From Halomonas alkalicola (GTDB taxonomy: Bacteria; Pseudomonadota; Gammaproteobacteria; Pseudomonadales; Halomonadaceae), in contig NZ_CP131913.1 of the NCBI RefSeq assembly GCF_030704205.1, forward strand, positions 1,116,001 through 1,180,000: DNA of 64,000 nucleotides. Direction: 5' to 3'. A program made the position numbers and the translations under genes. Of the stretch, positions 1-64,000 are shown piece after piece. A model generated the notes under the pieces. That model did no database searches, was not told the DNA's origin, and worked only from the letters and a program-made list of their open reading frames with translations. Within the stretch, counting starts at the first letter, position 1. Each line of letters starts with the position of its first letter.

Positions 1-2
1 TG

Positions 3-137
3 GGGGTGGCCATGCTGATCGTGCTGTGGCGCGGCAACCCCTTCGGCACCGGCACCTGGCTGCTGCTGCTGCCGATGGGGCTCTGTCTCGGCCTGCACCT
101 GTTCATGCACCGCCACAGCCACCGAAACGATGAATGA
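3..137 (+). CDS. 3' end of a small DUF2933-type membrane protein (partial)
   Basis: The open frame enters from the left edge (first full codon at base 3) and ends at TGA 135-137, giving 44 residues. The visible part is a hydrophobic helix of about 20 residues (WLLLLPMGLCLGLHLFMH) followed by a His-rich tail, HRHSHRND. A short protein with one or two membrane helices and a His-rich end is typical of the DUF2933 family, which often sits in copper and other heavy-metal resistance clusters. The downstream genes (Cys-rich small protein, YVTN propeller, DUF411) fit that setting. The N-terminus is outside the window, so the family call is tentative. Confidence 0.55.
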   Translation, partial: GVAMLIVLWRGNPFGTGTWLLLLPMGLCLGLHLFMHRHSHRNDE

Positions 138-244
138 CCCGCGTCCTCGTTCCCGCTTCGCGATTCGCCCGGGAAGTTGCCTTGGATCAATGCAGCTCGA
201 GCCACCAAGAGGTAAGCTGAAGGCCTGACTCAAGGGAGTTCCTC

Positions 245-562
245 ATGCACCGGCTCATTCGGACATCAGCAACACAGCGCACAGGAGGCCGCCTGCTGGC
301 CCTCCTGCTCGCGCTGCTGTTGGCGGTGACCGCGCTGTCGAGCCATGGCGCCATGGAGAGCCACCAGGCCGATTGCGGCCTCGTCGCGCAGGTACAGCTG
401 CTCGACGCTGATACCCCGGACGAGCACCGCTGCGCCAGCTGCGCCGCGCTGCCGCCCTCCATCGACCTGGCCACGGCTGCCCCTCACTTCCCGGCCCTCG
501 CCCCGGCGCTGGCCGTGATCGCCCACCGCCCCCTGCCCCCGCGGCGCCCTCCCAGAGCCTGA
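245..562 (+). CDS. Small exported Cys-containing protein (DUF2946-like)
   Basis: A 105-residue protein with a basic start and a long hydrophobic stretch (about residues 15-33), read as a signal peptide or membrane anchor. After it come Cys44 and a CxxC pair (CASC, Cys63 and Cys66), followed by a Pro/Ala/Arg-rich tail. The start is supported by an AAGGGAG ribosome site just upstream. This arrangement resembles the short DUF2946 proteins found beside copper-resistance genes, where the cysteines are presumed to bind metal. Function is not established. It sits 87 bp before the YVTN protein on the same strand and is probably part of the same metal-response group. Confidence 0.55.
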   Translation: MHRLIRTSATQRTGGRLLALLLALLLAVTALSSHGAMESHQADCGLVAQVQLLDADTPDEHRCASCAALPPSIDLATAAPHFPALAPALAVIAHRPLPPRRPPRA

Positions 563-649
563 TCGAACGAAGACGGCCCGGCCGTCGGACCGCGACACCG
601 TTCGCTGCGACACCGCTCGCATTATGGTTACGTTCCTCAGGAGTACATC

Positions 650-1756
650 ATGTCTATCCGTTTTTCATCGGCCGCAACGGCGCGCCAGGCATTCCTGCCT
701 TCCTCATTGACGCTCACCGGCAACCACCGGCTCCTCGGCTGGCTCATGGCCGCCGGGCTGGCCCTCTCCAGCCCCCCGGCTCTCGCCGGCGAGAGTCCCG
801 CCGGCAGCGTGGTCACCGCCGACGAGCGCGGCGCCTCGTTGACCCACATCGACCTGGGCAACGGCACCGCCTCTCGCCATGCCATCGGCATAGCCCCCCA
901 CAACGTTCAGATCAGCGATTCCGGCCGCTACCTGATGGCCGTGGGGGAGCCGGCAGCCGACGACCACGGCCATGGCCATGACGGCGGCCATGCCCACGGT
1001 GATGCCCCCGGCAAGCTCAAGCTCTACCCCTCCCATGACCCGAGCGGCGCTCCCCTGGCCAGCATCGACGTGGGCAGCCACCCGTCCCATGTGGTCAGTG
1101 ACCTGGAAGGCCGCTTCGCCTTCGTCACCAATGCGGGGGACAACAGCGTCTCGGTCGTGGACCTGGAGGCAAAGGAGAGCGTGGCGACCATCGCCACCGG
1201 TGAGTATCCCCACGGACTGCGTCTGAGTCCCGATGGCCAGGAGCTCTATGTGGCCAACGTCCTGGATGGCAGCGTATCAATCATCGATGTCGAAGCGCGG
1301 GAAGAGGTCGCTCGCCTGCCGGTCGGCCAGGCTCCCGTGCAAGTGGGCTTCACCCCGGATGGCACCCGGGTCTTCGTCTCATTACGGGACGAGAACCGCG
1401 TGGCCGTCATCGACACCAACCGCCGCGAGGTCGTCGAGCGCATCGAGGTGGGCCGGCTGCCGATCCAGGTACACGCCACCCCGGATGGACGCTACATGCT
1501 GGTGGCCAATGAGGGCACTGAGGACGAGCCCGATAACCGGGTCTCGGTCATCGCTCTCGACAGCCTGGCGGTGGTGGCCACCCATGAGGTCGGTGCCGGT
1601 GCCCACGGTGTTAGCGTCGATGATTCCGGGCGCTTCGCCTTCGTGACCAGCCTCTATGACGACAGCCTCTCGGTCATCGACCTGGAAGCCGGCGCCGTCA
1701 TCAGCCGCCACGACACTGGCCAGGGTCCCAACGGCGTGACCTGGGTCAACCACTGA
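650..1756 (+). CDS. Exported YVTN-family beta-propeller protein with His-rich insert
   Basis: A 368-residue protein with a long signal peptide (cleavage likely after ALA at residue 46) followed by repeated blade motifs of the YVTN/cytochrome D1-like type. These can be seen as recurring segments of the form SHVVSDLEGRFAFVTN, GLRLSPDGQELYVAN, QVHATPDGRYMLVANEG and VSVDDSGRFAFVTS. A His/Asp/Gly-rich insert lies between blades at residues 105-117 (DDHGHGHDGGHAHGD) and looks like a metal-binding loop. The start has an AGGAG ribosome site 7 nt upstream. Such propellers usually act in the periplasm as binding or scaffold proteins. The neighbours point to metal, probably copper, handling. Enzymatic activity is not implied by anything visible. 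Confidence 0.8.
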   Translation: MSIRFSSAATARQAFLPSSLTLTGNHRLLGWLMAAGLALSSPPALAGESPAGSVVTADERGASLTHIDLGNGTASRHAIGIAPHNVQISDSGRYLMAVGEPAADDHGHGHDGGHAHGDAPGKLKLYPSHDPSGAPLASIDVGSHPSHVVSDLEGRFAFVTNAGDNSVSVVDLEAKESVATIATGEYPHGLRLSPDGQELYVANVLDGSVSIIDVEAREEVARLPVGQAPVQVGFTPDGTRVFVSLRDENRVAVIDTNRREVVERIEVGRLPIQVHATPDGRYMLVANEGTEDEPDNRVSVIALDSLAVVATHEVGAGAHGVSVDDSGRFAFVTSLYDDSLSVIDLEAGAVISRHDTGQGPNGVTWVNH

Positions 1757-1770
1757 GAGGAACCAAGACC

Positions 1771-1932
1771 ATGATCGCGCATTGTACCGCCCTGATGGGC
1801 AACCTGCCTTGGCTGGCCTGGGTCATGCCCATCGCCATGCTCACCCTGCTCGGCCTCGGCATCGCCGCCCTCGCCAAGTACCTGTTCACCTCCCGCCCCA
1901 CGTCCCGCGACCTTCCGGAGGCCCGCCCATGA
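1771..1932 (+). CDS. 53-residue single-helix membrane protein
   Basis: A short frame from ATG 1771 to TGA 1930-1932. It begins 14 nt after the YVTN gene stop, where a GAGAGGAACC stretch can serve as the ribosome site, and overlaps the DUF411 gene by the sequence ATGA, so it is placed as a coupled operon member. The protein is mostly one hydrophobic helix (about residues 12-38, WLAWVMPIAMLTLLGLGI) with a short charged C-terminal tail. I do not recognise a family. Its position between two exported metal-cluster proteins suggests an accessory membrane subunit of the same system; this is inference. Confidence 0.6.
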   Translation: MIAHCTALMGNLPWLAWVMPIAMLTLLGLGIAALAKYLFTSRPTSRDLPEARP

Positions 1933-2369
1933 ATCGCTTAGGCTCCACCCTCCTGCTCTCCGCCGCCCTGCTGCTGGGCGCCGGCACCGCCCACGCCGCC
2001 CTGCCCGACAAGGCGACCATGTTCAAGAACCCGGAATGCGGCTGCTGCGACGAGTACGCCCGCCAGCTCGAGGCCCGCGGGGTCGAGGTGAAGATCGTCG
2101 ACGATATCGAGGTGGGCAAGATCAAGCAGCGCGTCGGCCTGCCCTTCGGCCTCGGCTCCTGCCACACCATCCAGATGGGCGGCTACGCCATCGAGGGGCA
2201 TGTGCCCTTCGCGGCGGTGGAGAAACTCTTCGAGGAGCGCCCGGACACCCGTGGCATCGGCCTGGCCGGCATGCCCATCGGTACCCCCGGCATGCCCGGG
2301 CCCAAGCAGGGCGACTGGGATGTCTACCAGTTCCGCGACGGCGAGGCCTCGCCCTTCATGACCCTCTGA
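1929..2369 (+). CDS. DUF411 periplasmic metal-binding protein
   Basis: A 146-residue protein. The start at 1929 is chosen because it gives a clean signal peptide (cleavage after AHA, residue 23) and an ATGA overlap with the preceding small gene; a longer upstream frame lacks these. The mature part opens with the DUF411 signature: a Cys cluster at Cys37, Cys39 and Cys40 (NPECGCCDEYA), followed by the LxxxG-V-V core. Cys78-His79 (GSCHT) and a His in EGHVP follow. DUF411 proteins are frequent in copper and silver resistance islands and are presumed to bind metal in the periplasm. Length is typical for the family. It ends the plus-strand metal cluster and is followed by a strong hairpin. Confidence 0.85.
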   Translation: MNRLGSTLLLSAALLLGAGTAHAALPDKATMFKNPECGCCDEYARQLEARGVEVKIVDDIEVGKIKQRVGLPFGLGSCHTIQMGGYAIEGHVPFAAVEKLFEERPDTRGIGLAGMPIGTPGMPGPKQGDWDVYQFRDGEASPFMTL

Positions 2370-2392
2370 GCCAGCGGGCCATGCCGGCCCTC

Positions 2393-2424
2393 GACGCCGC
2401 CCCGGCCAGCGCCGGGGCGGCGTC
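2393..2424. terminator. Strong hairpin between convergent genes
   Basis: A perfect 14-bp GC-rich stem (GACGCCGCCCCGGC / GCCGGGGCGGCGTC) with a CAGC loop. It lies 24 nt after the DUF411 stop and 48 nt beyond the stop of the convergent hydrolase gene. There is no T-run on either side, so it is read as a terminator-like hairpin that could serve both directions. Confidence 0.6.
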
Positions 2425-2446
2425 GGGGCGGCGTCGGGGCGGCGTC
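2414..2446. repeat. Three tandem copies of an 11-bp unit
   Basis: GGGGCGGCGTC occurs three times head to tail (2414-2424, 2425-2435, 2436-2446). The first copy is also the 3' arm of the hairpin, so the array looks like a slippage expansion of the terminator arm. Confidence 0.85.
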
Positions 2447-2472
2447 GTCTCAAGGGCCAGGCCGCTGGCGGC

Positions 2473-3939
2473 TCACTCCCAGGGCTCGATGCCCAGGTAG
2501 AGTCGCCCCTTGAACCCCTTGCGGCTGGTCAGCGGCACGTAGTGCCCTCGCGCATCCTCCTTGACCGGCCGCCCGCGCCCCTCGCCCCAGTCCTCGTCGC
2601 CGAGGATATAGCGCAGCCGCCCGCCCCCGGCAGCGGCGGTGGCCAGGATCACCACCTTCTCGCGGAAGAGGTTCTCCTCCGGCACCCGGCGGCTGACGAA
2701 CCAGCGCCCCCCCACCTTGAACTCGGTGCTGCGCACGGCGATGTCGGCCGTCAGCATCATGGTGCGCCCCTGGGTGACGGTGATCCTCGTGCTGTCCAGG
2801 TAGACGGAGAAGAGCACCGGGTGACGGGCATGGTCATGGCCGGCCCGCTCGGGATGGAACATCTCGTCATAGCGACGGAAGATCGCCGAGTCATGCTCCA
2901 CCCGGCGCTCCGAGAGCGCCACCGGCGGAAAGAGCCGCGGCATCACCGTGCACTCGAAGTGGTAGCTGCCCTCGATGTCGTTCCCCTCGTCGCGGGCCTG
3001 CTGCAGCGAGGGCGGCAGCGGCAGGTGGTCGACCACCAGCTGCCCCTGCATGCGGGCATCGCCGAACAGGAAGCGCGTCAGGTTGAGGTAGCCGGCCTCG
3101 GAGTTGACCATGCCGAAGGGGCCGCTGTGGGCCAGGTAGAGATGCACCCGAGGGGCGTCCTCGACCCAGGCGCAGTCGGTCTTCACCAGGCCGTCGCTGC
3201 GTGCGCCCACCACATGGCGAGTGGCGTTATAGTCGCGGTGGTTGGTGCCCACCAGGCAGAAGAAGCGCTCCGGCGGGAAGTGTCCCCCCAGGCGGTTGAC
3301 CCGGCCCCCGCGCGGGGAGAGCTTGAGGTAGCCGGCGATGCTCTTGCGGTTGAAGTTGCTGATGTCCCAGAGGCCCAGGAAGCGCGGCACGTTGAACCCG
3401 GCCATCTCGATGCCATCGTGGGGGGTGCCGTAGGTGAAGACCTTGTCGACGCAGGCGCGCGCCTCGGCGCTGCCCGCCTCGGGGTTCTGCAGCAGGCAGC
3501 GGCAGACCAGCCCGCCCATGGAGTGGGCCACCAGGTAGACCTTGAAGGCTTCCCGCGCCTCCTCATCGTCGCCGCAGATCCGCTCGCGCAGCCAGAGGAT
3601 CCGCTCGGAGAGCGCCCGGGCCGCCTCGGGGATCGAGGGGCGCTGCCCCTCACCGCCCTCCCCCTCGTAGTAGCGGTGGATCAGCAGGGTCCGGCGGGGC
3701 AGCCGGTCCTCGCGCTCCGCCCCCTCGGCGTAGACGTCCCGGTAGCCGTGATCCTTCATCAGGCGGATCACCGGCGACTCGAAGATCAGGGAGTCGAACG
3801 CCCCGCTGGGCCCCTGGCGTACCCGGGTCGCCCCCAGGTTGAAACCCATGTAGGGCGTGTTGATGGTCGCCTCGATCTCGCTGTCACGCATGGCGAAGCC
3901 GCGCACGTAGATGATGGGGTGGTAGTACTCCTGGGTCAT
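2473..3939 (-). CDS. Alpha/beta-hydrolase, esterase/lipase-like
   Basis: A 488-residue protein that begins with a hydrolase-type first strand (HPIIYVRGFAM) and carries the nucleophile elbow AHSMGGLVCR with Ser140. It is followed by FTYGTPHDGIEMAGF, as in PGAP1/lipase-type serine hydrolases. A His in YLAHSGPFGM is a candidate for the catalytic His. No signal peptide is apparent, so it is probably cytoplasmic. The C-terminal 180 residues are beta-rich and charged and do not match a domain I know. A GAGGAG ribosome site supports the start. It lies 174 nt downstream of trkA on the same strand, but nothing ties it functionally to potassium uptake. The substrate is unknown. Confidence 0.75.
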   Translation of the reverse strand: MTQEYYHPIIYVRGFAMRDSEIEATINTPYMGFNLGATRVRQGPSGAFDSLIFESPVIRLMKDHGYRDVYAEGAEREDRLPRRTLLIHRYYEGEGGEGQRPSIPEAARALSERILWLRERICGDDEEAREAFKVYLVAHSMGGLVCRCLLQNPEAGSAEARACVDKVFTYGTPHDGIEMAGFNVPRFLGLWDISNFNRKSIAGYLKLSPRGGRVNRLGGHFPPERFFCLVGTNHRDYNATRHVVGARSDGLVKTDCAWVEDAPRVHLYLAHSGPFGMVNSEAGYLNLTRFLFGDARMQGQLVVDHLPLPPSLQQARDEGNDIEGSYHFECTVMPRLFPPVALSERRVEHDSAIFRRYDEMFHPERAGHDHARHPVLFSVYLDSTRITVTQGRTMMLTADIAVRSTEFKVGGRWFVSRRVPEENLFREKVVILATAAAGGGRLRYILGDEDWGEGRGRPVKEDARGHYVPLTSRKGFKGRLYLGIEPWE

Positions 3940-4113
3940 GCTGACGCTCCTCTGCCGGCAGAAATCCGCGCCGGGTGGCCCCAGTCGCCGCGGGGGTCGC
4001 CGGGCAAGCGGCTGGCGGACCCCATGCGCATCCCTACTGCCTGGAGCCCTCGATGGCGTTCCTGATCAGCGTAGACCAGGAAAGCCACCCGGTTGGCGAG
4101 GTCTGACTCCCTG

Positions 4114-5487
4114 TCAGAAGAAGGTCAGGCCGACCTGGAACAGCCGCTCGACGTCGCGGATGCGGCGCTTGTCGATCACGAACAGGATCAGGTGGTCGCG
4201 GGACTCCACCACCACGTCGTCGTGGGCGATCAGCACCTCCTTGCCGCGCACGATGGCACCGATGGTGGTGCCGCGGGGCAGGTCGATCTCGCCGATGGCG
4301 CGGCCCACTACCTTCGACGACTGGGTGTCGCCGTGGGCGATGGCCTCGATGGCCTCGGCGGCGCCGCGACGCAGCGAGTGCACGTTGACGATGTCGCCGC
4401 GGCGCACGTGGGTCAGCAGGCTGCCGATGGTGGCCTGCTGCGGCGAGATGGCGATGTCGATCTCGCCGCCCTGCACCAGGTCGACGTAGGCGGCGTTGTT
4501 GATCAGCGTGAGGACCTTCTTGGCGCCCATGCGCTTGGCCAGCATCGACGACATGATGTTGACCTCGTCGTCGTTGGTCAGCGCGCAGAAGATGTCGCAC
4601 TCCTCGATGTTCTCCTCTTCCAGCAGGCGCTTGTTGGTGGCGCTGCCGTGCAGCACCACGGTGCGGTTGAGGCGTTCGGAGAGCACCGTGCAGCGCTCCA
4701 GGCCGTGCTCGATGATCTTGACCTGGTGGCTGTGCTCGAGGTGTTCGGCGAGACGCTCGCCGATGTTGCCGCCGCCGGCGATCACCACCCGGCGGAAGTC
4801 GCGGTCGACCCGGCGCAGCTCGCTCATCACCGCGCGGATGTCGCGCCGGGCGGCGATGAAGAAGACCTCGTCGTCGGCCTCGATCACGGTGTCGCCACGC
4901 GGGATGATCGGCCGTTTGCGGCGGTAGATGGCCGCCACCCGGGTGTCGACGCTGGGCATGTGGCGACGCAGGAAGCCGAGGTCCTGACCCACCAGCGGGC
5001 CGCCGTAGTAGGCCTTGACCGCCACCAGTTGCACCAGGCCGCCGGCGAACTCCAGCACCTGCAGCGCCCCGGGGTGCTCGATCAACCGGCGGATGTGGTC
5101 GGTGACCACCTGCTCGGGGCTGATCAGCACGTCGATGGGTACCGCCTCGTGGGCGAACAGCCCCTTGCGGGTGAGGTAGGCGGTGGCACGCACCCGGGCG
5201 ATCTTGGTGGGGGTGCGAAACAGGGTGTGGGCGACCTGGCAGGCGATCATGTTGACCTCGTCCTGGCTGGTCACCGCGATCAGCATGTCGGCGTCTTCGC
5301 AGCCGGCCTGGCGCAGCACCACGGGGTAGGAGCCGGGGCCCACCACGGTGCGGATGTCGAGCCGGGTGTGCAGCTCGCGCAGCCGTTCGCCGTCGGTGTC
5401 CACCACGGTGATGTCGTTCTCCTCGCGGGCCAGGTGTTCGGCCAGCGTGCCGCCGACCTGGCCAGCCCCCAGGATGATGATTTTCAT
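4114..5487 (-). CDS. trkA: Trk potassium uptake regulatory subunit TrkA
   Basis: A 457-residue peripheral membrane protein that gates the TrkH-type potassium channel through NAD(H)/nucleotide binding. It has the usual duplicated layout: an RCK/TrkA-N domain with the Rossmann motif GAGQVGG (residues 7-13), a TrkA-C domain, and a second Rossmann domain with [15 protein letters not shown] plus a second TrkA-C. Length matches the family (about 458). A longer frame exists upstream, but [10 protein letters not shown] is the conserved start and an AAGGGA ribosome site lies inside the 3' end of kdpE. Only 4 nt separate it from the kdpE stop, so it is probably translated from the kdp transcript as well as any trkH transcript. 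Its GC content (72% in 4741-4800) is clearly higher than that of kdpE. Confidence 0.95.
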
Positions 5488-5491
5488 AAAA

Positions 5492-6229
5492 TTATTCCCT
5501 TTTACCGACCGAGTCGTGAGTGCCATCCGGCTCTACGAGCAGGCGATAGCCTATGCCGGCTTCAGTTTGCAGGAGGTAAGGTGCTTGAGTGTTATCCCCG
5601 AGTTTCTGCCTCAGACGGCTGACAACGATTCTGAGGTAATGGGTATCTTCAATATGGGTTGGCCCCCAGATTTCCCTTAGCAGTTGAGTCTGGGTCACCA
5701 CGCGTCCGGCATGACGACAGAGGCGCTCAAGAAGTGCATATTCCTTCGGTGTTAAACGGACCTCTTCCTCGCCTAGATGTACCAGACGCTTCCCCAAGTC
5801 GATATGCAGTCGGTCGTGGCTAAAATGAATGGCCAATGATTCGCCGCTTTGACTCGCTTTGAAACGCAGCATTCTTCTGACCCTGGCCAATAGCTCCTGA
5901 ATGCCGAAAGGTTTGGTGACATAATCGTTCGCTCCATTATCCAGAGCTCGCACCTTCTCCTCTTCACGCTCACGTACGGAAACGACAATTACCGGCACGT
6001 CGCTTTGAGTACGCAACGCCTCCAGAATCTCCTGGCCGTCCAGATCCGGCAGCCCTAGATCCAGCAAAATCAAATCTGGCGCACACTCAATGGCCTTGAA
6101 CAAGCCCTCGCTTCCCGTCTCGGCTTCAATTACCTCGAAGCCTTGCGACGTAAGGCTAATACGCAAGAAGCGACGGATCTGCCGCTCATCATCCACCACC
6201 AGGATGCGTCCCTTGACCTCTTCACCCAT
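5492..6229 (-). CDS. kdpE: Response regulator KdpE
   Basis: A 245-residue OmpR/PhoB-type regulator that activates kdpFABC when phosphorylated by KdpD. The receiver domain has the acidic pair at DDE (residues 13-15), phospho-acceptor Asp57 ([10 protein letters not shown]) and Lys106 (VTKPFG). The C-terminal winged-helix domain includes [12 protein letters not shown] and [10 protein letters not shown]. The start [10 protein letters not shown] is preferred because it overlaps the kdpD stop by 8 nt; an upstream frame exists but runs inside kdpD. Base composition is low for this window (48% GC in 5881-5940), consistent with acquisition of the kdp block by transfer. Confidence 0.95.
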
Positions 6230-8912
6230 CGCCCGCCTCCATGGTGTTCGACTCCAGGGGTAAACGAATCTCGATGCAGGTGCCCTCTCCGGTTGGGCTG
6301 ACCAGAGCACGGATCTGTCCACCGTGTGCGCCAATCATGCCACGACAGATCGCCAACCCCAGCCCACTTCCGTGGCGCCCTCGATCACCTTCCCCACCGG
6401 TAAAGAACATGTCGAAGACCCGCTCGCGCAAATCGGCAGGAATGCCCGGCCCCTGGTCGATGACGCGTAGCCACAGCCAATCGCTTTCCATGCCGGCAAC
6501 AATGGTAAGGCGCCCATGTACTGGCGAAAAGCGCGCCGCATTGTCCAGAATGTTCACGAACGCCTGCTCAATCAACGCCGGATGCACATAGAGAAGCGGC
6601 AAGTCATCAGGCCAGCTGCATACCAATTCATGTCCTTCCAGTTGAGGCCCCAGACGCTTGATGGCCGCGGCTATCAAGTCATCGAGCGCGACCCAGTCTC
6701 GCTCTATCTTCAAGGTTCCGTGCCCTAGCCGCGTCATGTCGAGCAGGTTCTGAATGTAGCGATTGAGCCGCTCACTCTCGCCCAGAATGCCATCAAGCAG
6801 TTCATACCGATCGGTCTCGGTCAGTTGTGCCTCGAGCTCCCGCAACGTGCTGGCCGACCCGATGATGGAGGCCAGCGGCGTACGCAGATCGTGAGAAACC
6901 GATGCGAGCAATGCCGAACGCAAGCGCTCGTTTTCTTCCGACAACCGTGCCGCCCCGAGATCTGCCACCAGGCGGGTGCGCTCCAGCGCCATGGCCAATT
7001 GGCTAAGCAGCGTAGCGAGCAACGCCTCCTCCTCTGGCGACAACAGGGCCTCACGTTGCTCGAGATTCAAGGCGACGATGCCCAAAACATGCCCGTGTTC
7101 CTTGAGCGGCAACAGTCGCCAACCCTGCCCGCTCAACGTATCGGTCCCTTGGCCACGGGGCTTGGCATGCTGCCAGCTCCAGGCTGCAGCAAGCAGTGCC
7201 GCTTCCGGTAGCCGTGTGGCAGGTGGCTCGGCCTGGCTGACCCGTACCCCCTCCGCACCGGCCTGCCGCTCCAGAAAGGCTACGGGCACATGTAGCCATT
7301 GCTCCAGCGTCTTGAGCCCGACTTGGCGAACGCTATCGCCATCCGTCGCCACCGCCAGCGATTGCACATACGCCAGCAGGCGATGGGTCTGGTCACGACT
7401 CTCACGGAGTGCCAATAGGCGGCGGCGACCACGGCCGGCCAGCTGGCCAACCGCTACCGCTACCGCCAAGAAGAATACTACGGTCAGGATCTGATCCCGC
7501 TCGACCATCACCAGCGTCAACTTGGGCTCAGTGAAGAAAAAGTTGAAAGCCAGAGAGCCCAGCAGAGCGCTGCACATGGCAGCCCCGGTGCCCGCCAGCA
7601 GCGCGCTGATAAGGACAGCACCGAGGAATAGCAACGACAAGTCTGCAAGAGAAAACCAGTTTTGCACACTCAGGGCCAGACCGAGTGCAGCCAGCGTAGC
7701 CCCTAGTGCCACAATGCCGGCGGTCCAACTAGCGGGAGAGAATCGGTGCCTTGCCCGCCAGCGCGGGCGACGCTCCGTTTCGGCCACCACTACCAGGTCG
7801 AAGGCACCACCGCTGGTCAGCAATCGTCGCGCCAAGGGGCGGCGCCAGAGGCGCCACCCCGAAGGACGCGACCGTCCCACCACCAAGGTGGTCACGTTAT
7901 GTTGACGGGCGTAGTCCAACAGTTCCTGCAGGCGATCGTATCCATACAGACGGCGTGTCTCACCACCGAGACGGTTGACCTGAGCAAACGCATTTTCGAC
8001 CGCGAGGCGGCGCTCGGGATCGTCATGTCCGCGGTCGACATAGACTGCACGCCACGCCGCTCGACGGCGCTCGGCAAGCCGGTGGGCGGCGCGAACCAAC
8101 GCTGCATCCTCACTCCCCCCACTCAGCGCCACCAATAGATGCGGGCGCACGGGCCAGGGCCCCGTCTCACCGCTTGCGCCCATGGCATCGCGCACATCGC
8201 TATCCACACGCTCTGCCATGGTCTGTAGCGCCAATTCGCGCAGCGCATTGAGATTAGGCTCGCTGAAGTAGCCCTCCATGGCTGCTCGCGCCTGCTCCGG
8301 CACGTAGACCTTGCCCTGGCGCAGCCGCTTCAGCAATTCATCCGGCGTAAGATCGACCAGCGAGACATCGCGAGCCCGCTCGAGCAGAGCATCCGGTACG
8401 GTCTCACGCATGCGCACGCCGGTAATACGCGCCACGGCATCGTTGAGGCTTTCCAAATGCTGCACATTGACGGTAGTCCACACGTCGATGCCAGCATCCA
8501 GCAGCTCCTCGATGTCCTGGTAGCGGCGCGGATGGCGGCTCCCCGGAATGTTGCGATGAGCCAGCTCGTCCACCAGCAGGATCGCGGGACGCCTTGCCAA
8601 GGCCGCGTCCGGATCGAACTCCTCGAAGGTGCGCCCATGGTGGGTCATCCGCGCCAATGGCAGCCGGACCATTCCCTCGCAAAGCGCTTCGGTCTCCGCA
8701 CGTCCATGGGACTCGACGATGCCGATGACCACGTCCTCACCGGCAGCAACACGCTCCCTGGCGGCACACAGCATGGCATAGGTCTTTCCTACGCCTGGCG
8801 CCGCCCCCAGAAAGATACGCAGAGCACCGCGCGCCTCCCGGCGCACGGTTTGCCTGAGCAGAGCATCCGGGTCGGGGCGCCGCTCGTCGTCGGTGGCCAT
8901 GGTGCTTCCCAC
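6222..8912 (-). CDS. kdpD: Sensor histidine kinase KdpD
   Basis: An 896-residue membrane kinase that senses potassium and osmotic state and phosphorylates KdpE. Visible order: KdpD N-terminal domain with Walker A GAAPGVGKT (residues 36-44); a USP-like domain ending near VVGRSRPSGWRLW; four closely spaced membrane helices (DUF4118); a GAF-like segment; HisKA with the phospho-His at about residue 674 (SHDLRTPLASIIG); and an HATPase with DNAARFS, GPGIP and GSGLGLAI. Length is normal. The GTG at 8912 is taken as start because an AGGAGG site lies 5 nt upstream; the alternative ATG at 8900 would be too far from it. It starts 9 nt after kdpC. Confidence 0.95.
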   Translation of the reverse strand: MGSTMATDDERRPDPDALLRQTVRREARGALRIFLGAAPGVGKTYAMLCAARERVAAGEDVVIGIVESHGRAETEALCEGMVRLPLARMTHHGRTFEEFDPDAALARRPAILLVDELAHRNIPGSRHPRRYQDIEELLDAGIDVWTTVNVQHLESLNDAVARITGVRMRETVPDALLERARDVSLVDLTPDELLKRLRQGKVYVPEQARAAMEGYFSEPNLNALRELALQTMAERVDSDVRDAMGASGETGPWPVRPHLLVALSGGSEDAALVRAAHRLAERRRAAWRAVYVDRGHDDPERRLAVENAFAQVNRLGGETRRLYGYDRLQELLDYARQHNVTTLVVGRSRPSGWRLWRRPLARRLLTSGGAFDLVVVAETERRPRWRARHRFSPASWTAGIVALGATLAALGLALSVQNWFSLADLSLLFLGAVLISALLAGTGAAMCSALLGSLAFNFFFTEPKLTLVMVERDQILTVVFFLAVAVAVGQLAGRGRRRLLALRESRDQTHRLLAYVQSLAVATDGDSVRQVGLKTLEQWLHVPVAFLERQAGAEGVRVSQAEPPATRLPEAALLAAAWSWQHAKPRGQGTDTLSGQGWRLLPLKEHGHVLGIVALNLEQREALLSPEEEALLATLLSQLAMALERTRLVADLGAARLSEENERLRSALLASVSHDLRTPLASIIGSASTLRELEAQLTETDRYELLDGILGESERLNRYIQNLLDMTRLGHGTLKIERDWVALDDLIAAAIKRLGPQLEGHELVCSWPDDLPLLYVHPALIEQAFVNILDNAARFSPVHGRLTIVAGMESDWLWLRVIDQGPGIPADLRERVFDMFFTGGEGDRGRHGSGLGLAICRGMIGAHGGQIRALVSPTGEGTCIEIRLPLESNTMEAGDG

Positions 8913-8921
8913 TCACTCCTC

Positions 8922-9545
8922 CTAACTGTTCGGCGGCCCGGTCAGCTCATCGAGCGCTAGGTTCAAGCGCAATACGTTCACCGCAGGCTGCCCTAACCTG
9001 CCTCTCTGCTCAATGGCCGCTTCGATCAGACTCATCACCTGCACTTCCGACAAGCCCCGCGCTTGAGCCACCCGCGCGACTTGGATGGCCGCCCCCTCCG
9101 GCGTGATATGCGGATCGATTCCAGAGCCGGAGGCCGCCAGCAATTCAACGGGTCTCTCGCCCAGCGCCACGCCATCTCGAGCGGCAATGGCAACGGCATA
9201 GGCCTGCGCTCGCTCGCGCAGCTCCGGGTTGCCAGGCCCAAGATTGGAGCCGCTGACCTCGAAGGCATCATACTCTGCCGCAGTGGGCCGCCCAATGAAG
9301 TAGGCGTGATCGATGAAACGCTGACCAACCAGGACCGAGCCGACCACGCGCCCCTCTCTGTCTTCGATCAGACTACCAGTCGCCTGATGGGGCATGAGCC
9401 AGCTACCGAGAGCGCTGATCAGCAGCGGATAACCGAGCCCCAGGATCAGGGCCATGACCGCTACCAGCCGCAGCGGTATCGACCATGTCGTGAGTTGGCG
9501 ATGCGTGTAAGAGAGAGAATCAATCTGTGCAGTGTTTCGATTCAT
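8922..9545 (-). CDS. kdpC: Kdp potassium ATPase subunit KdpC
   Basis: A 207-residue subunit of the high-affinity KdpFABC pump. It has a single N-terminal membrane helix (LRLVAVMALILGLGYPLL) followed by a periplasmic domain with the family motifs VGSVLVGQ, FIGRPTAAEYDAFEVSGS, NLGPGNPEL and the conserved ASGSGIDPHITPEGA block. KdpC stabilises the KdpAB complex. Length is typical. It lies 11 nt after kdpB and 9 nt before kdpD, consistent with one transcript. Confidence 0.96.
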   Translation of the reverse strand: MNRNTAQIDSLSYTHRQLTTWSIPLRLVAVMALILGLGYPLLISALGSWLMPHQATGSLIEDREGRVVGSVLVGQRFIDHAYFIGRPTAAEYDAFEVSGSNLGPGNPELRERAQAYAVAIAARDGVALGERPVELLAASGSGIDPHITPEGAAIQVARVAQARGLSEVQVMSLIEAAIEQRGRLGQPAVNVLRLNLALDELTGPPNS

Positions 9546-9556
9546 GTCGCATCCTC

Positions 9557-11638
9557 CTAGATAAGCATGCCCATCAGCACGTCGAACAGCTTGATGACCG
9601 GAAATGGAAGCAGCAGGCCTCCGAGCCCATAGATCAACAGGTTGCGCTTCAGCAAGCTCGTAGCCGAAGTGGCCCGTACGCTTACCCCTTTCAGCGCGAA
9701 AGGAATCAGTGCGGGAATGATCAGGGCATTGAACAGGACGGCGGCCAACACTGCCGTGGTCGGCGAGTGCAAATTCAGAATGTCGAGCGAAGCCAGGGCA
9801 GGCAGGCTGGCAGCAAACAGCGCCGGAAGGATCACGAAGTACTTGGCCACGTCGTTGGCCAGCGAGAAGGTGGTCAGCGCGCCACGAGTGATCAGCAACT
9901 GCTTGCCGATCTCCACCGCCTCCAGCAGCTTGCCAGGATCGGAGTCGAGATCCACCATGTTGGCGGCCTCTCGAGCGGCCTGGGTGCCGGAGTTCATGGC
10001 GAGACCGAGATCGGCCTGCGCCAGTGCCGGCGCATCGTTGGTGCCATCTCCCATCATGGCAACCAGGCGGCCGCTGGCCTGCTCTTCGCGGATGATGGAA
10101 AGCTTGCGCTCGGGGGTGGCCTCGGCCACGTAGTCATCGACTCCCGCCTCGGCCGCAATGGCCGCTGCCGTCACCGGATTGTCGCCGGTGATCATCACCG
10201 TCTTGACCCCCATCTCGCGCAGCTTGGCAAAGCGCTCGGCAATACCCGGCTTGATGACGTCAGAAAGCGCTATCACTCCCAGCAGACACCCGTTCTCGGC
10301 AACCGCCAGGGGCGTAGCACCGTGGCGAGAGATGCGCGTCACCAACTGGGTGTAATCCGCAGGCACCCGGCCACCCTGCTCCTCGACCCACTGAGCGATG
10401 GCGTTGGGAGCACCTTTACGCAACCGGCGCCCGTCGACGAGATCGACACCGGAAAGCCTGGTCGAAGCCGAAAAGGCCACGAAGGTCGCGCCATCGGCCG
10501 CTTCGGTGAGTGATGCATCGACACCCAGATCACGCGCCAACCCCACCACTGAGCGACCCTCGGGAGTCGGGTCATCCAGGGAGGCCAGGAAAGCTACGTC
10601 CCTGAGCGCATCGCGCTGCTGTCCTTGGCAAGGCGCAAACTCCGTCGCACGACGGCCCCCCAGCGTGATGGTCCCGGTCTTGTCGAGCAGTAGAGTATCG
10701 ATGCTACCGGCGATTTCCACCGCCTTGCCCGACTTGGCGACCAAGTTGGCACGCATCGCCCTCTCCATGCCGGCAATGCCGATGGCAGGCAGTAACCCGC
10801 CGATGGTAGTGGGTATCAAGCACACCAATAGCGCCACCAGCATCACGGTGGAAGACTCGAGGCCCACGAATGCCGCCATGGGCACCAGTGTCACCACCAC
10901 GATCAGGAACACCAGGGTGAGCATGGCCAGCAGCGCCGACAGTGCCAGTTCGCTTGGCGTCTTCTGGCGGCTGGCACTCTCCACCAGGGCGATCATGCGG
11001 TCCAGCAACGATTCGCCCGGGTCGCTGGTCACTTCGATGACCAAGCGATCCGACAGCAGCTTGGTACCCGCACTGACCCCACTGTTATCGGTACCTGCCT
11101 CCCGGAGAACCGGCGCGGACTCGCCCGTCACGGCTGACTCGTTGATCGACGCGGCCCCTTCCACGATTTCACCGTCGGCGGGGATCAGCTCGCCGGCTTC
11201 AACAACTACCCGATCTCCACGCCGTAAGGTATCGGCTGCCACTACCGTCACGTTGCCGTTCTTGTCGAGCCGATGCGCCTTCAACTGTCCTCGTGTTTGG
11301 CGCAGGCTGCCGGCATGCGCCTTGCCCCGCGATTCAGCCAGGGTTTCCGCCGCGGTGGCAAACAGCAAAGTCACCAGCAGCATCAACGTAATGGCTATCG
11401 CAAATCCGCCGCTCTCTCCTCGGGCCAGCGCTTGCACGCTCAACAGGGCGCATACGGCAGTACCTATCCCCACCACGGCCATCACCGGGTTACGTGCCAG
11501 CCTTTGCGGAGCAAGACGCACGAATGCACCTTTGACGACTGCAGCCCAATCGAGCGGCTGGCGCGCAGCTCGCCGACTGCCTCCACTCATTTGCTGCCCC
11601 GGTTTCTGCTGTGAGCCATGTTGCATTGACGTTGACAT
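9557..11638 (-). CDS. kdpB: Kdp potassium ATPase subunit KdpB (P-type ATPase)
   Basis: A 693-residue type IA P-type ATPase subunit that hydrolyses ATP to drive potassium import through KdpA. Motifs: TGES at residues 171-174 (actuator loop), the membrane CLIPTTIGGLLP helix, the phosphorylation site DKTGTIT with Asp319, and MMGDGTNDAPALAQADLG near the C-terminus. The open frame extends upstream inside kdpA, but MSTSMQHGSQ at 11638 lies 11 nt after the kdpA stop with a GGAGAC ribosome site. The N-terminal 30 residues are Gln/Ser/Arg-rich and slightly longer than in other KdpB proteins. Confidence 0.96.
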   Translation of the reverse strand: MSTSMQHGSQQKPGQQMSGGSRRAARQPLDWAAVVKGAFVRLAPQRLARNPVMAVVGIGTAVCALLSVQALARGESGGFAIAITLMLLVTLLFATAAETLAESRGKAHAGSLRQTRGQLKAHRLDKNGNVTVVAADTLRRGDRVVVEAGELIPADGEIVEGAASINESAVTGESAPVLREAGTDNSGVSAGTKLLSDRLVIEVTSDPGESLLDRMIALVESASRQKTPSELALSALLAMLTLVFLIVVVTLVPMAAFVGLESSTVMLVALLVCLIPTTIGGLLPAIGIAGMERAMRANLVAKSGKAVEIAGSIDTLLLDKTGTITLGGRRATEFAPCQGQQRDALRDVAFLASLDDPTPEGRSVVGLARDLGVDASLTEAADGATFVAFSASTRLSGVDLVDGRRLRKGAPNAIAQWVEEQGGRVPADYTQLVTRISRHGATPLAVAENGCLLGVIALSDVIKPGIAERFAKLREMGVKTVMITGDNPVTAAAIAAEAGVDDYVAEATPERKLSIIREEQASGRLVAMMGDGTNDAPALAQADLGLAMNSGTQAAREAANMVDLDSDPGKLLEAVEIGKQLLITRGALTTFSLANDVAKYFVILPALFAASLPALASLDILNLHSPTTAVLAAVLFNALIIPALIPFALKGVSVRATSATSLLKRNLLIYGLGGLLLPFPVIKLFDVLMGMLI

Positions 11639-11649
11639 GACGTGTCTCC

Positions 11650-13341
11650 TCACTGAGCCAGGACCAGGGCTTCGGCAACCGGTCCCAGCACCAGAGCTGG
11701 CAGAAAGCCCAACAGGTTGATGATGACGATGACACCAGCGGTCAGTGCCATGAAGGCACCGCTGTCCAGGGCCAGCGTTCCTCTCCCGGCGGGCGCGGTG
11801 CGCTTGGTCGCCAGCCAGGAGGCCACGGCCAACGGTACGAGCATGGGCAGGAAGCGTCCGATCAATAGTGCAATCGCACAGGTCAGGTTCCACCAGTAGG
11901 TGGCATCATCGAGACCTTCGAAACCCGAGCCGTTGTTGGCAAAGGCGGAGGTATATTCGTAGATGACCTGAGCCAAGCCGTGGTGGGTCGGATTGGTGGT
12001 GCCATGCACGCCAGGCAGGCTCACTGCGAGCGCACTCAAGCCGAGGATGATCAGCGGCTGCGCCAGAATGGCCAGGCTGATCCAGCGGATCTCGCGGGTT
12101 TCCAGAGGATGGCCGAACAGCTCTGGCGCCCTGCCCACCATCAACGAGCCGATGAAGGCCGCCAGCATCAGATAGAGCAAAAAGCCGATCAGCCCTACCC
12201 CGACACCGCCAAAGGTGACATTGACCAGCATGTCCATGATCAGCACCATGCCACCCAGCGGGTTGAAGCTGTCATGCATGGCATTGACCGAGCCGTTGGA
12301 GGTCTGAGTGGTCCAACTGCCCCACAGCGCCGACATGTCCGTGCCGAAGCGAACTTCCTTGCCTTCCATGTTGCCGCCAGGGGCAGAAAGCTCGGCGAAG
12401 GCCGCATTGGGCATGCGCTCCGACGACACGACCAACCCCGTCGAGACCAGTGAGAAAGCCAGCATCACCCCACCAATGCCAACCATCAGACGATGCCTCC
12501 CGGTCATCACCGCTAGGGCGACCAACAGCGCGACGGGAATGAGCATAATCGCTGCCGTTTCGATGACGTTGGAGATGGCAGTGGGGTTCTCAAGCGGCAC
12601 GCTGGAGTTGGGTCCGTACCATCCTCCGCCGTTGGTGCCGAGCGGCTTGATGGCCACCATGGCCGAAACGGGCCCAAGAGGAATCCGCTGGGTCTCTTCG
12701 ACTTGCGCATCGAGGGGAGTGATTTCATGGGCAGCCTGGTAATTCGCGGGCACCCCCTGCCAGGTGAGCAGCAGCGCCACGACAGCGGCCAATGGCAGCA
12801 ATATACGGACCGAGCTACGCGTCAGATCACGGTAATAGTTTCCAACACCCAAGCCACTCTCTTGGCGATGCTTGGCTAGTAAAGTGCGCGCAATGGCAAC
12901 CAGCACGGCCATGCCGGTCGCCGGCGTCAGGAACTGCAGAGTGACGATGGCGAGCGTCTGGCTCAGGTGGGAGAGCTCCGCCTGTCCCGAGTAGTGTTGC
13001 TGGTTGGTGTTGGTAGCAAAGGAAATTGCCGTATGCAGCGCCGTATCCCAGCGCATTCCGGCAATGCCATCCGGATTGAGCGGCAACCGACCCTGGAACA
13101 TGAAAGTCAACCAGGCCAGCAGAATCAGCAGCACATGCAATTTCAGCACGGCAGTGGCATAGGCCTGCCAGGGCATCGAAACCTCTGGGTTGACGCCAGC
13201 CAGCCGATAGATGACGCCTTCGATGGGAGAGAAAAATCGATCCAGATAGGAGCGCTGGTCACCAAGGCTTTTCGCCATATACAGACCGAACGGCAAGGCC
13301 ATTCCTATGACGAGCGCATACGTCAGCATCATGTCGTTCAT
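11650..13341 (-). CDS. kdpA: Kdp potassium-channel-like subunit KdpA
   Basis: A 563-residue polytopic membrane protein that forms the potassium-selective path of KdpFABC. The four filter-type loops of the superfamily of K+ transporters are visible: SFATNTNQQHYSGQ, GTNGGGWYGPNSSVPLENP, the loop around MHDSFNPLGGM, and SAFANNGSGFEGL. The first loop reads TNTNQQ rather than the TNTNWQ of Escherichia coli; I believe this variant is seen in other proteobacteria. Length is normal. It starts 9 nt after kdpF. Confidence 0.96.
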   Translation of the reverse strand: MNDMMLTYALVIGMALPFGLYMAKSLGDQRSYLDRFFSPIEGVIYRLAGVNPEVSMPWQAYATAVLKLHVLLILLAWLTFMFQGRLPLNPDGIAGMRWDTALHTAISFATNTNQQHYSGQAELSHLSQTLAIVTLQFLTPATGMAVLVAIARTLLAKHRQESGLGVGNYYRDLTRSSVRILLPLAAVVALLLTWQGVPANYQAAHEITPLDAQVEETQRIPLGPVSAMVAIKPLGTNGGGWYGPNSSVPLENPTAISNVIETAAIMLIPVALLVALAVMTGRHRLMVGIGGVMLAFSLVSTGLVVSSERMPNAAFAELSAPGGNMEGKEVRFGTDMSALWGSWTTQTSNGSVNAMHDSFNPLGGMVLIMDMLVNVTFGGVGVGLIGFLLYLMLAAFIGSLMVGRAPELFGHPLETREIRWISLAILAQPLIILGLSALAVSLPGVHGTTNPTHHGLAQVIYEYTSAFANNGSGFEGLDDATYWWNLTCAIALLIGRFLPMLVPLAVASWLATKRTAPAGRGTLALDSGAFMALTAGVIVIINLLGFLPALVLGPVAEALVLAQ

Positions 13342-13350
13342 GGCCGTCTC

Positions 13351-13431
13351 CTAGAAACGCTCTGGCCACAGTAGGGCCGCCACTAGATAGGCCCCCGTGG
13401 CCAGAGCGATCACCAACAGCAGAGAATTCAT
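13351..13431 (-). CDS. kdpF: Kdp ATPase small subunit KdpF
   Basis: A 26-residue single-helix membrane peptide (MNSLLLVIALATGAYLVAAL then LWPERF) directly upstream of kdpA. The sequence has the usual KdpF pattern of one hydrophobic helix ending in a Pro-Glu-Arg-Phe tail. A perfect AGGAGG ribosome site lies 7 nt before the ATG. KdpF stabilises the KdpABC complex. It is the first gene of the kdp operon. Confidence 0.92.
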   Translation of the reverse strand: MNSLLLVIALATGAYLVAALLWPERF

Positions 13432-13533
13432 GGAAGTACCTCCTGATGAGTGCACTGCCATGCTAGGAAGAGGCCGCGTAAAGAATCGATGGCGAAAACC
13501 GCCACAGCCGTCAAAGTTTCATAAAACCTCGCC
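13432..13533 (-). promoter_or_regulatory. Probable kdp operon promoter region
   Basis: This 102-nt gap between the trkH stop and kdpF is the only space where a kdp promoter can lie. On the minus strand it holds a T-rich stretch (TTTTATGAAACTTTGAC, 13511-13526) that ends in a TTGACG -35-like hexamer (13509-13514); no convincing -10 follows. KdpE sites in E. coli are T-rich and lie just upstream of the -35 region, which this resembles. The assignment is positional. Confidence 0.4.
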
Positions 13534-15041
13534 TTACTTGCGCCAGAACATCGGTGTCAGCAGTACCAGTACGGTCAGGATCTCCAGCCGTCCCAGCAGC
13601 ATGCCGACGCACAGCAGCCATTTCGCCGCATCCGCATCCGTGAGGGTGCGAAATTGCCTGCCGGGCCGATGATGTCGCCCAACCCCGGGCCCACGTTGGC
13701 CACCGCGGTAGCGGCTCCCGAAAGGGCCGTGGTCATGTCCAGCCCCATCAGCGCAAGCCCCAGGGCCAGGCCGGCGATGGTGAGGAAGAAGAAGAACGAG
13801 AACGCCACCACGCCACGGGTAATGTCGTCGGTGAGCGGCTGGCCGTTGTAACGCGAAGCGAAGACGCCCTGGGAGTGGACCAGAAAACGCAGCTGGTTGC
13901 GCAGCAGGATGGTGGCCACCTGAAAGCGGAAGATCTTCATGCCGCCGCTGGTGGAGCCGCTGCAACCGCCAATGAAAGTGAGATAGAAGAACGCCACGTA
14001 GGCCAGCGGCCCCCAGGCGCTGTAGTCGTCGGAGGCATAGCCGGTGGTGGTGACCACCGAGATGACGTTGAAGGTAACGTGAGTGAGCGCCTCGAACGGC
14101 GCCGTACCGTGCCAGATGCGCCACAGCGAGAGGCCCAGAATGACCAGCGCCAGGAGAAACAGCAGTCCCTGCACCTGCTGGTCACGCCACAGCGCCATGC
14201 TCGAGCCACGCAGCGTACGGATGTAGAGCACGAAAGGCAGCGCACCGGTCAGCATGAACAGCGATGCCATCCACAGCAGATGGGGCTGCTCGGCGTAGGC
14301 ACCGAAAGAGGCATCGGAATTGGCGAAGCCCCCGGTGGCCAACGACGTCATGGCATGCACCACCGCATCCAGCAGCGTCATGCCGCCTGCCCAGTAGGCC
14401 AGCATAGCGATCAGGGTAAAGCCGCAATAGATGCTCAGGGTAGCCTTGGCGATGCCACCCGTACGCGGCATGACCTTATCCGACCAGTCCGACGACTCGG
14501 TATGGAACAGGCGCATGCCCCCCACCTTGAGGAAGGGCAGGATGGCGATGCCCATGACGATGATGCCGATGCCGCCCAGCCACTGCATGATGCCTCGCCA
14601 CAGCTTCAGCCCATCGGACAGGTCCTCGATACCGGCCAGTATGGTGGAGCCCGTGGTGGTAATGGCCGAGACCGATTCGAACACGGCGTTGGTGAAGCTG
14701 AGCTGCGGCGCGCCCAGCACCAGCGGCAGGCTGGCAAAGCCGCTGACGCTGATCCAGCTGAAGGTGGTGACGACGAACATCTGCCAGGGCTTGAGCTCGA
14801 TCCGCGTGCGAGCCGTGGACAGCCACACCAGCGCCACGGCCACCATCACCAACATGATCGAGAGGCCGAAGGCGCGGGCGTCGGGGTCACGCTCGACGAC
14901 CAGCACCAGCCAAGGAACGGTCATGAAGACGGCCAGTACCGTCCATAGCACCGACATGACCTTGAGCACGGGCGACCAGCTACGCCAGTGGTACCTGAGC
15001 CGTACGCCAACTTCGTTTACACCGTATCCGGCGGTACGCAT
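13534..15041 (-). pseudogene. trkH: TrkH-family potassium transporter, frameshifted near the 3' end
   Basis: The intact frame from 15041 encodes a TrkH-type protein with the four K+-filter loops (SAITTTGSTI, TSLATGGFAN, SVVTTTGYAS, AVANVGPGLG). It then runs into a wrong C-terminus after PAGNFA and stops at 13575. The expected ending, TLTDADAAKWLLCVGMLLGR then LEILTVLVLLTPMFWRK, continues in another frame to TAA at 13534. The shift lies at about 13641-13652 and equals loss of one base; next to it the hexamer GCGGAT is repeated. Restored length is about 502 residues, slightly longer than the E. coli protein. The lost part is the last membrane segment, so function would likely be impaired if the lesion is real. 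A GGAGGTGA ribosome site supports the start. GC is 68% in 14281-14340, unlike the kdp genes. Confidence 0.85.
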
Positions 15042-15125
15042 TCAGCCATCACCTCCCCATCGAACATGACGGCATGAAAGCACAGCCACACCTAAAAAAA
15101 CCGAAAAAATCGTCGCACGCCAGCC

Positions 15126-15566
15126 TCAGCCACGAATCACATAGCGCAGGATCTCGACCACCTGCTCGGTAGTGGTCGCCCAAGCCATGGCAGCGGCATC
15201 GACCTCCTTGAGCGGGTGGACGATCTCCTCGCCGTGAAGGGTCACGTACGGCTTGCCGAGTGCTGCGCAGTAGCCGGCATCGAAGGCCGCGTTCCACTGC
15301 TTGTACTTGTCGCCGAAGCGCACCACCACCAGGTCGCTCTGCTCGATCAGGGTCTTGGTACGAATGGCATTGACCTTGGCCGACTTGTGGTCGCGCCAGA
15401 AGGCGTCGCTTTCGCGTCCCAGGTGGTCGCCTGCGGCATCGCTGGCGTCATGGTCGGTGACAGGCGCGGTGAACACGATGTCCAGACCGGCAGCCTTTGC
15501 GCCGCGCTCGATCTCGTCACGCCAGTCGGTATGGATCTCGCCGGATAGGTAGACATGTAAGCTCAT
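15126..15566 (-). CDS. ytoQ: YtoQ family protein
   Basis: A 146-residue soluble protein matching the YtoQ family over its whole length: N-terminal VYLSGEIHTDWR, central RESDAFWRDHKSAKVNAIRT, then VVVRFGDKYKQWNAAFDAGY and LHGEEIVHPLKEVDAAA. The fold resembles nucleoside 2-deoxyribosyltransferase-like proteins, but the activity is unknown. An AGGAGCC ribosome site precedes the ATG. A possible promoter lies upstream on the minus strand (a TTTCAT and a TATGAT hexamer 16 nt apart, 15600-15627). It is followed by trkH 84 nt downstream on the same strand; whether they are cotranscribed is unclear. Confidence 0.85.
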   Translation of the reverse strand: MSLHVYLSGEIHTDWRDEIERGAKAAGLDIVFTAPVTDHDASDAAGDHLGRESDAFWRDHKSAKVNAIRTKTLIEQSDLVVVRFGDKYKQWNAAFDAGYCAALGKPYVTLHGEEIVHPLKEVDAAAMAWATTTEQVVEILRYVIRG

Positions 15567-15659
15567 GGCAGGCTCCTGGTGGGGGATGGACGAATCGGAC
15601 CCGCCATCATAGCCCAGGGCGATTTTAATGAAAAATCATTCCAGGAATGCAGAGGCCGG

Positions 15660-16505
15660 TCAGGCGGGGCTCGCCGCCACCACATCGCCCACGCTGAGCG
15701 TCTCGCCCTCTCCCGCCAGCAGGATGGCGTTCTGGCCGAAGTAGCCGCCGGGGGCGAGGCGTGGGTTCATCTCCACCAGGGTACGCAGCGGCTCGCCGGG
15801 CACCGGTATCTCGCCGCTGTGCTGATCCACGGTGGTGATCTTGCAGCGCTGGCAGGGCTTGCGCAGCCCCAGCCGCCAGCGGCCGTCGGTGGGGCCGAGC
15901 GCTTGCCAGCCATCCTCGGCGAAGGGCTCGGCACCCTCGATCACGATATTGGGGCGAAAGCGGCTCATGGGCACCGGCGACAGCTCCTTGGCGGCAAGCC
16001 GACGGTTCAGCTCGACGAGCGACGCCGTGGAGGCCACCAGCAGCGGATAGCCGTCGGCGAAGGCGGTGTGGGCCCACTCGCCGGGCGCCAGGTAGTGGGG
16101 TTCCACCGGGCGAAGGTGGTCGGGGGCAAAGCGCACCAGGCGCAGGCGGCTGCCGCGCAGATCCCCCAGCGCCGCGGCCAGCCAGTCGCGGGCCTCAGCC
16201 CCTTCGTCCAGGGCGTCGCAGCGATCCTTCCAGACGGTGACCGAGAGACGCTCCTGCTGGCGGGCGGCAAGCGCCACGCGCAGCGGCGCGACCCCGGGGT
16301 GGGCAAGCACCAGGGCATCGGGCTCCAGGGTGACGCGGATGGACGCCATGGCCGGCAGCTGGCGCTGGGTAACGAAGCGGCCGACATCGTCGACCACCAT
16401 CCAGCGGCGATCCCAGGCCAGGCCCTCGGCGGTCAGGCGTGCGTCATCGAGGGCGATGCCGCCCAGCGACTTGACCGGATAGATGGCAAGCTGGGTGATT
16501 CTCAC
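15660..16505 (-). CDS. MOSC domain protein (YcbX-like)
   Basis: A 281-residue protein with an N-terminal MOSC_N beta-barrel (ITQLAIYPVKSLGGIAL) and a C-terminal MOSC domain. The domain carries the conserved Cys in RKPCQRCKITTVDQHSGE and the RFRPNIVIEG block. MOSC proteins bind molybdenum cofactor and many detoxify N-hydroxylated compounds. Unlike E. coli YcbX it lacks the C-terminal 2Fe-2S ferredoxin domain, so a separate electron donor would be needed. It is a single-gene unit by spacing (51 nt after the small gene upstream). The assignment as a Moco sulfide-type reductase is inference from the family. Confidence 0.88.
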   Translation of the reverse strand: MRITQLAIYPVKSLGGIALDDARLTAEGLAWDRRWMVVDDVGRFVTQRQLPAMASIRVTLEPDALVLAHPGVAPLRVALAARQQERLSVTVWKDRCDALDEGAEARDWLAAALGDLRGSRLRLVRFAPDHLRPVEPHYLAPGEWAHTAFADGYPLLVASTASLVELNRRLAAKELSPVPMSRFRPNIVIEGAEPFAEDGWQALGPTDGRWRLGLRKPCQRCKITTVDQHSGEIPVPGEPLRTLVEMNPRLAPGGYFGQNAILLAGEGETLSVGDVVAASPA

Positions 16506-16556
16506 GGGCGGCTCCTCGGTGGGGTCTGCCCGACGCCTGGCCCGGGCGGGAAGGCG

Positions 16557-16907
16557 TTACAGTCGCTGGGTCTCGATCACATGGCCGATGATCGGGTAGC
16601 CGGCCTTGCGGGCGGCCTTTTCGGCCTCGAGCTGCGCCTCGATCTTGGAGATGCTGGAGGAGACATGCTCGAAGACGGTGTCCAGCTCGAGGGGCTTGGT
16701 ACGCACCGCCAGCTTGACGCGGTGGCCGGTCTTCGGCGAACCGGCCGGCTTGTTGCGCGGCGCCTTGGCCTTGGCCTCTTCGTCGGCCTCCTTGGGCCAT
16801 TCGGGGGGTGACGTCACCGCCTTGCGCCGTGTTTCCTGCGCGTTGTCCATGAAGGCGTTGATCTCACGACGCATCTGTCGCTCGAACTCACTCAGTTCCG
16901 TTTCCAT
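16557..16907 (-). CDS. Small conserved-looking hypothetical protein
   Basis: A 116-residue hydrophilic protein with charged, coiled-coil-like ends: METELSEFERQMRREINAF at the N-terminus and SSISKIEAQLEAEKAARKAG towards the C-terminus. The middle is rich in Lys, Ala and Pro. There is no signal peptide or membrane segment. The start at 16907 is chosen over a longer frame because it follows a GGAG site and avoids the promoter region behind the alcohol dehydrogenase. I do not recognise a family. It lies between the dehydrogenase and the MOSC gene on the same strand. Confidence 0.6.
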   Translation of the reverse strand: METELSEFERQMRREINAFMDNAQETRRKAVTSPPEWPKEADEEAKAKAPRNKPAGSPKTGHRVKLAVRTKPLELDTVFEHVSSSISKIEAQLEAEKAARKAGYPIIGHVIETQRL

Positions 16908-16968
16908 CGTGTCTCCGTCTACCTCGATGATGGCGGGAGTGTACCAGAACTCCCGCCATCGCAAGGAC

Positions 16969-18048
16969 TCAGGAGACTTCAAGGGCAATCTTCAGCACCC
17001 CGTCGCGCTGGTGGGAGAAGAGGTCATAGGCGTCGACGATCTTCTCCAGCGGGTAGCGGTGGGTGACCATCGGGCCGAGGTCCAGGCGGCCGCTGTCGAT
17101 GATCTGCATCAGCCGGCGCATGCGCTCCTTGCCGCCGGGGCAGAGCGAGGTGACGATGCGATGGTCGCCGAGGCCGGCGCAGAAGGCGTCCAGCGGAATG
17201 GTCAGGCTCTCGGAGTAGACCCCCAGGCTCGACAGGGTGCCGCCAGGCTTGATCACCCGCAGCGCCTGCTCGAAGGTCTGCTGCAGCCCCAGCGCCTCGA
17301 TGGAGGCATCCACGCCGCGGCCGCCGGTGAGCTTGAGGATCTCGGCGACCACGTCAACTTTCCGGAAGTTGAGGGTCACGTCGGCACCCATCTTCCTGGC
17401 CATCTCGAGGCGCTCGTCGACGCCGTCCACGGCGATGATCAGCCCCGCGCCGCGCAGCCGGGCACCGGCGGTGGCGCACAGGCCGATGGGGCCCTGGGCG
17501 AACACCGCGACGCTGTCGCCGATCTTGATATTGGCCGACTCGGCGCCGGCGAAGCCAGTGGACATGATGTCCGGGCACATCAGCACCTGGTCGTCGGTGA
17601 GGCCGTCGGGCACCGGCGAGAGGTTGGCCTGGGCGTGGGGCACCCGCAGGTACTCGGCCTGGGCGCCGTCGATGGTGTTGCCGAAGCGCCAGCCGCCCAT
17701 GGGCTTGTAGCCGTGGGCGTGGTGGCCACCATCCTGGGCGCTGCAGCCGTCCTGGCAGGCGTAGGAGGTGAAGCTCGGGCAGATGGCCCCGGCGATCACC
17801 CGCTGGCCCTCGTGGTAGCCCTGAACGTTGGCGCCAAGCTTCTCGATCACCCCGACCGGCTCGTGGCCCACGATCAGTCCCTTCTCCACCGGGTACTCGC
17901 CCTTGAGGATATGCACGTCGGTACCGCAGATGGTGGTGGTGGTGACCCGGATCAGGGCGTCGTTGGGGCCGATGTCGGGGATCGGTCGGTCGTCGATCTC
18001 GATGCGGCCGGGCTCTACGAAGACGGCGGCTTTCATCATGGCGGGCAT
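16969..18048 (-). CDS. Zinc-dependent medium-chain alcohol dehydrogenase
   Basis: A 359-residue MDR-family oxidoreductase. Catalytic zinc ligands are visible as Cys41 (TICGTDVH) and the GHE motif at 61-63. The structural lobe is altered (CPSFTSYACQDGCSAQDGG) and does not show the usual four-Cys set. The Rossmann motif is GPIGLCATAGARLRGAG, followed by the acidic IAVDGVDERLE, which suggests NAD(H) preference. The sequence resembles secondary alcohol or isopropanol/butanediol-type dehydrogenases. The substrate cannot be fixed from sequence. The start MPAMMKAAVF has a GGAG site 8 nt upstream. It is divergent from the DMT exporter at 18232. Confidence 0.85.
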   Translation of the reverse strand: MPAMMKAAVFVEPGRIEIDDRPIPDIGPNDALIRVTTTTICGTDVHILKGEYPVEKGLIVGHEPVGVIEKLGANVQGYHEGQRVIAGAICPSFTSYACQDGCSAQDGGHHAHGYKPMGGWRFGNTIDGAQAEYLRVPHAQANLSPVPDGLTDDQVLMCPDIMSTGFAGAESANIKIGDSVAVFAQGPIGLCATAGARLRGAGLIIAVDGVDERLEMARKMGADVTLNFRKVDVVAEILKLTGGRGVDASIEALGLQQTFEQALRVIKPGGTLSSLGVYSESLTIPLDAFCAGLGDHRIVTSLCPGGKERMRRLMQIIDSGRLDLGPMVTHRYPLEKIVDAYDLFSHQRDGVLKIALEVS

Positions 18049-18231
18049 GGGCAAGGCTCCAGATTCCGGAAAGGGTGCCCTACAGCTATAGCAGGGGTTT
18101 GCCACCTATGCCCTTGATGGACGTCAAGATCATGCCGCAATGCCGCACAAGGGGCTGCCCTTCCCAACGCCTCGCGGCCGCCGTAATCTGATTGTTTTCC
18201 CGCGAACGATATCGCCATCCAAGGAACCGGT

Positions 18232-19224
18232 ATGTCACCCGCCGACACCCTGCGCCTGCTGCTGCTCTCCTCGCTGTGGGGGCTGTCGTTCATCTTCATG
18301 CGGGTGGCCGCCCCGGAGTTTGGCGCGGTCTCGCTGGTGCTGGTGCGCATGGGCGTGGGTGCCCTGCTGCTGGTGCCGCTGCTGCTCAGCCTCTACTACC
18401 TGCGCCTGGTCTGGCAGCACAAGGGCAGCCTGCTGCTGCTGGGCGTGATCAACCATGTGCTGCCCTTCTCGCTGCTGGCCCTGGCCACCACCCGCCTGGA
18501 GGCCGGCTTCACCTCGCTGATAAACGCCACCACGCCGATCTTCACCGCCCTGCTCGGCGCACTCTTCTTTACCGTGCCGATCCAGCGCCGCCAGTACCTG
18601 GGCCTGGCCCTGGCCCTCTTCGGGGTCTACGTGCTCTCGGCGGACCGCCTGGATTTCGCCCTGGGCGGCGACGGCTGGTTCATCCTGGCCGTGCTGGGCG
18701 CCACCTTCTGCTACGGCATCGCCGGCAACTATTCTCGCAACCACCTGTCCCACCTGCCGGCACGGGTGCTGGCGGCGGGCAGCTCGGCCATGTCGGCGCT
18801 GGTGCTGCTGGTGCCGGGCCTCCTGCTGTGGCCCAGCGAGCCGATCAGCGGCCAGGCCTGGGCCAACGCCCTGGCGCTGGCGGCGCTCAGTACCACCGCC
18901 GCCTTCTTGATCTACTTCGCCCTGCTGGCCAGCGCCGGGGCCACCGCCACCTCCACGGTGACCTTCCTGGTGCCGGTCAGCGCTCTGCTGTGGGGCTACC
19001 TGCTGCTGGGCGAGCGCCTGAGCCTGCAGATCCTGGCCGGCATGGCGATTACCCTGGCCGGCACCGCCGTCGCCACCGGCCTGCTGCGGCTGCGACGGCG
19101 CGCCTTGCCATCCCCCGCGACCGCGGCACAGCCGATGGCGGCAACCCTCGATGCAACACAGACTGCAGCACCCGGGGCCACCCCCGATGACACCCCGCCC
19201 GACAACAACCACTCTCGACACTGA
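18232..19224 (+). CDS. DMT-family (EamA) transporter
   Basis: A 330-residue inner-membrane protein with ten hydrophobic segments arranged as two EamA repeats. The first starts at LLLLSSLWGLSFIFMRVA and the second at WFILAVLGATFCYGIAGN; both have the usual Pro-containing end (FLVPVSALLWGYLLLGERLS in the second). The last 45 residues are a Thr/Ala/Pro-rich cytoplasmic tail. EamA proteins commonly export amino acids or small metabolites; the substrate is not predictable here. An AAGGAA site lies 7 nt before the ATG. The VOC gene follows 30 nt later on the same strand. Confidence 0.88.
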   Translation: MSPADTLRLLLLSSLWGLSFIFMRVAAPEFGAVSLVLVRMGVGALLLVPLLLSLYYLRLVWQHKGSLLLLGVINHVLPFSLLALATTRLEAGFTSLINATTPIFTALLGALFFTVPIQRRQYLGLALALFGVYVLSADRLDFALGGDGWFILAVLGATFCYGIAGNYSRNHLSHLPARVLAAGSSAMSALVLLVPGLLLWPSEPISGQAWANALALAALSTTAAFLIYFALLASAGATATSTVTFLVPVSALLWGYLLLGERLSLQILAGMAITLAGTAVATGLLRLRRRALPSPATAAQPMAATLDATQTAAPGATPDDTPPDNNHSRH

Positions 19225-19254
19225 TCATCCACGAGAGAACACCAGGAGAACCCC

Positions 19255-19680
19255 ATGAGCCTTTCCCCCTTTCATCTGGCGATTCCCGTCCACGACCTGC
19301 CCGCGGCCCGCGCCTTCTACGGCGAGGTGTTCGGCCTGGCTGAGGGCCGCTCCAGCGAGCAGTGGGTCGACTTCGACTTCTTCGGCCACCAGCTGGTGAT
19401 CCACGAGCACCCGAAGATGCCCTACCAGGAGCAGGCCAACACCAACGCGGTGGACGGCCACGACGTGCCGGTGCCACACTTCGGGGTGGTGCTGGGCTGG
19501 GAGGAGTGGGAGAGCCTGGCCGAGCGGCTGCGCGCCCGAGGCACCGAGTTCGTGATCGAGCCCTACGTGCGCTTCAAGGGCCAGGTGGGCGAGCAGGCCA
19601 CCATGTTCCTGCTCGATCCCTGCGGCAACGCCCTGGAGTTCAAGGCGTTCAAGGACATGAGCCAGCTGTTCGCCAAGTAG
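19255..19680 (+). CDS. VOC family (glyoxalase/dioxygenase-like) protein
   Basis: A 141-residue cytoplasmic protein with two beta-alpha-beta-beta-beta modules of the vicinal oxygen chelate fold. Candidate metal ligands are His8 ([11 protein letters not shown]), the His residues in QLVIHEHPK, His in PVPHFGVVL, and Glu in NALEFKAF. The sequence resembles the small single-domain VOC proteins often annotated only as glyoxalase/bleomycin resistance-like. An AGGAG site precedes the start. It follows the DMT exporter, and the pair ends at a strong hairpin. Confidence 0.85.
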
Positions 19681-19710
19681 CACCAGCGGCGCAAGGCTGG
19701 CCAGACGCAG

Positions 19711-19740
19711 CGCGGCCGTGGCATCTCTGCCACGGCCGCG
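19711..19740. terminator. Hairpin terminator between convergent genes
   Basis: Perfect 13-bp stem CGCGGCCGTGGCA / TGCCACGGCCGCG with a TCTC loop, placed 30 nt after the VOC stop and 28 nt beyond the stop of the convergent enoyl-CoA hydratase. It can act on either strand. There is no clear T-run. Confidence 0.7.
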
Positions 19741-19768
19741 GTTGTCTCACCAGAAGGACACGCCAGGA

Positions 19769-20542
19769 TCAGAAGTTCGGCTTGCGCTTCTCGACGAAGG
19801 CGCTCATGCCCTCGGTCTGCTCGTCGCCGGCGAAGCAGAAGGCGAACAGCGCGGTCTCCAGCGCCAGGGCGCTGTCGAGGTCCTGGTCCATGCCGTCGTG
19901 GATTGCCTGCTTGGAGGCGCGCACCGACTGCGGGCCGTTGCCGCCCAGCTGCTTGGTGAGCTCCTCGGCGTAGGCCTCGAGTTCCGCCTGGGGCATCACC
20001 CGGTTGACCAGGCCGATGCGCAGCGCCTCGGCGGCATCGATCTTGCGCCCGGTGGTGCAGAGGTCCAGGGCCATGGCCGGGCCGACCCGGCGCGGCAGGC
20101 GCTGGGTGCCGCCGAAGCCGGGGATCACGCCCAGCAGCACCTCGGGCTGGCCGAAGATGGCGTTGTCGCTGGCCACCGCCCAGTCGCAGGCCAGGGCCAG
20201 CTCGCAGCCGCCGCCCAGGCAGAAGCCGTTGACCAGCGCCACGGTGGGGACCGGCAGGGTCTCCAGCCGCTTGAGGGTGGCCAGTGCCTGGCGGGCGAAG
20301 GCGCGGGCCTCCTCCGGGGTCTTGGTGCGCATCTCGGCGATGTCGGCACCGGCCACGAAGGACTTCTCGCCGGCGCCGGTGACCAGCACCGCGCGCAGGT
20401 CGTCGCGGGCCTCCAGCTCGGCCAGGACGCGCTCGAGCTCGCTCAGCACGGCGCTGTTCAGGGCGTTGAGCGCCTTGGGGCGGTTGATGGTCAGGCGCAC
20501 GATGCCGGCGTTGTCGACGACCTCGATCAGCTGCTCGCTCAT
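19769..20542 (-). CDS. Enoyl-CoA hydratase/isomerase
   Basis: A 257-residue crotonase-fold enzyme that hydrates trans-2-enoyl-CoA. The oxyanion-hole segment AGADIAEM (residues 64-71) and the two catalytic Glu residues, Glu114 (GGGCELAL) and Glu134 (GQPEVLLGVIPGFGGTQRL), are all present, which favours true hydratase activity over isomerase. The start MSEQLIEVVD at 20542 is chosen over a longer open frame because of the conserved N-terminus and a GGAG site. It is the last gene of the beta-oxidation group on the minus strand, 187 nt after the dehydrogenase gene, with a palindrome in the gap. Confidence 0.92.
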   Translation of the reverse strand: MSEQLIEVVDNAGIVRLTINRPKALNALNSAVLSELERVLAELEARDDLRAVLVTGAGEKSFVAGADIAEMRTKTPEEARAFARQALATLKRLETLPVPTVALVNGFCLGGGCELALACDWAVASDNAIFGQPEVLLGVIPGFGGTQRLPRRVGPAMALDLCTTGRKIDAAEALRIGLVNRVMPQAELEAYAEELTKQLGGNGPQSVRASKQAIHDGMDQDLDSALALETALFAFCFAGDEQTEGMSAFVEKRKPNF

Positions 20543-20592
20543 GGGTGGGGCTCCTCGGCTTGTTGTTCGATGATGGAAATGGAAGACGCTAC

Positions 20593-20623
20593 CGCCCAAC
20601 CCTAGCGAACGCTTGGTTGGGCG
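20593..20623. promoter_or_regulatory. Inverted repeat upstream of the enoyl-CoA hydratase gene
   Basis: The arms CGCCCAACC and GGTTGGGCG (20593-20601 and 20615-20623) enclose a second pair of AGCG/CGCT arms around AA. The long dyad in front of an acyl-CoA gene is what a TetR-type acyl-CoA regulator operator would look like; a transcriptional hairpin is the alternative. No regulator gene is in the window. Confidence 0.45.
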
Positions 20624-20729
20624 GCAATGCTTCCTTGGTGGATCCAGTCCGGGTATGAGGCTCCCCGGGGGCGCCTTCGCCCGGCGGAGCCGGCCTCCCA
20701 CAGGAGATACCGGCCCGCCAGGTGAGTGA

Positions 20730-21578
20730 TCAGGAGTAGACGTGGAAGCCGCGGCCGGTCTTGCGGCCCAGGTAGCCCGCGGCCACCATGCGCTTGAGCA
20801 GCGGGCAGGGGCGGTATTTCGGGTCGCCGAAGCCCTCCTGCAGCACCTCCATGATGGAGAGGCAGACATCCAGGCCGATCAGGTCGGCCAGGGCCAGCGG
20901 GCCCATGGGGTGGGCGGCGCCCAGCTTCATGGATTCGTCGATGTCCGCGGCGCTGGCCACGCCCTCCTGGAGCAGGAAGGCCGCCTCGTTGATCATCGGC
21001 ACCAGCAGGCGGTTGACCGCGAAGCCCGGGGAGTCGGCGATGGCCACGGCGGTCTTGCCGAGCGACTCGGTCAGCGCCTCGATGCGCGCCACGGTGGCAT
21101 CAGAGGTCTGCTCGGCGCGGATCACCTCGACGAGCTTGAGCACCGGCACCGGATTGAAGAAGTGCATGCCCACCACTCGCTCAGGGCGCTCGCACACCGC
21201 GGCGAGCCGGGTCAGCGACAGCGACGAGGTGTTGGAGGCCAGTATCGCGTCGTGGGTCAGTCGGCTCAGGTCGCGGAACAGCTTCTCCTTGAGGGCCGGC
21301 TGCTCGGGGGCCGCCTCGATGATCACCTCGCAGTCGCGCAGGGCGTCCAGCGCAGTGGAGGTGGCCAGGCGCGCCATGGCGGCCGCCTTGTCGGCCTCGG
21401 AGAGCTTCTCCTTGGCCACCAGCTTGCCCAGGCCCTTGTCGATACCGCCTCGGGCGCGTTCCAGCTGCTCGTCGGCCACGTCGTAGAGCTGCACGGCAAA
21501 GCCGCTCTGGACCAGCACCTGGGCGATGCCCTGGCCCATGGTGCCGGCGCCTACCACGCCGATCGCTTGCTCACTCAT
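20730..21578 (-). CDS. 3-hydroxyacyl-CoA (3-hydroxybutyryl-CoA) dehydrogenase
   Basis: A 282-residue NAD-dependent dehydrogenase that oxidises 3-hydroxyacyl-CoA to 3-ketoacyl-CoA. It has the N-terminal Rossmann motif [10 protein letters not shown], the catalytic His in [16 protein letters not shown], the conserved SNTSSLS, and the C-terminal 3HCDH domain ([15 protein letters not shown] and [16 protein letters not shown]). Length matches the Hbd/PaaH type that acts alone rather than the fused FadB type. It follows the acyl-CoA ligase by 36 nt and is part of the same operon. Confidence 0.93.
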
Positions 21579-21614
21579 TGCACTCTCTCCTTGGTTGTTG
21601 TCGGGCCGGGGCGA

Positions 21615-23246
21615 TCACTGCTTGCGGGCTTCGTCGCGCAGCACGAACTTCTGGATCTTGCCCGTGGAGGTCTTGGGCAGCTCGGTGAAGATCACCGTCT
21701 TCGGCGCCTTGAAGTGGGCCAGGCGCGCGCGGCAGTGATCAATGATGTCCTGCTCGGTCACCTCACCGTAGCCCACCTTGAGCTTGACGAAGGCGCGGGG
21801 GGTCTCGCCCCACTTCTCGTCGGGCTTGGCCACCACCGCGGCCTCCTCCACCGCCGGGTGCGCGTAGATGGCATCCTCCACCTCGATGGTGGAGATGTTC
21901 TCGCCGCCGGAGATGATGATGTCCTTGGAACGGTCCTTGATTTCGATGTAGCCGTCGGCATGCCACACGGCCAGGTCGCCGGTATGGTACCAGCCCCCCT
22001 CCATGGCCTGCTCGGTGGCCGCCGGGTTCTTCAGGTAGCCCTTCATCATGGTGTTGCCGCGCATCAGGATCTCGCCGATGGTCTGGCCATCCTTGGGCAC
22101 CGGCTCCAGGGTGTTGGGGTCGGCCACGCAGAGCGCCTCGAGCATGTGGTAGCGCACCCCCTGGCGGGACTTGAGCTTCGCCCGCTCCTCGGCGGGCAGC
22201 TCGTTCCAGGCCTCGCGCCAGGCGCAGGAGGTGACCGGGCCGTAGACCTCGGTGAGGCCGTAGACGTGGGTCACGTCGATGCCGAGGCGCTCCACGCCGG
22301 CGATCACCGAGGCGGGCGGCGCGGCGCCGGCGGTGGTGACCTTCACCGGATGGCCGAAGTCGCGCTTCTGGTCGTCCGGCAGGTTGACCAGGCCGTTGAG
22401 CACGATGGGGGCGCCGCTGAAGTGGGTGACTCCCTCGTCGGCGATCAGGTCCATGACCCGCTTCGCCTCGACCTTGCGCAGGCAGACGTTGGTGCCGGCG
22501 GCGGCGGCGATGGTCCAGGGGAAGCACCAGCCGTTGCAGTGGAACATCGGCAGGGTCCACAGGTAGACCGGGTGGTGGGGCATCGCCCACACCAGGATGT
22601 TGCTGGTGGCGTTCAGGTAGGCGCCGCGATGGTGGTAGACCACCCCCTTGGGCTTGCCGGTGGTGCCGGAGGTGTAGTTGAGCGAGATCGCCTGCCACTC
22701 GTCCTCGGGCAGCCGGTAGGGGTAGGCCGGGTCGCCCTCGGCCAGCAGCGCCTCGTACTCCAGGGCGCCGATGGCCCGCCCCTGGGGCATGAACTCGGGG
22801 TCCGCCACGTCAATGATCAGCGGCTTGTCGTCGAGCGTCGCCACCGCCTCCTCGATGACGTCGGCAAACTCGGGGTCGACCAGGATCGCCTTCGCCTCGC
22901 CGTGGGCCAGCATGTAGGCGATGGCCTCGGCGTCCAGTCGGATGTTCAGGGTGTTGAGCACGAAGCCGGCCAGGGGCACGCCGAAGTGGGCCTCGAACAT
23001 GGCCGGCACGTTGGGCAGCATGGCGGCCACCGTCTCGCCGGGCTTGACGCCGCGCTTCGACAGCGCCGAGGCGAGCCGCCGGCAGCGCTCCCAGGTGGTC
23101 GCCCAGTCGCGGCGAATCTCGCCGTAGACCACCGCCGGATAGTCCGGGTAGACCGAGGCGGTGCGCTCGATGAAGGTCAGCGGTGACAGGGCCACATGAT
23201 TGGCCGATGTCTTGGGCAGGCCCTGTTCGAAGATGCTCTGGCTCAT
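21615..23246 (-). CDS. AMP-forming acyl-CoA synthetase (medium/short-chain type)
   Basis: A 543-residue ligase that activates a carboxylic acid to its CoA thioester with ATP. Visible motifs: the AMP-binding loop YTSGTTGKPKG, the A5 region VYGLTEVYGP, YHTGDLA, the hinge IKDRSKDIIISGGENIS, and the C-terminal Lys in PKTSTGKIQKF. The overall sequence resembles the AlkK and DmdB group (medium-chain fatty acids or 3-methylmercaptopropionate) rather than FadD. The start MSQSIFEQGL is chosen over a longer frame because of its conserved position and a GGAG-type site. It lies between acyl-CoA dehydrogenase and hydroxyacyl-CoA dehydrogenase genes. Confidence 0.92.
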   Translation of the reverse strand: MSQSIFEQGLPKTSANHVALSPLTFIERTASVYPDYPAVVYGEIRRDWATTWERCRRLASALSKRGVKPGETVAAMLPNVPAMFEAHFGVPLAGFVLNTLNIRLDAEAIAYMLAHGEAKAILVDPEFADVIEEAVATLDDKPLIIDVADPEFMPQGRAIGALEYEALLAEGDPAYPYRLPEDEWQAISLNYTSGTTGKPKGVVYHHRGAYLNATSNILVWAMPHHPVYLWTLPMFHCNGWCFPWTIAAAAGTNVCLRKVEAKRVMDLIADEGVTHFSGAPIVLNGLVNLPDDQKRDFGHPVKVTTAGAAPPASVIAGVERLGIDVTHVYGLTEVYGPVTSCAWREAWNELPAEERAKLKSRQGVRYHMLEALCVADPNTLEPVPKDGQTIGEILMRGNTMMKGYLKNPAATEQAMEGGWYHTGDLAVWHADGYIEIKDRSKDIIISGGENISTIEVEDAIYAHPAVEEAAVVAKPDEKWGETPRAFVKLKVGYGEVTEQDIIDHCRARLAHFKAPKTVIFTELPKTSTGKIQKFVLRDEARKQ

Positions 23247-23326
23247 GCTTGGCTCCGAGGAATGTCGTGATGCGATGTCATGAACGGCCGCCGCCGGCAC
23301 GGGGCCGGCGGCGGATCGATGCGAGA

Positions 23327-25120
23327 TCAGTGGGCGGCGGCGTCGAACGCGGCGAGGCTCGCCATGCCGGCCTCGATCACCGCGCGCTGGGCGCGGCCCA
23401 CCGGCAGCCACTGGCGGATGGCGTAGTCGGCGCTCTGCTGCTTGGCCCGGTAGAAGGGTTCATCGCGGCCGGCGGCCACGGCGGCGCTGGCCTTGAGTGC
23501 CGCCTGGCCCATCTGCCAGGCGCAGAGCACGTGGCCGGCCAGGTTCAGGAAGGGGGTGGCATAGGCCTGGACGGCATCGGCGCCCTGTTCCGGGTCGGCG
23601 CCCGCCTCGAGCACCGCGACCATGGCGGCGCGCAGGTCGGCGGCACCGCCGGCCAGGCTCTCGCCCAGGGCGGCGTGCTCGTCGCTGGCCTTGAGGGCGT
23701 CGGCGGTGGCCTCCACCTGGTCGATCAGGCCCTCGAGGGCCGCACCCCGGTCGCGCTGCAGCTTGCGCCCGGCCAGGTCCAGCGCCTGGATGCCATTGGT
23801 GCCCTCGTAGATGGGGGCAATGCGGGCGTCGCGCAGCAGCTGGGCGGCGCCGGTCTCCTCGATGAAGCCCATGCCGCCGTGCACCTGCACGCCGAGGGAG
23901 GCGATCTCCACGGCCTGGTCGGTGGAGAAGCTCTTGACCACCGGGATCAGCACCTCGACCCGGGCCTGGGCGGCGGCGCGCTCGGCGTCATCCTCGGCGT
24001 GGCGGGCCAGGTCGAGCTGGGCGGCGCAGTAGAGGGCCAGCGAGCGCAGGGCATCGGTGCGCGCCCGCATGGAGAGCAGCATGCGGCGCACGTCGAGGTG
24101 GTCGCTGATGGTGCAATCGCTGCGTCCGGAGCGCGGGCTGCGGCCCTGGGTGCGATCCAGGGCGTAGGCGAAGGCGTGCTGGCAGGCGCGCTCGGCCACG
24201 CCGATGCCCTGGATCCCCACCTTGTGGCGCGCCTCGTTCATCATGGTGAACATGTGGTTGAGGCCGCGGCCCTCCTCGCCCACCAGGTAGCCGATGGCGC
24301 CCTCCCCCTCGCCGAAGCTCAGGGTGCAGGTGGGGGAGCCGTGGATACCCAGCTTGTGCTCGATGGAGGCGCAGATGACGTCGTTGCGCTCGCCGAGCGA
24401 GCCGTCCGCATTGACCAGGAACTTCGGCACCAGGAACAGCGAGATGCCCTTGTTGCCCTCCGGGGCATCGGGCTTGCGGGCCAGCACCAGGTGGATGATG
24501 TTCTCGGCGGCGTCGTGCTCGCCCCAGGTGATGAAGATCTTCTGGCCGAACAGCCGGTAGCTGCCGTCTTCCTGGGGCACGGCGCGGGTACGCACCTTGG
24601 AGAGGTCCGAGCCGCCCTGGGGCTCGGTGAGGTTCATGGTGCCGGTCCAGGTGCCCTCGACGAGCCTGGGCAGGTAGCGCTCCTTCAGCTCGTCGCTGCC
24701 GTGGTGGGCCAGGGCCTCGATGGCGCCGGCGGTGAGCATGGGGCAGAGCCCGAGGGCCATGTTGGCGCCGTGCAGCATCTCCTGGACGGCGCTGGCCACC
24801 ACCTCGGGCAGCCCCTGGCCGCCCAGCGCCTCGGCCACGCCGATGCCGTTCCAGCCGCCCTCGGCGTAGGCCTGGTAGGCCTCGGCAAAGCCGTCGGGCA
24901 GGGTCACCCCGCCGTCGTCGCGGCGGGTGCAGCCCTGGCGGTCGCCGCTGGCGTTGAGCGGCGCCCATACCTCGCCGGCAAGCCTGGCGGCCTCCTCCAG
25001 CACCGCCTCCACCAGGTCGGGGCTGGCCTCCTCGAAGCCGGGCAGCGAGAGCGAGCCATGCTCGAGCAGCTCCTCCAGGACGAAGCGGATGTCGCGAACG
25101 GGGGCGGCAAAGGGGATCAT
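23327..25120 (-). CDS. Acyl-CoA dehydrogenase (large, DmdC-like)
   Basis: A 597-residue FAD enzyme of the large acyl-CoA dehydrogenase type. It has an extra N-terminal segment (IRFVLEELLEHGSLSLPGFEE), then the MNLTEPQGGSDLSKVRT and QKIFITWGEH FAD-binding parts, LQGxxGF-type QVHGGMGFIEETGA, the catalytic Glu in PIYEGTNGIQALDL, and a C-terminal helical domain. Length and domain order match 3-methylmercaptopropionyl-CoA dehydrogenase (DmdC), although this family also handles fatty acyl-CoAs. A GAGGTG site supports the start. It is the first gene of the four-gene operon. Confidence 0.92.
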   Translation of the reverse strand: MIPFAAPVRDIRFVLEELLEHGSLSLPGFEEASPDLVEAVLEEAARLAGEVWAPLNASGDRQGCTRRDDGGVTLPDGFAEAYQAYAEGGWNGIGVAEALGGQGLPEVVASAVQEMLHGANMALGLCPMLTAGAIEALAHHGSDELKERYLPRLVEGTWTGTMNLTEPQGGSDLSKVRTRAVPQEDGSYRLFGQKIFITWGEHDAAENIIHLVLARKPDAPEGNKGISLFLVPKFLVNADGSLGERNDVICASIEHKLGIHGSPTCTLSFGEGEGAIGYLVGEEGRGLNHMFTMMNEARHKVGIQGIGVAERACQHAFAYALDRTQGRSPRSGRSDCTISDHLDVRRMLLSMRARTDALRSLALYCAAQLDLARHAEDDAERAAAQARVEVLIPVVKSFSTDQAVEIASLGVQVHGGMGFIEETGAAQLLRDARIAPIYEGTNGIQALDLAGRKLQRDRGAALEGLIDQVEATADALKASDEHAALGESLAGGAADLRAAMVAVLEAGADPEQGADAVQAYATPFLNLAGHVLCAWQMGQAALKASAAVAAGRDEPFYRAKQQSADYAIRQWLPVGRAQRAVIEAGMASLAAFDAAAH

Positions 25121-25217
25121 CGAAGCACCTCGGGGAAAAATGATAGCAACGATAGTAGATTCCCTACTTTTCGTTGGCCATTAGCCCAAGGTCTTACCCC
25201 GCCTCGCCCTCCGCGCC

Positions 25218-26639
25218 TCAGCTACGAGAGGGCAGCGGCTCGAGGCCGGGCAGCTCCTCCTGGGTGGGCTCGCTCTCCTGCCTGGCCTCGGCCTCGTCGA
25301 AGTAGGCCACATGGGACTCGTCGGCCGGCGGCGGGCCGACCAGGGGCTCGGCCACGTCCACTTCGGGGACCGCCCCGGAGAGATCCTCCATGTGCTCGTG
25401 CTCGGCGGCCCCCTGCAGCAGCTCCTCGGTGACCACAAGCTCGGCACCGGCGGCGGACATCGGCGTGGTGGGATGGAAAGGCGCCACCGGCACCGGCGCC
25501 GGACGCACGCTGCGCCGCCAGCCGAAGAAGGCCACCAGGAACAGGCCCAGGGCGCCGAAGCTCCAGAACAGCCCGGCATCGCCCAGGGCGGCCATCACCG
25601 GCGAGATAAGCGGCGGGCTGATCGCCGAGCCGATGGCGTTGATCAGCAGCAGGCCCTGGCTCATGCGCACCAGGGCACCGGCGGGCGCCCGGTCGGCGGC
25701 GTGGCCCACCGCCACCGGATAGAGCGAGAAGACCCCGCCGCCGAGCAGGAACAGCAGCCCCGCCAGCAACCAGGTGGACATCGGCAGCCACAGGATCGCC
25801 GCCGAGATCAGCGCACAGAAGCCACCTATGGCGATCAGCACGATCTGGCGATCGTGGCGATCCGACCAGCGTCCCACCGGGTACTGCAGCAGCATGGCGC
25901 CCAGGATCACGACGGCCATCATCTGGCCGATCCGATCCACCGAGAGGCCGATGCGCTGCAGGTAGAGGGGCAGCAGCGCATAGACCGCGGCCACCGCGAT
26001 CCCCGAGCCGAAGCTGCCCATCACCCCGGTGGGCGTGAGGGTGATCAGGCGGTGGGGCGGCAGCGGCTCGGCCTTCTCGATCAGCGGCGAGACCCGCGGG
26101 ATCATCGCCATGGGCAGCACCGAGAGCGAGGCCAGCATGGCGATCACCATGAAGGAGGCCGCTCCGCCCATGGCCTCGGTGACGCCCAGCAGCAGCTGGC
26201 CAAGCACCCCGGCGGCGTAGAGGGAGATCATGTAGAGCGCCAGCAGGCGCCCGCGCACCCTCTGGTCGCCGGCGGTGAGCAGCCAGCTCTCGATCACCAG
26301 GTAGACCCCCACCGTGGCCCAGCCGCCGATCAGGCGCAGCGCGAACCAGGCCCAGGGGTGATCCACCAGGCCCTGCAGCAGCACCGTGACCGCCACCAGC
26401 GAGGCGAAGCTGCCATAGGCGCGAATATGGCCGATGCGCAGCAGCAGGCGGTCGTTGAGCATGGCCCCCAGCGCCAGGCCGATGAAGTAGGCCGAGGAGA
26501 CCCAGCCGATCACCACCGCCGACTCGCCGGCGGCGTCCAGGCGCAGGGTGATCACGGTGGCCAGGAAGCCGTTACCGATGCCGAGGATGAAGAGACCGAG
26601 CAGCGGCGCCAGGGCCATGGTCAGCAGTTGCCGCGACAT
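25218..26639 (-). CDS. MFS transporter (YcaD-like) with acidic C-terminal tail
   Basis: A 473-residue major facilitator with 12 predicted membrane helices; the first starts at APLLGLFILGIGNGFLATVI. The loop GRWSDRHDRQ between helices 8 and 9 is an MFS-type motif. The group resembles YcaD and related small-solute exporters. The last 80 residues are soluble and strongly acidic (HEHMEDLSGAVPEVDVAE and ARQESEPTQEELPGLEP), which is longer than usual. The start at 26639 is chosen over a longer frame for its GAGG site and family-like N-terminus. The substrate is unknown. It is a single-gene unit. Confidence 0.87.
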   Translation of the reverse strand: MSRQLLTMALAPLLGLFILGIGNGFLATVITLRLDAAGESAVVIGWVSSAYFIGLALGAMLNDRLLLRIGHIRAYGSFASLVAVTVLLQGLVDHPWAWFALRLIGGWATVGVYLVIESWLLTAGDQRVRGRLLALYMISLYAAGVLGQLLLGVTEAMGGAASFMVIAMLASLSVLPMAMIPRVSPLIEKAEPLPPHRLITLTPTGVMGSFGSGIAVAAVYALLPLYLQRIGLSVDRIGQMMAVVILGAMLLQYPVGRWSDRHDRQIVLIAIGGFCALISAAILWLPMSTWLLAGLLFLLGGGVFSLYPVAVGHAADRAPAGALVRMSQGLLLINAIGSAISPPLISPVMAALGDAGLFWSFGALGLFLVAFFGWRRSVRPAPVPVAPFHPTTPMSAAGAELVVTEELLQGAAEHEHMEDLSGAVPEVDVAEPLVGPPPADESHVAYFDEAEARQESEPTQEELPGLEPLPSRS

Positions 26640-26882
26640 TGCATGCCTCACAGCGAAAGGAAAGACGGAAAGAGTGGCAGAAAACGGGACATCTCGCCTG
26701 TCCGGCGGGCCGGAAACGGCGCCTGAAGCGCCGGCAGGGTATCGAAGCGCGCGAATCATACGCCCGATTGGCGGCGAGTCAATCGCTTTCCCGACCCGGC
26801 ATCAGCAAGGCGGAATTTTCTTCTGCCAGCTCCCCCCAGTTTGGCAATATCATCCGCCACACCCCCTCCCCCACCTCACGCC

Positions 26883-27518
26883 TCAGGGCTTCTGCAGCAA
26901 CACCACGTCGGCGGCAGGAAATTCCACGCGCATGCCGAGCTCATCGGCAAGCCACCGAAAGGTCGTCTCGCTGAAGAAGGCCACGTGAGTCGGGTCGAGG
27001 ATGTAGTGCCAGCGGGCGAACGCCTCGCGATCGGTGGCCCGCTTGGTCATCAGCCCCAGCCAGCCGCCGGGACGCAGGCGTTGTGCCAGGCGCGCAAGCT
27101 CCTCCCCCGGTGCGAAGAGGTGCTCGACCACCTCGGTGGCGGTGATGAAGTCGTAGGCCTGTTCGAACACCCGGGGGTCGGGGGCGTAGAAAGGGTCGTA
27201 GACCGCCATGGGATGACCCGCCTCCTCGAACATCACCGAGAGGGTCGGCCCGGGGCCGGCGCCGAAGTCGAGCCCCCGGGCGCCGGGGGCGAGGCGCTCG
27301 CGCAGCGGGTCGAAGAGCCGTCCCAGGAAGCGCCGGTAGCCGGGGTCCTCCGGGGAATTCTCGTGCTGGTCGTAGACCGCCCGTTCCTCCTCGGGGCCTA
27401 GCCGGAAGGCCGGCGGCACGAACACCAGCGCGCAGCGCCGGCACTGGTGGTACTCGCGCCGCGCATCGCGATGGTAGAAGGCCGCGTCGTCAGATGCGCA
27501 TAGCGGGCAGGTCGGCAT
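26883..27518 (-). CDS. SAM-dependent methyltransferase with N-terminal zinc ribbon
   Basis: A 211-residue class I methyltransferase. The N-terminus has two CxxC pairs (CPLC at residues 4-7 and CRRC at 26-29) that would form a zinc ribbon. The SAM site is LDFGAGPGPTLSVMFEEAGH, followed by YDFITATEVVEHL and LRPGGWLGLMTKR. It belongs to the Methyltransf_23 type often found near sugar or wall modification genes. The substrate is unknown. It is divergent from the VOC gene at 27579, with 60 nt between. Confidence 0.85.
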   Translation of the reverse strand: MPTCPLCASDDAAFYHRDARREYHQCRRCALVFVPPAFRLGPEEERAVYDQHENSPEDPGYRRFLGRLFDPLRERLAPGARGLDFGAGPGPTLSVMFEEAGHPMAVYDPFYAPDPRVFEQAYDFITATEVVEHLFAPGEELARLAQRLRPGGWLGLMTKRATDREAFARWHYILDPTHVAFFSETTFRWLADELGMRVEFPAADVVLLQKP

Positions 27519-27578
27519 CGTCGTATCCTCTGTGCCAGAACGTTCTTGCCACTCCAGGACAAGACCAAGGAGATGTGA

Positions 27579-27986
27579 ATGCTGTCAGGTCTGGATCATC
27601 TGGTCATCACCGTGACCGACATTTCCCGCGCCGTGGACTTCTACTCCCGGGTGCTGGGGCTGGAGGTGCGCTATCGCGACCGCGAGCGCGTCGACCTGAT
27701 CCTCGGCGACCTGGCCCTGCGCCTGCACTGGACCGCCACCGATATCGAGCCCAGGGCGGCGACCCCCACCCCCGGCAGCATCGATATCTGCCTGCGCAGC
27801 CTGCTGCCCCTGGACGAGGTGGCCCGCCACCTGGAGGCTCTGGAGGTGGAGGTGGAGCTCGGCCCGGTCGAGCGCCAGGGCGCCACCGGCCTGCTGGAAT
27901 CGGTCTACCTGCGCGACCCGGACGGCAACCTGATCGAGATCAGCCGCCCGCTGCGCCAGGCGGCCACCGAGGCCGCCGAGGGCTGA
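27579..27986 (+). CDS. VOC family protein
   Basis: A 135-residue vicinal oxygen chelate protein with LDHLVITVTDISRAVDFYSR at the start and VYLRDPDGNLIEISRP at the end, the standard glyoxalase I-like pattern. Candidate metal ligands are His7, His50 (LRLHWTA) and Glu in NLIEIS. It resembles VOC virulence-associated (glutathione or fosfomycin-type) relatives, but the activity is not determined. An AAGGAG site lies before the start. Confidence 0.85.
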   Translation: MLSGLDHLVITVTDISRAVDFYSRVLGLEVRYRDRERVDLILGDLALRLHWTATDIEPRAATPTPGSIDICLRSLLPLDEVARHLEALEVEVELGPVERQGATGLLESVYLRDPDGNLIEISRPLRQAATEAAEG

Positions 27987-28068
27987 GCTCCCCGGCCGGC
28001 GCTGGCAATGCATCTGCCGGTCGGTATCATGACGCCCCGAGATTCGATTCCACGGCCAGGGACGCCCC

Positions 28069-28473
28069 ATGAGCGACAATTTCCAGAGTGACAGGCCCCG
28101 ACAAGACCAAGTCCAGAACGACAATGTGATCATCGAACGGCGCGAGCCCCCCGATACCACCATGCCCATGGTGGTCTATGCCCTCTACCTGGTCAGCTTC
28201 GTGGTGGGCTTCACCTCGGTGATCGGCGTGGTGATCGCCTACGTCTACCGCGGCAAGGGACCGGCGTGGCTCGACGAGCACTACCGCTATCAGATCCGCA
28301 CCTTCTGGATCGGCCTGCTCTACGCCACCATCGCCTCCATTCTGGTGCTGGTGGCCATCGGCATCCCGCTGCTGATCGCCCTGGCGGTGTGGCTGATCGT
28401 GCGCTGCGTGAAGGGCTTCCGCGGCCTGCAGGAGAAGCGCGCGCCGGACAACGTGGACACCTGGCTGTTCTAG
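28069..28473 (+). CDS. DUF4870-like small membrane protein
   Basis: A 134-residue protein with a charged, Gln/Asp-rich N-terminus (about 30 residues) and three membrane helices beginning at MVVYALYLVSFVVGFTSVIG. The loop DEHYRYQIRTFWIGL and the C-terminal VKGFRGLQEKRAPDN match the DUF4870/TM-helix family (previously annotated as uncharacterised membrane proteins). No function is known. It is 12 nt upstream of the acyltransferase, probably in one operon. Confidence 0.8.
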   Translation: MSDNFQSDRPRQDQVQNDNVIIERREPPDTTMPMVVYALYLVSFVVGFTSVIGVVIAYVYRGKGPAWLDEHYRYQIRTFWIGLLYATIASILVLVAIGIPLLIALAVWLIVRCVKGFRGLQEKRAPDNVDTWLF

Positions 28474-28484
28474 GCGACGCACCC

Positions 28485-29414
28485 ATGGCCGACTCCCGCT
28501 CCCAGTCCAGTCCCCGTCAGGCCCGCGCCATCGCCGGGCTGTGGAAGAGCCTGGCCGGCCGCAGGCTGGCCACCCTGTGGTGCCTGTCGCGCCTGGCAGG
28601 CCCCCTGGTGCACCGCTTCAGCCGCCGCGAGCGCGAGGTCACCGAGATCAACCTGGGCGAGGTCTACCCGGCGCGCAGCACCGCCGAGCGCCGCCGCCTG
28701 GCCCGGGAAAGCCTGACCCACTCCACCGCCACCATGCTGGAGCTCGGCTTCGCCTGGATGGGCGACCCCGAGAGGGTCGAGGCCTCGATCCAGGCCGTGC
28801 ACGGCCGCGAGCTGCTCGACGAGGCCCGCGCCGAGGGCCGCGGGGTGATCGTGCTGGCGCCGCACTTCGGCAACTGGGAGGTGCTCAACTTCTGGCTCTC
28901 CAGCCACTTCCCCTTCACCGCCATGTACGAACCGCCGAAGATCGCCGAGCTAGACGCCGTGACCCGCGCCGGGCGCGAGCGCATGGGGGCGAGCCTGGTG
29001 CCCACCAACCCCAGGGGCGTCGCCGCCCTGCTCAAGGCGCTCAAGCGCTCCGAGGCGATCGGCATCCTGCCGGACCAGGAGCCCGACTGGGGCAGCGGCG
29101 TCTTCGCCCCCTTCTTCGGCCGTCCCGCCTACACCGCCACCCTGCTGCCCAAGCTGGTGGCGCGCACCGAGGCGCGGGTGGTGACCGGGGTCGCCCGGCG
29201 CATCCCCGGCCGCGGCTTCGAGCTCCACTTCCTCCCCGCCGACACGCGGGTCTACTCCCCGGACGAGGCCGAATCCGCCACCGGCGTCAACGCCTGCGTG
29301 GAGGCCGCCATCGCCCTGGACCCGGCCCAGTACCAGTGGGAGTACAAGCGCTACCGCAAGGTGGTCGAGGAGCAGCAGGGCCACCCCCGCCATCAGGAGT
29401 TCCGGCTCTACTGA
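28485..29414 (+). CDS. LpxL/HtrB-type lysophospholipid (lipid A) acyltransferase
   Basis: A 309-residue acyltransferase of the lipid A late-acyltransferase family. The catalytic HxxxxE motif is visible in APHFGNWEVLNF; EINLGEVYP near residue 50 and GILPDQEPDWGSGVFAPFFG follow the usual order, ending with YQWEYKRYRK. The start at 28485 is chosen because upstream codons in the same frame overlap the DUF4870 gene. It probably adds a secondary acyl chain to lipid A or a related lipid at the inner membrane. The exact acyl donor and position cannot be read from sequence. Confidence 0.88.
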   Translation: MADSRSQSSPRQARAIAGLWKSLAGRRLATLWCLSRLAGPLVHRFSRREREVTEINLGEVYPARSTAERRRLARESLTHSTATMLELGFAWMGDPERVEASIQAVHGRELLDEARAEGRGVIVLAPHFGNWEVLNFWLSSHFPFTAMYEPPKIAELDAVTRAGRERMGASLVPTNPRGVAALLKALKRSEAIGILPDQEPDWGSGVFAPFFGRPAYTATLLPKLVARTEARVVTGVARRIPGRGFELHFLPADTRVYSPDEAESATGVNACVEAAIALDPAQYQWEYKRYRKVVEEQQGHPRHQEFRLY

Positions 29415-29438
29415 GCGTCTGCTCCCTCCCCCCGCTCG

Positions 29439-30845
29439 TCACTCCCGCCCGTAGCGGTCGTCCAGGCGCACGATGTCGTCCTCGCCCAGGTAGCTGCCGG
29501 ACTGCACCTCGATCAGCTCCAGGGGAATCAGCCCGGGGTTCTCCAGGCAGTGCACCCGGCCCACGGGGATGAAGGTCGACTCGTTCTCCCCCACCAGGAA
29601 GGTCTCGTCGTCCAGGGTCACCCGGGCGGTGCCGCTGACCACGATCCAGTGCTCGGCGCGATGGTGGTGGAGCTGCCTCGACAGCCGGGCGCCGGGCTTC
29701 ACCGTGATGTGCTTGACCCGGTGGCGCTCGCCGGCGTCCAGCGTCTCGTAGTGCCCCCAGGGGCGGAAGACCGTGGCGCTTTGGCGGGTCTCCGGGCGGC
29801 CCGCGGCCTCGAGGCGATCGACCAGGCCGCGCAGGGCCTGGCTGCTGGCGCGATCGGCCACCAGCACGGCGTCACGGGTCTCGACGACCACCAGGTCCGA
29901 CACCCCCAGGGTCGCCACCAGCCGCGACTCGGCGTGAACCAGAAGCCCCCGGCTCGCCTCGCAGACGACGTCGCCATGCAGGGCGTTGCCGTCACCATCG
30001 CGGGGCAGCACCTCCCAGAGCGCCTGCCAGGAGCCGATGTCGCTCCAGCCCGCCTCCAGCGGCACCATGGCCGCCCGGTCGGTGCGCTCCATCACCGCCA
30101 CGTCGATGGAGTCCGCCGGGCAGGCCAGGAAGGCCGCCTCGGCGGGACGCAGGAAGTCCAGGTCGGTGGTGGCGCCCGCCAGGGCCTCGCGGCACGCCGC
30201 GAGGATCATCGGGGCGTGGGTGGCCAGGGCCGCCAGGGCGTCCGCCGGGCGCATCACGAAGATGCCACTGTTCCAGTAGTGGTCGCCGGCGGCCAGGAAC
30301 TGCTCGGCCCGCGCCGCGTCGGGCTTCTCCACGAAGCGCGCCACCGCGAAGCCTTTCCCGCCCAGGGGGCCACCCGCCTGCAGGTAGCCGAAGCCGGTCT
30401 CGGCGCGGGTCGGCACCACCCCGAAGGTGGTCAGGTAGCCCGCCTCGGCCAGGTCGACGGCGCGGGCCACCGCCCCGTGGAAGGCGGTCTCGTCACCCAG
30501 GTGGTGGTCCGAGGGCAGCACCAGAAGCGGCCCCTCGCGCCCCTCGCCATGGGCCAGCAGGGCCGCCAGGGCGATGGCCGGGGCGGTGCCGCGCCCCTCG
30601 GGTTCGAGCAGCAGGGTCGCCCCCTCCACGCCGGCCCGGCGCAGCTGCTCGGCGGCCAGGAAGCGATGCGCCTCGTGGCAGATGACGATGGGCGGCGCCA
30701 GCGCGAGCCCCTCCAGGCGAGCGATGGTGCGGGCCAGCAGGCTGCCCTCCTCCTCGAGGGCGAGGAACTGCTTGGGGCGCGCCCGACGCGACAGCGGCCA
30801 GAGCCGCACGCCGTTGCCGCCGGCCAGGATCACGGGAGTCATCAT
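29439..30845 (-). CDS. manC: Mannose-1-phosphate guanylyltransferase / mannose-6-phosphate isomerase
   Basis: A 468-residue type II bifunctional enzyme that forms GDP-mannose. The nucleotidyltransferase part has the signature GGNGVRLWPLSRRARPKQF (residues 9-27), PSDHHLGDETAF and FVEKPDAARAEQFL. The C-terminal cupin isomerase domain contains FRPWGHYETLDAGERHRVKH and QLHHHRAEHWIVVSGTA. Length fits the ManC/AlgA/CpsB family. The start overlaps the upstream sulfatase-like gene by ATGA, implying coupling. It supplies GDP-mannose for surface polysaccharide, although no polysaccharide cluster is adjacent. Confidence 0.95.
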   Translation of the reverse strand: MMTPVILAGGNGVRLWPLSRRARPKQFLALEEEGSLLARTIARLEGLALAPPIVICHEAHRFLAAEQLRRAGVEGATLLLEPEGRGTAPAIALAALLAHGEGREGPLLVLPSDHHLGDETAFHGAVARAVDLAEAGYLTTFGVVPTRAETGFGYLQAGGPLGGKGFAVARFVEKPDAARAEQFLAAGDHYWNSGIFVMRPADALAALATHAPMILAACREALAGATTDLDFLRPAEAAFLACPADSIDVAVMERTDRAAMVPLEAGWSDIGSWQALWEVLPRDGDGNALHGDVVCEASRGLLVHAESRLVATLGVSDLVVVETRDAVLVADRASSQALRGLVDRLEAAGRPETRQSATVFRPWGHYETLDAGERHRVKHITVKPGARLSRQLHHHRAEHWIVVSGTARVTLDDETFLVGENESTFIPVGRVHCLENPGLIPLELIEVQSGSYLGEDDIVRLDDRYGRE

Positions 30846-32410
30846 TCGCCAAAGTCCTCATGCAGCCAGCCGCGCAGGGCCTCCAGGCCGTGCTCGGCAG
30901 GGCCCGGCGCCGGCATCATGCCGGGCTCGAAGCCCCGCGCCAGGAAGGGGGCAAGCAGGGAAGCGTCTGCGCTGATCACATGCACCGGCACCCCGAAGCC
31001 CGCCTCGTCACCGATGATCAGGGGGGCGGCCTGGTGGTCGCCCAGCAGGATCAGCAGGGCCTCGTCGCCGAGCGCGTCCGCCGCCCAGCGGGCGCTGACC
31101 TCCAGGGCGTAGTCCACCGAGTGCGCATAGTGCTCGCGCACCCGCTCGAGATCCTGCCACAGCTCGTCCGGCGGGATGCCGGCGTCCTCCCACTGATAGA
31201 AGATGCTGCCGTCCCCCACCGCGTCCCAGTCGTCGAGCACCGGCAGGATCGGCGTCCAGGGCGCGTGGCTCGAGATCAGGGCGACCTGGGCAAACAGCGG
31301 CGCCTCGGCCGGGGCGCGGATGCGCTGCTCGAAGTGGTGCAGGGTGAACTGGTCGGGCATGGTCACCCAGTTGAGGGGCGGCCCGGCGTAGTCGATGTCG
31401 GCGGCGGCGTGGATCTCGTCGAAGCCGTAGGCCTCGCCCTCCGGCCAGGCCAGGGTGATGGCGGGCATCACCGTCAGGGTGCGATGCCCACTGGCCCGGA
31501 AGTCGTCCACCAGGGTCGGCCGCTCGCTTGCCAGCATCAGCCGGTACCAGAGCGAGTTGTCGATCCTCAGGCCGCTCAGGGTGCTGGCATGGGCGAGCCA
31601 GGACTGTCCGCCGCGGATCGGCGCGTCCAGCAGCCCCGTGGCCATCACAAGCCCTGCCTCTGCCAGGCGCGCCTCCATGGCCGCCAGCCGCGGGAGGGTC
31701 ACCTCGCTGAAGCGTGGATCGAACACCGAAGACTCGCCATAGGACTCCACGAAGACCAGCAGCACATCACGCCCGGCAAGCCCCGGCAGCGCGGTGGCCC
31801 GGGTGGGCGACGCCGCCATGCGCGCGGCGAAGTCGCGATGGGCGCGGCGCGTCTCCACCAGCTGCTGGCCCTGGAAGCGCAGGGTATCCATGGCCGGCGC
31901 CCGGGCCACGGGCAGCCAGCGCTGATGATGCCACTGGGCCGCCATCAGGGTAGTACTGGCCAGAAGCAGCAGGAGCGCGATCAGCGACACCGCCCCGCCC
32001 GTCGCCTGCCGCTGTCCGGCACGCAGTGCTCGATTCAGCGCCCAGCCAACCAGGCCGACAAGCAGCAGGGCCGCCAGGGTGGTGGCCCAGGCCATCCCGG
32101 TGCCCAGGTTGCCCTCCAGCAGGTGAAACACCGAACGCAGCAGCGGCAGGTCCAGATAGAGGTTCAGCGAACGGCCGAGGGCCAGGTGGGTGGCCGCATC
32201 GCCGAGGCCGGCGAGCACCGCCACCATCACGACGACGGTCAAGAGCGGGCGCAGCCAGCCCAGTCGACCGGCCGGCAGCACCACCAGCAGGGCCGCCAGC
32301 AGCAGCGCCTCCAGGGCGACCCAGCGGGTGGCGATCTCCCCGAAGCGCAGCCACAGGGGCAGCAGCAGCAGCAGGTTGAGCAGGACGGCAAGGCCCAGCA
32401 GTCGGAGCAT
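30842..32410 (-). CDS. Membrane-anchored sulfatase-like (phosphoethanolamine/LTA-synthase-type) enzyme
   Basis: A 522-residue protein with five N-terminal membrane helices (residues 1-165, Leu-rich) and a C-terminal periplasmic alkaline-phosphatase-fold domain. Motifs: LLVFVESYGESSVFD (metal site 1), IRGGQSWLAHASTLSG where the nucleophile is expected, and LLILLGDHQAAPLI (metal site 2). The fold is shared by LTA synthases, EptA-type transferases and OpgB-like phosphoglycerol transferases. The exact transfer reaction is unclear; the usual Thr nucleophile is not obvious. It is upstream of and coupled to manC, and its promoter region faces opgG. Confidence 0.78.
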   Translation of the reverse strand: MLRLLGLAVLLNLLLLLPLWLRFGEIATRWVALEALLLAALLVVLPAGRLGWLRPLLTVVVMVAVLAGLGDAATHLALGRSLNLYLDLPLLRSVFHLLEGNLGTGMAWATTLAALLLVGLVGWALNRALRAGQRQATGGAVSLIALLLLLASTTLMAAQWHHQRWLPVARAPAMDTLRFQGQQLVETRRAHRDFAARMAASPTRATALPGLAGRDVLLVFVESYGESSVFDPRFSEVTLPRLAAMEARLAEAGLVMATGLLDAPIRGGQSWLAHASTLSGLRIDNSLWYRLMLASERPTLVDDFRASGHRTLTVMPAITLAWPEGEAYGFDEIHAAADIDYAGPPLNWVTMPDQFTLHHFEQRIRAPAEAPLFAQVALISSHAPWTPILPVLDDWDAVGDGSIFYQWEDAGIPPDELWQDLERVREHYAHSVDYALEVSARWAADALGDEALLILLGDHQAAPLIIGDEAGFGVPVHVISADASLLAPFLARGFEPGMMPAPGPAEHGLEALRGWLHEDFGE

Positions 32411-32500
32411 CGCGTGGGAATCCTCGAGTCGGGATGGCCGGGGTGGGGCGGCGGGAAGGAGACATGCACCACCCTGACAGGGTAGCCCACGGGAAAACAG

Positions 32501-32524
32501 TGTACATATGACCTACCATGTACA
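32501..32524. promoter_or_regulatory. TGTACA-N12-TGTACA palindromic operator
   Basis: Two copies of the self-complementary hexamer TGTACA (32501-32506 and 32519-32524) are separated by exactly 12 nt. The site lies in the 240-nt divergent region between the sulfatase-like gene and opgG, 126 nt before the opgG start. The arrangement matches, as I recall it, the T(G/A)TACA-N12-TGTA(C/T)A consensus reported for the class II LitR photosensory regulator PplR of Pseudomonas putida. No MerR/LitR gene is in the window, so the regulator is not identified. Confidence 0.5.
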
Positions 32525-32650
32525 AGGATCGTCTCACAAGGATCCGCCCGCCACACGTGCAGGATCCCCCCTCCGCGACGACACTGTTGTGCAGGAGCGG
32601 GTCTGCGAGCGGGTCTGCGAGAACGAGCCAGGAAGCCCGGGAGAGACGCG

Positions 32651-34223
32651 ATGCCCCTGAGACGACACCCTCGCCTGACGGCGTGCCTGGCCATGGCGCT
32701 GCTGCTGGCCCTGCCGGCCGCCGCCGAGACCGCCCCCGGGGAGGTCGATGCCCTCTTCGAGCGCGTCACCGACAGGGCCGAGGCGCTGGCCGGCCGCCCC
32801 CACGACCCCGGCACCGGCGAGCTGCCCGAGGCGCTGCGCGACCTGGACTACGACACCTACCGACAGATCCGCTTCCGCCCGGAGGCCGCCCTGTGGGGAG
32901 ACGAGGGCCTCTTCTCGGTGCAGCTCTTCCATACCGGCTTCCTGTTCGAATCGCCGGTCCGGCTGCATGCGGTGGAGGGCGGCGAGGTGACCGCGCTGGA
33001 CTTCGACCCCGCCCGCTTCCGCTACGACGACGCCGCCGCCGCCCTGCCGGAGCGGGACCTCTCCGGCGCCGGCCACGCCGGCTTCCGGCTGCACTTCCCC
33101 CTCAACCGGGCCGACTACCAGGACGAGTTCGCGGTATTCCTCGGCGCCTCCTACTTCCGCCTGGTAGGCCGCGGCCAGGGCTACGGCCTCTCCGCCAGGG
33201 GCCTGGCCATCGATACCGCCCTGCCCCGGGGCGAGGAGTTTCCGGCCTTCCGCGAGTTCTGGCTGGTGCGCCCGGCTCCGGAGGCCAGCCGCATGACGGT
33301 GCTGGCCCTGCTCGACAGCCCCTCGCTTGCCGGCGCCTACCGCTTCGATATCGCACCGGGGCGCAATATCCAGGTGGAGGTGACCGCCCGGCTCTTCGCC
33401 CGCCGCGATGTGGAGCGGCTTGGCGTGGCGCCGCTGACCAGCATGTTCGCCCACGGCGATACCACCCCCCGGACCGTGGACGACCACCGCCCGGCGGTGC
33501 ACGACTCCGACGGCCTGCTGGTACACACCGGGAGCGGCGAATGGATCTGGCGTCCGCTCACCAACCCGCGCTCGCTGCGCGTCTCCTCGCTGCTCGACCG
33601 CGACCCCGGTGGCTTCGGCCTGGCCCGGCCTGGCCCAGCGGGAGCGAAACTTCGACCGCTACCTGGACCTCGAGGCCCGCTACGATCGCCGCCCCAGCCA
33701 GTGGGTGGAACCGCTCGTCCCCTGGGGGGCGGGGCGCGTGCAGCTCATCGAGATCCCCGCGCCGGACGAGACCCACGACAACATCGTCGCCTTCTGGGTC
33801 AGCAACACGCCCCTGCGCGCCGGCGAGCGCCGCGAGCTGCGCTACCGCACCCACACCTTCGGCGCCGAGCCCGCCGCGGCGGCACCGGCCCGGGTCATCC
33901 GCACCCGCCAGGGCTGGGGCGGCGTGCCCGGCGATCCCAGCCCGCCGCCGCGCAGCCGACGCCACTTCATGGTGGACTTCGCCGGCGGCGAGCTCGAGAA
34001 CCTCTCCCCCGACCAGCCGGTGGAGGCCGAGCTCACGGCGAGCCGCGGCGAGATCCACCACCTGCAGACACGCCCGCTGCCGGACGGCCGCGGCTGGCGC
34101 GCCTCCTTCCGCCTCGACCCCGACGGCCAGCAGTCCAGCGACCTGCGCCTGCGGCTCCGCCTGCGCGACGAGGTGATCAGCGAGACCTGGAACCATGTCT
34201 GGCACCCCGACGAGCGGCGCTAG
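32651..34223 (+). pseudogene. opgG: Periplasmic glucan biosynthesis protein OpgG, frameshifted by a 10-bp duplication
   Basis: The gene encodes an OpgG/MdoG-type protein with a signal peptide (cleavage after AAA near residue 25) and the family sequence from DLDYDTYRQIRFRPEAALW onward. At 33617-33636 the 10-mer GGCCTGGCCC is present twice in tandem. The first frame then goes wrong (ARPGPAGAKLRPL) and ends at 34228. The real C-terminus (FDRYLDLEARYDRRPSQWVE onward) continues in another frame to the stop at 34221-34223. Removing one copy restores 520 residues, close to the 511 of E. coli OpgG. OpgG shapes osmoregulated periplasmic glucans. The C-terminal 190 residues are lost as read, so the protein should be non-functional if the duplication is real. 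Confidence 0.88.
33617..33636 (+). repeat. 10-bp tandem duplication inside opgG
   Basis: GGCCTGGCCC at 33617-33626 is repeated exactly at 33627-33636. One copy gives the expected Gly-Leu-Ala-Gln-Arg reading; two copies shift the frame by one base. Confidence 0.95.
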
Positions 34224-36123
34224 CCTAGCCGCCCGCCGCGGCCGCCACGCCGGTGCCCGGCTCCCGGGGCTGGCACTGCGCCGGGCACTGCTGGGCGGCC
34301 TGGCGCTGCTCACCACCCTCGTCGGCACGGGGCTCATGTGGCACATCCTCTCGCCCGGCGGCATCACGCCGCTGCGCGGGGGCATCCTCGCGCTCTTCAC
34401 CCTCACCTTCGCCTGGGTCGCCGTGGGCTTCTGGAGCTCCGTGGCCGGTTTTTTTCTTCTGCTGCTGCTCGCCGACCGCGACCCCCTGACCCTGGCCCGC
34501 CGGCCCCGGGTCGCCGACGAGCGTCAGCTGCCGATCACCCGGCGCACCGTGCTGGCCATGCCGATCCACAACGAGTCGCCCGAGCAGGTGGACGCTGCCC
34601 TCTCGGCCACCGCCGAATCGCTCATCGCCACCGGCGAGGCGCACCACTTCACGCTCTTCGTGCTCAGCGACACCACCGACCCGGCCATCGCCGTGGCGGA
34701 GGCCCGCGCCATGGCCGCCCTTCAGCGGCGCCTCGAAGGGCGCCTGGCCGTGCACTATCGGCGCCGCGCCGACAACGCCGGGCGCAAGGCGGGCAACCTC
34801 GCCGAGTTCTGCCGCCGCTGGGGGGCGGCCTTCGACTTCATGGTAGTGCTGGATGCCGACAGCCGCATGGACGGCGAGACGCTGCTGGGGCTGGTGCGGG
34901 CCATGCAGGCCCGCCCCGGGGTAGCGCTGATCCAGACGGTACCGCTGCCGGTGCGCCAGCACACCCTGTTCGGCCGCCTGGCCCAGTTCGCCGCCAGCCT
35001 CTATGCCCCCATGCTGGCCGCCGGCCAGAGCGCCTGGCAGGGCGACGCCGCCAACTACTGGGGGCACAACGCCATCCTGCGCCTGCGCGCCTTCATGGAC
35101 CACGCCGGCCTGCCGCCCCTGCCCGGCCGCCCGCCGCTGGGCGGCGAGATCTTGAGCCACGACTTCGTGGAGGCCGCCCTGCTGCGTCGCGCCGGCTGGG
35201 AGGTGCAGCTCGAGACCCGGCTGACGGGCAGCTTCGAGGAGATGCCCGGCAACCTGCTCGACTATGCCCGCCGCGACCGGCGCTGGACCCAGGGCAACCT
35301 GCAGCACCTGCGCCTGCTGGCGGCGCCGGGCCTGCACGGCCTGAGCCGGCTGCACTTCCTGCTCGGCGCCACCGCCTTCGTCTCCTCGCTGCTGTGGCTC
35401 GCCATCCTGCTCGCCGGCAGCCTGGATGCGGTGCTGATCGCCCGCAGCGAGCCCGCCTACTTCGGCCATGGCGAGCAGCTCTTCCCCTTCTGGCCCCGGG
35501 CGCGCCCCGAGCTGATCGCCGCCCTGCTGGCGATGACCGCCACCCTGCTGCTGCTGCCCAAGCTGCTGGGGCTGCTGCTGGCCCTGGGGCGACGCGCCGC
35601 CGGCTACGGCGGGCGAACACGCTTTTGCCTCAGCGCCCTGCTGGAGGGGCTCGCCGCCATTCTGCTTGCCCCGATCATGATGGCCTTCCACAGCGCCTTC
35701 GTGGTCGGCGTGCTGACCGGCACCAGCGTCGAGTGGGGCGCCCAGGTCCGCGAGGGACGTCGCGTGCCCTGGCGGGAGGCGCTGCGCCACACCGCGCCCT
35801 TCGCCCTGCTCGGGGGGCTGTGGATCGCCCTTGTCCACTGGCAGGTGCCGATGCTGGTCGCCTGGCTGGCCCCGGTCTGGGTGGGGCTGGCCCTGTCTCC
35901 GCTGCTGGTGCGCTTGAGCGGCAGCCGCCGGGCGGCCGCCTGGCTGGCGAGACGGGGGCTGCTGCGCACCCCGGAGCCCCAGGCCCATGCCGAGCTGCTG
36001 GAAGAGCGCCGCGACCTCGCCGCCAACGACGCGGCCGAGGCCGACACGCCGGCCCTACGGCCACCGCCTCCCGAATGTCCCGGAGAGATGCCCACCCAAC
36101 TCCTGCATAGGGAACCTCGATGA
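34195..36123 (+). CDS. opgH: Glucan glucosyltransferase OpgH
   Basis: A 642-residue inner-membrane GT2-type glucosyltransferase that polymerises the beta-glucan backbone of osmoregulated periplasmic glucans. Two N-terminal helices precede the catalytic domain (MPIHNESPEQVDAALSA, VVLDADSRMDG, HDFVEAALLRRAGWEV, and the processivity motif RDRRWTQGN), followed by five or six helices. E. coli OpgH has 847 residues; this one is shorter mainly at the N-terminus. Its start lies 29 nt inside the opgG coding end, so translation of opgG and opgH would normally be coupled; the opgG frameshift moves the opgG stop to 34228. Confidence 0.92.
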   Translation: MSGTPTSGASLAARRGRHAGARLPGLALRRALLGGLALLTTLVGTGLMWHILSPGGITPLRGGILALFTLTFAWVAVGFWSSVAGFFLLLLLADRDPLTLARRPRVADERQLPITRRTVLAMPIHNESPEQVDAALSATAESLIATGEAHHFTLFVLSDTTDPAIAVAEARAMAALQRRLEGRLAVHYRRRADNAGRKAGNLAEFCRRWGAAFDFMVVLDADSRMDGETLLGLVRAMQARPGVALIQTVPLPVRQHTLFGRLAQFAASLYAPMLAAGQSAWQGDAANYWGHNAILRLRAFMDHAGLPPLPGRPPLGGEILSHDFVEAALLRRAGWEVQLETRLTGSFEEMPGNLLDYARRDRRWTQGNLQHLRLLAAPGLHGLSRLHFLLGATAFVSSLLWLAILLAGSLDAVLIARSEPAYFGHGEQLFPFWPRARPELIAALLAMTATLLLLPKLLGLLLALGRRAAGYGGRTRFCLSALLEGLAAILLAPIMMAFHSAFVVGVLTGTSVEWGAQVREGRRVPWREALRHTAPFALLGGLWIALVHWQVPMLVAWLAPVWVGLALSPLLVRLSGSRRAAAWLARRGLLRTPEPQAHAELLEERRDLAANDAAEADTPALRPPPPECPGEMPTQLLHREPR

Positions 36124-36932
36124 CGGCTCTACTCTCGCCGGCCCGCCTGCGCCAGGGCGCCGGCATTGCCCGCTCGCTGCTGATCTACTGGCGCCCGGGG
36201 CGACAGCGCGCGCTGCGTCGCCTCTACGCCGACTTCATCGGTCCCGGCGACCTGGCCTTCGACGTGGGCGCCCACCTCGGCGACCGCACCGCGGCCTTCC
36301 AGGCGCTGGGCGCACGGGTGGTGGCCCTGGAGCCCCAGCCCGGGCTCTTCCGCTGGCTGGCGCGGCTGGTGGGCGGTCGGGCCGGGGTCATCCTGCTGCC
36401 CCAGGCCGCCGGGGCCGAACCCGGTGAGGCAGAGCTCGCGGTGAGCGAAGCCAACCCCACGGTCTCCACCCTGGCTCATGAGTGGCGTACCACCATCGGG
36501 GCGCGCAACCCCGGCTTCCAGAACGTGCGCTGGGAGAGCCGCCGGCGGGTCGCGGTGACCACCCTGGACGCGCTGATCGCCGAGCACGGCACCCCGCGCT
36601 TCTGCAAGATCGACGTGGAGGGCTTCGAGGCCGAGGTGCTGGCGGGGCTCTCCCAGCCCATCGAGGGGGTCTCGGTGGAGTTCGTGGCCGGCGCCCTGGA
36701 GGTGGCCGAGCGCTGCGTGACACGCCTGGCCGCGCTGGGCGACTATCGCTTCAACGCCATCGAGGGAGAGCGCCGTCAGTTCCGCTGGCCCGAGTGGCGA
36801 ACGGCGGACGCCACCCTCGGGTGGCTCGCGCAGGGCGCCGACGGCCTCCCTTCAGGCGACCTCTACGCGCGGCTGGACACCCCGAACGCCACCACGCCCC
36901 CGGATACCTCGACCGCGGAGACGACCCCATGA
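36120..36932 (+). CDS. FkbM family methyltransferase
   Basis: A 270-residue SAM-dependent methyltransferase of the FkbM type: FDVGAHLGDRTAAFQALGAR for SAM binding, then VVALEPQPGLFRWL, CKIDVEGFEAEVLAGL and the C-terminal SVEFVAG. The last 35 residues are low-complexity Thr/Pro. FkbM enzymes often O-methylate sugars or polyketides. The start overlaps the opgH stop by ATGA, so it is translationally coupled to the glucan genes and a role in modifying the glucan is possible. The creatininase-family gene overlaps its end in the same way. Confidence 0.87.
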   Translation: MTALLSPARLRQGAGIARSLLIYWRPGRQRALRRLYADFIGPGDLAFDVGAHLGDRTAAFQALGARVVALEPQPGLFRWLARLVGGRAGVILLPQAAGAEPGEAELAVSEANPTVSTLAHEWRTTIGARNPGFQNVRWESRRRVAVTTLDALIAEHGTPRFCKIDVEGFEAEVLAGLSQPIEGVSVEFVAGALEVAERCVTRLAALGDYRFNAIEGERRQFRWPEWRTADATLGWLAQGADGLPSGDLYARLDTPNATTPPDTSTAETTP

Positions 36933-37762
36933 GCTCCTCCCCCGCCCAGGCCCCAAAGGACTTTCCGCGCTGGCAGGACCTGACGCCCCCCGAACTCGCC
37001 GAGCTGCCTGAGGCGAGCGTGGTGGTGATGGTGCTCGGTGCCATCGAGCAGCACGGCGCCCACCTGCCACTCTCCACCGACCTCGACATCGGCGAGGGGC
37101 TGCTGGCCGCCGCCCTCGCGCGGCTGCCGGCGGGCTTCCCGCTAGTGCAGCTGCCGACCCTGGCGGTGGGCGCCAGCGACGAGCACCTGAGCTTTGGCGG
37201 CACCCTGAGCCTCTCGCCGGAGCTCGCCATCGCCACCCTGGAGGCCCACGGCGATGCCGTGGCCCGGGCCGGGTTCCAGCGACTGGTATGGCTCAACAGC
37301 CACGGCGGCAACAAGGCGGTGATGGACCTGGCCGCCCTGCGGCTGCGCCGCCGCCACGGCCTGCTGGTGGTCAAGGTTCACTACATGCGCATGCCGCTGC
37401 CGGATGACCTCCCGGACGCGACGCTGCCCGCCGAGGAACTACGCCACGGGCTGCACGGCGGTGCGCTGGAAACCGCCCTGATGCGCCACCTGGCGCCGCA
37501 CAAGGTGCGCCTGGCGCACCTGGACCACCCGATCTCCCGGGGCCAGGCCATGGCGGAGGAGGGCCAGCTGCTGGGCCCGGAGGGGGAAGCGGCCTTCGCC
37601 TGGCTGGCCGAGGACCTGCATCCGGAGGGCGTCGTCGGCAACGCCCACCTCGGCAGCGCCGAACTGGGCGCGCGTCTGACCGACCACTACGCCTCGCGCA
37701 TCGCCCGGATCCTCGAGGAGACCCGCACGATGCGCCTCGAGCGATCCCACGGCGGGCCCTGA
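36929..37762 (+). CDS. Creatininase-family metal hydrolase (possible FAPy-deformylase-like enzyme)
   Basis: A 277-residue protein of the creatininase fold with the metal-ligand pattern Glu40, His42 and Asp51 (GAIEQHGAHLPLSTDLD) and the SHGGNK motif. This family includes creatininase, MftE peptidase and ArfB, the deformylase that acts on the formamidopyrimidine product of GTP cyclohydrolase in archaeal flavin and F420 synthesis. The gene overlaps fkbM by ATGA and lies 18 nt from the convergent ribA-like gene. Neighbouring GTP cyclohydrolase II and RibD-type genes make a pyrimidine/pterin role attractive, but by operon it belongs to the opgGH-fkbM strand. The family call is firm, the substrate is open. 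Confidence 0.85.
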   Translation: MSSSPAQAPKDFPRWQDLTPPELAELPEASVVVMVLGAIEQHGAHLPLSTDLDIGEGLLAAALARLPAGFPLVQLPTLAVGASDEHLSFGGTLSLSPELAIATLEAHGDAVARAGFQRLVWLNSHGGNKAVMDLAALRLRRRHGLLVVKVHYMRMPLPDDLPDATLPAEELRHGLHGGALETALMRHLAPHKVRLAHLDHPISRGQAMAEEGQLLGPEGEAAFAWLAEDLHPEGVVGNAHLGSAELGARLTDHYASRIARILEETRTMRLERSHGGP

Positions 37763-37780
37763 CGGCGCCGGTTCGTCGCC

Positions 37781-38911
37781 TCAGCGTCGCGCCCGGAACA
37801 CCTCGTCGAGCAGGTGGCCGGCACGGTCGGCCTTGGCGCTCAGGTAGCGGTGGTTGTGGTCGTTGAGGCTGCCGTAGAGCGCCTGGCGCTCCACCACCTC
37901 GATTCCGCCCTGGGCCAGAGCCGCCATCTTCAGGGGGTTGTTGGTCATCAGCTGCACGCGGCGGATGCCCAGGGCGTCGAGCATGTCCACCGCCACGCCG
38001 TAGCGCCGCTCGTCCTCGCCGAAGCCGAGCACCTGGTCGGCATCCAGGGTGTCGAGCCCACTGTCCTGGAGGGTGTAGGCGCGCAGCTTGTTGGCCAGGC
38101 CGATCCCGCGCCCCTCCTGGGCCAGGTAGAGGAGCACGCCGCCGCCCAGGGCCTCGATCTCGGCCACGGCGTTGCGCAGCTGCTCGCCGCAGTCGCAGCG
38201 CAGGCTGCCGAACAGGTCGCCGGTAAGGCAGGCGGAGTGCAGGCGCAGCGGCACGGCCGCCTCCGGCGCCTCGAGGGGCGGGTCGCCGATCACCACCGCC
38301 ACGTGCTCGCGCAGCCCGTCGGGCTCGCGAAACAGGATGAAGCGGCACTCGTCGGCATCGGCCAGGGGGATCCTGGCCTCGCTGACCCGGCGCAGCAGCC
38401 CGCCGGCCCCGTCCAGGCAGCGCGCCGCCTGCTCGGCCTTCACCGTCAGCAGGGTGCCGTCGGCCACCGCCGCTTTCACCGCCTCGCTCTGGGATTCGGC
38501 GACCCGCGCCACCAGGGCCGAGGGGATCAGCAGCGCCCGGCGCATCAGCGCCAGGGCCGCCAGATCGGCCGGCTCCGCTGCCTCCAGGGCCGAACGGCAC
38601 TCGTCCAGCCCCGCCTCGCCGAGGCTCGCCGCCGGCGTGGCCCCGTAGGCCAGGCACTCGAGGCGCCGACGCACCCGCCCGGCCGGCAGCGGCAGCCGCG
38701 CCGCCGTGCCGCCCTTCCCCGCGCCGAGGGTCGCCAGACGATGCCGGCTGAGCACCAGCGCCGGGGAAGTGCCGGCAAGCTCGCCCAGCCGCGCGACGGC
38801 CGCCTCGGCGGCCCCCTCGAGGGCCTGGACCAGCACCCTGGACTCACCGGCCACCAGCAGCACCGGCAGCCCCCGTCGTAGATCAAAGATGGCCCGTTCA
38901 ACCTGATGCAT
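37781..38911 (-). CDS. ribA: GTP cyclohydrolase II with N-terminal extension
   Basis: A 376-residue protein. The C-terminal half (about residues 185-376) is a complete GTP cyclohydrolase II: zinc ligands Cys228, Cys239 and Cys241 in HSACLTGDLFGSLRCDCGEQ, the catalytic region YLAQEGRGIGLANKLRAYTL, DADQVLGFGEDERRYG and LMTNNPLKMAAL. It would convert GTP to 2,5-diamino-6-ribosylamino-pyrimidinone phosphate, the first riboflavin intermediate. The N-terminal 180 residues have no DHBP synthase motifs I can see. This longer RibA form exists in other proteobacteria. The start is supported by an AGGAGAG site. It is divergent from the RibD-type reductase gene (86 nt between starts). Confidence 0.9.
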   Translation of the reverse strand: MHQVERAIFDLRRGLPVLLVAGESRVLVQALEGAAEAAVARLGELAGTSPALVLSRHRLATLGAGKGGTAARLPLPAGRVRRRLECLAYGATPAASLGEAGLDECRSALEAAEPADLAALALMRRALLIPSALVARVAESQSEAVKAAVADGTLLTVKAEQAARCLDGAGGLLRRVSEARIPLADADECRFILFREPDGLREHVAVVIGDPPLEAPEAAVPLRLHSACLTGDLFGSLRCDCGEQLRNAVAEIEALGGGVLLYLAQEGRGIGLANKLRAYTLQDSGLDTLDADQVLGFGEDERRYGVAVDMLDALGIRRVQLMTNNPLKMAALAQGGIEVVERQALYGSLNDHNHRYLSAKADRAGHLLDEVFRARR

Positions 38912-40820
38912 CGCTCTCTCCTGGTGGTTTCGATGCGCTTGGCGTCGCGCCCAAGATCTGCGCATGGTGGTGGTCAGCTCCCCGGCAGGAGGCCCCATGG
39001 GCGCCACCGATTCGACGCTCTCCCTGGAGGAGGCCTGGCAGGCCCTCGTGCATGCCGCTCACCCCGACCGCGAGCCGCCCGCACAGGCATCCGACCTGCG
39101 CCTCTCGGCGGCCGGCTGGCAGGCCGCGCGCCCCGTCGCGCCAGAGGCCCGCGAACTGCTCGAGTGCCTGGCCCCGCTGGCCGCCCGGCCCGGCCGGCTG
39201 GCCATCGCCCAGCTCGGGCAGAGCCTGGACGGGCGCATCGCCACCGAGAGCGGCCACTCCCACTACGTCAACGGCCCGCAGAGCCTGGTGCACCTGCACC
39301 GGCTGCGCGCCCTGGTGGACGCCGTGGTGGTCGGCGCCGGCACCGCCAGCGAGGACGATCCCCTGCTCACGGTGCGCCATGTGACCGGGCCCCACCCGGT
39401 GCGGGTGATCCTCGACCCCCGCGGCCGGGTAACGCCGGACCGCCGCCTGCTGCGCGACCCCGTGGCGCCGACCCTGCACCTGCACGGCGAGGGGGCGCCT
39501 CCGCAAGGCCCGTCGGGGGCGCATGTGGAGCGCCTGGCGCTGCCGCTGGTCGAGGGCGGCTTCGCCCCGCGGGCGGTGCTCGACATCCTGGCCGAGCGCG
39601 GCCTCGCCCGGGTGCTGATCGAGGGCGGAGGCATCACGGTGTCGCGCTTCCTCGAGGCCGGCGTGCTCCATCGCCTGCACCTGCTGGTGGCCCCGCTGCT
39701 GATCGGCTCCGGCCGACCGGGGCTGGTCATGACGCCCATCGCCACCCTCCACGAGGCGCGCCGCCCCACGTCGCGGACCTTCCGCTGCGGTGACGACACC
39801 CTCTTCGATCTCGCGCTCGGCGCCCCGGCCCCCTGAGCCCTCGGGCTCGCCACCGGCGTTCCCCGGCACGACGTGAAGCGCCCGATGCAGCAACACCAGG
39901 CCGCCGGGCAGACTCGCCAGCAGCACGATGATTCCGTAGGCCATGGAGATCGCCACCCCCTGGGCCGGCGGCAGCCCCGCAAGCCCCCACACCAGGGCGG
40001 CGGCTCCCTCGCGCACCCCCCAGCCGGCGAGCGTGATCGGGATCAGCATCGCCAGCAGCACCGGCGGCACCAGCGCCAGCAGGGTGGCAAGCGGCAGCTG
40101 GACGCCGATCGCCCGGGCGGCGCAGACGAACACCAGGGCGTAGCTCACCACCACCAGCAGCGACCCGGCGAGCTGCCTGGGCCACACCGAGGCGGCCAGC
40201 AGGCTGCGCCTGAGATCACCACCGAGGCCCACCAGGGCCGCCGGCGGGCGCCTGGCCAGTTGCCAGACCACCAGAACCATCAGCAGCAGGGCGGCGCCCC
40301 CGGCCGGCAGCCAGACCGATGCGACCGCGCTCCGGAAGGCGCGGCTCAGCAGCTCATGCCAGAGCGGCGAGGCGGCCAGCACGGCCAGGGTCAGCAGCGC
40401 CATGGCGAGCTGACCGGAGGCACGTTCGATGATCACCGCCCGCCAGGCGCCGCCGAGCTGCCCGCTGTCGCGGGAGTGGCGCCAGGCCCGGGCGGCATCG
40501 CCGGCCACCCCGCCCGGCAGCACCTGATTGAGGAAGAGCGCCAGGTAGTACTCCCGCAGAGCGCGGCGGAACCCCAGCGAGAGCCCCAGCAGGCGAGCGG
40601 TGAGCCGCCAGCGCCAGGCGCTCAGCAAGAGGGGCGGCAGGGTCAGCGCCAGGGCCAACAGGGCCCAGCCCGGCGAGAGCCGCTGCACCTCGGCGAGGAT
40701 CGCCCCCGGCTGAAGCCACCCGACGAGACCGACCAGCAGTACCACCCCCACCAGCGGGCGCAGCAGGCCCTGGCGTGCGGGGCGGCGCGCTCGCCGGGCT
40801 GCTCGTTGGGAAAGGGCCAT
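38898..40820 (-). CDS. Lysylphosphatidylglycerol synthase-type (flippase-like) membrane protein; no stop at expected end
   Basis: The N-terminal 325 residues (about 39845-40820) form an 8- to 9-helix membrane domain of the LPG_synthase_TM / YbhN type: LRPLVGVVLLVGLVGWLQPG, LFLNQVLPGGVAGDAARAWR, and PITLAGWGVREGAAALVWGL. The family includes flippases and AglD-like lipid proteins. The start lies 2 nt after the methyltransferase stop. The usual stop after about 330 residues is missing, and no frame stops soon after. As read, the protein would continue another 315 residues antisense through the RibD-type gene to TGA at 38898, 14 nt inside ribA. That tail is Gly/Arg/His-rich and probably not meaningful; a true end near 39840 is not defined by sequence. 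Confidence 0.75.
   Translation of the reverse strand: MALSQRAARRARRPARQGLLRPLVGVVLLVGLVGWLQPGAILAEVQRLSPGWALLALALTLPPLLLSAWRWRLTARLLGLSLGFRRALREYYLALFLNQVLPGGVAGDAARAWRHSRDSGQLGGAWRAVIIERASGQLAMALLTLAVLAASPLWHELLSRAFRSAVASVWLPAGGAALLLMVLVVWQLARRPPAALVGLGGDLRRSLLAASVWPRQLAGSLLVVVSYALVFVCAARAIGVQLPLATLLALVPPVLLAMLIPITLAGWGVREGAAALVWGLAGLPPAQGVAISMAYGIIVLLASLPGGLVLLHRALHVVPGNAGGEPEGSGGRGAEREIEEGVVTAAEGPRRGAARLVEGGDGRHDQPRSAGADQQRGHQQVQAMEHAGLEEARHRDASALDQHPGEAALGQDVEHRPRGEAALDQRQRQALHMRPRRALRRRPLAVQVQGRRHGVAQQAAVRRYPAAGVEDHPHRVGPGHMAHREQGIVLAGGAGADHHGVHQGAQPVQVHQALRAVDVVGVAALGGDAPVQALPELGDGQPAGPGGQRGQALEQFAGLWRDGARGLPAGRREAQVGCLCGRLAVGVSGMHEGLPGLLQGERRIGGAHGASCRGADHHHAQILGATPSASKPPGESDASG
38997..39836 (+). 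CDS. RibD C-terminal-type (dihydrofolate reductase-like) reductase
   Basis: A 279-residue protein whose last 215 residues are a RibD_C reductase domain: LAIAQLGQSLDGRIATESGH, VDAVVVGAGTASEDDPLLTV, the RVILDPRGRVTPD block, and VLIEGGGITVSRFLEAG. There is no deaminase domain, so this is a stand-alone reductase with an N-terminal extension of about 60 residues. It would reduce the ribosyl side chain of an aminopyrimidine or a related pterin. The start at 38997 has an AGGAGG site; an earlier ATG at 38964 has none. It is the only plus-strand gene inside the minus-strand cluster. Confidence 0.85.
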   Translation: MGATDSTLSLEEAWQALVHAAHPDREPPAQASDLRLSAAGWQAARPVAPEARELLECLAPLAARPGRLAIAQLGQSLDGRIATESGHSHYVNGPQSLVHLHRLRALVDAVVVGAGTASEDDPLLTVRHVTGPHPVRVILDPRGRVTPDRRLLRDPVAPTLHLHGEGAPPQGPSGAHVERLALPLVEGGFAPRAVLDILAERGLARVLIEGGGITVSRFLEAGVLHRLHLLVAPLLIGSGRPGLVMTPIATLHEARRPTSRTFRCGDDTLFDLALGAPAP

Positions 40821-40822
40821 GC

Positions 40823-41748
40823 TCAGGCGCCCCTGGCCGACAGCGGCGGCAGCGCCAGCAGGTCGCGATGCCCCACGACCAGCCCCAGCTCCCCGGCGGC
40901 GAGGCCGGCCAGCCGCCGCTCGCACCAGCGCGCGAGACGCGCCTGCTCTTCCGGGGCCTGGGCCAGGGCGGCGTCATGGCATCCCCGTACCAGCGGCTCG
41001 GCCAGGGACCACTGCGCCTCCTCCCCAGCGGCCAGGTGCCAGGGGGTGGCCGCGCTCTCCACCCGGTAGCCGGCCGCGGTCATGGCCGCCGCCAGCACGC
41101 CGGGGGCGTCGCCGCCCAGCGCCGGGCCAAGCCCCTTGTCGCGGCGCTGGTGGGCCTGGAAGAGCGCCCGGACCGCGATGTCCTCCTCATCCTCGACTCG
41201 CTCTCCAGCGGTATCCAGGAAGGCCCAGTCGCCATCCACGCTCAGCGTGAAGAGCAGCGCCTGGCCGCGCCCGGCCGCGGCCGCCACCAGCGCCTCGGCC
41301 CAGGGGCGCGATACCAGGTCGAAGAGCGCCGAGGCCACCACCAGGTCGCCGCCCTCGAGCAGGCCATCATCCACCGGCGCCAGGTCGCGGCAGCTGGCCT
41401 CGACGGTCAGCCGGCCACCGGTGGGGTCGCGCAGGGTGGCGCCATGACGTCGGGCCAGCGCCAGCAGCGCCGGGTCGTGGTCCACCAGGCGCCAGCGCTG
41501 GGGCCCCGGCAGCCGCGGCGCGAGGAAGCGCAGGTTGCTGCCGCTGCCGCATCCCAGATCGAGGATGCCATGCGCGCCGTCGTGTGCTCCGGGCCGGCCG
41601 GCGAGCCAGTCGGCGGCCAGGCCCGTCAGGCAGTGGCTGCGCGAGCGGGCGTCGAGCGCCTCGCGGCGGGAGAGCCAGTCGGCGCTGAAGCGCTCGCCTG
41701 GGCGGGTGGCCTCGGCGTCGACCGGACCGGGGGGGCGGGTAGCGTCAT
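40823..41748 (-). pseudogene. SAM-dependent methyltransferase; frame interrupted at a C7 tract just after the start
   Basis: The class I methyltransferase body reads without fault from RFSADWLSRREALDARSRSH through the SAM site HGILDLGCGSGSNLRFLAPR and VVASALFDLVSRPWAEALVA to the stop at 40823. The natural start is clear: an ATG at 41748 overlaps the GT4 stop by ATGA and has a GAGGAG site. From that ATG the frame is wrong after MTLPAPP because the run of C at 41729-41735 (G on the plus strand) has seven bases; eight would give 308 in-frame residues. No other start codon is in the correct frame nearby. Either the tract is a slippage switch or the base is a read error. The substrate is unknown; it lies in the pterin/flavin-like cluster. 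Confidence 0.8.
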
Positions 41749-42899
41749 GGCGGGCTCTCCTCGGGCGCCTGGCCGGCGTCGGTTGGGTCGGGGGTGGGTG
41801 CGGGAGTGGGAGCCGCAGCGTCCTCCAGGGCCGCCAGAAAGCGGTCGCCGGCCTGCTGCCAGTCGCCCAGGTGGCCGCGGGCCTCCCGGGCGCCGCGGCG
41901 CAGCCGGCAACGCAGCGCGGCGTCATCGAGCCAGGCGGCCAGGGCCGCACCCAGGGCGTCGGCATCAACCGGAGGCACGGCCAGGCCGGCCCCCGGCGGC
42001 AGGGTGTCGACCAGGGCGCCGCCGGTGGTGGTGAGCACCGGCAGGCCGCGGGAGAGCGCCTCGGTGACCACCATGCCGTAGCCCTCGTAGCGCGAGGGCA
42101 GCACGAAGAGCTCCGCCCGGTGGTAGGCGGCGGCCAGCTCGGCGGTGCTGCGCTCCCCGGCCCAGTCGATGCGCCCCTCGAAGCCGTAACGGCGAGTGGC
42201 ATCGTAAAGCCGGGCGGCATGAGCGGAATCGCGCTCGGCGCTGCCGATGGCCGTCAGGGTCCAGTCGCGTTCCCCGAGGCCGGCCAGCGCCTTGAGCAGG
42301 ACATCGTGGCCCTTGCGCGGGACCAGGGTCGCCACGCAGAGCAGGCGCCGGGGGCCGGGGGATTCGAGATCCAGGGCGCTGGCCGCCAGCGGCACCGGCT
42401 CGACGCCAGGCTCGACCACGCGGAGCCGCTCGGGCGCCACGCCAAAACGCCCAAGGCCCCGGGCGGTGAAGCGGCTGGTAACGATCACCCGACGCGCCAG
42501 GGCCAGGGCGCGGGTCTCGCTGTCGAGCAGCGAGCGGCGGGTCGCCTCGTCCAGGCCGGTCTCGTCGGCCAGGGGGTGGTGGACCAGGGCGATGATCGCC
42601 AGGCGATCCGCATGGCGGGCGATCACCTCGGGGAGCCCGCCCATGGCGAGGCCGTCGATGACCACCCGGGCACCGTCGGGCAGTGCCGCGAGCGCCCGGG
42701 TCATGCTGCGCCGGGCCAGGTCGTCCGGCACGGGAAAGCGCCCCTCGAGCCCCACCACCTCGACACGGCAGCCCCGGGCCCTGAGCGCTTCGGCGATGCG
42801 GGCGTCATAGAGATAGCCGCCGGTGAGCTGGCCGGGATCGCCGGCCACGATCATCGTGACGGGCATCGTCACGGGCCGGGCCAGAGTGGCGCTCGCCAT
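41745..42899 (-). CDS. GT4-family glycosyltransferase
   Basis: A 384-residue GT-B glycosyltransferase. The N-terminal acceptor domain starts at VAGDPGQLTGGYLYDARIAE. The C-terminal donor domain has LLCVATLVPRKGHDVLLKAL and the EX7E-like signature FVLPSRYEGYGMVVTEALSR. The C-terminus ends with a Pro/Ala/Thr-rich tail. The start overlaps the stop of the PTPS-like gene (TGATG); a GTG one codon earlier is also possible. It probably transfers a sugar from a nucleotide donor to the cluster product. It is tightly coupled on both sides in the minus-strand operon. Confidence 0.9.
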   Translation of the reverse strand: MASATLARPVTMPVTMIVAGDPGQLTGGYLYDARIAEALRARGCRVEVVGLEGRFPVPDDLARRSMTRALAALPDGARVVIDGLAMGGLPEVIARHADRLAIIALVHHPLADETGLDEATRRSLLDSETRALALARRVIVTSRFTARGLGRFGVAPERLRVVEPGVEPVPLAASALDLESPGPRRLLCVATLVPRKGHDVLLKALAGLGERDWTLTAIGSAERDSAHAARLYDATRRYGFEGRIDWAGERSTAELAAAYHRAELFVLPSRYEGYGMVVTEALSRGLPVLTTTGGALVDTLPPGAGLAVPPVDADALGAALAAWLDDAALRCRLRRGAREARGHLGDWQQAGDRFLAALEDAAAPTPAPTPDPTDAGQAPEESPP

Positions 42900-43297
42900 C
42901 ACAGGGGGCCCTCGAAGCTGGCCCAGGCGATATGGGATTCGTGGAGGGTCACGGTCATCGCCTCGAGCCCGCCGGCGCCCTCCCCCAGCCGCCCCAGCTG
43001 GATCGCCGTGGCCAGGCGCTCGAAGATCACCCGGGCCATGAACTCGGTGGTGGTGTTGCGGCCCTGGAACTCCGTCAGTTCATCGAGGTTCTGGAAATTG
43101 AACTCGGCGAGCACCGCCTTGAGCGCCTCGCTGGCCAGGCCGATGTCCACCACCAGGTCATGGTCGTCGAGCTCGCGGCGCTGGAAGGTGACGTCCACCA
43201 CGTAGGTGGCGCCGTGGGTCCGCTGGGCGGGCCCGAAGACCTCGCCGCGAAAGCTGTGGGCGATCATCACGTGGTCGCGAACGGTGAGTCGGTACAT
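42899..43297 (-). CDS. 6-pyruvoyl-tetrahydropterin synthase (QueD/PTPS)-like protein, altered active site
   Basis: A 132-residue T-fold protein that begins [19 protein letters not shown]. It keeps the family layout, including [20 protein letters not shown] and the final [15 protein letters not shown]. In canonical PTPS/QueD the first zinc His is followed by a catalytic Cys and an HGH pair. Here His14 is present, but the HGH position reads His28-Gly-Ala30 and no Cys precedes it. Zinc binding and the usual triphosphate-lyase chemistry are therefore doubtful. Glu of LHES is kept. It starts 1 nt after the dehydrogenase stop and is probably recruited for a different pterin or pyrimidine substrate. 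Confidence 0.82.
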
Positions 43298-43298
43298 G

Positions 43299-44327
43299 TC
43301 AGGGCTCCAGTCGGTCGGATTCGGATCCGTCGGCGTCGAATCGGTCGGGCGAGGCATAGCGCAGCCGGTGGCAGAGCACCTCGCCGGCCCCGGCGGCAAG
43401 GCGAGGCATCAGGGCGGGCAGCTCGGAGAAATCGCTCTCGCCGCTGATCAGGGCGTCGAGGCGAGAATCGCGCAGCAGCTCGAGCGCCAGCGCCAGGCGC
43501 CGGGCGTGGCCCCAGCGCGGCATGCGCTCGGCGGGCAGGCGGCCCACCTGGCTGCCGATCAGCTTGAGCCGCCGGGAATGGAAGGCCTCCCCCAGCGGCA
43601 GGCTCGCCTCGCGATCGCCGTACCAGCTCATCTCCACCACCCGCGCCTCATCGCCGGCCAGCGCCAGCGCCTGGCGCAGCCCCTCGGGGTTGCCGCTGGC
43701 GTGGATCACCAGGTCGTTGTCCCCCGGCGCCTCGCCGGCCAGGCAGAAATCGACGCCCAGGGCGCGGGCGAGCTCGGCCCGCCCCGGCGAGACGTCCACC
43801 AGCCGTACCCGGGTGCCGGGAATTGCCGCGCAGAGCCAGGCCACCAGGGCGCCCACCACGCCGGCACCGATCACCGCGATGCGGTCGCCCAGGCGCGGCT
43901 CGGCGTCCCAGCAGCCGTTGAGCGCGGTCTCCATGTTGGCGGCGAGCACCGCCCGGGCGGCGGGCAGGCCCGCCGGCAGCGGCGTGACGGAGGCGGCCGG
44001 CACCACGTAGCGGTCCTGGTGGGGATGCAGGCAGAACACCTCCCGGCCCAGCAGCGCCGCGGGGCCTGCCTCGACCCCCCCGACGCTGACATAGCCGTAC
44101 TTCACCGGCCAGGGGAAGTCGCCGACCTGGAAGGGGGCGCGCATGCGCTGCCGCTCGCTCTCGGGCACCCGCCCCTGAAAGACCAGCGCCTCGGTGCCGC
44201 GGCTGATGCCGCCGAACAGCGCCCTCACCCGGACCTCCCCCTCGCCGGCGGCGGGCAGCGGCTCCGCGCGCAGTTCACCGTGACCCGGGGCCAGGGTCCA
44301 GAAGGCGGTGGCGGTGTCGACGGACAT
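43299..44327 (-). CDS. Medium-chain zinc-binding dehydrogenase
   Basis: A 342-residue MDR-family protein (also seen next to PTPS-like genes in other genomes, as I recall). The N-terminal GroES-like domain has [20 protein letters not shown] and [18 protein letters not shown]. The Rossmann part is [19 protein letters not shown] followed by [10 protein letters not shown]. The catalytic zinc Cys of classical ADHs is replaced by Ser (GGISRGTE), so it is probably a BchC-like reductase without that zinc site. It is the first gene of the minus-strand cluster operon and has a GGAG ribosome site. Confidence 0.85.
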
Positions 44328-44364
44328 GGCGGCTCCAGCGGTGAGGCGGGCGAATACTTCTACA

Positions 44365-44394
44365 ATAATGGTACAGTAACATGCAAATGAACAA
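44365..44394 (-). promoter_or_regulatory. Putative sigma70-type promoter of the minus-strand cluster operon
   Basis: On the minus strand TTGTTC (44389-44394) and CATTAT (44365-44370) are spaced by 18 nt inside an AT-rich patch of the divergent region. They lie 38 nt upstream of the dehydrogenase start. Hexamers are only partly consensus. Confidence 0.4.
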
Positions 44395-44489
44395 TTTTAT
44401 CGCTGCCGGCGGCCCAGGGCGGTGCCGACTGCTAGTGTGGTGGTCATGAGCCCATCGCGTTCAGCATAGCGGCTATGCCTCGCCACCAT

Positions 44490-44541
44490 GGCCGTCGACA
44501 ACGGCCATCGACAACGGCCATCGACAGCGGCGATCAACAAC
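44490..44541 (+). repeat. Four 13-bp tandem repeats before the CDP-alcohol phosphatidyltransferase gene
   Basis: Consensus GGCCATCGACAAC, four adjacent copies (44490-44502, 44503-44515, 44516-44528, 44529-44541) with the outer copies diverged. The array ends 15 nt before the chosen start codon and its ribosome site. A reading frame from 44488 would translate it, so it is either a 5' leader or a variable N-terminus. Confidence 0.85.
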
Positions 44542-44556
44542 CATCAGGGAGCCCGG

Positions 44557-45303
44557 ATGCCCTCTCCTCTCTCATCCCACCCGCCTGCGCAAGGGACCGC
44601 CGAGGCGACGCGGCCTTGGCGCCTGGCCATGGAGCTGGCGCTGGGCGGTCTCACCCTGCTCGGGCTTCTGGCCACGCTGGGGCTGGTGGGGTCATGGGTA
44701 GCGCCGCTGGCCATCGCCACCTACCTGGGGATGGCGGCCCTGCTGTGGCGCGCCCTGCGCCGCCGCCCCATGCGCCAGGGCGGGCTGGGCGCGGCCAACC
44801 GGGTCACCCTGGCGCGAGGCGTGCTGGTGGCCCTGCTGGCCGGCACCCTGGCCGACCCGGCCCTGCTGGCCAGCCACACAGAGTGGCTCTTCGGCGTCGC
44901 CCTGGTCGCCCTGGCCCTGGACGGCGTGGATGGCTGGGTCGCCCGGCGCAGTGGCAGCGCCAGCGCCGTGGGGGCCCGCTTCGACATGGAGCTCGACGCC
45001 TTCTTCATCCTGGTGCTCTGCCTGGCGCTGCTGCTGCTGGAGCGCGTCGGCCCCTGGGTGCTGGCCATTGGCGCCATGCGCTACGCCTTCGTGGCGGCGA
45101 GCTGGCGCTGGCCCTGGCTCGCCGGCGAGCTGCCGGACAGCCAGCGACGCAAGGCGGTCTGCGTGTGGCAGGTGGCGGCGCTGATGCTCGCCCTGCTGCC
45201 GGCCACGCCCGGCCTGATCGCCACCTGGCTGGCCGCCACCGCCCTGGCGGGGCTCACCCTCTCCTTCGCCGTGGACGTGCGCTGGCTCTACCACCATCGA
45301 TAA
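44557..45303 (+). CDS. CDP-alcohol phosphatidyltransferase family membrane protein
   Basis: A 248-residue inner-membrane enzyme with six or so helices and a perfect CDP-alcohol motif, D-x2-DG-x2-AR-x8-G-x3-D-x3-D: Asp122, Asp125, Gly126, Ala129-Arg130, Gly139, Asp143 and Asp147. Such enzymes join a CDP-activated alcohol (often CDP-diacylglycerol) to a second alcohol. The start at 44557 follows a GGGAG site; a start at 44488 would add 23 residues across the 13-bp repeats. It is divergent from the dehydrogenase operon and may supply a lipid part to the cluster product. It could also be independent. Confidence 0.87.
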   Translation: MPSPLSSHPPAQGTAEATRPWRLAMELALGGLTLLGLLATLGLVGSWVAPLAIATYLGMAALLWRALRRRPMRQGGLGAANRVTLARGVLVALLAGTLADPALLASHTEWLFGVALVALALDGVDGWVARRSGSASAVGARFDMELDAFFILVLCLALLLLERVGPWVLAIGAMRYAFVAASWRWPWLAGELPDSQRRKAVCVWQVAALMLALLPATPGLIATWLAATALAGLTLSFAVDVRWLYHHR

Positions 45304-45350
45304 GCCTCGGGGCTGGCAAATGTCCCCGGGCCTGCTAGAGTGGGCCTTCG

Positions 45351-45470
45351 CTTGACGGGGTGCCGGTGGAACCGGCTGAGATCGCTATACGACAGTGCGC
45401 CACACCGGCGCGGTCGTCACGGCGGGGCCCGTTGAACCTGATCCGGTTAGTACCGGCGTAGGAATCAAGC
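45351..45470 (+). ncRNA. TPP (THI-box) riboswitch
   Basis: All conserved THI-box elements are present in order: ACGGGGTGCC (45355-45364), GGCTGAGA (45374-45381), CCCGTTGAACCTGATC (45428-45443) and the closing GGCGTAGGAATCAAG (45455-45469). The P1 ends CTTGA and TCAAG pair. It sits about 100 nt upstream of tenA and should repress tenA-thiC when thiamine pyrophosphate is abundant. Confidence 0.96.
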
Positions 45471-45567
45471 GGCGGCCTCCCCCGGCTACCCCCGTGTAGC
45501 GCGCCCCCCAGGCCCCACTCCCTCCCTCGCCCGCACTCCGGATCGTCACCCGACAATCGGAGGCAAG

Positions 45568-46236
45568 ATGGGCTACCGCTTCAGCGACCTCACCGCCGCC
45601 TGCCAGGACGACTGGCGCGCCTATATCGAACACGACTTCGTGCGCGGTCTCGCCGAGGGCACCCTCGAGGAGGGCGCCTTTCGCCACTACCTGAAGCAGG
45701 ACTACCTGTTTCTGATCCACTTTGCCCGGGCCTACGCCCTGGCCGCCTACAAGAGCCGCACCCTGGACGACCTGCGTCAGGCCCATGAGGGGCTCAAGGC
45801 CATCGTCGACCTGGAGCTGGGGCTGCACGTGGGCTACTGCCGCGAGTGGGGCATCTCCGAAGCGTCCCTGGCCGAGCTGCCCGAGGCCCGCGCCACCATG
45901 GCCTATACCCGCTACGTGCTGGATACCGGCAACCGCGGCGACCTGCTCGACCTGCACGTGGCCCTGGCCCCCTGCCTGGTGGGCTACGGCGAGATCGCCG
46001 ACTGGATCAACGCCCGCGCCGAAACGGTCCGCGGCGATGCCAACCCCTATGACGCCTGGATCGCCATGTACGAGAGCGAGGAGTTCCAGGCCGCCCGCCG
46101 CGCCGAGGAGGCCTGGCTCGACGCCCGCCTGACCGACGTCACCCCGGCGCGCTTCGCCGAGCTCACCCAGGTGTTCCGCGACGCCACCCGGCTCGAGATC
46201 GATTTCTGGCAGATGGGGCTGGACCGCGCCCTCTAG
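45568..46236 (+). CDS. tenA: TenA aminopyrimidine aminohydrolase (thiaminase II)
   Basis: A 222-residue TenA-family enzyme that salvages base-degraded thiamine by releasing HMP. The catalytic Cys is Cys136 (ALAPCLVGYGEIA) and the substrate Asp is in LKQDYLFL (Asp45). YCREWGI and the C-terminal EIDFWQMGL match the TenA pattern. Length is normal. It starts 98 nt after the TPP riboswitch and precedes thiC, so it is clearly part of the thiamine regulon. A CGGAGGC site lies upstream of the ATG. Confidence 0.94.
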   Translation: MGYRFSDLTAACQDDWRAYIEHDFVRGLAEGTLEEGAFRHYLKQDYLFLIHFARAYALAAYKSRTLDDLRQAHEGLKAIVDLELGLHVGYCREWGISEASLAELPEARATMAYTRYVLDTGNRGDLLDLHVALAPCLVGYGEIADWINARAETVRGDANPYDAWIAMYESEEFQAARRAEEAWLDARLTDVTPARFAELTQVFRDATRLEIDFWQMGLDRAL

Positions 46237-46261
46237 CGCCGCCGCCCCACCACACCCCTGA

Positions 46262-48217
<1,956 letters not shown>

Positions 48218-48268
48218 AGGTGGTGTAAGCCAGGCGCATGCAGCGCACTCAACGCTGAGTTTGGCTAG

Positions 48269-48283
48269 GGTGCGTTAACAATT
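48269..48283 (+). repeat. Left terminal inverted repeat of the IS
   Basis: GGTGCGTTAACAATT, pairing with 49085-49099 except for one base. The CTAG next to it is the target duplication. Confidence 0.88.
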
Positions 48284-48332
48284 GCCGATGGAGATCGGGC
48301 TGATTTAGAATATCAGCATTTTTCGGTGATCT

Positions 48333-48658
48333 ATGCCTCGGCTAATGCTACGTGATGACCAATGGGAGCGCATCGAGCACATGCTCCCCGGCAAAGCTTC
48401 AGATCGCGGGGTGACGGCCAAGGACAATCGCTTGTTCGTGGAAGCCGTCCTGTGGATCGCCCGGACAGGCGCTCCCTGGCGTGATCTGCCCGACGCCTTC
48501 GGTCGCTGGCACACTGTCTACATGCGCTATAACCGGTGGTCTAAGAAGGGGGTCTGGCAGCAGGTTATCGACACATTAGCCGATGATCCCGACATGGAGC
48601 AGCTGATGATATAGATGGCAGTATCGTCAAAGTTCATCAGCATGGGGCGGCAAAAAAA
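48333..48658 (+). pseudogene. IS5-family transposase first frame (orfA), broken by a TA insertion
   Basis: The first frame encodes the N-terminal part of an IS427-type transposase (MLRDDQWERIEHMLPGK, VLWIARTGAPWRDLPDAFGR, DPDMEQLMI) and stops at TAG 48612-48614. The expected continuation, DGSIVKVHQHGAAKK, is in the +2 frame; removing one TA from the GATGATATAGATGG stretch would join them. It then reaches the A7 slip site at 48652-48658, where a -1 shift leads into the second frame. Confidence 0.85.
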
Positions 48659-49086
48659 CGGCTCAGAGCACCGAAGCCATGGGGAAATCGCGTGGGGGAT
48701 TGAGCACCAAGATCCACGCGGCGGTCGATGCCCTCGGCAACCCGGTACGGCTAATCCTCACACCGGGCCAAGCGTCTGAGTACGGAGCCGCCCCAGCGTT
48801 ACTGGCGGGCTTTTCTCCAGCGGCGGTGCTTGGCGACAAGGGGTATGATTCCACCGCTTTGAGGGACATCATTCGAGCGGTGGGCGCCGAGCCGGTGATT
48901 CCGCCGAGAAAGAATCGCTTGGAATGCCCCGAGATAGATTGGCACTGTTACAAGGATCGCAACCTGGTAGAAAGGTTCTTCCAGAAAATCAAGCAGTTCA
49001 GGCGGCTGGCAACACGCTATGAGCGACTGGCGAGAAACTACCAGTCGCTACTCAACCTTGTATCCGCCGTCATATGGCTGGCCTAA
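48659..49086 (+). pseudogene. IS5-family transposase second frame (orfB)
   Basis: The C-terminal transposase part, entered by -1 frameshift at A7: TAQSTEAMGKSRGGLSTKIH, then VDALGNPVRLILTPGQASEY, GDKGYDSTALR (second catalytic Asp), and DRNLVERFFQKIKQFRRLAT with the catalytic Glu of the DDE set. It ends at TAA 49084-49086. The frame itself is intact, but the first half is broken in this copy. Confidence 0.85.
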
Positions 49087-49099
49087 TTGTTAACGCTCC
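49085..49099 (-). repeat. Right terminal inverted repeat of the IS
   Basis: On the minus strand GGAGCGTTAACAATT, matching the left end except at one base. It overlaps the transposase stop. Confidence 0.88.
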
Positions 49100-49142
49100 C
49101 TAGGCTGTAGCGGTGCCCCACCTCGATTCCGGGAGACGCCCC

Positions 49143-49724
49143 ATGTCTGAGTTGGAATTGTCAGAGACGGACCGCTACGCCTACCCTCACCGCGTGCTGC
49201 ACTGGCTGGTGGCCGCGGTGCTGCTGCTGTCGCTGGCCAGCGGCCTGACCCTGGGGTTTCTCGGCTTCGAAGGGGCCATGGAGCGCCTGGGCCGGGCCGG
49301 CACCGACTTTCTCTACACCTCCCACAAGTCCCTCGGCGTGGCCCTGCTCGCGCTGATGACCCTGCGGGTGATGACGCGGCTGCTCTATGTGGTGCCCGAC
49401 CATGACCCGCCGCTGCACCCCTTCCAGCGCATCCTAAGCACCGCGGTGCACCACCTCCTCTACCTGGCGCTGCTGGCCCAGCCGATGCTGGGCTGGGCCG
49501 CCACCGCCAGCGGCGACTTTCCGGTGCAGTTCCTGCACTGGCACCTGCCCGGCATCGTGCCGGTGAACGAGGCGCTCTCGGAGCGGCTGTTCGAATGGCA
49601 CGGCTGGCTGGGCTGGGTGATCCTCGGCCTGATCACCCTGCACATCAGCGGTGCGCTCTACCACTGGCTGATCCGTCGCGACGGCGTGATGGCACGCATG
49701 AGTCTCTTCGATCCGGATCGTTAG
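49143..49724 (+). CDS. Cytochrome b561 family protein
   Basis: A 193-residue inner-membrane di-heme cytochrome with four helices. Candidate axial His are in YPHRVLHWLVA (helix 1), YTSHKSLG (helix 2), EWHGWLGW (helix 3) and LHISGALYHWLIRRDG (helix 4). This matches the bacterial b561/Ni-hydrogenase b type that carries quinol electrons. The start at 49143 follows a GGAG site; an upstream GTG is less likely. The exact partner is unknown. It is downstream of the IS and upstream of the phosphorylase gene. Confidence 0.87.
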   Translation: MSELELSETDRYAYPHRVLHWLVAAVLLLSLASGLTLGFLGFEGAMERLGRAGTDFLYTSHKSLGVALLALMTLRVMTRLLYVVPDHDPPLHPFQRILSTAVHHLLYLALLAQPMLGWAATASGDFPVQFLHWHLPGIVPVNEALSERLFEWHGWLGWVILGLITLHISGALYHWLIRRDGVMARMSLFDPDR

Positions 49725-49780
49725 CGCTGGCACGCTCCCTGCATGGATCGGGCAATGCCCGATCCGACAGGAGCCCGACC

Positions 49781-51562
49781 ATGCCCGACCGTCCGACCTT
49801 CACCCCCTCCCTGGCCACGCCGCTCGACGCCGCGGCCTTTCAGCGCCGCGCCCGTGAGCACCTGGCGATGCTGTACGGCCCCCGCGCCGACGAGGTGCTG
49901 CGCCGGCTGCTGACGCTGCTGGCCCATCAGGCGCCGCCGGCCCCCTCCCCGGGCGAGACCCGCGTGCCGCTGTGGAGCGAGCGCGACCAGTGGCTGATCA
50001 GCTACGGCGACAGCCTGCTCGACGGCGAGCGCCCGCCCCTTGCGGTGCTGGGAGACTTCCTCGATACCCGGCTGCCCGACACCTTCAGCGGCGTGCATGT
50101 GCTGCCCTTCTTCCCCTGGAGCAGCGACGACGGCTTCTCGGTGATCCACTACCGGGAGGTGGACCCGGCGCTGGGCGACTGGCCCCAGGTGCGTGCCCTG
50201 GCCGAGCGGCGCGACCTGGCGGTGGACCTGGTGCTCAACCATGTCTCCCGGGAATCGCTGTGGTTCGTCGACTACCTGACCGGCAGCCAGCCCGGGCGCG
50301 ACTACTTCATCGAGCTGGACCCGGAGACCGATCTCTCGGCGGTGGTGCGCCCGCGCAGCTCGCCGCTGCTGGTGCCGGTGCCCACCCGCCGCGGCACCCG
50401 CCATCTCTGGGCGACCTTCTCCGAGGACCAGATCGACCTGAACTTCGCCAACCCGGACGTGCTGCTGGAGTTCATCGGCATCCTGATCTTCTACCTCAGC
50501 CAGGGCGCTCGCATCGTCCGCCTCGATGCCATCGCCTACCTGTGGAAGCGGGTAGGCACCCCCTGCATTCACCTGCCCGAGACCCACGAGGTGGTGCGCC
50601 TGCTGCGGGCCGTGGTGGACCACGTGGCACCGGGCACCCTGCTGCTCACCGAGACCAACGTGCCCCACCACGAGAACCTCAGCTACTTTGGCCTGGAGCG
50701 CCTGGCAGAGGGCGGGGAGCCCGACGAGGCGCATCTGGTCTACCAGTTCTCGCTGCCGCCACTGCTGCTGCACACCCTCACCGGCGGCGACGCCACCCTG
50801 CTGGCCAGCTGGCTCGAAAGCCTGCCCGAGCTGCCGCCCGGCTGCAGCTACCTCAACTTCACCGCCAGCCACGACGGCATCGGCGTGCGCCCCCTGGAGG
50901 GCTGGCTGCCCCCCCATGAGATCGAGGCGCTGCTGGAGCTGATGCATCGCTTCGGCGGCTTCGTCAGCATGCGCAAGCGCCCCGACGGCGAGGACGCACC
51001 CTACGAGATCAACATCACCTGGTTCGACGCCATGCAGGGCACCCGGCGCGGCCGTGATCCCTGGCAGATCGAGCGCTTCCTGTGCAGCCAGCACCTGATG
51101 CTGGCCCTGCAGGGCATCCCGGCGCTCTACCTGCACTGCCTGACCGGTACCCTCAACGACCTGGAGGGCGTGGAGCGCAGCGGCCGGCTGCGTTCGATCA
51201 ACCGCCGCCGCTGGCACCTGGACGAGCTCGACGAGCTGCTCGACAGCCGCAATACCCCCACCCGGGAGGTCTTCCTGGCGCTCAAGCGACGCCTGGCCAT
51301 CCGCCGTGCCGAGCCCTGCTTCCACCCCGACGCCCCCCAGCGGGTGCTGCCCGCCCCGCCGGCACTGCTGGTGGTGGAGCGTGGCCCGCTGGCCGACGGC
51401 CGCCGCCTGCTGGCGATCCATAACGTCAGCGACCAGCGCCAGCCACTGGCGGTGGCGGCGCTGGCCGAGGGGGAGTGGTTCGACCTGCTGGAAAATGGGC
51501 CCTGGACGCCGGTGGAGAGCCTCGCCCCCTACCGCACCCTATGGCTGGTCCAGACGCCCTGA
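49781..51562 (+). CDS. GH13 sucrose phosphorylase-family enzyme, probably glucosylglycerate phosphorylase
   Basis: A 593-residue GH13 subfamily 18 phosphorylase. The catalytic Asp lies in RIVRLDAIAYLWK and the acid/base Glu in LLTETNVPH; GVHVLPFFPWSSDDGFSVIH and YLNFTASHDGIGVRP are typical. Length is greater than plain sucrose phosphorylase (about 490-500) and matches the YcjM/glucosylglycerate phosphorylase group. The convergent gpgP-gpgS pair just downstream makes glucosylglycerate the likely substrate, split by phosphate into glucose-1-phosphate and glycerate. The AGGAG site supports ATG 49781. Confidence 0.85.
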   Translation: MPDRPTFTPSLATPLDAAAFQRRAREHLAMLYGPRADEVLRRLLTLLAHQAPPAPSPGETRVPLWSERDQWLISYGDSLLDGERPPLAVLGDFLDTRLPDTFSGVHVLPFFPWSSDDGFSVIHYREVDPALGDWPQVRALAERRDLAVDLVLNHVSRESLWFVDYLTGSQPGRDYFIELDPETDLSAVVRPRSSPLLVPVPTRRGTRHLWATFSEDQIDLNFANPDVLLEFIGILIFYLSQGARIVRLDAIAYLWKRVGTPCIHLPETHEVVRLLRAVVDHVAPGTLLLTETNVPHHENLSYFGLERLAEGGEPDEAHLVYQFSLPPLLLHTLTGGDATLLASWLESLPELPPGCSYLNFTASHDGIGVRPLEGWLPPHEIEALLELMHRFGGFVSMRKRPDGEDAPYEINITWFDAMQGTRRGRDPWQIERFLCSQHLMLALQGIPALYLHCLTGTLNDLEGVERSGRLRSINRRRWHLDELDELLDSRNTPTREVFLALKRRLAIRRAEPCFHPDAPQRVLPAPPALLVVERGPLADGRRLLAIHNVSDQRQPLAVAALAEGEWFDLLENGPWTPVESLAPYRTLWLVQTP

Positions 51563-51637
51563 GTGATAGCAAGATCGGCTCGAGGCTATTACGGCGACAG
51601 GCCTCTCGCTATCGTGTGCCGCCATGGACCAACCCGA

Positions 51638-52858
51638 CTACACCTCGCCGCGGTTGTCGGCCTCCACGGCGTCGTGGAGGCGGCTCAGGAGGTCGGGAAT
51701 CGCCGAGCGCACCCGGTTCCAGCTCGGGATGAAGGGGCGCTCGCCGGGATTGTCGAGGAAGGCGTTGCCGGCCTCCAGCAGGTTGGCGGCGAACAGCTCC
51801 ACGGCGCGCTCCTCGGCGTGGCGGTCCAGGGCGAGGCCGTTCATCACCGCGTCGTGATGGTAGGCCTCGATCAGGTCCAGGGCGAGGCGGTAGTAGGTGG
51901 CCTTGAGGGTGCGGAACCCCTCGGCGCTGAAGGTCACCCCCTGGGTAGCCAGCTTGCGGTAGAGCGCCTTGGCGATGTCCAGGCTCATGCGGTTGAGCCC
52001 CGCCGAGGCATCCTCCTCCGAGACCGGCTGGTGCTTGTGGTCGTAGGCATCGGCCAGGTCCACCTGGCAGAGCCGCTTGGTGGAGTGGTTGCGGTGCACC
52101 TCGGAGAGTACCCCGATCTCGAGCCCCCAGTCGGCGGGGATGCGGATGCCGTCGAGCACCTCGGCGCGCATGGCGAACTCACCGGAGAGCGGATAGCGGT
52201 AGCTGTCCAGATACTGGAGGTAGGGCAGCGGCCCATGCATCTGCTTGAGCGCCCGCAGCAGCGGCGTGACCATCAGCCGCGACACCCGGCCGTTGAGCTT
52301 GCCCTCGGCGATGCGAGGGTAGTAGCCCTTGCAGAACTCGTAGTTGAAGTGGGGGTGGGCCACCGGGTAGAAGAGCCGCGCCAGCAGGCCCCGGTCGTAG
52401 GTGAGGATATCGCAGTCGTGGAGCCCCACCACCGCACCGCGGGCCGAGGCCTGCACGTAGCCCGCGCAAAACCAGACGTTGCGCCCCTTGCCGGGTTCCC
52501 GGGGCGAGAGGCCGTGCTCCTCCAGCTCGGCATCCAGGGCGCGCAGCCGCGGGCCATCGTTCCAGAGGATGCGATGGCGCTGGGGCAGCCGGGCGAAGAA
52601 CTTCCGGGCGTGCAGGAACTGCTCGCGGTCGGCCCGGTCGAGCCCGATCACCACCTCGGCCAGGTAGGGCACCCGACGTAGCTCCTCGACGATCGCCTCG
52701 AGGGCGGGCCCCTCCAGCTCCGAGAAGAGCGACGGCAGGATCAGGCTCATGGGCCGACGACGGCCGAACTCGCAGAGCTCCGCCTCCAACGCCGCCACCG
52801 GCCGCCGGGTCAGGTTGTGGAAGTCGGTGATGATGCCGTTCTGATGGAAGTCGCTCAT
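51638..52858 (-). CDS. gpgS: Glucosyl-3-phosphoglycerate synthase
   Basis: A 406-residue GT81 glycosyltransferase that joins NDP-glucose to 3-phosphoglycerate. It has the N-terminal GT-A fold (LILPSLFSELEGPALEAIVE), the metal motif HDCDILTYDRG, the LNGRVSRLMVTPLLRALKQ block, and GLEIGVLSEVH with the acceptor-side residues. Length matches GpgS. It overlaps the phosphatase gene by ATGA, so both are made together. Its product after dephosphorylation is glucosylglycerate, a compatible solute made under salt stress or nitrogen limitation. Confidence 0.93.
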   Translation of the reverse strand: MSDFHQNGIITDFHNLTRRPVAALEAELCEFGRRRPMSLILPSLFSELEGPALEAIVEELRRVPYLAEVVIGLDRADREQFLHARKFFARLPQRHRILWNDGPRLRALDAELEEHGLSPREPGKGRNVWFCAGYVQASARGAVVGLHDCDILTYDRGLLARLFYPVAHPHFNYEFCKGYYPRIAEGKLNGRVSRLMVTPLLRALKQMHGPLPYLQYLDSYRYPLSGEFAMRAEVLDGIRIPADWGLEIGVLSEVHRNHSTKRLCQVDLADAYDHKHQPVSEEDASAGLNRMSLDIAKALYRKLATQGVTFSAEGFRTLKATYYRLALDLIEAYHHDAVMNGLALDRHAEERAVELFAANLLEAGNAFLDNPGERPFIPSWNRVRSAIPDLLSRLHDAVEADNRGEV

Positions 52859-53787
52859 GCCGCTGCCTCCTCGGCCGCCTCGACGGTCTCACGCAGTGCC
52901 GCCGGAATTACCCGGCGGTCGGCTCGCCCCCACCAGTAGGCCACCCCCTCGGCCCAGCCGGCGGGTCCCGTCGCCTCGCTGCGGTAGAGCGATGGCTGGT
53001 CCGGCAATACGTCCAGGCCATGGCAGCCGCGGATCACCACCGCCTGATCCACCGCTTCCAGCATGGGGATGTCGTTGGGGCCGTCGCCCAGGGCCAGGGT
53101 CACCGGCCGCCGGCCGCGCAGCGCCTCGAAGCGGGAGATCAGCCAGCTCACCGCGTTGCCCTTGTGGGAGGTACCGGTGGCGTGCCAGAAGCGCCCGCCC
53201 CGCACCAGCTGCAGGCCGTCGCCGGCGAGCCCCACGCGGAAGCCCTCGAGGCGCGCCTCATCCTCCTCCCAGATCAGCGGCTCGCTGCCCTCGCGCATCC
53301 GCGCCAGGCGGGCCTCGGGCTCGGGCAGGCCGGTGAAGTCGACCAGCTCATCCAGGGTCATCTCGCTGATGGTGGTGAAGCGCACCCCGAGACGCTCGCG
53401 CCATACCGCCAGGCGCTTGCGAACGAAGCCGATGTCCACCCCCAGGGTGCGGATCCCGAGCCCATCGGGGCCCGGGCGGTCGACGCGCGCATGGCACCAG
53501 GCCGGCGGCAGCCCCACCACGGCGCCGTTCTCGGCGATGAAGGGGGTATCGGTCAGGCCCAGCTCCCGGCGCAGCGGCACGATCTCGCTGCGGGTCTTGC
53601 TGGTCACCGGAATCACCGGCACACCCAGCTGCTTGAGCCGTGCAAGCCAGGGCCTGGCGGGTTGCCAGTCGTAGCTGTGGTGGTCGAGCAGCGAGCCATC
53701 CAGGTCGGTGAACAGCAGGCGCGGGGTAAAGGCGTCGAGGCCGGCATCCGGCGCCTTTCCAGATGGGGTTCCAGGTGAATCGATCAT
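52855..53787 (-). CDS. gpgP: Glucosyl-(mannosyl-)3-phosphoglycerate phosphatase
   Basis: A 310-residue HAD-superfamily Cof-type phosphatase of the MpgP group. Motif I is FTDLDGSLLDHH, motif II is VPVIPVTSKTR, and motif IV is LALGDGPNDIPMLEAVDQ. The cap domain follows the MPGP pattern (FIAENGAVVGLP and FRVGLAGDGLQLVRGGRFWH). It removes phosphate from glucosyl-3-phosphoglycerate to give glucosylglycerate. The start MIDSPGTPSG is chosen over a longer frame for its GGGAG site. It is followed, with overlap, by gpgS. Confidence 0.9.
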   Translation of the reverse strand: MIDSPGTPSGKAPDAGLDAFTPRLLFTDLDGSLLDHHSYDWQPARPWLARLKQLGVPVIPVTSKTRSEIVPLRRELGLTDTPFIAENGAVVGLPPAWCHARVDRPGPDGLGIRTLGVDIGFVRKRLAVWRERLGVRFTTISEMTLDELVDFTGLPEPEARLARMREGSEPLIWEEDEARLEGFRVGLAGDGLQLVRGGRFWHATGTSHKGNAVSWLISRFEALRGRRPVTLALGDGPNDIPMLEAVDQAVVIRGCHGLDVLPDQPSLYRSEATGPAGWAEGVAYWWGRADRRVIPAALRETVEAAEEAAA

Positions 53788-53918
53788 GGCAGCTCCCGGG
53801 GCAGACAGGTCAGGTCTCTCTCCCAGGACCTTGCACAGGGCGTGCCAAGCGTCGCAATGAGTGGATAACGCGCACCGGCGGGCCTCACCTGCACCACGCA
53901 GGAGCAACGCAACGCACC

Positions 53919-53955
53919 AAAAAAGTGCACCCCGAGACGCAGGGCCTCGGGGTGC
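53919..53955 (-). terminator. Rho-independent terminator of the outer-membrane barrel gene
   Basis: On the minus strand a perfect 10-bp stem GCACCCCGAG / CTCGGGGTGC is followed within 2 nt by TTTTTT (complement of 53919-53924). It lies 44 nt downstream of the barrel gene stop at 53999. Confidence 0.9.
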
Positions 53956-53998
53956 AGGATGCTCTGGCCGAACCAGAGCGGAAGGCGCTGGCTGCCGA

Positions 53999-54502
53999 TC
54001 AGAAGCGGTAGCGAAGACCCACGCTTGCCGCATCGAAGGTGTAGTCAGACTTGTCCAGGTAGCGCATATAGTCCGCACCTATCGACAGCTGGGGCGACAC
54101 ATCGAACTCGGCGCCGGCGCCGTAGGAGAAGCCGCTTTCGCGGTCGATATCGAAGTCCACCTCGGTGAAGCCGGCCAGGCCATAGAGGCGGAACTCCGGG
54201 GCCACCGGCAGGATACCCTTGGCATAGGCGCCGATCAGGTAGTCGAGCTCGACGGGGCCATCGGAGCCGCCGCCACCCAGGTGGCCCTCCACGGCGAAGT
54301 ACTCGTTGAACTGCATGCCGCCGTTGAGGCGCAGGCCGACGCTATCGCGGCTGGAGGCGGGCCCATCGGGGTTGAGGTCCCAGAACATGGCGTCGCCGCC
54401 GATGTAGGGCTGGGGATAGAAGGCCTGCTGGGCCTGGGCACTGGTAGCCGCGCCGGCGGCCAGGATGGCCGCGGTTGCGGCGGCAAGCGTGATGCGTTTC
54501 AT
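53999..54502 (-). CDS. Outer-membrane beta-barrel (YfaZ-like) protein
   Basis: A 167-residue exported protein with a signal peptide (cleavage after AQA near residue 24) and alternating beta strands: VGLRLNGGMQFNEYFAVEGH, VELDYLIGAYAKGIL, FRLYGLAGFTEVDFD and the C-terminal SVGLRYRF with terminal Phe, as needed for BAM insertion. It resembles small YfaZ/OmpA-barrel proteins. The start is supported by a GAGGAG site; a longer frame is not. Function is unknown. It has its own terminator. Confidence 0.87.
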   Translation of the reverse strand: MKRITLAAATAAILAAGAATSAQAQQAFYPQPYIGGDAMFWDLNPDGPASSRDSVGLRLNGGMQFNEYFAVEGHLGGGGSDGPVELDYLIGAYAKGILPVAPEFRLYGLAGFTEVDFDIDRESGFSYGAGAEFDVSPQLSIGADYMRYLDKSDYTFDAASVGLRYRF

Positions 54503-54630
54503 GGGGCTCTCCTCGTTAATGAACACCGTTCTATAACGCCTACAGTGTGGTCCCGGGAACGCCACTCTTCAAGGTGGGAATGTGCAAATGTGCGCCAAGC
54601 GGCGTCGCCCGGCGGCGACGCCGCCTGGTC

Positions 54631-55563
54631 TCACGCCCGCTTCGACAGGCCCAGGAACAGGATCCCCGCGAGCACGATGCCGCCGCCCACCAGCTGCACC
54701 GGGGTGAGCGCCTGCCCCAGCACCAGGTAGCCCAGCAGCAGGGCCGCCACCGGCTCCATGTTCATGGCCGGGGCGTTGCGCGCCATGTCGAGCCTGGGCA
54801 CCGTGATGAAGAGCACCGAGAAGGCCAGCGCATAGCAGAGCGTCAGCAGCGCGAGCCCCGTCCAGCCGGCCAGCGACTGGGGCGGCGCCATGCCGCCCGG
54901 CACGAGCCCCAGGCCCCCGGCGATGACCATGGCCGCCAGCACGGTGAGCATGGTCAGCAGGCTGCGCAGGGTGCTGCCGACGCCGGCCAGGCGGTGTTCG
55001 GTGATCCACAGGGCGCAGGAGAAGGCGGTGGCGGCGGCCAGGCCGAAGGCCACCCCGGCGAACCAGTCCGGTCCCATGGCCCCGGGGTCGGCGAGCCAGG
55101 TCGGCACGTCCAGCACCACCACCAGGCCGATGAGGATCACACCCATGACCAGCGTCGCCCGCGCCGTCGGCCGCGGCCCCCCCAGCGCCCAGGAGAGCAG
55201 CGCCAGCTGGATCGGCAGGGTGTTCATCAAAAGCAGCGCCACCACCACCGGAATGCGCGCCACCGCCGAATAGAGGCAGAGGCTCTGCACCGCCACCAGC
55301 AGGCCCACCGCCAGCTGCCAGCGTCCGGAGCCTGCGGGCAGTCGCCACGACTTGCGCTGGAACACCACCAGCGCCGCCAGTGCCAGGGCGGCCACGCCGG
55401 AGCGCAGCACGATGGGCAGCAGCAGGCCGGCACCGGCATCGAAGGCGACCCGGGCGGCCACGTGGTTGGCGGCAAACAGGGTGGCGAGGCCGCACATCAG
55501 GGCCAGGGCGAGGGGCCGCGGGAAAGGAGCGGGGGCCACCGAAGCGCCAGAGGGGGTCGACAT
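54631..55563 (-). CDS. DMT-family (EamA) transporter
   Basis: A 310-residue inner-membrane protein with ten helices in two EamA halves (LALALMCGLATLFAANHVAA and GPDWFAGVAFGLAAATAFSC). The second half ends in NMEPVAALLLGYLVLGQALT, as in RhaT/EamA exporters. The substrate is unknown. It is divergent from ackA (141 nt). Confidence 0.88.
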   Translation of the reverse strand: MSTPSGASVAPAPFPRPLALALMCGLATLFAANHVAARVAFDAGAGLLLPIVLRSGVAALALAALVVFQRKSWRLPAGSGRWQLAVGLLVAVQSLCLYSAVARIPVVVALLLMNTLPIQLALLSWALGGPRPTARATLVMGVILIGLVVVLDVPTWLADPGAMGPDWFAGVAFGLAAATAFSCALWITEHRLAGVGSTLRSLLTMLTVLAAMVIAGGLGLVPGGMAPPQSLAGWTGLALLTLCYALAFSVLFITVPRLDMARNAPAMNMEPVAALLLGYLVLGQALTPVQLVGGGIVLAGILFLGLSKRA

Positions 55564-55704
55564 GTCACGGCTTCCATGCAGAGTGTAGGGGACAAGGGCA
55601 GCACATCATGATGGGCGTCAAGCCGAGAGGCGACCACCGGCGGCGGCCTCATGTTAGACTAAAGTCCAAACCTTCTCTCACCCTCCATCCCACAAGAGGC
55701 GTCG

Positions 55705-56889
55705 ATGAACGAGCCGGTGCTGGTGATCAACTGCGGGTCCTCCTCCATCAAGTATGCGCTGGTGCCGGCGGCTGCCGACCAGCCGCGCCTGACCGGCCTG
55801 GCCGAGCGGCTGGGCAGCGGCGATGCCCGCCTCAAGGGCGTCGACAGCCGCGGCGAGGCCTTCACCCGCGACCTGGGTGACGCCGGCCACGTCGAGGCTC
55901 TCGCCGCGATCCTCGAGGGACTGGAGGGGCGCCGGCCCGGCGCCGTGGGGCACCGCATCGTCCACGGCGGCGAGCAGTTCACCCGCGCCGCGCTGATCGA
56001 CGATGAGGTGGTGGCCGCCATCGAGGCCACCAGCGCGCTCGCGCCGCTGCACAACCCGGCCAACCTCCAGGGGGTCGCCGCCACCCGCGCGCTTTTTGCC
56101 GAACTGCCCCAGGTGGCGGTCTTCGATACCGCCTTCCACCAGAGCCTGCCGCCCCGCGCCTACCGCTATGCCCTGCCCGAGGCGCTCTATCGCGAGCACG
56201 GCATCCGCCGCTACGGCTTCCACGGCACCAGCCATGCCTACGTGAGCGCGCGCGCCGATGCCCTCGCCGGCATCGAAGGCGGCTGGCTGACCGCCCACCT
56301 GGGCAACGGTTGCTCCACCGCCGCGGTGTGGCAGGGGCAGAGCCTCGACACCAGCATGGGCCTCACCCCGCTGGAGGGGCTCGTCATGGGCACCCGCAGC
56401 GGCGACGTCGACCCCGGGCTGCACGCCCACCTGGCCCGCGAGCTGGGCTGGTCCCTCGAGCGCATCAACGATGTCCTCAACCGAGGTAGCGGCCTGCTCG
56501 GGCTCTCCGGGCTCTCCAACGACATGCGCGAGCTGGAGGCCGCCGCCGAGGCGGGCCACGCCGGCGCGGCACTCGCCGTGGAGGTGTTCTGCTCCCGCAT
56601 CGCCAAGTCCCTGGCCGCCCTCTCCTGCGCCCTGCCCCGCCTGGACGGCATCGTCTTCACCGGCGGCATCGGCGAGAATTCGCCACGGGTGCGCGAGCAG
56701 GTGGTGGCGCTGCTGCCCCACTTCGGCCTCGCCCTGGACCCCGAGGCCAACCGCGAGACGATTCGCGGCCACGAGGGCCGCATCGACGCGCCGGCCCCGA
56801 ACCGCCCCGCCCTGTGGGTGATCCCCACCGACGAGGAGGGCCGCATCGCCGACGAGACCCGCCAGCTGCTGGGAGAGACCGCCCGATGA
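55705..56889 (+). CDS. ackA: Acetate kinase
   Basis: A 394-residue ASKHA-fold kinase that interconverts acetate and acetyl phosphate. Motifs: [13 protein letters not shown] (residues 6-18), [34 protein letters not shown], the catalytic Asp in [15 protein letters not shown]-type [12 protein letters not shown], and [16 protein letters not shown]. Length matches (about 400). It overlaps pta by ATGA, the usual coupled ackA-pta order. Confidence 0.97.
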
Positions 56890-59060
56890 CGCCCCGCCCC
56901 GCCCGCCCCGCTCCCCAGGCCATCCTGCTGGTGCCCACCGGCGAGGGCGCCGGCCTCACCTCGGCCTGCCTGGGCCTGATCCAGGCGCTGGACACCATCG
57001 GCCTCAAGGCCGGCTTCCTCAAGCCGCTGCGCCAGGACGAGCTCAACGGCTCGGGGCCGGACCGCTCCTGCGCCCTGGTCAACAGTACCCTGGGGCTGCG
57101 CCCGCCGGCGCCGATCCCCCAGTCCGAGATGGAGCGCCTGCTGCGCCAGGACCGCCTCGACGTGCTGATGGAGCAGGTGGTGGAGCTCCAGGAGGCCGCC
57201 CTCGAGGCCTTCCCCGACGGCGCCCCGGAGCTGCTGGTAATGGAGGGGCTGGTGCCGACGCGCCACGCCAGCTACGCCGCCCAGGTCAATGCCCAGCTGG
57301 CCCACGCGCTGAACGCCCGGATCATCCTGGTGGGCAGCGGCGACCTGGCCGATCCCCAGGCGCTGGCCGAGCAGCTCGATATGCACGCCCGCGCCTTCGG
57401 CGGGGTCGGCTCGGCCCGCACCCTGGGCTGCATCCTGATGCGCATGCACAACATGCCCGGGGGCGAGGACGCCAGTGGACTGGCCCCCGGAACCGCCGCG
57501 CCGGCCCTGGAGGAGGCCCTGCTCGCCGAGCTGCGCCGCCACTCCCCCGCGCTCGCCACCGAACGCTTCCACCTGATCGGCATGGTGCCCTACCCCCCGG
57601 CGCTCTCCGCCCCGCGGGTGCTGGACGTGGCCCGCGCCCTGGGGGCCCGCTTCCTCAACGAGGGGGAACCCGAACGGCGGGTGCTCTCCACCAGCCTCTG
57701 CGCGCGCAGCGCCTCCAACGCCCTGCACATCTTCAAGCCCGGCGGGCTGGTGGTGGCCTCCGGCGATCGCGACGACGTGGTGCTGGCCTCGGCCCTGGCC
57801 ACCATGAACGGCGTCCCCCTGGCCGGCGTCCTGCTTACCAACGGCTTCATCCCGGGCGACAACATGATCGAGATGTGCCGCCCGGCGCTGAAGACCGGCC
57901 TGCCGGTGATCAGCGTCGACACCGACAGCTTCACCACCGCCAAGAACCTCGGCCAGATGGGCAACGACATCCCCATCGACGACTTCGAGCGCGCCGAGCG
58001 GGTGGCCAACTTCGTGGCCGCCCATATCGATCTGCAGTGGCTCAAGGACCACCTGAGCCGCGGCTATACCCGCCGTCTCTCCCCCTCCGCCTTCCGCCAC
58101 CAGCTGGTCAAGCTGGCCCAGCAGGCCGACCGGCGCATCATCCTGCCCGAGGGCAGCGAGCCGCGCACCGTGGAGGCCGCCGCCATCTGCCAGCGTCGCG
58201 GCATCGCCCGCTGTGTGCTGCTGGGCAAGCGCGAGGAGATCATGGAGGTGGCCCGCCAGCGCGGCATCGAGCTGCCCGAGGGGCTCGAGATCATCGACCC
58301 GGACAGCATCCGGGCGCGCTACGTGGCGCCCATGGTGGAGAGGCGCACCGGCAAGGTGAACGAGCTGACCGCCGAGGCCCAGCTCCAGGACAACGTGGTG
58401 CTCGGCACCATGATGCTGGCCCTCGACGAGGTGGATGGCCTGGTCTCCGGCGCCATCCACACCACCGCCAACACCGTGCGTCCGGCCTTCCAGCTGATCA
58501 AGACCGCCCCGGGCTATGAGCAGGTCTCGTCGTTCTTCTTCATGCTGCTGCCCGAGCAGGTGGTGGTCTACGGCGACTGCGCGGTGAACCCCGACCCGGA
58601 CGCCGAGACCCTGGCCGAGATCGCCCTGCAGAGCGCCCGCTCCGCCCAGGCCTTCGGCATCGAGCCGCGGGTGGCAATGATCAGCTACTCCACGGGGGAG
58701 TCCGGCTCAGGCGCCGACGTGGAGAAGGTGCGTCAGGCCACCCGCCTGGCCCGGGAACGGGCCCCCGAGCTCTCGATCGATGGCCCGCTGCAGTACGACG
58801 CCGCCGCCATCGAGAGCGTCGGCCGCCAGAAGGCGCCGGACTCCCCGGTGGCGGGGCGCGCCACGGTGTTCGTCTTCCCGGACCTCAACACCGGCAACAC
58901 CACCTACAAGGCGGTGCAGCGCAGCGCCCGGGTGGTCAGCGTCGGCCCCATGCTGCAGGGCCTCAACAAGCCTGTGAACGACCTCTCCCGCGGGGCGCTG
59001 GTCGACGACATCGTCTACACCATCGCGCTGACCGCCATCCAGGCCGCCCAGGGCGACTGA
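56886..59060 (+). CDS. pta: Phosphate acetyltransferase (long form)
   Basis: A 724-residue Pta. The N-terminal part is a P-loop-like domain ([20 protein letters not shown]) and a DRTGG domain, and the C-terminal 330 residues are the PTA_PTB catalytic domain ([51 protein letters not shown], and [16 protein letters not shown]). It converts acetyl-CoA and phosphate to acetyl phosphate. Length and domains match the E. coli type. The start overlaps the ackA stop. A strong hairpin follows 23 nt downstream. Confidence 0.96.
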
Positions 59061-59083
59061 GCCGGCGGCCCTCTGAAAACAGC

Positions 59084-59114
59084 AGCGCCCCGTCAGGGTA
59101 ACCGACGGGGCGCT
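59084..59114 (+). terminator. Hairpin after ackA-pta
   Basis: A perfect 11-bp stem AGCGCCCCGTC / GACGGGGCGCT with a 9-nt loop, 23 nt after the pta stop. No T-run follows, so it is terminator-like rather than a classical intrinsic terminator. Confidence 0.6.
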
Positions 59115-59244
59115 CGCGTCTCACTTGACCCGCCTCAAGCCCCTGATCCGGGCCGCTGGCCCCGGGTGGCGAATGGGCATATCCTCAGTCCATGGACCCG
59201 CCTTCGCTAACCTGAAGGCTCCCCGCTTCATGACGGAGACTCAC

Positions 59245-60399
59245 ATGCCCGGCCTGCTTCCCGACGTCGACCCCGATGGTCTGCTCGAATACTCGGTGGT
59301 CTATACCGACCGCGCCCTGAACCACATGTCCTCCCGCTTCCAGGAGGTGATGCGCGATATCTCCGGCCAGCTCAAGCGGGTCTACCACGCCCACAGTGCG
59401 GTGATCGTGCCCGGCAGCGGCACCTTCGGCATGGAGGCGGTGGCCCGCCAGTTCGCCAAGGAGCGGCGCTGCCTGGTGATCCGCAACGGCTGGTTCAGCT
59501 ACCGCTGGAGCCAGATCCTCGAGATGGGCCGCATCCCCGCCGACATCAACGTGCTCAAGGCGCGCCGCCTCGACGAGAGCAACCCCGCCTCGCCCTTCGC
59601 CCCGGCGCCCGTCGAGGAGGTGATCGAGGCGATCCGCGACCAGCAGCCGGACATCGTCTTCATGCCCCACGTGGAGACCGCCGCGGGGATCATCCTGCCC
59701 GACGACTACATCCGCCAGGTGGCCGATGCCATCCATCAGGAGGGTGGCCTGCTGGTGCTCGACTGCATCGCCTCCGGCGCCATCTGGGTCGATATGCAGG
59801 ACCTCGGCGTCGATGTGCTGGTCAGCGCCCCCCAGAAGGGCTGGAGCGCCTCGCCCTGCTGCGCCATGGTGATGCTCTCGCGCCAGGCCCGCGAGGTCAT
59901 CGACGACACCACCAGCTCGAGCTTCGCCTGCGACCTCAAGAAGTGGCTTCAGATCATGGAGGCCTACGAGGGCGGCGGCCACGCCTACCACGCCACCCTG
60001 CCCACCGACGGGCTGGTGACGCTTCGCGACGTGATGGTCGAGATAGAGGCCTATGGCCTGGAGAAGGTGCGCGACGAGCAGCAGGCGCTGGGCGACGGCG
60101 TCCGCGAGCTGCTGGCAGAGTTCGGCTATCGGAGCGTGGCGGCCCCCGGCTTCGAGGCCCCCGGCGTGGTGGTCAGCTACACCGATGACGCCGGCCTGGT
60201 CGGCAAGTTTGCCGAGGCGGGCCTGCAGGTGGCCGGCGGCGTGCCGCTGATGTGCGACGAGGGCGAGGGCTTCCTGACCTTCCGCATCGGCCTGTTCGGC
60301 CTGGAGAAGCTCCACGACCGCGAGCGCAGCCTGGCCCACCTGCGCGGTGCCCTCGAGACCATCGCCCGGGCGCAACCGGTACCCCCCGGCGAGGCCTGA
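59245..60399 (+). CDS. Class V PLP-dependent aminotransferase (alanine-glyoxylate type)
   Basis: A 384-residue aminotransferase. It has the N-terminal LLEYSVVYTDRALNHMSSRF, the VPGSGTFGMEAVARQF loop, the PLP Asp in VLDCIASGAIWVD and the Schiff-base Lys in VSAPQKGWSASPCC. It belongs to the alanine-glyoxylate/serine-pyruvate group of small amino acid transaminases. The start at 59245 is chosen for a GGAG site and homologous N-terminus; an ATG five codons earlier is an alternative. The amino donor cannot be fixed. Confidence 0.88.
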   Translation: MPGLLPDVDPDGLLEYSVVYTDRALNHMSSRFQEVMRDISGQLKRVYHAHSAVIVPGSGTFGMEAVARQFAKERRCLVIRNGWFSYRWSQILEMGRIPADINVLKARRLDESNPASPFAPAPVEEVIEAIRDQQPDIVFMPHVETAAGIILPDDYIRQVADAIHQEGGLLVLDCIASGAIWVDMQDLGVDVLVSAPQKGWSASPCCAMVMLSRQAREVIDDTTSSSFACDLKKWLQIMEAYEGGGHAYHATLPTDGLVTLRDVMVEIEAYGLEKVRDEQQALGDGVRELLAEFGYRSVAAPGFEAPGVVVSYTDDAGLVGKFAEAGLQVAGGVPLMCDEGEGFLTFRIGLFGLEKLHDRERSLAHLRGALETIARAQPVPPGEA

Positions 60400-60435
60400 T
60401 AGGGCCAGCCTGCAACGACAAAGCCCACCATAAGA

Positions 60436-60463
60436 AGAGGGGCGGCCAGTTGGCCGCCCCTCT
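60436..60463. terminator. Strong bidirectional hairpin
   Basis: A perfect 13-bp stem AGAGGGGCGGCCA / TGGCCGCCCCTCT with a two-base GT loop, between the aminotransferase and the convergent CBS-BON gene. On the plus strand it is followed by CGTGTTTG. It can stop both transcripts. Confidence 0.8.
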
Positions 60464-60528
60464 CGTGTTTGCGTAGTTCGTGCTTGTTTAGCGCGTGCTT
60501 GCGTTGCGCGCCGGAGCCGCGCCGAGCC

Positions 60529-61212
60529 TCAGAGGCTGCCGACGCCGCGCGGCACGAAGCCGAGGTTGTTGTCGACCTCCTTGACGCCCGCGGTATTCTC
60601 GGCGGCCACCTGCACGGCCATCTTCTCCTGCTGGTTCTCGACCAGGCCCCACAGCTGCACCTTGCCGTCGGAGACCATGACGTTGATCCGGTCGACCAGC
60701 ACGCCGGTGTTGGCGTCGACCTCCTTGAGGATGGCCTCGCGGATCTCGCGGTCATCCGCGGTCACGCTGGCCTCGGTGGCCACCACGGAGAAGCCGCGCA
60801 GCAGGTTGGAGCGGCTGACGACACCCACCAGCTTGCCCTCCTGAACCACCGGCACCCGCTTGATGTGATGCTTCTCGAGCAGCCGCGAGATCTTGTGCAG
60901 CGGCATGTCGCCTTCGATGGTGATCGGGTCCTTGGTCATGATCTCGTGGGCACGGCGTCCGTGTGACTTCACGTAGTCGGCGGCGTCGTGGCCGGCGAAC
61001 AGCTTCAGCCACCAGGACTTGCGGCGCGCGGTGTCGTTCTCCACCCGGCGCATCAGGTCACCCTCGCTGACGATGCCGAGCACCTTGCCCCCATCATCCA
61101 CGACGGGGACCGCGCTGATGCCGTGCTCCAGCAGCAGGCTGGCGATCTCGCGCACCTCGCTGTCCGGCGACACGGTGATGACGTTCTGGGTCATGACATC
61201 TGCAGCTTGCAT
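60529..61212 (-). CDS. CBS-pair and BON domain protein
   Basis: A 227-residue soluble protein with two CBS motifs (DVMTQNVITVSPDSEVREIA and the second around HEIMTKDPITIEGDMPLHKI), the usual nucleotide-binding pair, followed by a C-terminal BON domain (REAILKEVDANTGVLVDRIN to GVKEVDNNLGFVPRG). Such proteins bind adenosine nucleotides and are thought to act in stress regulation; BON suggests membrane or lipid association. Length is typical. It is a single-gene unit, with its promoter in the space before the membrane protein gene. Confidence 0.93.
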   Translation of the reverse strand: MQAADVMTQNVITVSPDSEVREIASLLLEHGISAVPVVDDGGKVLGIVSEGDLMRRVENDTARRKSWWLKLFAGHDAADYVKSHGRRAHEIMTKDPITIEGDMPLHKISRLLEKHHIKRVPVVQEGKLVGVVSRSNLLRGFSVVATEASVTADDREIREAILKEVDANTGVLVDRINVMVSDGKVQLWGLVENQQEKMAVQVAAENTAGVKEVDNNLGFVPRGVGSL

Positions 61213-61324
61213 CGGGCGTTCTCCACGGATTTATGGGAATACACCCTGAAGATAGCAACTTGCCGGCGGCGACGCATTGACCGGGGCCGGGTTTGCTGGA
61301 CGCCGTTTCAACCCTTGCCCCGGT

Positions 61325-62905
61325 TCAGTCTGCCTGGCCCGCCCCCTCGGCATGGACCCGCTCCACGTCGACGATCCGCGAACGGCTCATCACTACCTTC
61401 CAGCGCTGCAGGGTCGGCGGCCGGTCGCCCTGCACCTCGCGAATCACCAGATTGATCAGATGGCGCTTCTCCACCTCCTCGCGCACCACCTGCCCCTCCT
61501 CCAGCCGGTAGACCCGGTGGCTGCCCTTGTCCATCAGCCGCGCCAGCGGCGAGAGGTCCAGGGTCAGGGTCTCGCGGGTGTGCTAGTAGCCGCTGAGGAA
61601 GCGCGTCGGTGACATCCGCGAGCGGGAGCGATAGTGCAGCACCACCTCCTCGCGCTGTGCCACGTTGCGCTTGCGCACCCGCTTGATCTCCTCGTCCAGC
61701 TTGAGGAAGCGCTGATAGTCGAACCACTCGAGCTGATGGCCCACCGTCACGTTGCGGGTGGGGTCCAGGTACTGGCGTCGCCACTTGGGCCCCCCCCGGC
61801 GCAGGAGGCGCCACAGGGTGTTGCGCAGGTCGTCCTTGAACACCTCGCGCAGGGCATAGAGCACCGCCATGGCCAGCACGAAGAGCGCTGTGATATCGGA
61901 CAGGGCGTCACGCACCCGCAAGAGCCCCAGCGAGACGAACACCATCACCACCGCGGTGGCCAGCGCCTTGACCGCCTTCTGCTCGCCCCCGCCGAGCTCC
62001 TGGGTCTTCTGCTTGAGGGTCACCGGGTACTCGATCAAGCGGCGCAGCAGCCGCATCTTGTTGGACATGCGGGTCGGGTCCCGGGTGACCCGCTCGGAGT
62101 TGTTGTAGTTGTACTGCTGCGCCTCCCGATGGGCGCCCTCCTCCCGGCAGATGGCCAGGAGCCGCTTGCGAATCTCGCGAAAGCGCGCGCCCCTGGGCAG
62201 GTTGGCCACCAGCGCCAGCAGGCGCTGCTCGGTGAACCAGGAGAGATAGTTGTCGATGGTGACGTAGTAGCGGCTGAGGCTCTCCTCGGCGGGCTCCTGG
62301 CGACGCAGCCGCTTGAGAATCCCGGTGGCAAGCTCCGCGTGCTCCTCCAGCCGCGTCTCCAGGGAGGCCTCCTCCTTCTGCCCCTCGCGCTCCTTCGCCT
62401 GGCCGCCGGCGGGCTTGTGGGCGGCGGCGCTACCCTTGCCGGAGGCGGAGGGTTCCCTGGCGCCCGCGGCGCTCTCCTTGCCGGCAGCGGCTGGCTCCTT
62501 CCCAGCGACAGCCTTCTCCTTGCCGGGTGACTTCTCCTTGCCGGCGGCGGCCTTCTCGGCCCGGCGCACCCGGCGGGCGGCGTCCAGCAGCGGCTGGTTG
62601 GAGCCCTCGAGGGCCACCACGTACTGGTAGGCGTAGAGGCTCATCCCCAGGCGGTACTGCGCCGGGTCGAGGCGCCCCCGTTCGGCCAGCCGGCTGAGCA
62701 CCAGCGGCAGCCGGTAGCGATCGCTGTAGTAGGTGCGCTTGACGTGGATCGCCGCGTGGTAGAAGGCCTCCTCGGCGAGCACCTGGGGGCCGAGCCCCAG
62801 CTCCCCGGGCACGAACAGGTAGAGATCCAGCTGGTGGGCGGTCTCCTCCTGCAGCACCCTGGAGATGCGCAGGGAGAGCGCATCCGCACGATCCACGCTG
62901 ATCAT
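61325..62905 (-). pseudogene. Unknown membrane protein gene with an in-frame amber codon
   Basis: One continuous frame runs from ATG 62905 to TGA 61325-61327 but is cut by TAG at 61583-61585. The upstream part is 440 residues: a soluble N-terminus (RISRVLQEETAHQLDLYLFV), a low-complexity Ala/Gly/Lys/Glu region with repeated AGKE units (about residues 118-165), then two helices (VKALATAVVMVFVSLGLLRV and SDITALFVLAMAVLYALREV). The downstream 85 residues (RETLTLDLSPLARLMDKGSH and beyond) keep normal coding character, so the TAG is a lesion or an error rather than the natural end. I do not recognise the family. The start overlaps the MscS gene by ATGA, so the two are coupled. Confidence 0.7.
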
Positions 62906-64000
62906 TGGCCGGGATCCGGTGAGGCACCGCGGGGGTTGGTGTCGCCCTCGGGGTCGGCCACCTGGGCCTCACCGGGCTCGCGCCCGGCGGCGTCGCGGGG
63001 GGCATCGTGAGACTCGCTGGCCCGGGCGATGGCCTCGTCGCTGCCGTCCAGGCGACCGCCACCGCGGCCCTGCATGCTGATGTTGAGGCGCGGCATGGCC
63101 AGGTCGAGGCCCTGCTCCTCCATGCGCTGCTTGAGCAGCAGGTTGAAGGCGCGGGCCACGTCCCACTGCATCTCGGGGGCGGTGCGAAAGCGCATGCGCA
63201 GCACCGGACAACCCTCCTCGAAGGCCTGGATGCCCTGCATCTCCAGCGGCGACCAGATGTAGTGGCGCATCATCGGGTCCTGGCGCAGTGCCTGGGCGGT
63301 CTCCTGCATCAGGCTGATGGCATCGTCGATCTTCATCTCGTGGGGGATGCGGATACGCATCAGGGCGATGCCGAACTGGCGCGACATGTTGTGGATCGAG
63401 GCGATGCGGCTGAAGGTGATGATATGCACCACCCCGTCCAGGTCACGCAGGCGCACGGTGCGCAGGGTCAGCCCCTCTACCGTGCCCATGTGGCCGTTGA
63501 TCTCGACGAAGTCATCCACCGCCAGGGAGTCCTCGATGAGGATGAAGATGCCGGTGATCAGGTCCTGCACCAGGGTCTGGGCACCGAAGCCGATGGCCAG
63601 GCCGATGGCCAGGCCGATCACACCGGCACCGGCCAGCAGCGGGGTGACGTTCACGCCCAGGTTGGCGAGCCCGACGATGGCGGCGATGATCACGATGGTG
63701 GTGAAGATGACGTTGCGGATCATCGGGGTGATGGTCTGGGCACGAGCCTGGTTGACCCGCCGCCCCCGGGAGCGGGTCGAGCTGGTCAGGGCACGCTGGA
63801 TAGCAGTATCGGCGAAGATCCACGCCAGCCAGGCCAGCAGCACGGTAAAGGCCACGGCCAGCAGCGCCTGGCCGATGCGTGCGCTCGCCACCCCCTGCTG
63901 GCCGATGCCGATCAGCGACCCGCCCCACACCTGGGTGGAGAGCTCGGCGAAGGCCAGCCAGGTGGCGGCATGAGCCAGCACATAGCCGAAGCGCTCCAGG
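62902..64000 (-). CDS. MscS-family mechanosensitive channel (5' end outside window)
   Basis: The frame is open to the right edge; 365 residues are visible. Several helices precede the pore helix region LLAGAGVIGLAIGLAIGFGA (the Gly/Ala-rich TM3 of MscS), then QTLVQDLITGIFILIEDSLA and the beta domain (VDDFVEINGHMGTVEGLTLR, VVHIITFSRIASIHNMSRQF). The C-terminal 80 residues are hydrophilic and low-complexity. The family opens under osmotic downshock to release solutes. Other MscS homologues with long N-terminal domains (YbiO, YnaI) suggest the missing part may be large. It overlaps the downstream unknown gene by ATGA. Confidence 0.92.
   Translation of the reverse strand, partial: LERFGYVLAHAATWLAFAELSTQVWGGSLIGIGQQGVASARIGQALLAVAFTVLLAWLAWIFADTAIQRALTSSTRSRGRRVNQARAQTITPMIRNVIFTTIVIIAAIVGLANLGVNVTPLLAGAGVIGLAIGLAIGFGAQTLVQDLITGIFILIEDSLAVDDFVEINGHMGTVEGLTLRTVRLRDLDGVVHIITFSRIASIHNMSRQFGIALMRIRIPHEMKIDDAISLMQETAQALRQDPMMRHYIWSPLEMQGIQAFEEGCPVLRMRFRTAPEMQWDVARAFNLLLKQRMEEQGLDLAMPRLNISMQGRGGGRLDGSDEAIARASESHDAPRDAAGREPGEAQVADPEGDTNPRGASPDPGQ

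Follow-up and report, generated by a model that had tools for sequence, protein, structure and literature searches.

In archaea, the ArfA–ArfB–ArfC route runs through the opening of GTP by GCH III, deformylation by a creatininase-fold enzyme and a stand-alone reductase. Toxoflavin-type clusters feed a side product with a duplicate GTP cyclohydrolase II (GCHII) and RibD-type enzymes; the families of the other Tox proteins are absent from the Pfam matches at the locus described here. In Streptomyces coelicolor, SCO6655 is a GCHII with methionine in place of a tyrosine that yields the formyl pyrimidine, and SCO6650 (PDB 3d7j), by sequence a PTPS-IV protein like the one in our locus, presumably lacks PTPS activity and zinc; we know of no product or pathway for either. 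BrbF of S. meliloti and B. abortus is a creatininase-family formamidase that removes formate from the formyl intermediate AFRPP and serves riboflavin, and the passages that describe it leave its AFRPP-making partner undiscovered (PMC9478397). PTPS-IV itself is a named COG0720 subfamily with an FGPAQ signature (PMC5041015; PMC5445326), for which the relevant passages mention an archaeal F420 role as unpublished and give no product (PMC5041015/PMC5445326).

Here, we analyse a stretch of 64,000 nucleotides from Halomonas alkalicola (the window), in which the same three steps as in the archaeal route are predicted, with GCHII where that route has GCH III and with a different proposed end product. 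The sequence-only reading knew of no described product for this gene combination, and our literature search likewise returned none; no paper on the full cluster came up, and for SCO66xx gene tags it listed one metabolic-modelling paper and one transcriptome paper. That reading nevertheless overstated the novelty of the combination: because AGeNNT had in 2017 already placed PF00925 and PF01872 around PTPS-IV (PMC5445326), linking the family to GCHII and RibD_C, the cluster type has not gone wholly unnoticed. New here, beyond the relevant passages of PMC5041015 and PMC5445326, are the recurrence across phyla of MDR–PTPS-IV–GT4 and the MDR/GT4/CDP-PT core, a version in which GCH III replaces GCHII, a rule joining GCHII to the creatininase, and a wider set of envelope genes.

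Gene content of the locus

Pfam assigns each of the nine genes named in the sequence-only reading, at the positions claimed, although its borders proved too narrow: the fkbM, mdoH-like, mdoG-like and LtaS-like genes are part of the recurring set. The features in the window are as follows.

30842..32410, minus strand: membrane-anchored alkaline-phosphatase-superfamily protein with an LtaS/EptC-like phosphotransferase fold, beyond the earlier borders
32651..34223, plus strand: mdoG/opgG-like gene, which a frameshift in the assembly breaks in two (PF04349, 7.7e-119 for 32651-33607 and 2.5e-60 for 33609-34223)
34195..36123, plus strand: mdoH/opgH-like family 2 glycosyltransferase (PF13632, 1.7e-16)
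36120..36932, plus strand: FkbM-family methyltransferase (PF05050, 3.4e-13)
36929..37762, plus strand: creatininase-family amidohydrolase, predicted AFRPP (formyl-pyrimidine) deformylase (PF02633, 1.9e-58)
37781..38911, minus strand: GCHII with a RibB-fold N-terminal domain (PF00925 GTP_cyclohydro2, 9.3e-56)
38964..39836, plus strand: stand-alone RibD_C reductase of the DARP-reductase type (PF01872, 7.1e-35)
39852..40820, minus strand: LPG_synthase_TM flippase-like membrane protein (LPG; PF03706, 1.5e-39)
40823..41747, minus strand: class I SAM methyltransferase (MT), start codon unsure (PF13649 Methyltransf_25, 1.7e-7)
41745..42902, minus strand: GT4 glycosyltransferase (PF00534 Glycos_transf_1, 3.8e-29)
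42899..43297, minus strand: PTPS-IV (FGPAQ) T-fold protein without PTPS/QueD catalytic residues (PTPS Pfam, 4.5e-24)
43299..44327, minus strand: medium-chain dehydrogenase/reductase (MDR), weakly BchC-like (PF00107 ADH_zinc_N, 9.9e-8)
44488..45303, plus strand: CDP-alcohol phosphatidyltransferase (CDP-PT), divergent from the MDR gene (PF01066 CDP-OH_P_transf, 1.2e-14)

The tight minus-strand coupling that had been claimed is borne out: the MDR stop ends at 43299 and the PTPS ATG begins at 43297 (a 1-nt gap), the PTPS stop and the GT4 GTG share 4 nt (42899-42902), and 2 nt separate the MT stop (40823) from the LPG ATG (40820). The fkbM gene shares 4 nt with the mdoH-like gene on one side and 4 nt with the creatininase gene on the other. 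The MT start is unsure because its frame holds no ATG, GTG or TTG at 41600-41800; a homologue in another locus (L086) is 87% identical. The LPG frame meets no stop before 38898 and so runs across the whole convergent RibD_C gene. Base composition probably accounts for this antisense extension, since 16 of 50 short RibD_C genes and 23 of 49 others have that antisense frame open as well. The MDR match to NCBIfam bchC (4.6e-8) lies below the cut-off.

The PTPS protein matches the SCO6650 structure 3d7j at orthologue level (3.6e-61), and GTP_cyclohydro2 and RibD_C domains lie near it, the neighbourhood expected of PTPS-IV. All 9 of the aligned order members share its FGPAQ signature without change, conservation of the signature across 174 alignment rows (two duplicate contigs included) is 95% or more, and the substrate-pocket Glu and an N-[TS]-TE motif are retained. 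In place of the PTPS-I/QueD motif CxxxHGH it carries AQRTHGA, with no Cys and with Ala for the second His of HGH. Of the proposal that the cluster holds the parts of GTP-to-pterin/flavin chemistry, the family assignments thus stand by Pfam and the ordinary PTPS step falls, since the catalytic Cys and one HGH His are absent; a queuosine role was ruled out by the missing QueD motif.

The closest solved relatives of the RibD_C protein are 6p8c, a DARP reductase, and 2azn, and no deaminase domain was found in it, as in a stand-alone DARP reductase of the ArfC type; the Pfam scan of ten cluster genes returned no ribH, ribE or deaminase. The LtaS-like protein matches PF00884 at 5.5e-4, below the cut-off. 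Its AlphaFold model (pLDDT 88.6) has LtaP/LtaS, EptC and MCR-1 as best Foldseek matches, and its transmembrane helices and alkaline-phosphatase-like periplasmic domain suggest, by fold, an LtaS/EptA-type layout. The mdoG-like gene is the sole PF04349 place in this genome.

Recurrence across phyla

Neighbourhood comparison from proteobacteria to actinobacteria shows the grouping to be conserved in related genomes. MDR–PTPS-IV–GT4 recurs in Gamma-, Beta- and Alphaproteobacteria, Gemmatimonadota and Actinomycetota, gene order and strand are the same in Actinomycetota, Gemmatimonadota and Proteobacteria, and the cluster lies on plasmids of at least 8 organisms. PTPS-IV is present in 61 of 119 genomes of the Streptomyces order. 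Weak PTPS matches (33 of 42, with E between 1e-12 and 1e-21), probably members of other PTPS families, were left out of the PTPS-IV counts, as was genome G417; two duplicate contigs were dropped from the initial 175 loci and the counts were then redone. The coupling of MDR and PTPS goes beyond chance: after this removal the two genes share a strand in all 169 other loci holding both, PTPS being present by selection because the loci were found through it, and they lie within 300 bp of each other in 168.

Among the 59 named loci of at least 20 kb within the best 80 of 581, a set whose counts are therefore weighted to near kin, MDR, PTPS and GT4 occur in 59, RibD_C in 57, CDP-PT in 56, LPG in 53, RibA and creatininase in 44 each, and a nearby FkbM gene in 25. 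In the proteobacterial loci from the genome search, CDP-PT was found in 14 of 28 and LPG in 12 of 28, so that some clusters may do without a lipid step. Of the 55 actinobacterial loci spanning 18.3 kb or more, 21 have no RibD_C nearby, which makes a ribityl chain less than certain. MT counts are low, the model missing divergent members. Homologues of the LtaS-like gene occur in the fetched stretches of 28/64 actinobacterial, 9/43 distant and 12/66 near loci (window included); those of mdoH lie near 21/43 distant, 22/66 near and 0/64 actinobacterial loci, and in Methylosinus and Neorhizobium the annotated neighbour of MDR is mdoH. Among the 43 distant loci, 11 have a cytochrome b561 gene in their vicinity.

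A divergent version in Haloarcula carries GCH III (PF05165, 6.6e-81), unrelated to GCHII, in a gene overlapping MDR, and its block also holds PTPS, MT, CDP-PT and GT4. On pNG700 of H. marismortui a creatininase gene lies inside the block; no GCH III was found within the 20.8 kb examined, and the block has no annotated PTPS.

The cluster GCHII and the creatininase

Whether the cluster ribA is the only one in the genome had been singled out for checking. A second, intact canonical copy lies at G000:C1:2001457, the cluster ribA is therefore not the genome's housekeeping gene, and a housekeeping riboflavin role for the cluster was rejected. With this second ribA and the recurrence of the grouping, the biosynthetic cluster first proposed from the sequence emerges as real and conserved. 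A second RibD_C match (a 435-codon frame) lies at G000:C1:3026140.

The cluster GCHII, whose start lies near 38911 and whose N terminus holds an additional domain, carries the zinc Cys triad and the equivalents of Tyr105, Asp126 and Arg128, in a numbering that presumably follows E. coli GCHII; the Glu53 equivalent is Ala. Its AlphaFold model (pLDDT 85.7) matches RibBA 4i14, GCHII 2bz0 and RibB structures by Foldseek. Despite this RibB fold there is no RibB Pfam match in the protein, the usual RibB acidic motif is absent by eye from the N-terminal domain, and the protein does not qualify as a bifunctional RibBA with an active RibB domain. After removal of duplicates, the Glu beside the first zinc Cys (Glu53) is lost in 63/63 cluster GCHIIs of Proteobacteria and Gemmatimonadota, and Tyr is kept in 62/63; among 17 non-cluster GCHIIs with an intact zinc motif, 16 have Glu53 and one has Gln. 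We infer a part for Glu53 in deformylation. The literature search returned nothing on GCHII Tyr105. Arg90-to-Ala was dropped as a marker of altered GCHIIs because it also occurs in non-cluster alphaproteobacterial enzymes.

These alterations go together with the creatininase gene. In Actinomycetota (duplicates removed), all 28 cluster GCHIIs without the Tyr105 equivalent have a creatininase gene nearby and all 19 Tyr-bearing ones have none; in Proteobacteria and Gemmatimonadota the gene lies near 55 of 63 (duplicates removed). Within the 59 named loci of at least 20 kb (best 80 of 581), RibA and creatininase are both present in 43, both absent in 14, and found alone in one locus each; creatininase without local RibA occurs at the loci L066, L067, L113 and L307. 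Seven genomes have an altered cluster GCHII without creatininase nearby, six of which carry one elsewhere; in genome G510, rated 100% complete, the GCHII is altered, with Ala at 53 and the Tyr retained, and creatininase is absent. On the actinomycetotal tree, Tyr105 class and creatininase change once each, a single independent pair (p = 1) that leaves the phylogenetic test without power; the rule is not phylogenetically independent and rests on few events.

The EQHG, TD, HGGN and ET motifs of the creatininase are conserved across 86 cluster homologues, giving the fold family and metal motifs of the ArfB/BrbF type. The suggested link to ArfB-type deformylation is strengthened by these motifs, the co-occurrence with GCHII and the BrbF precedent (PMC9478397), the likeness to BrbF being one of family: the protein is about 40% identical to alphaproteobacterial creatininases that are themselves not tied to BrbF (SMc02977), and no CobW-like neighbour was recognised in the 7 short loci examined. 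Taken together, the sequences suggest that the cluster GCHII may stop at the formyl intermediate and the creatininase-fold protein deformylate it, as in archaea.

Proposed pathway and competing readings

We propose, tentatively and at slightly less than an even chance, a dedicated pathway making a GTP-derived, glycosylated, methylated and lipid-linked molecule exported to the envelope. The cluster GCHII would open the imidazole ring of GTP and, because part of its deformylation machinery is missing, release much of its product as AFRPP; the creatininase-fold protein would strip the formyl group to give DARoPP, the reaction shown for BrbF, and the RibD_C protein, judged by its family, would turn the ribosyl into a ribityl chain. 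These steps would reproduce the ArfA–ArfB–ArfC route in bacteria, apart from riboflavin synthesis. PTPS-IV and MDR might then turn the pyrimidine into the real product core, for GT4 and the methyltransferases to decorate, the CDP-alcohol phosphotransferase to join to a phosphoalcohol or lipid and the LPG protein to flip. Outside the cytoplasm, the product, or a glycan with it, may be the substrate of the LtaS-like phosphotransferase, joined in many Proteobacteria by OpgG/OpgH-like proteins. That this amounts to a new class of GTP-derived molecules, envelope-anchored or exported and possibly redox- or light-active, built by a bacterial ArfABC copy with PTPS-IV and attached to lipid or glycan by CDP-alcohol phosphotransfer in bacteria and haloarchaea and commonly in the Streptomyces order, is possible but on the doubtful side.

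If the proposal is right, about half of the sampled Streptomyces-order genomes and many marine and halophilic Proteobacteria make an unnamed compound, the orphan PTPS-IV family gains a pathway, and flavin/pterin chemistry is joined to envelope glycolipid chemistry. It would also give a reason why S. coelicolor keeps a GCHII that presumably halts at the formyl intermediate, and would suggest what kind of enzyme may make AFRPP for creatininase-fold deformylases.

The creatininase might instead open or trim an intermediate other than AFRPP, or serve the mdoGH operon that holds it here, through its overlap with fkbM, itself overlapping mdoH; the Tyr105 kept in the Halomonas GCHII and the missing tie to BrbF itself, at about 40% identity to alphaproteobacterial creatininases, point the same way. 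The creatininase accompanies altered GCHIIs in two separate sets of bacteria, however, and its gene in Streptomyces adjoins RibA far from mdoGH; both facts argue for deformylation and leave this other role a doubtful possibility. The later steps could also follow a pterin branch, in which the sugar of DARoPP stays unreduced, PTPS-IV closes the ring to a dihydropterin through an Amadori rearrangement, much as GTP cyclohydrolase I does in the second half of its reaction, RibD_C reduces pterins in the manner of DHFR and the GT4 product is a pterin glycoside akin to cyanobacterial ones. Some bacteria make pterin glycosides, the T-fold family of PTPS-IV handles pterins, the pocket Glu and N-[TS]-TE of PTPS-IV are kept, and 21 of 55 actinobacterial loci have no RibD_C nearby. 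We consider this branch unlikely, as RibD_C is nearest to DARP reductases and lies near 57 of the 59 named loci (best 80 of 581), and the supply enzymes are those of a flavin/F420 route, not GCH I.

The type of all three supply enzymes also fits an extra flavin or F420-like supply, secreted or special-purpose, with the glycan and lipid genes as unrelated neighbours, and S. meliloti has separate secretion and internal flavin pools, in the passages of PMC9478397 that concern them. Against it stand the lack of ribH, ribE, deaminase or an active-looking RibB in the ten genes scanned and a gene order conserved in distant phyla. The most constant members, moreover, are MDR, PTPS and GT4, for which we know of no flavin role, and such a supply is improbable. 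A neighbourhood assembled by chance or vertical descent, with no joint function, finds some support in thiC and tenA, neighbours that are clearly lineage-bound (7/66 and 10/66 near loci, 0/64 actinobacterial). As an account of the cluster itself this is extremely improbable, given an order and strand shared by Actinomycetota, Gemmatimonadota and Proteobacteria, carriage on plasmids of at least 8 organisms and translational coupling within the window.

Proposed pathway and its genes

Gene content, order, residues, co-occurrence and folds are observed throughout this cluster; from them we infer all of its reactions and its product, namely a pathway from GTP to a decorated, outward-moved molecule. 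GTP would be converted to a (ribityl)pyrimidine or pterin by three Arf-like steps and altered further by PTPS-IV and the medium-chain dehydrogenase (MDR); the product would then be glycosylated and methylated, linked to a phosphoalcohol or lipid and, finally, transported outward. No described product of the cluster was found in the open-access literature searched.

All nine genes named by the sequence-only reading—those for GTP cyclohydrolase II (GCHII, RibA-like), creatininase, the stand-alone RibD_C reductase, the PTPS-like protein, MDR, the GT4 glycosyltransferase, the methyltransferase (MT), the LPG_synthase_TM protein (LPG) and the CDP-alcohol phosphatidyltransferase (CDP-PT)—were confirmed in place with Pfam. 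The minus-strand coupling it described was borne out (MDR/PTPS gap, 1 nt; PTPS/GT4 overlap, 4 nt; MT/LPG gap, 2 nt), and two gene borders are revised, the MT start and the LPG frame end. The MT frame (41600-41800, minus strand) has no in-frame ATG, GTG or TTG near its expected beginning, possibly owing to a frameshift; of six relatives checked, five start with ATG or GTG and one with TTG.

The LPG frame is stop-free to 38898 (minus strand), running antisense to the entire RibD_C gene without a stop (38898-39851, minus strand). Such tails exceed 200 codons in 29 of 83 convergent pairs versus 1 of 49 other arrangements, the frame is codon-aligned in 28 of 28 tested, and openness is probably a composition effect. 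The LPG stop is repeatedly absent in Halomonas/Vreelandella-type loci; the nearest named relatives of the window are Halomonas.

A profile search of the window's own genome (3.61 Mb, one contig) gave three matches to the GCHII family PF00925: the cluster protein, a canonical RibA with intact motifs at 2001457 and a degenerate RibBX-like protein (G000:C1:3027630-3028106) whose GCHII domain lacks the zinc cysteines. Judged by sequence, the cluster GCHII is not the housekeeping ribA copy. Its N terminus has a RibB fold (top Foldseek match, RibBA 4i14), and the Pfam scan detected no RibB domain in it. The RibBX-like protein is the reverse case of the cluster RibA, in which it is the RibB part that appears inactive. 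RibD_C has a second match in a 435-codon frame at 3026140; the cluster RibD_C is closest to the DARP reductases 6p8c and 2azn.

By its motifs, the window PTPS-like protein is a PTPS-IV: FGPAQ is present, the second His of HGH is Ala and the catalytic Cys is absent. The PTPS profile also matched S. coelicolor SCO6650 (structure 3d7j; 3.6e-61). PTPS-IV is already a named group (PMC5041015), tied to PF00925 and PF01872 (RibD_C) in a 2017 network study (PMC5445326); the accessible passages leave its function open, one of them mentioning an unpublished archaeal F420 role.

Cyclohydrolase residues and the creatininase

Changes at Tyr105 of E. coli GCHII halt the enzyme at the formyl intermediate (AFRPP), where SCO6655 halts naturally. 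At this position the actinomycetotal cluster GCHIIs fall into two sets: 28 with a residue other than Tyr (Met in 24, Leu and His in 2 each), every one of which has a creatininase gene nearby, and 19 with Tyr, none of which does. The tree yields one independent contrast for this GCHII–creatininase rule. At 63 proteobacterial and Gemmatimonadota loci, the Tyr105 position holds Tyr in 62 and Ile in 1, the Glu53 position is occupied by Ala (61 loci) or Ser (2 loci), and a creatininase is near in 55. Outside the clusters, Glu53 is kept in 16 of 17 GCHIIs whose zinc motif is intact, the other having Gln. Glu53 may have a part in GCHII behaviour at the formyl step.

Of the eight loci among these 63 without a nearby creatininase, one (L035) ends at a contig edge; six of the other seven genomes carry creatininases elsewhere and one (G510) has none. 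Where cluster RibA is missing, none of four genomes in family f20 encodes any creatininase, and one of two in genus g2 does. Metal motifs are retained in the cluster creatininases (alignment, n = 86), and the creatininase-family formamidase BrbF of S. meliloti and B. abortus can deformylate the formyl intermediate, according to PMC9478397.

Distribution in bacteria and archaea

PTPS-IV occurs in 17 of 194 genomes in the window genome's order (itself counted) and 27 of 398 in its phylum (E < 1e-42); a 28th match there (6.7e-13), probably another PTPS family, was not counted. It was also found in 9 of 296 genomes of the Streptomyces diastatochromogenes phylum (E ~1e-30 or better), 61 of 119 of the Streptomyces order, 76 of 249 of the Amycolatopsis rifamycinica order and 13 of 150 of the phylum of a Gemmatimonadota MAG.

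A named-genome scan gave at least 581 encoding stretches; among the best 80, the 59 loci of at least 20 kb contain MDR, PTPS and GT4 in 59 each, RibD_C in 57, CDP-PT in 56, LPG in 53, RibA and creatininase in 44 each, MT in at least 38 and FkbM in 25. In a separate genome search, 28 proteobacterial loci of at least 18.9 kb have MDR, PTPS and GT4 in 28 each, RibD_C in 24, MT in at least 18, CDP-PT in 14, LPG in 12, RibA in 11 and creatininase in 7. Core gene order is conserved in Actinomycetota as well. At the Halomonas sulfidaeris ATCC BAA-803 locus (L101) the cluster is fragmented into numerous frames, with MDR cut into four and RibA into three, which may reflect poor assembly or decay.

Plasmids of Haloarcula halophila and H. 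pelagica carry CDP-PT, GTP cyclohydrolase IIa, MDR, PTPS and MT in a row, with GT4 close by; the H. halophila cyclohydrolase is a GCH III (Pfam 6.6e-81) overlapping MDR by 8 nt. On H. marismortui pNG700 a block holds creatininase, CDP-PT, MDR, GT4, an MT and a sulfatase-family gene, with no GCH III within the 20.8 kb seen. Archaeal PTPS is divergent (29–32% identity to the window's, FGPAQ absent). A contig of a MAG titled Natrialbaceae archaeon (L085) encodes a PTPS that shares 93% identity with the window protein and is likely binning contamination rather than an archaeal cluster.

Envelope-side genes

Two further window features are:

30842-32410, membrane protein of LtaS-like fold (AlphaFold model and Foldseek)
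49113-49724, cytochrome b561 gene (PF01292, 6.7e-25)

In near, distant and actinobacterial loci—stretches reaching ~9–10 kb from PTPS, the window slice being wider—homologues of the LtaS-like protein lie near 12/66, 9/43 and 28/64, mdoH-like genes near 22/66, 21/43 and 0/64, and cytochrome b561 near 2/66, 11/43 and 0/64, respectively. On A. tumefaciens pAt, sulfatase, flippase, CDP-PT, ribA, MDR, PTPS, GT4, MT, RibD and cytochrome b genes are annotated together. Because mdoH directly adjoins MDR on Methylosinus and Neorhizobium plasmids (L347 and L348; gap of 2 nt in Neorhizobium), OpgH-like proteins seem closely tied to the system.

Four plus-strand genes of the window form a chain of overlaps: mdoG, which is frameshifted, then mdoH, fkbM and the creatininase gene. 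The mdoG gene, the sole copy in the genome, is split within 33600-33640, where a 10-nt unit, GGCCTGGCCC, is duplicated in tandem (33617-33636); the frameshift may be a real mutation, a slippage switch or an assembly error.
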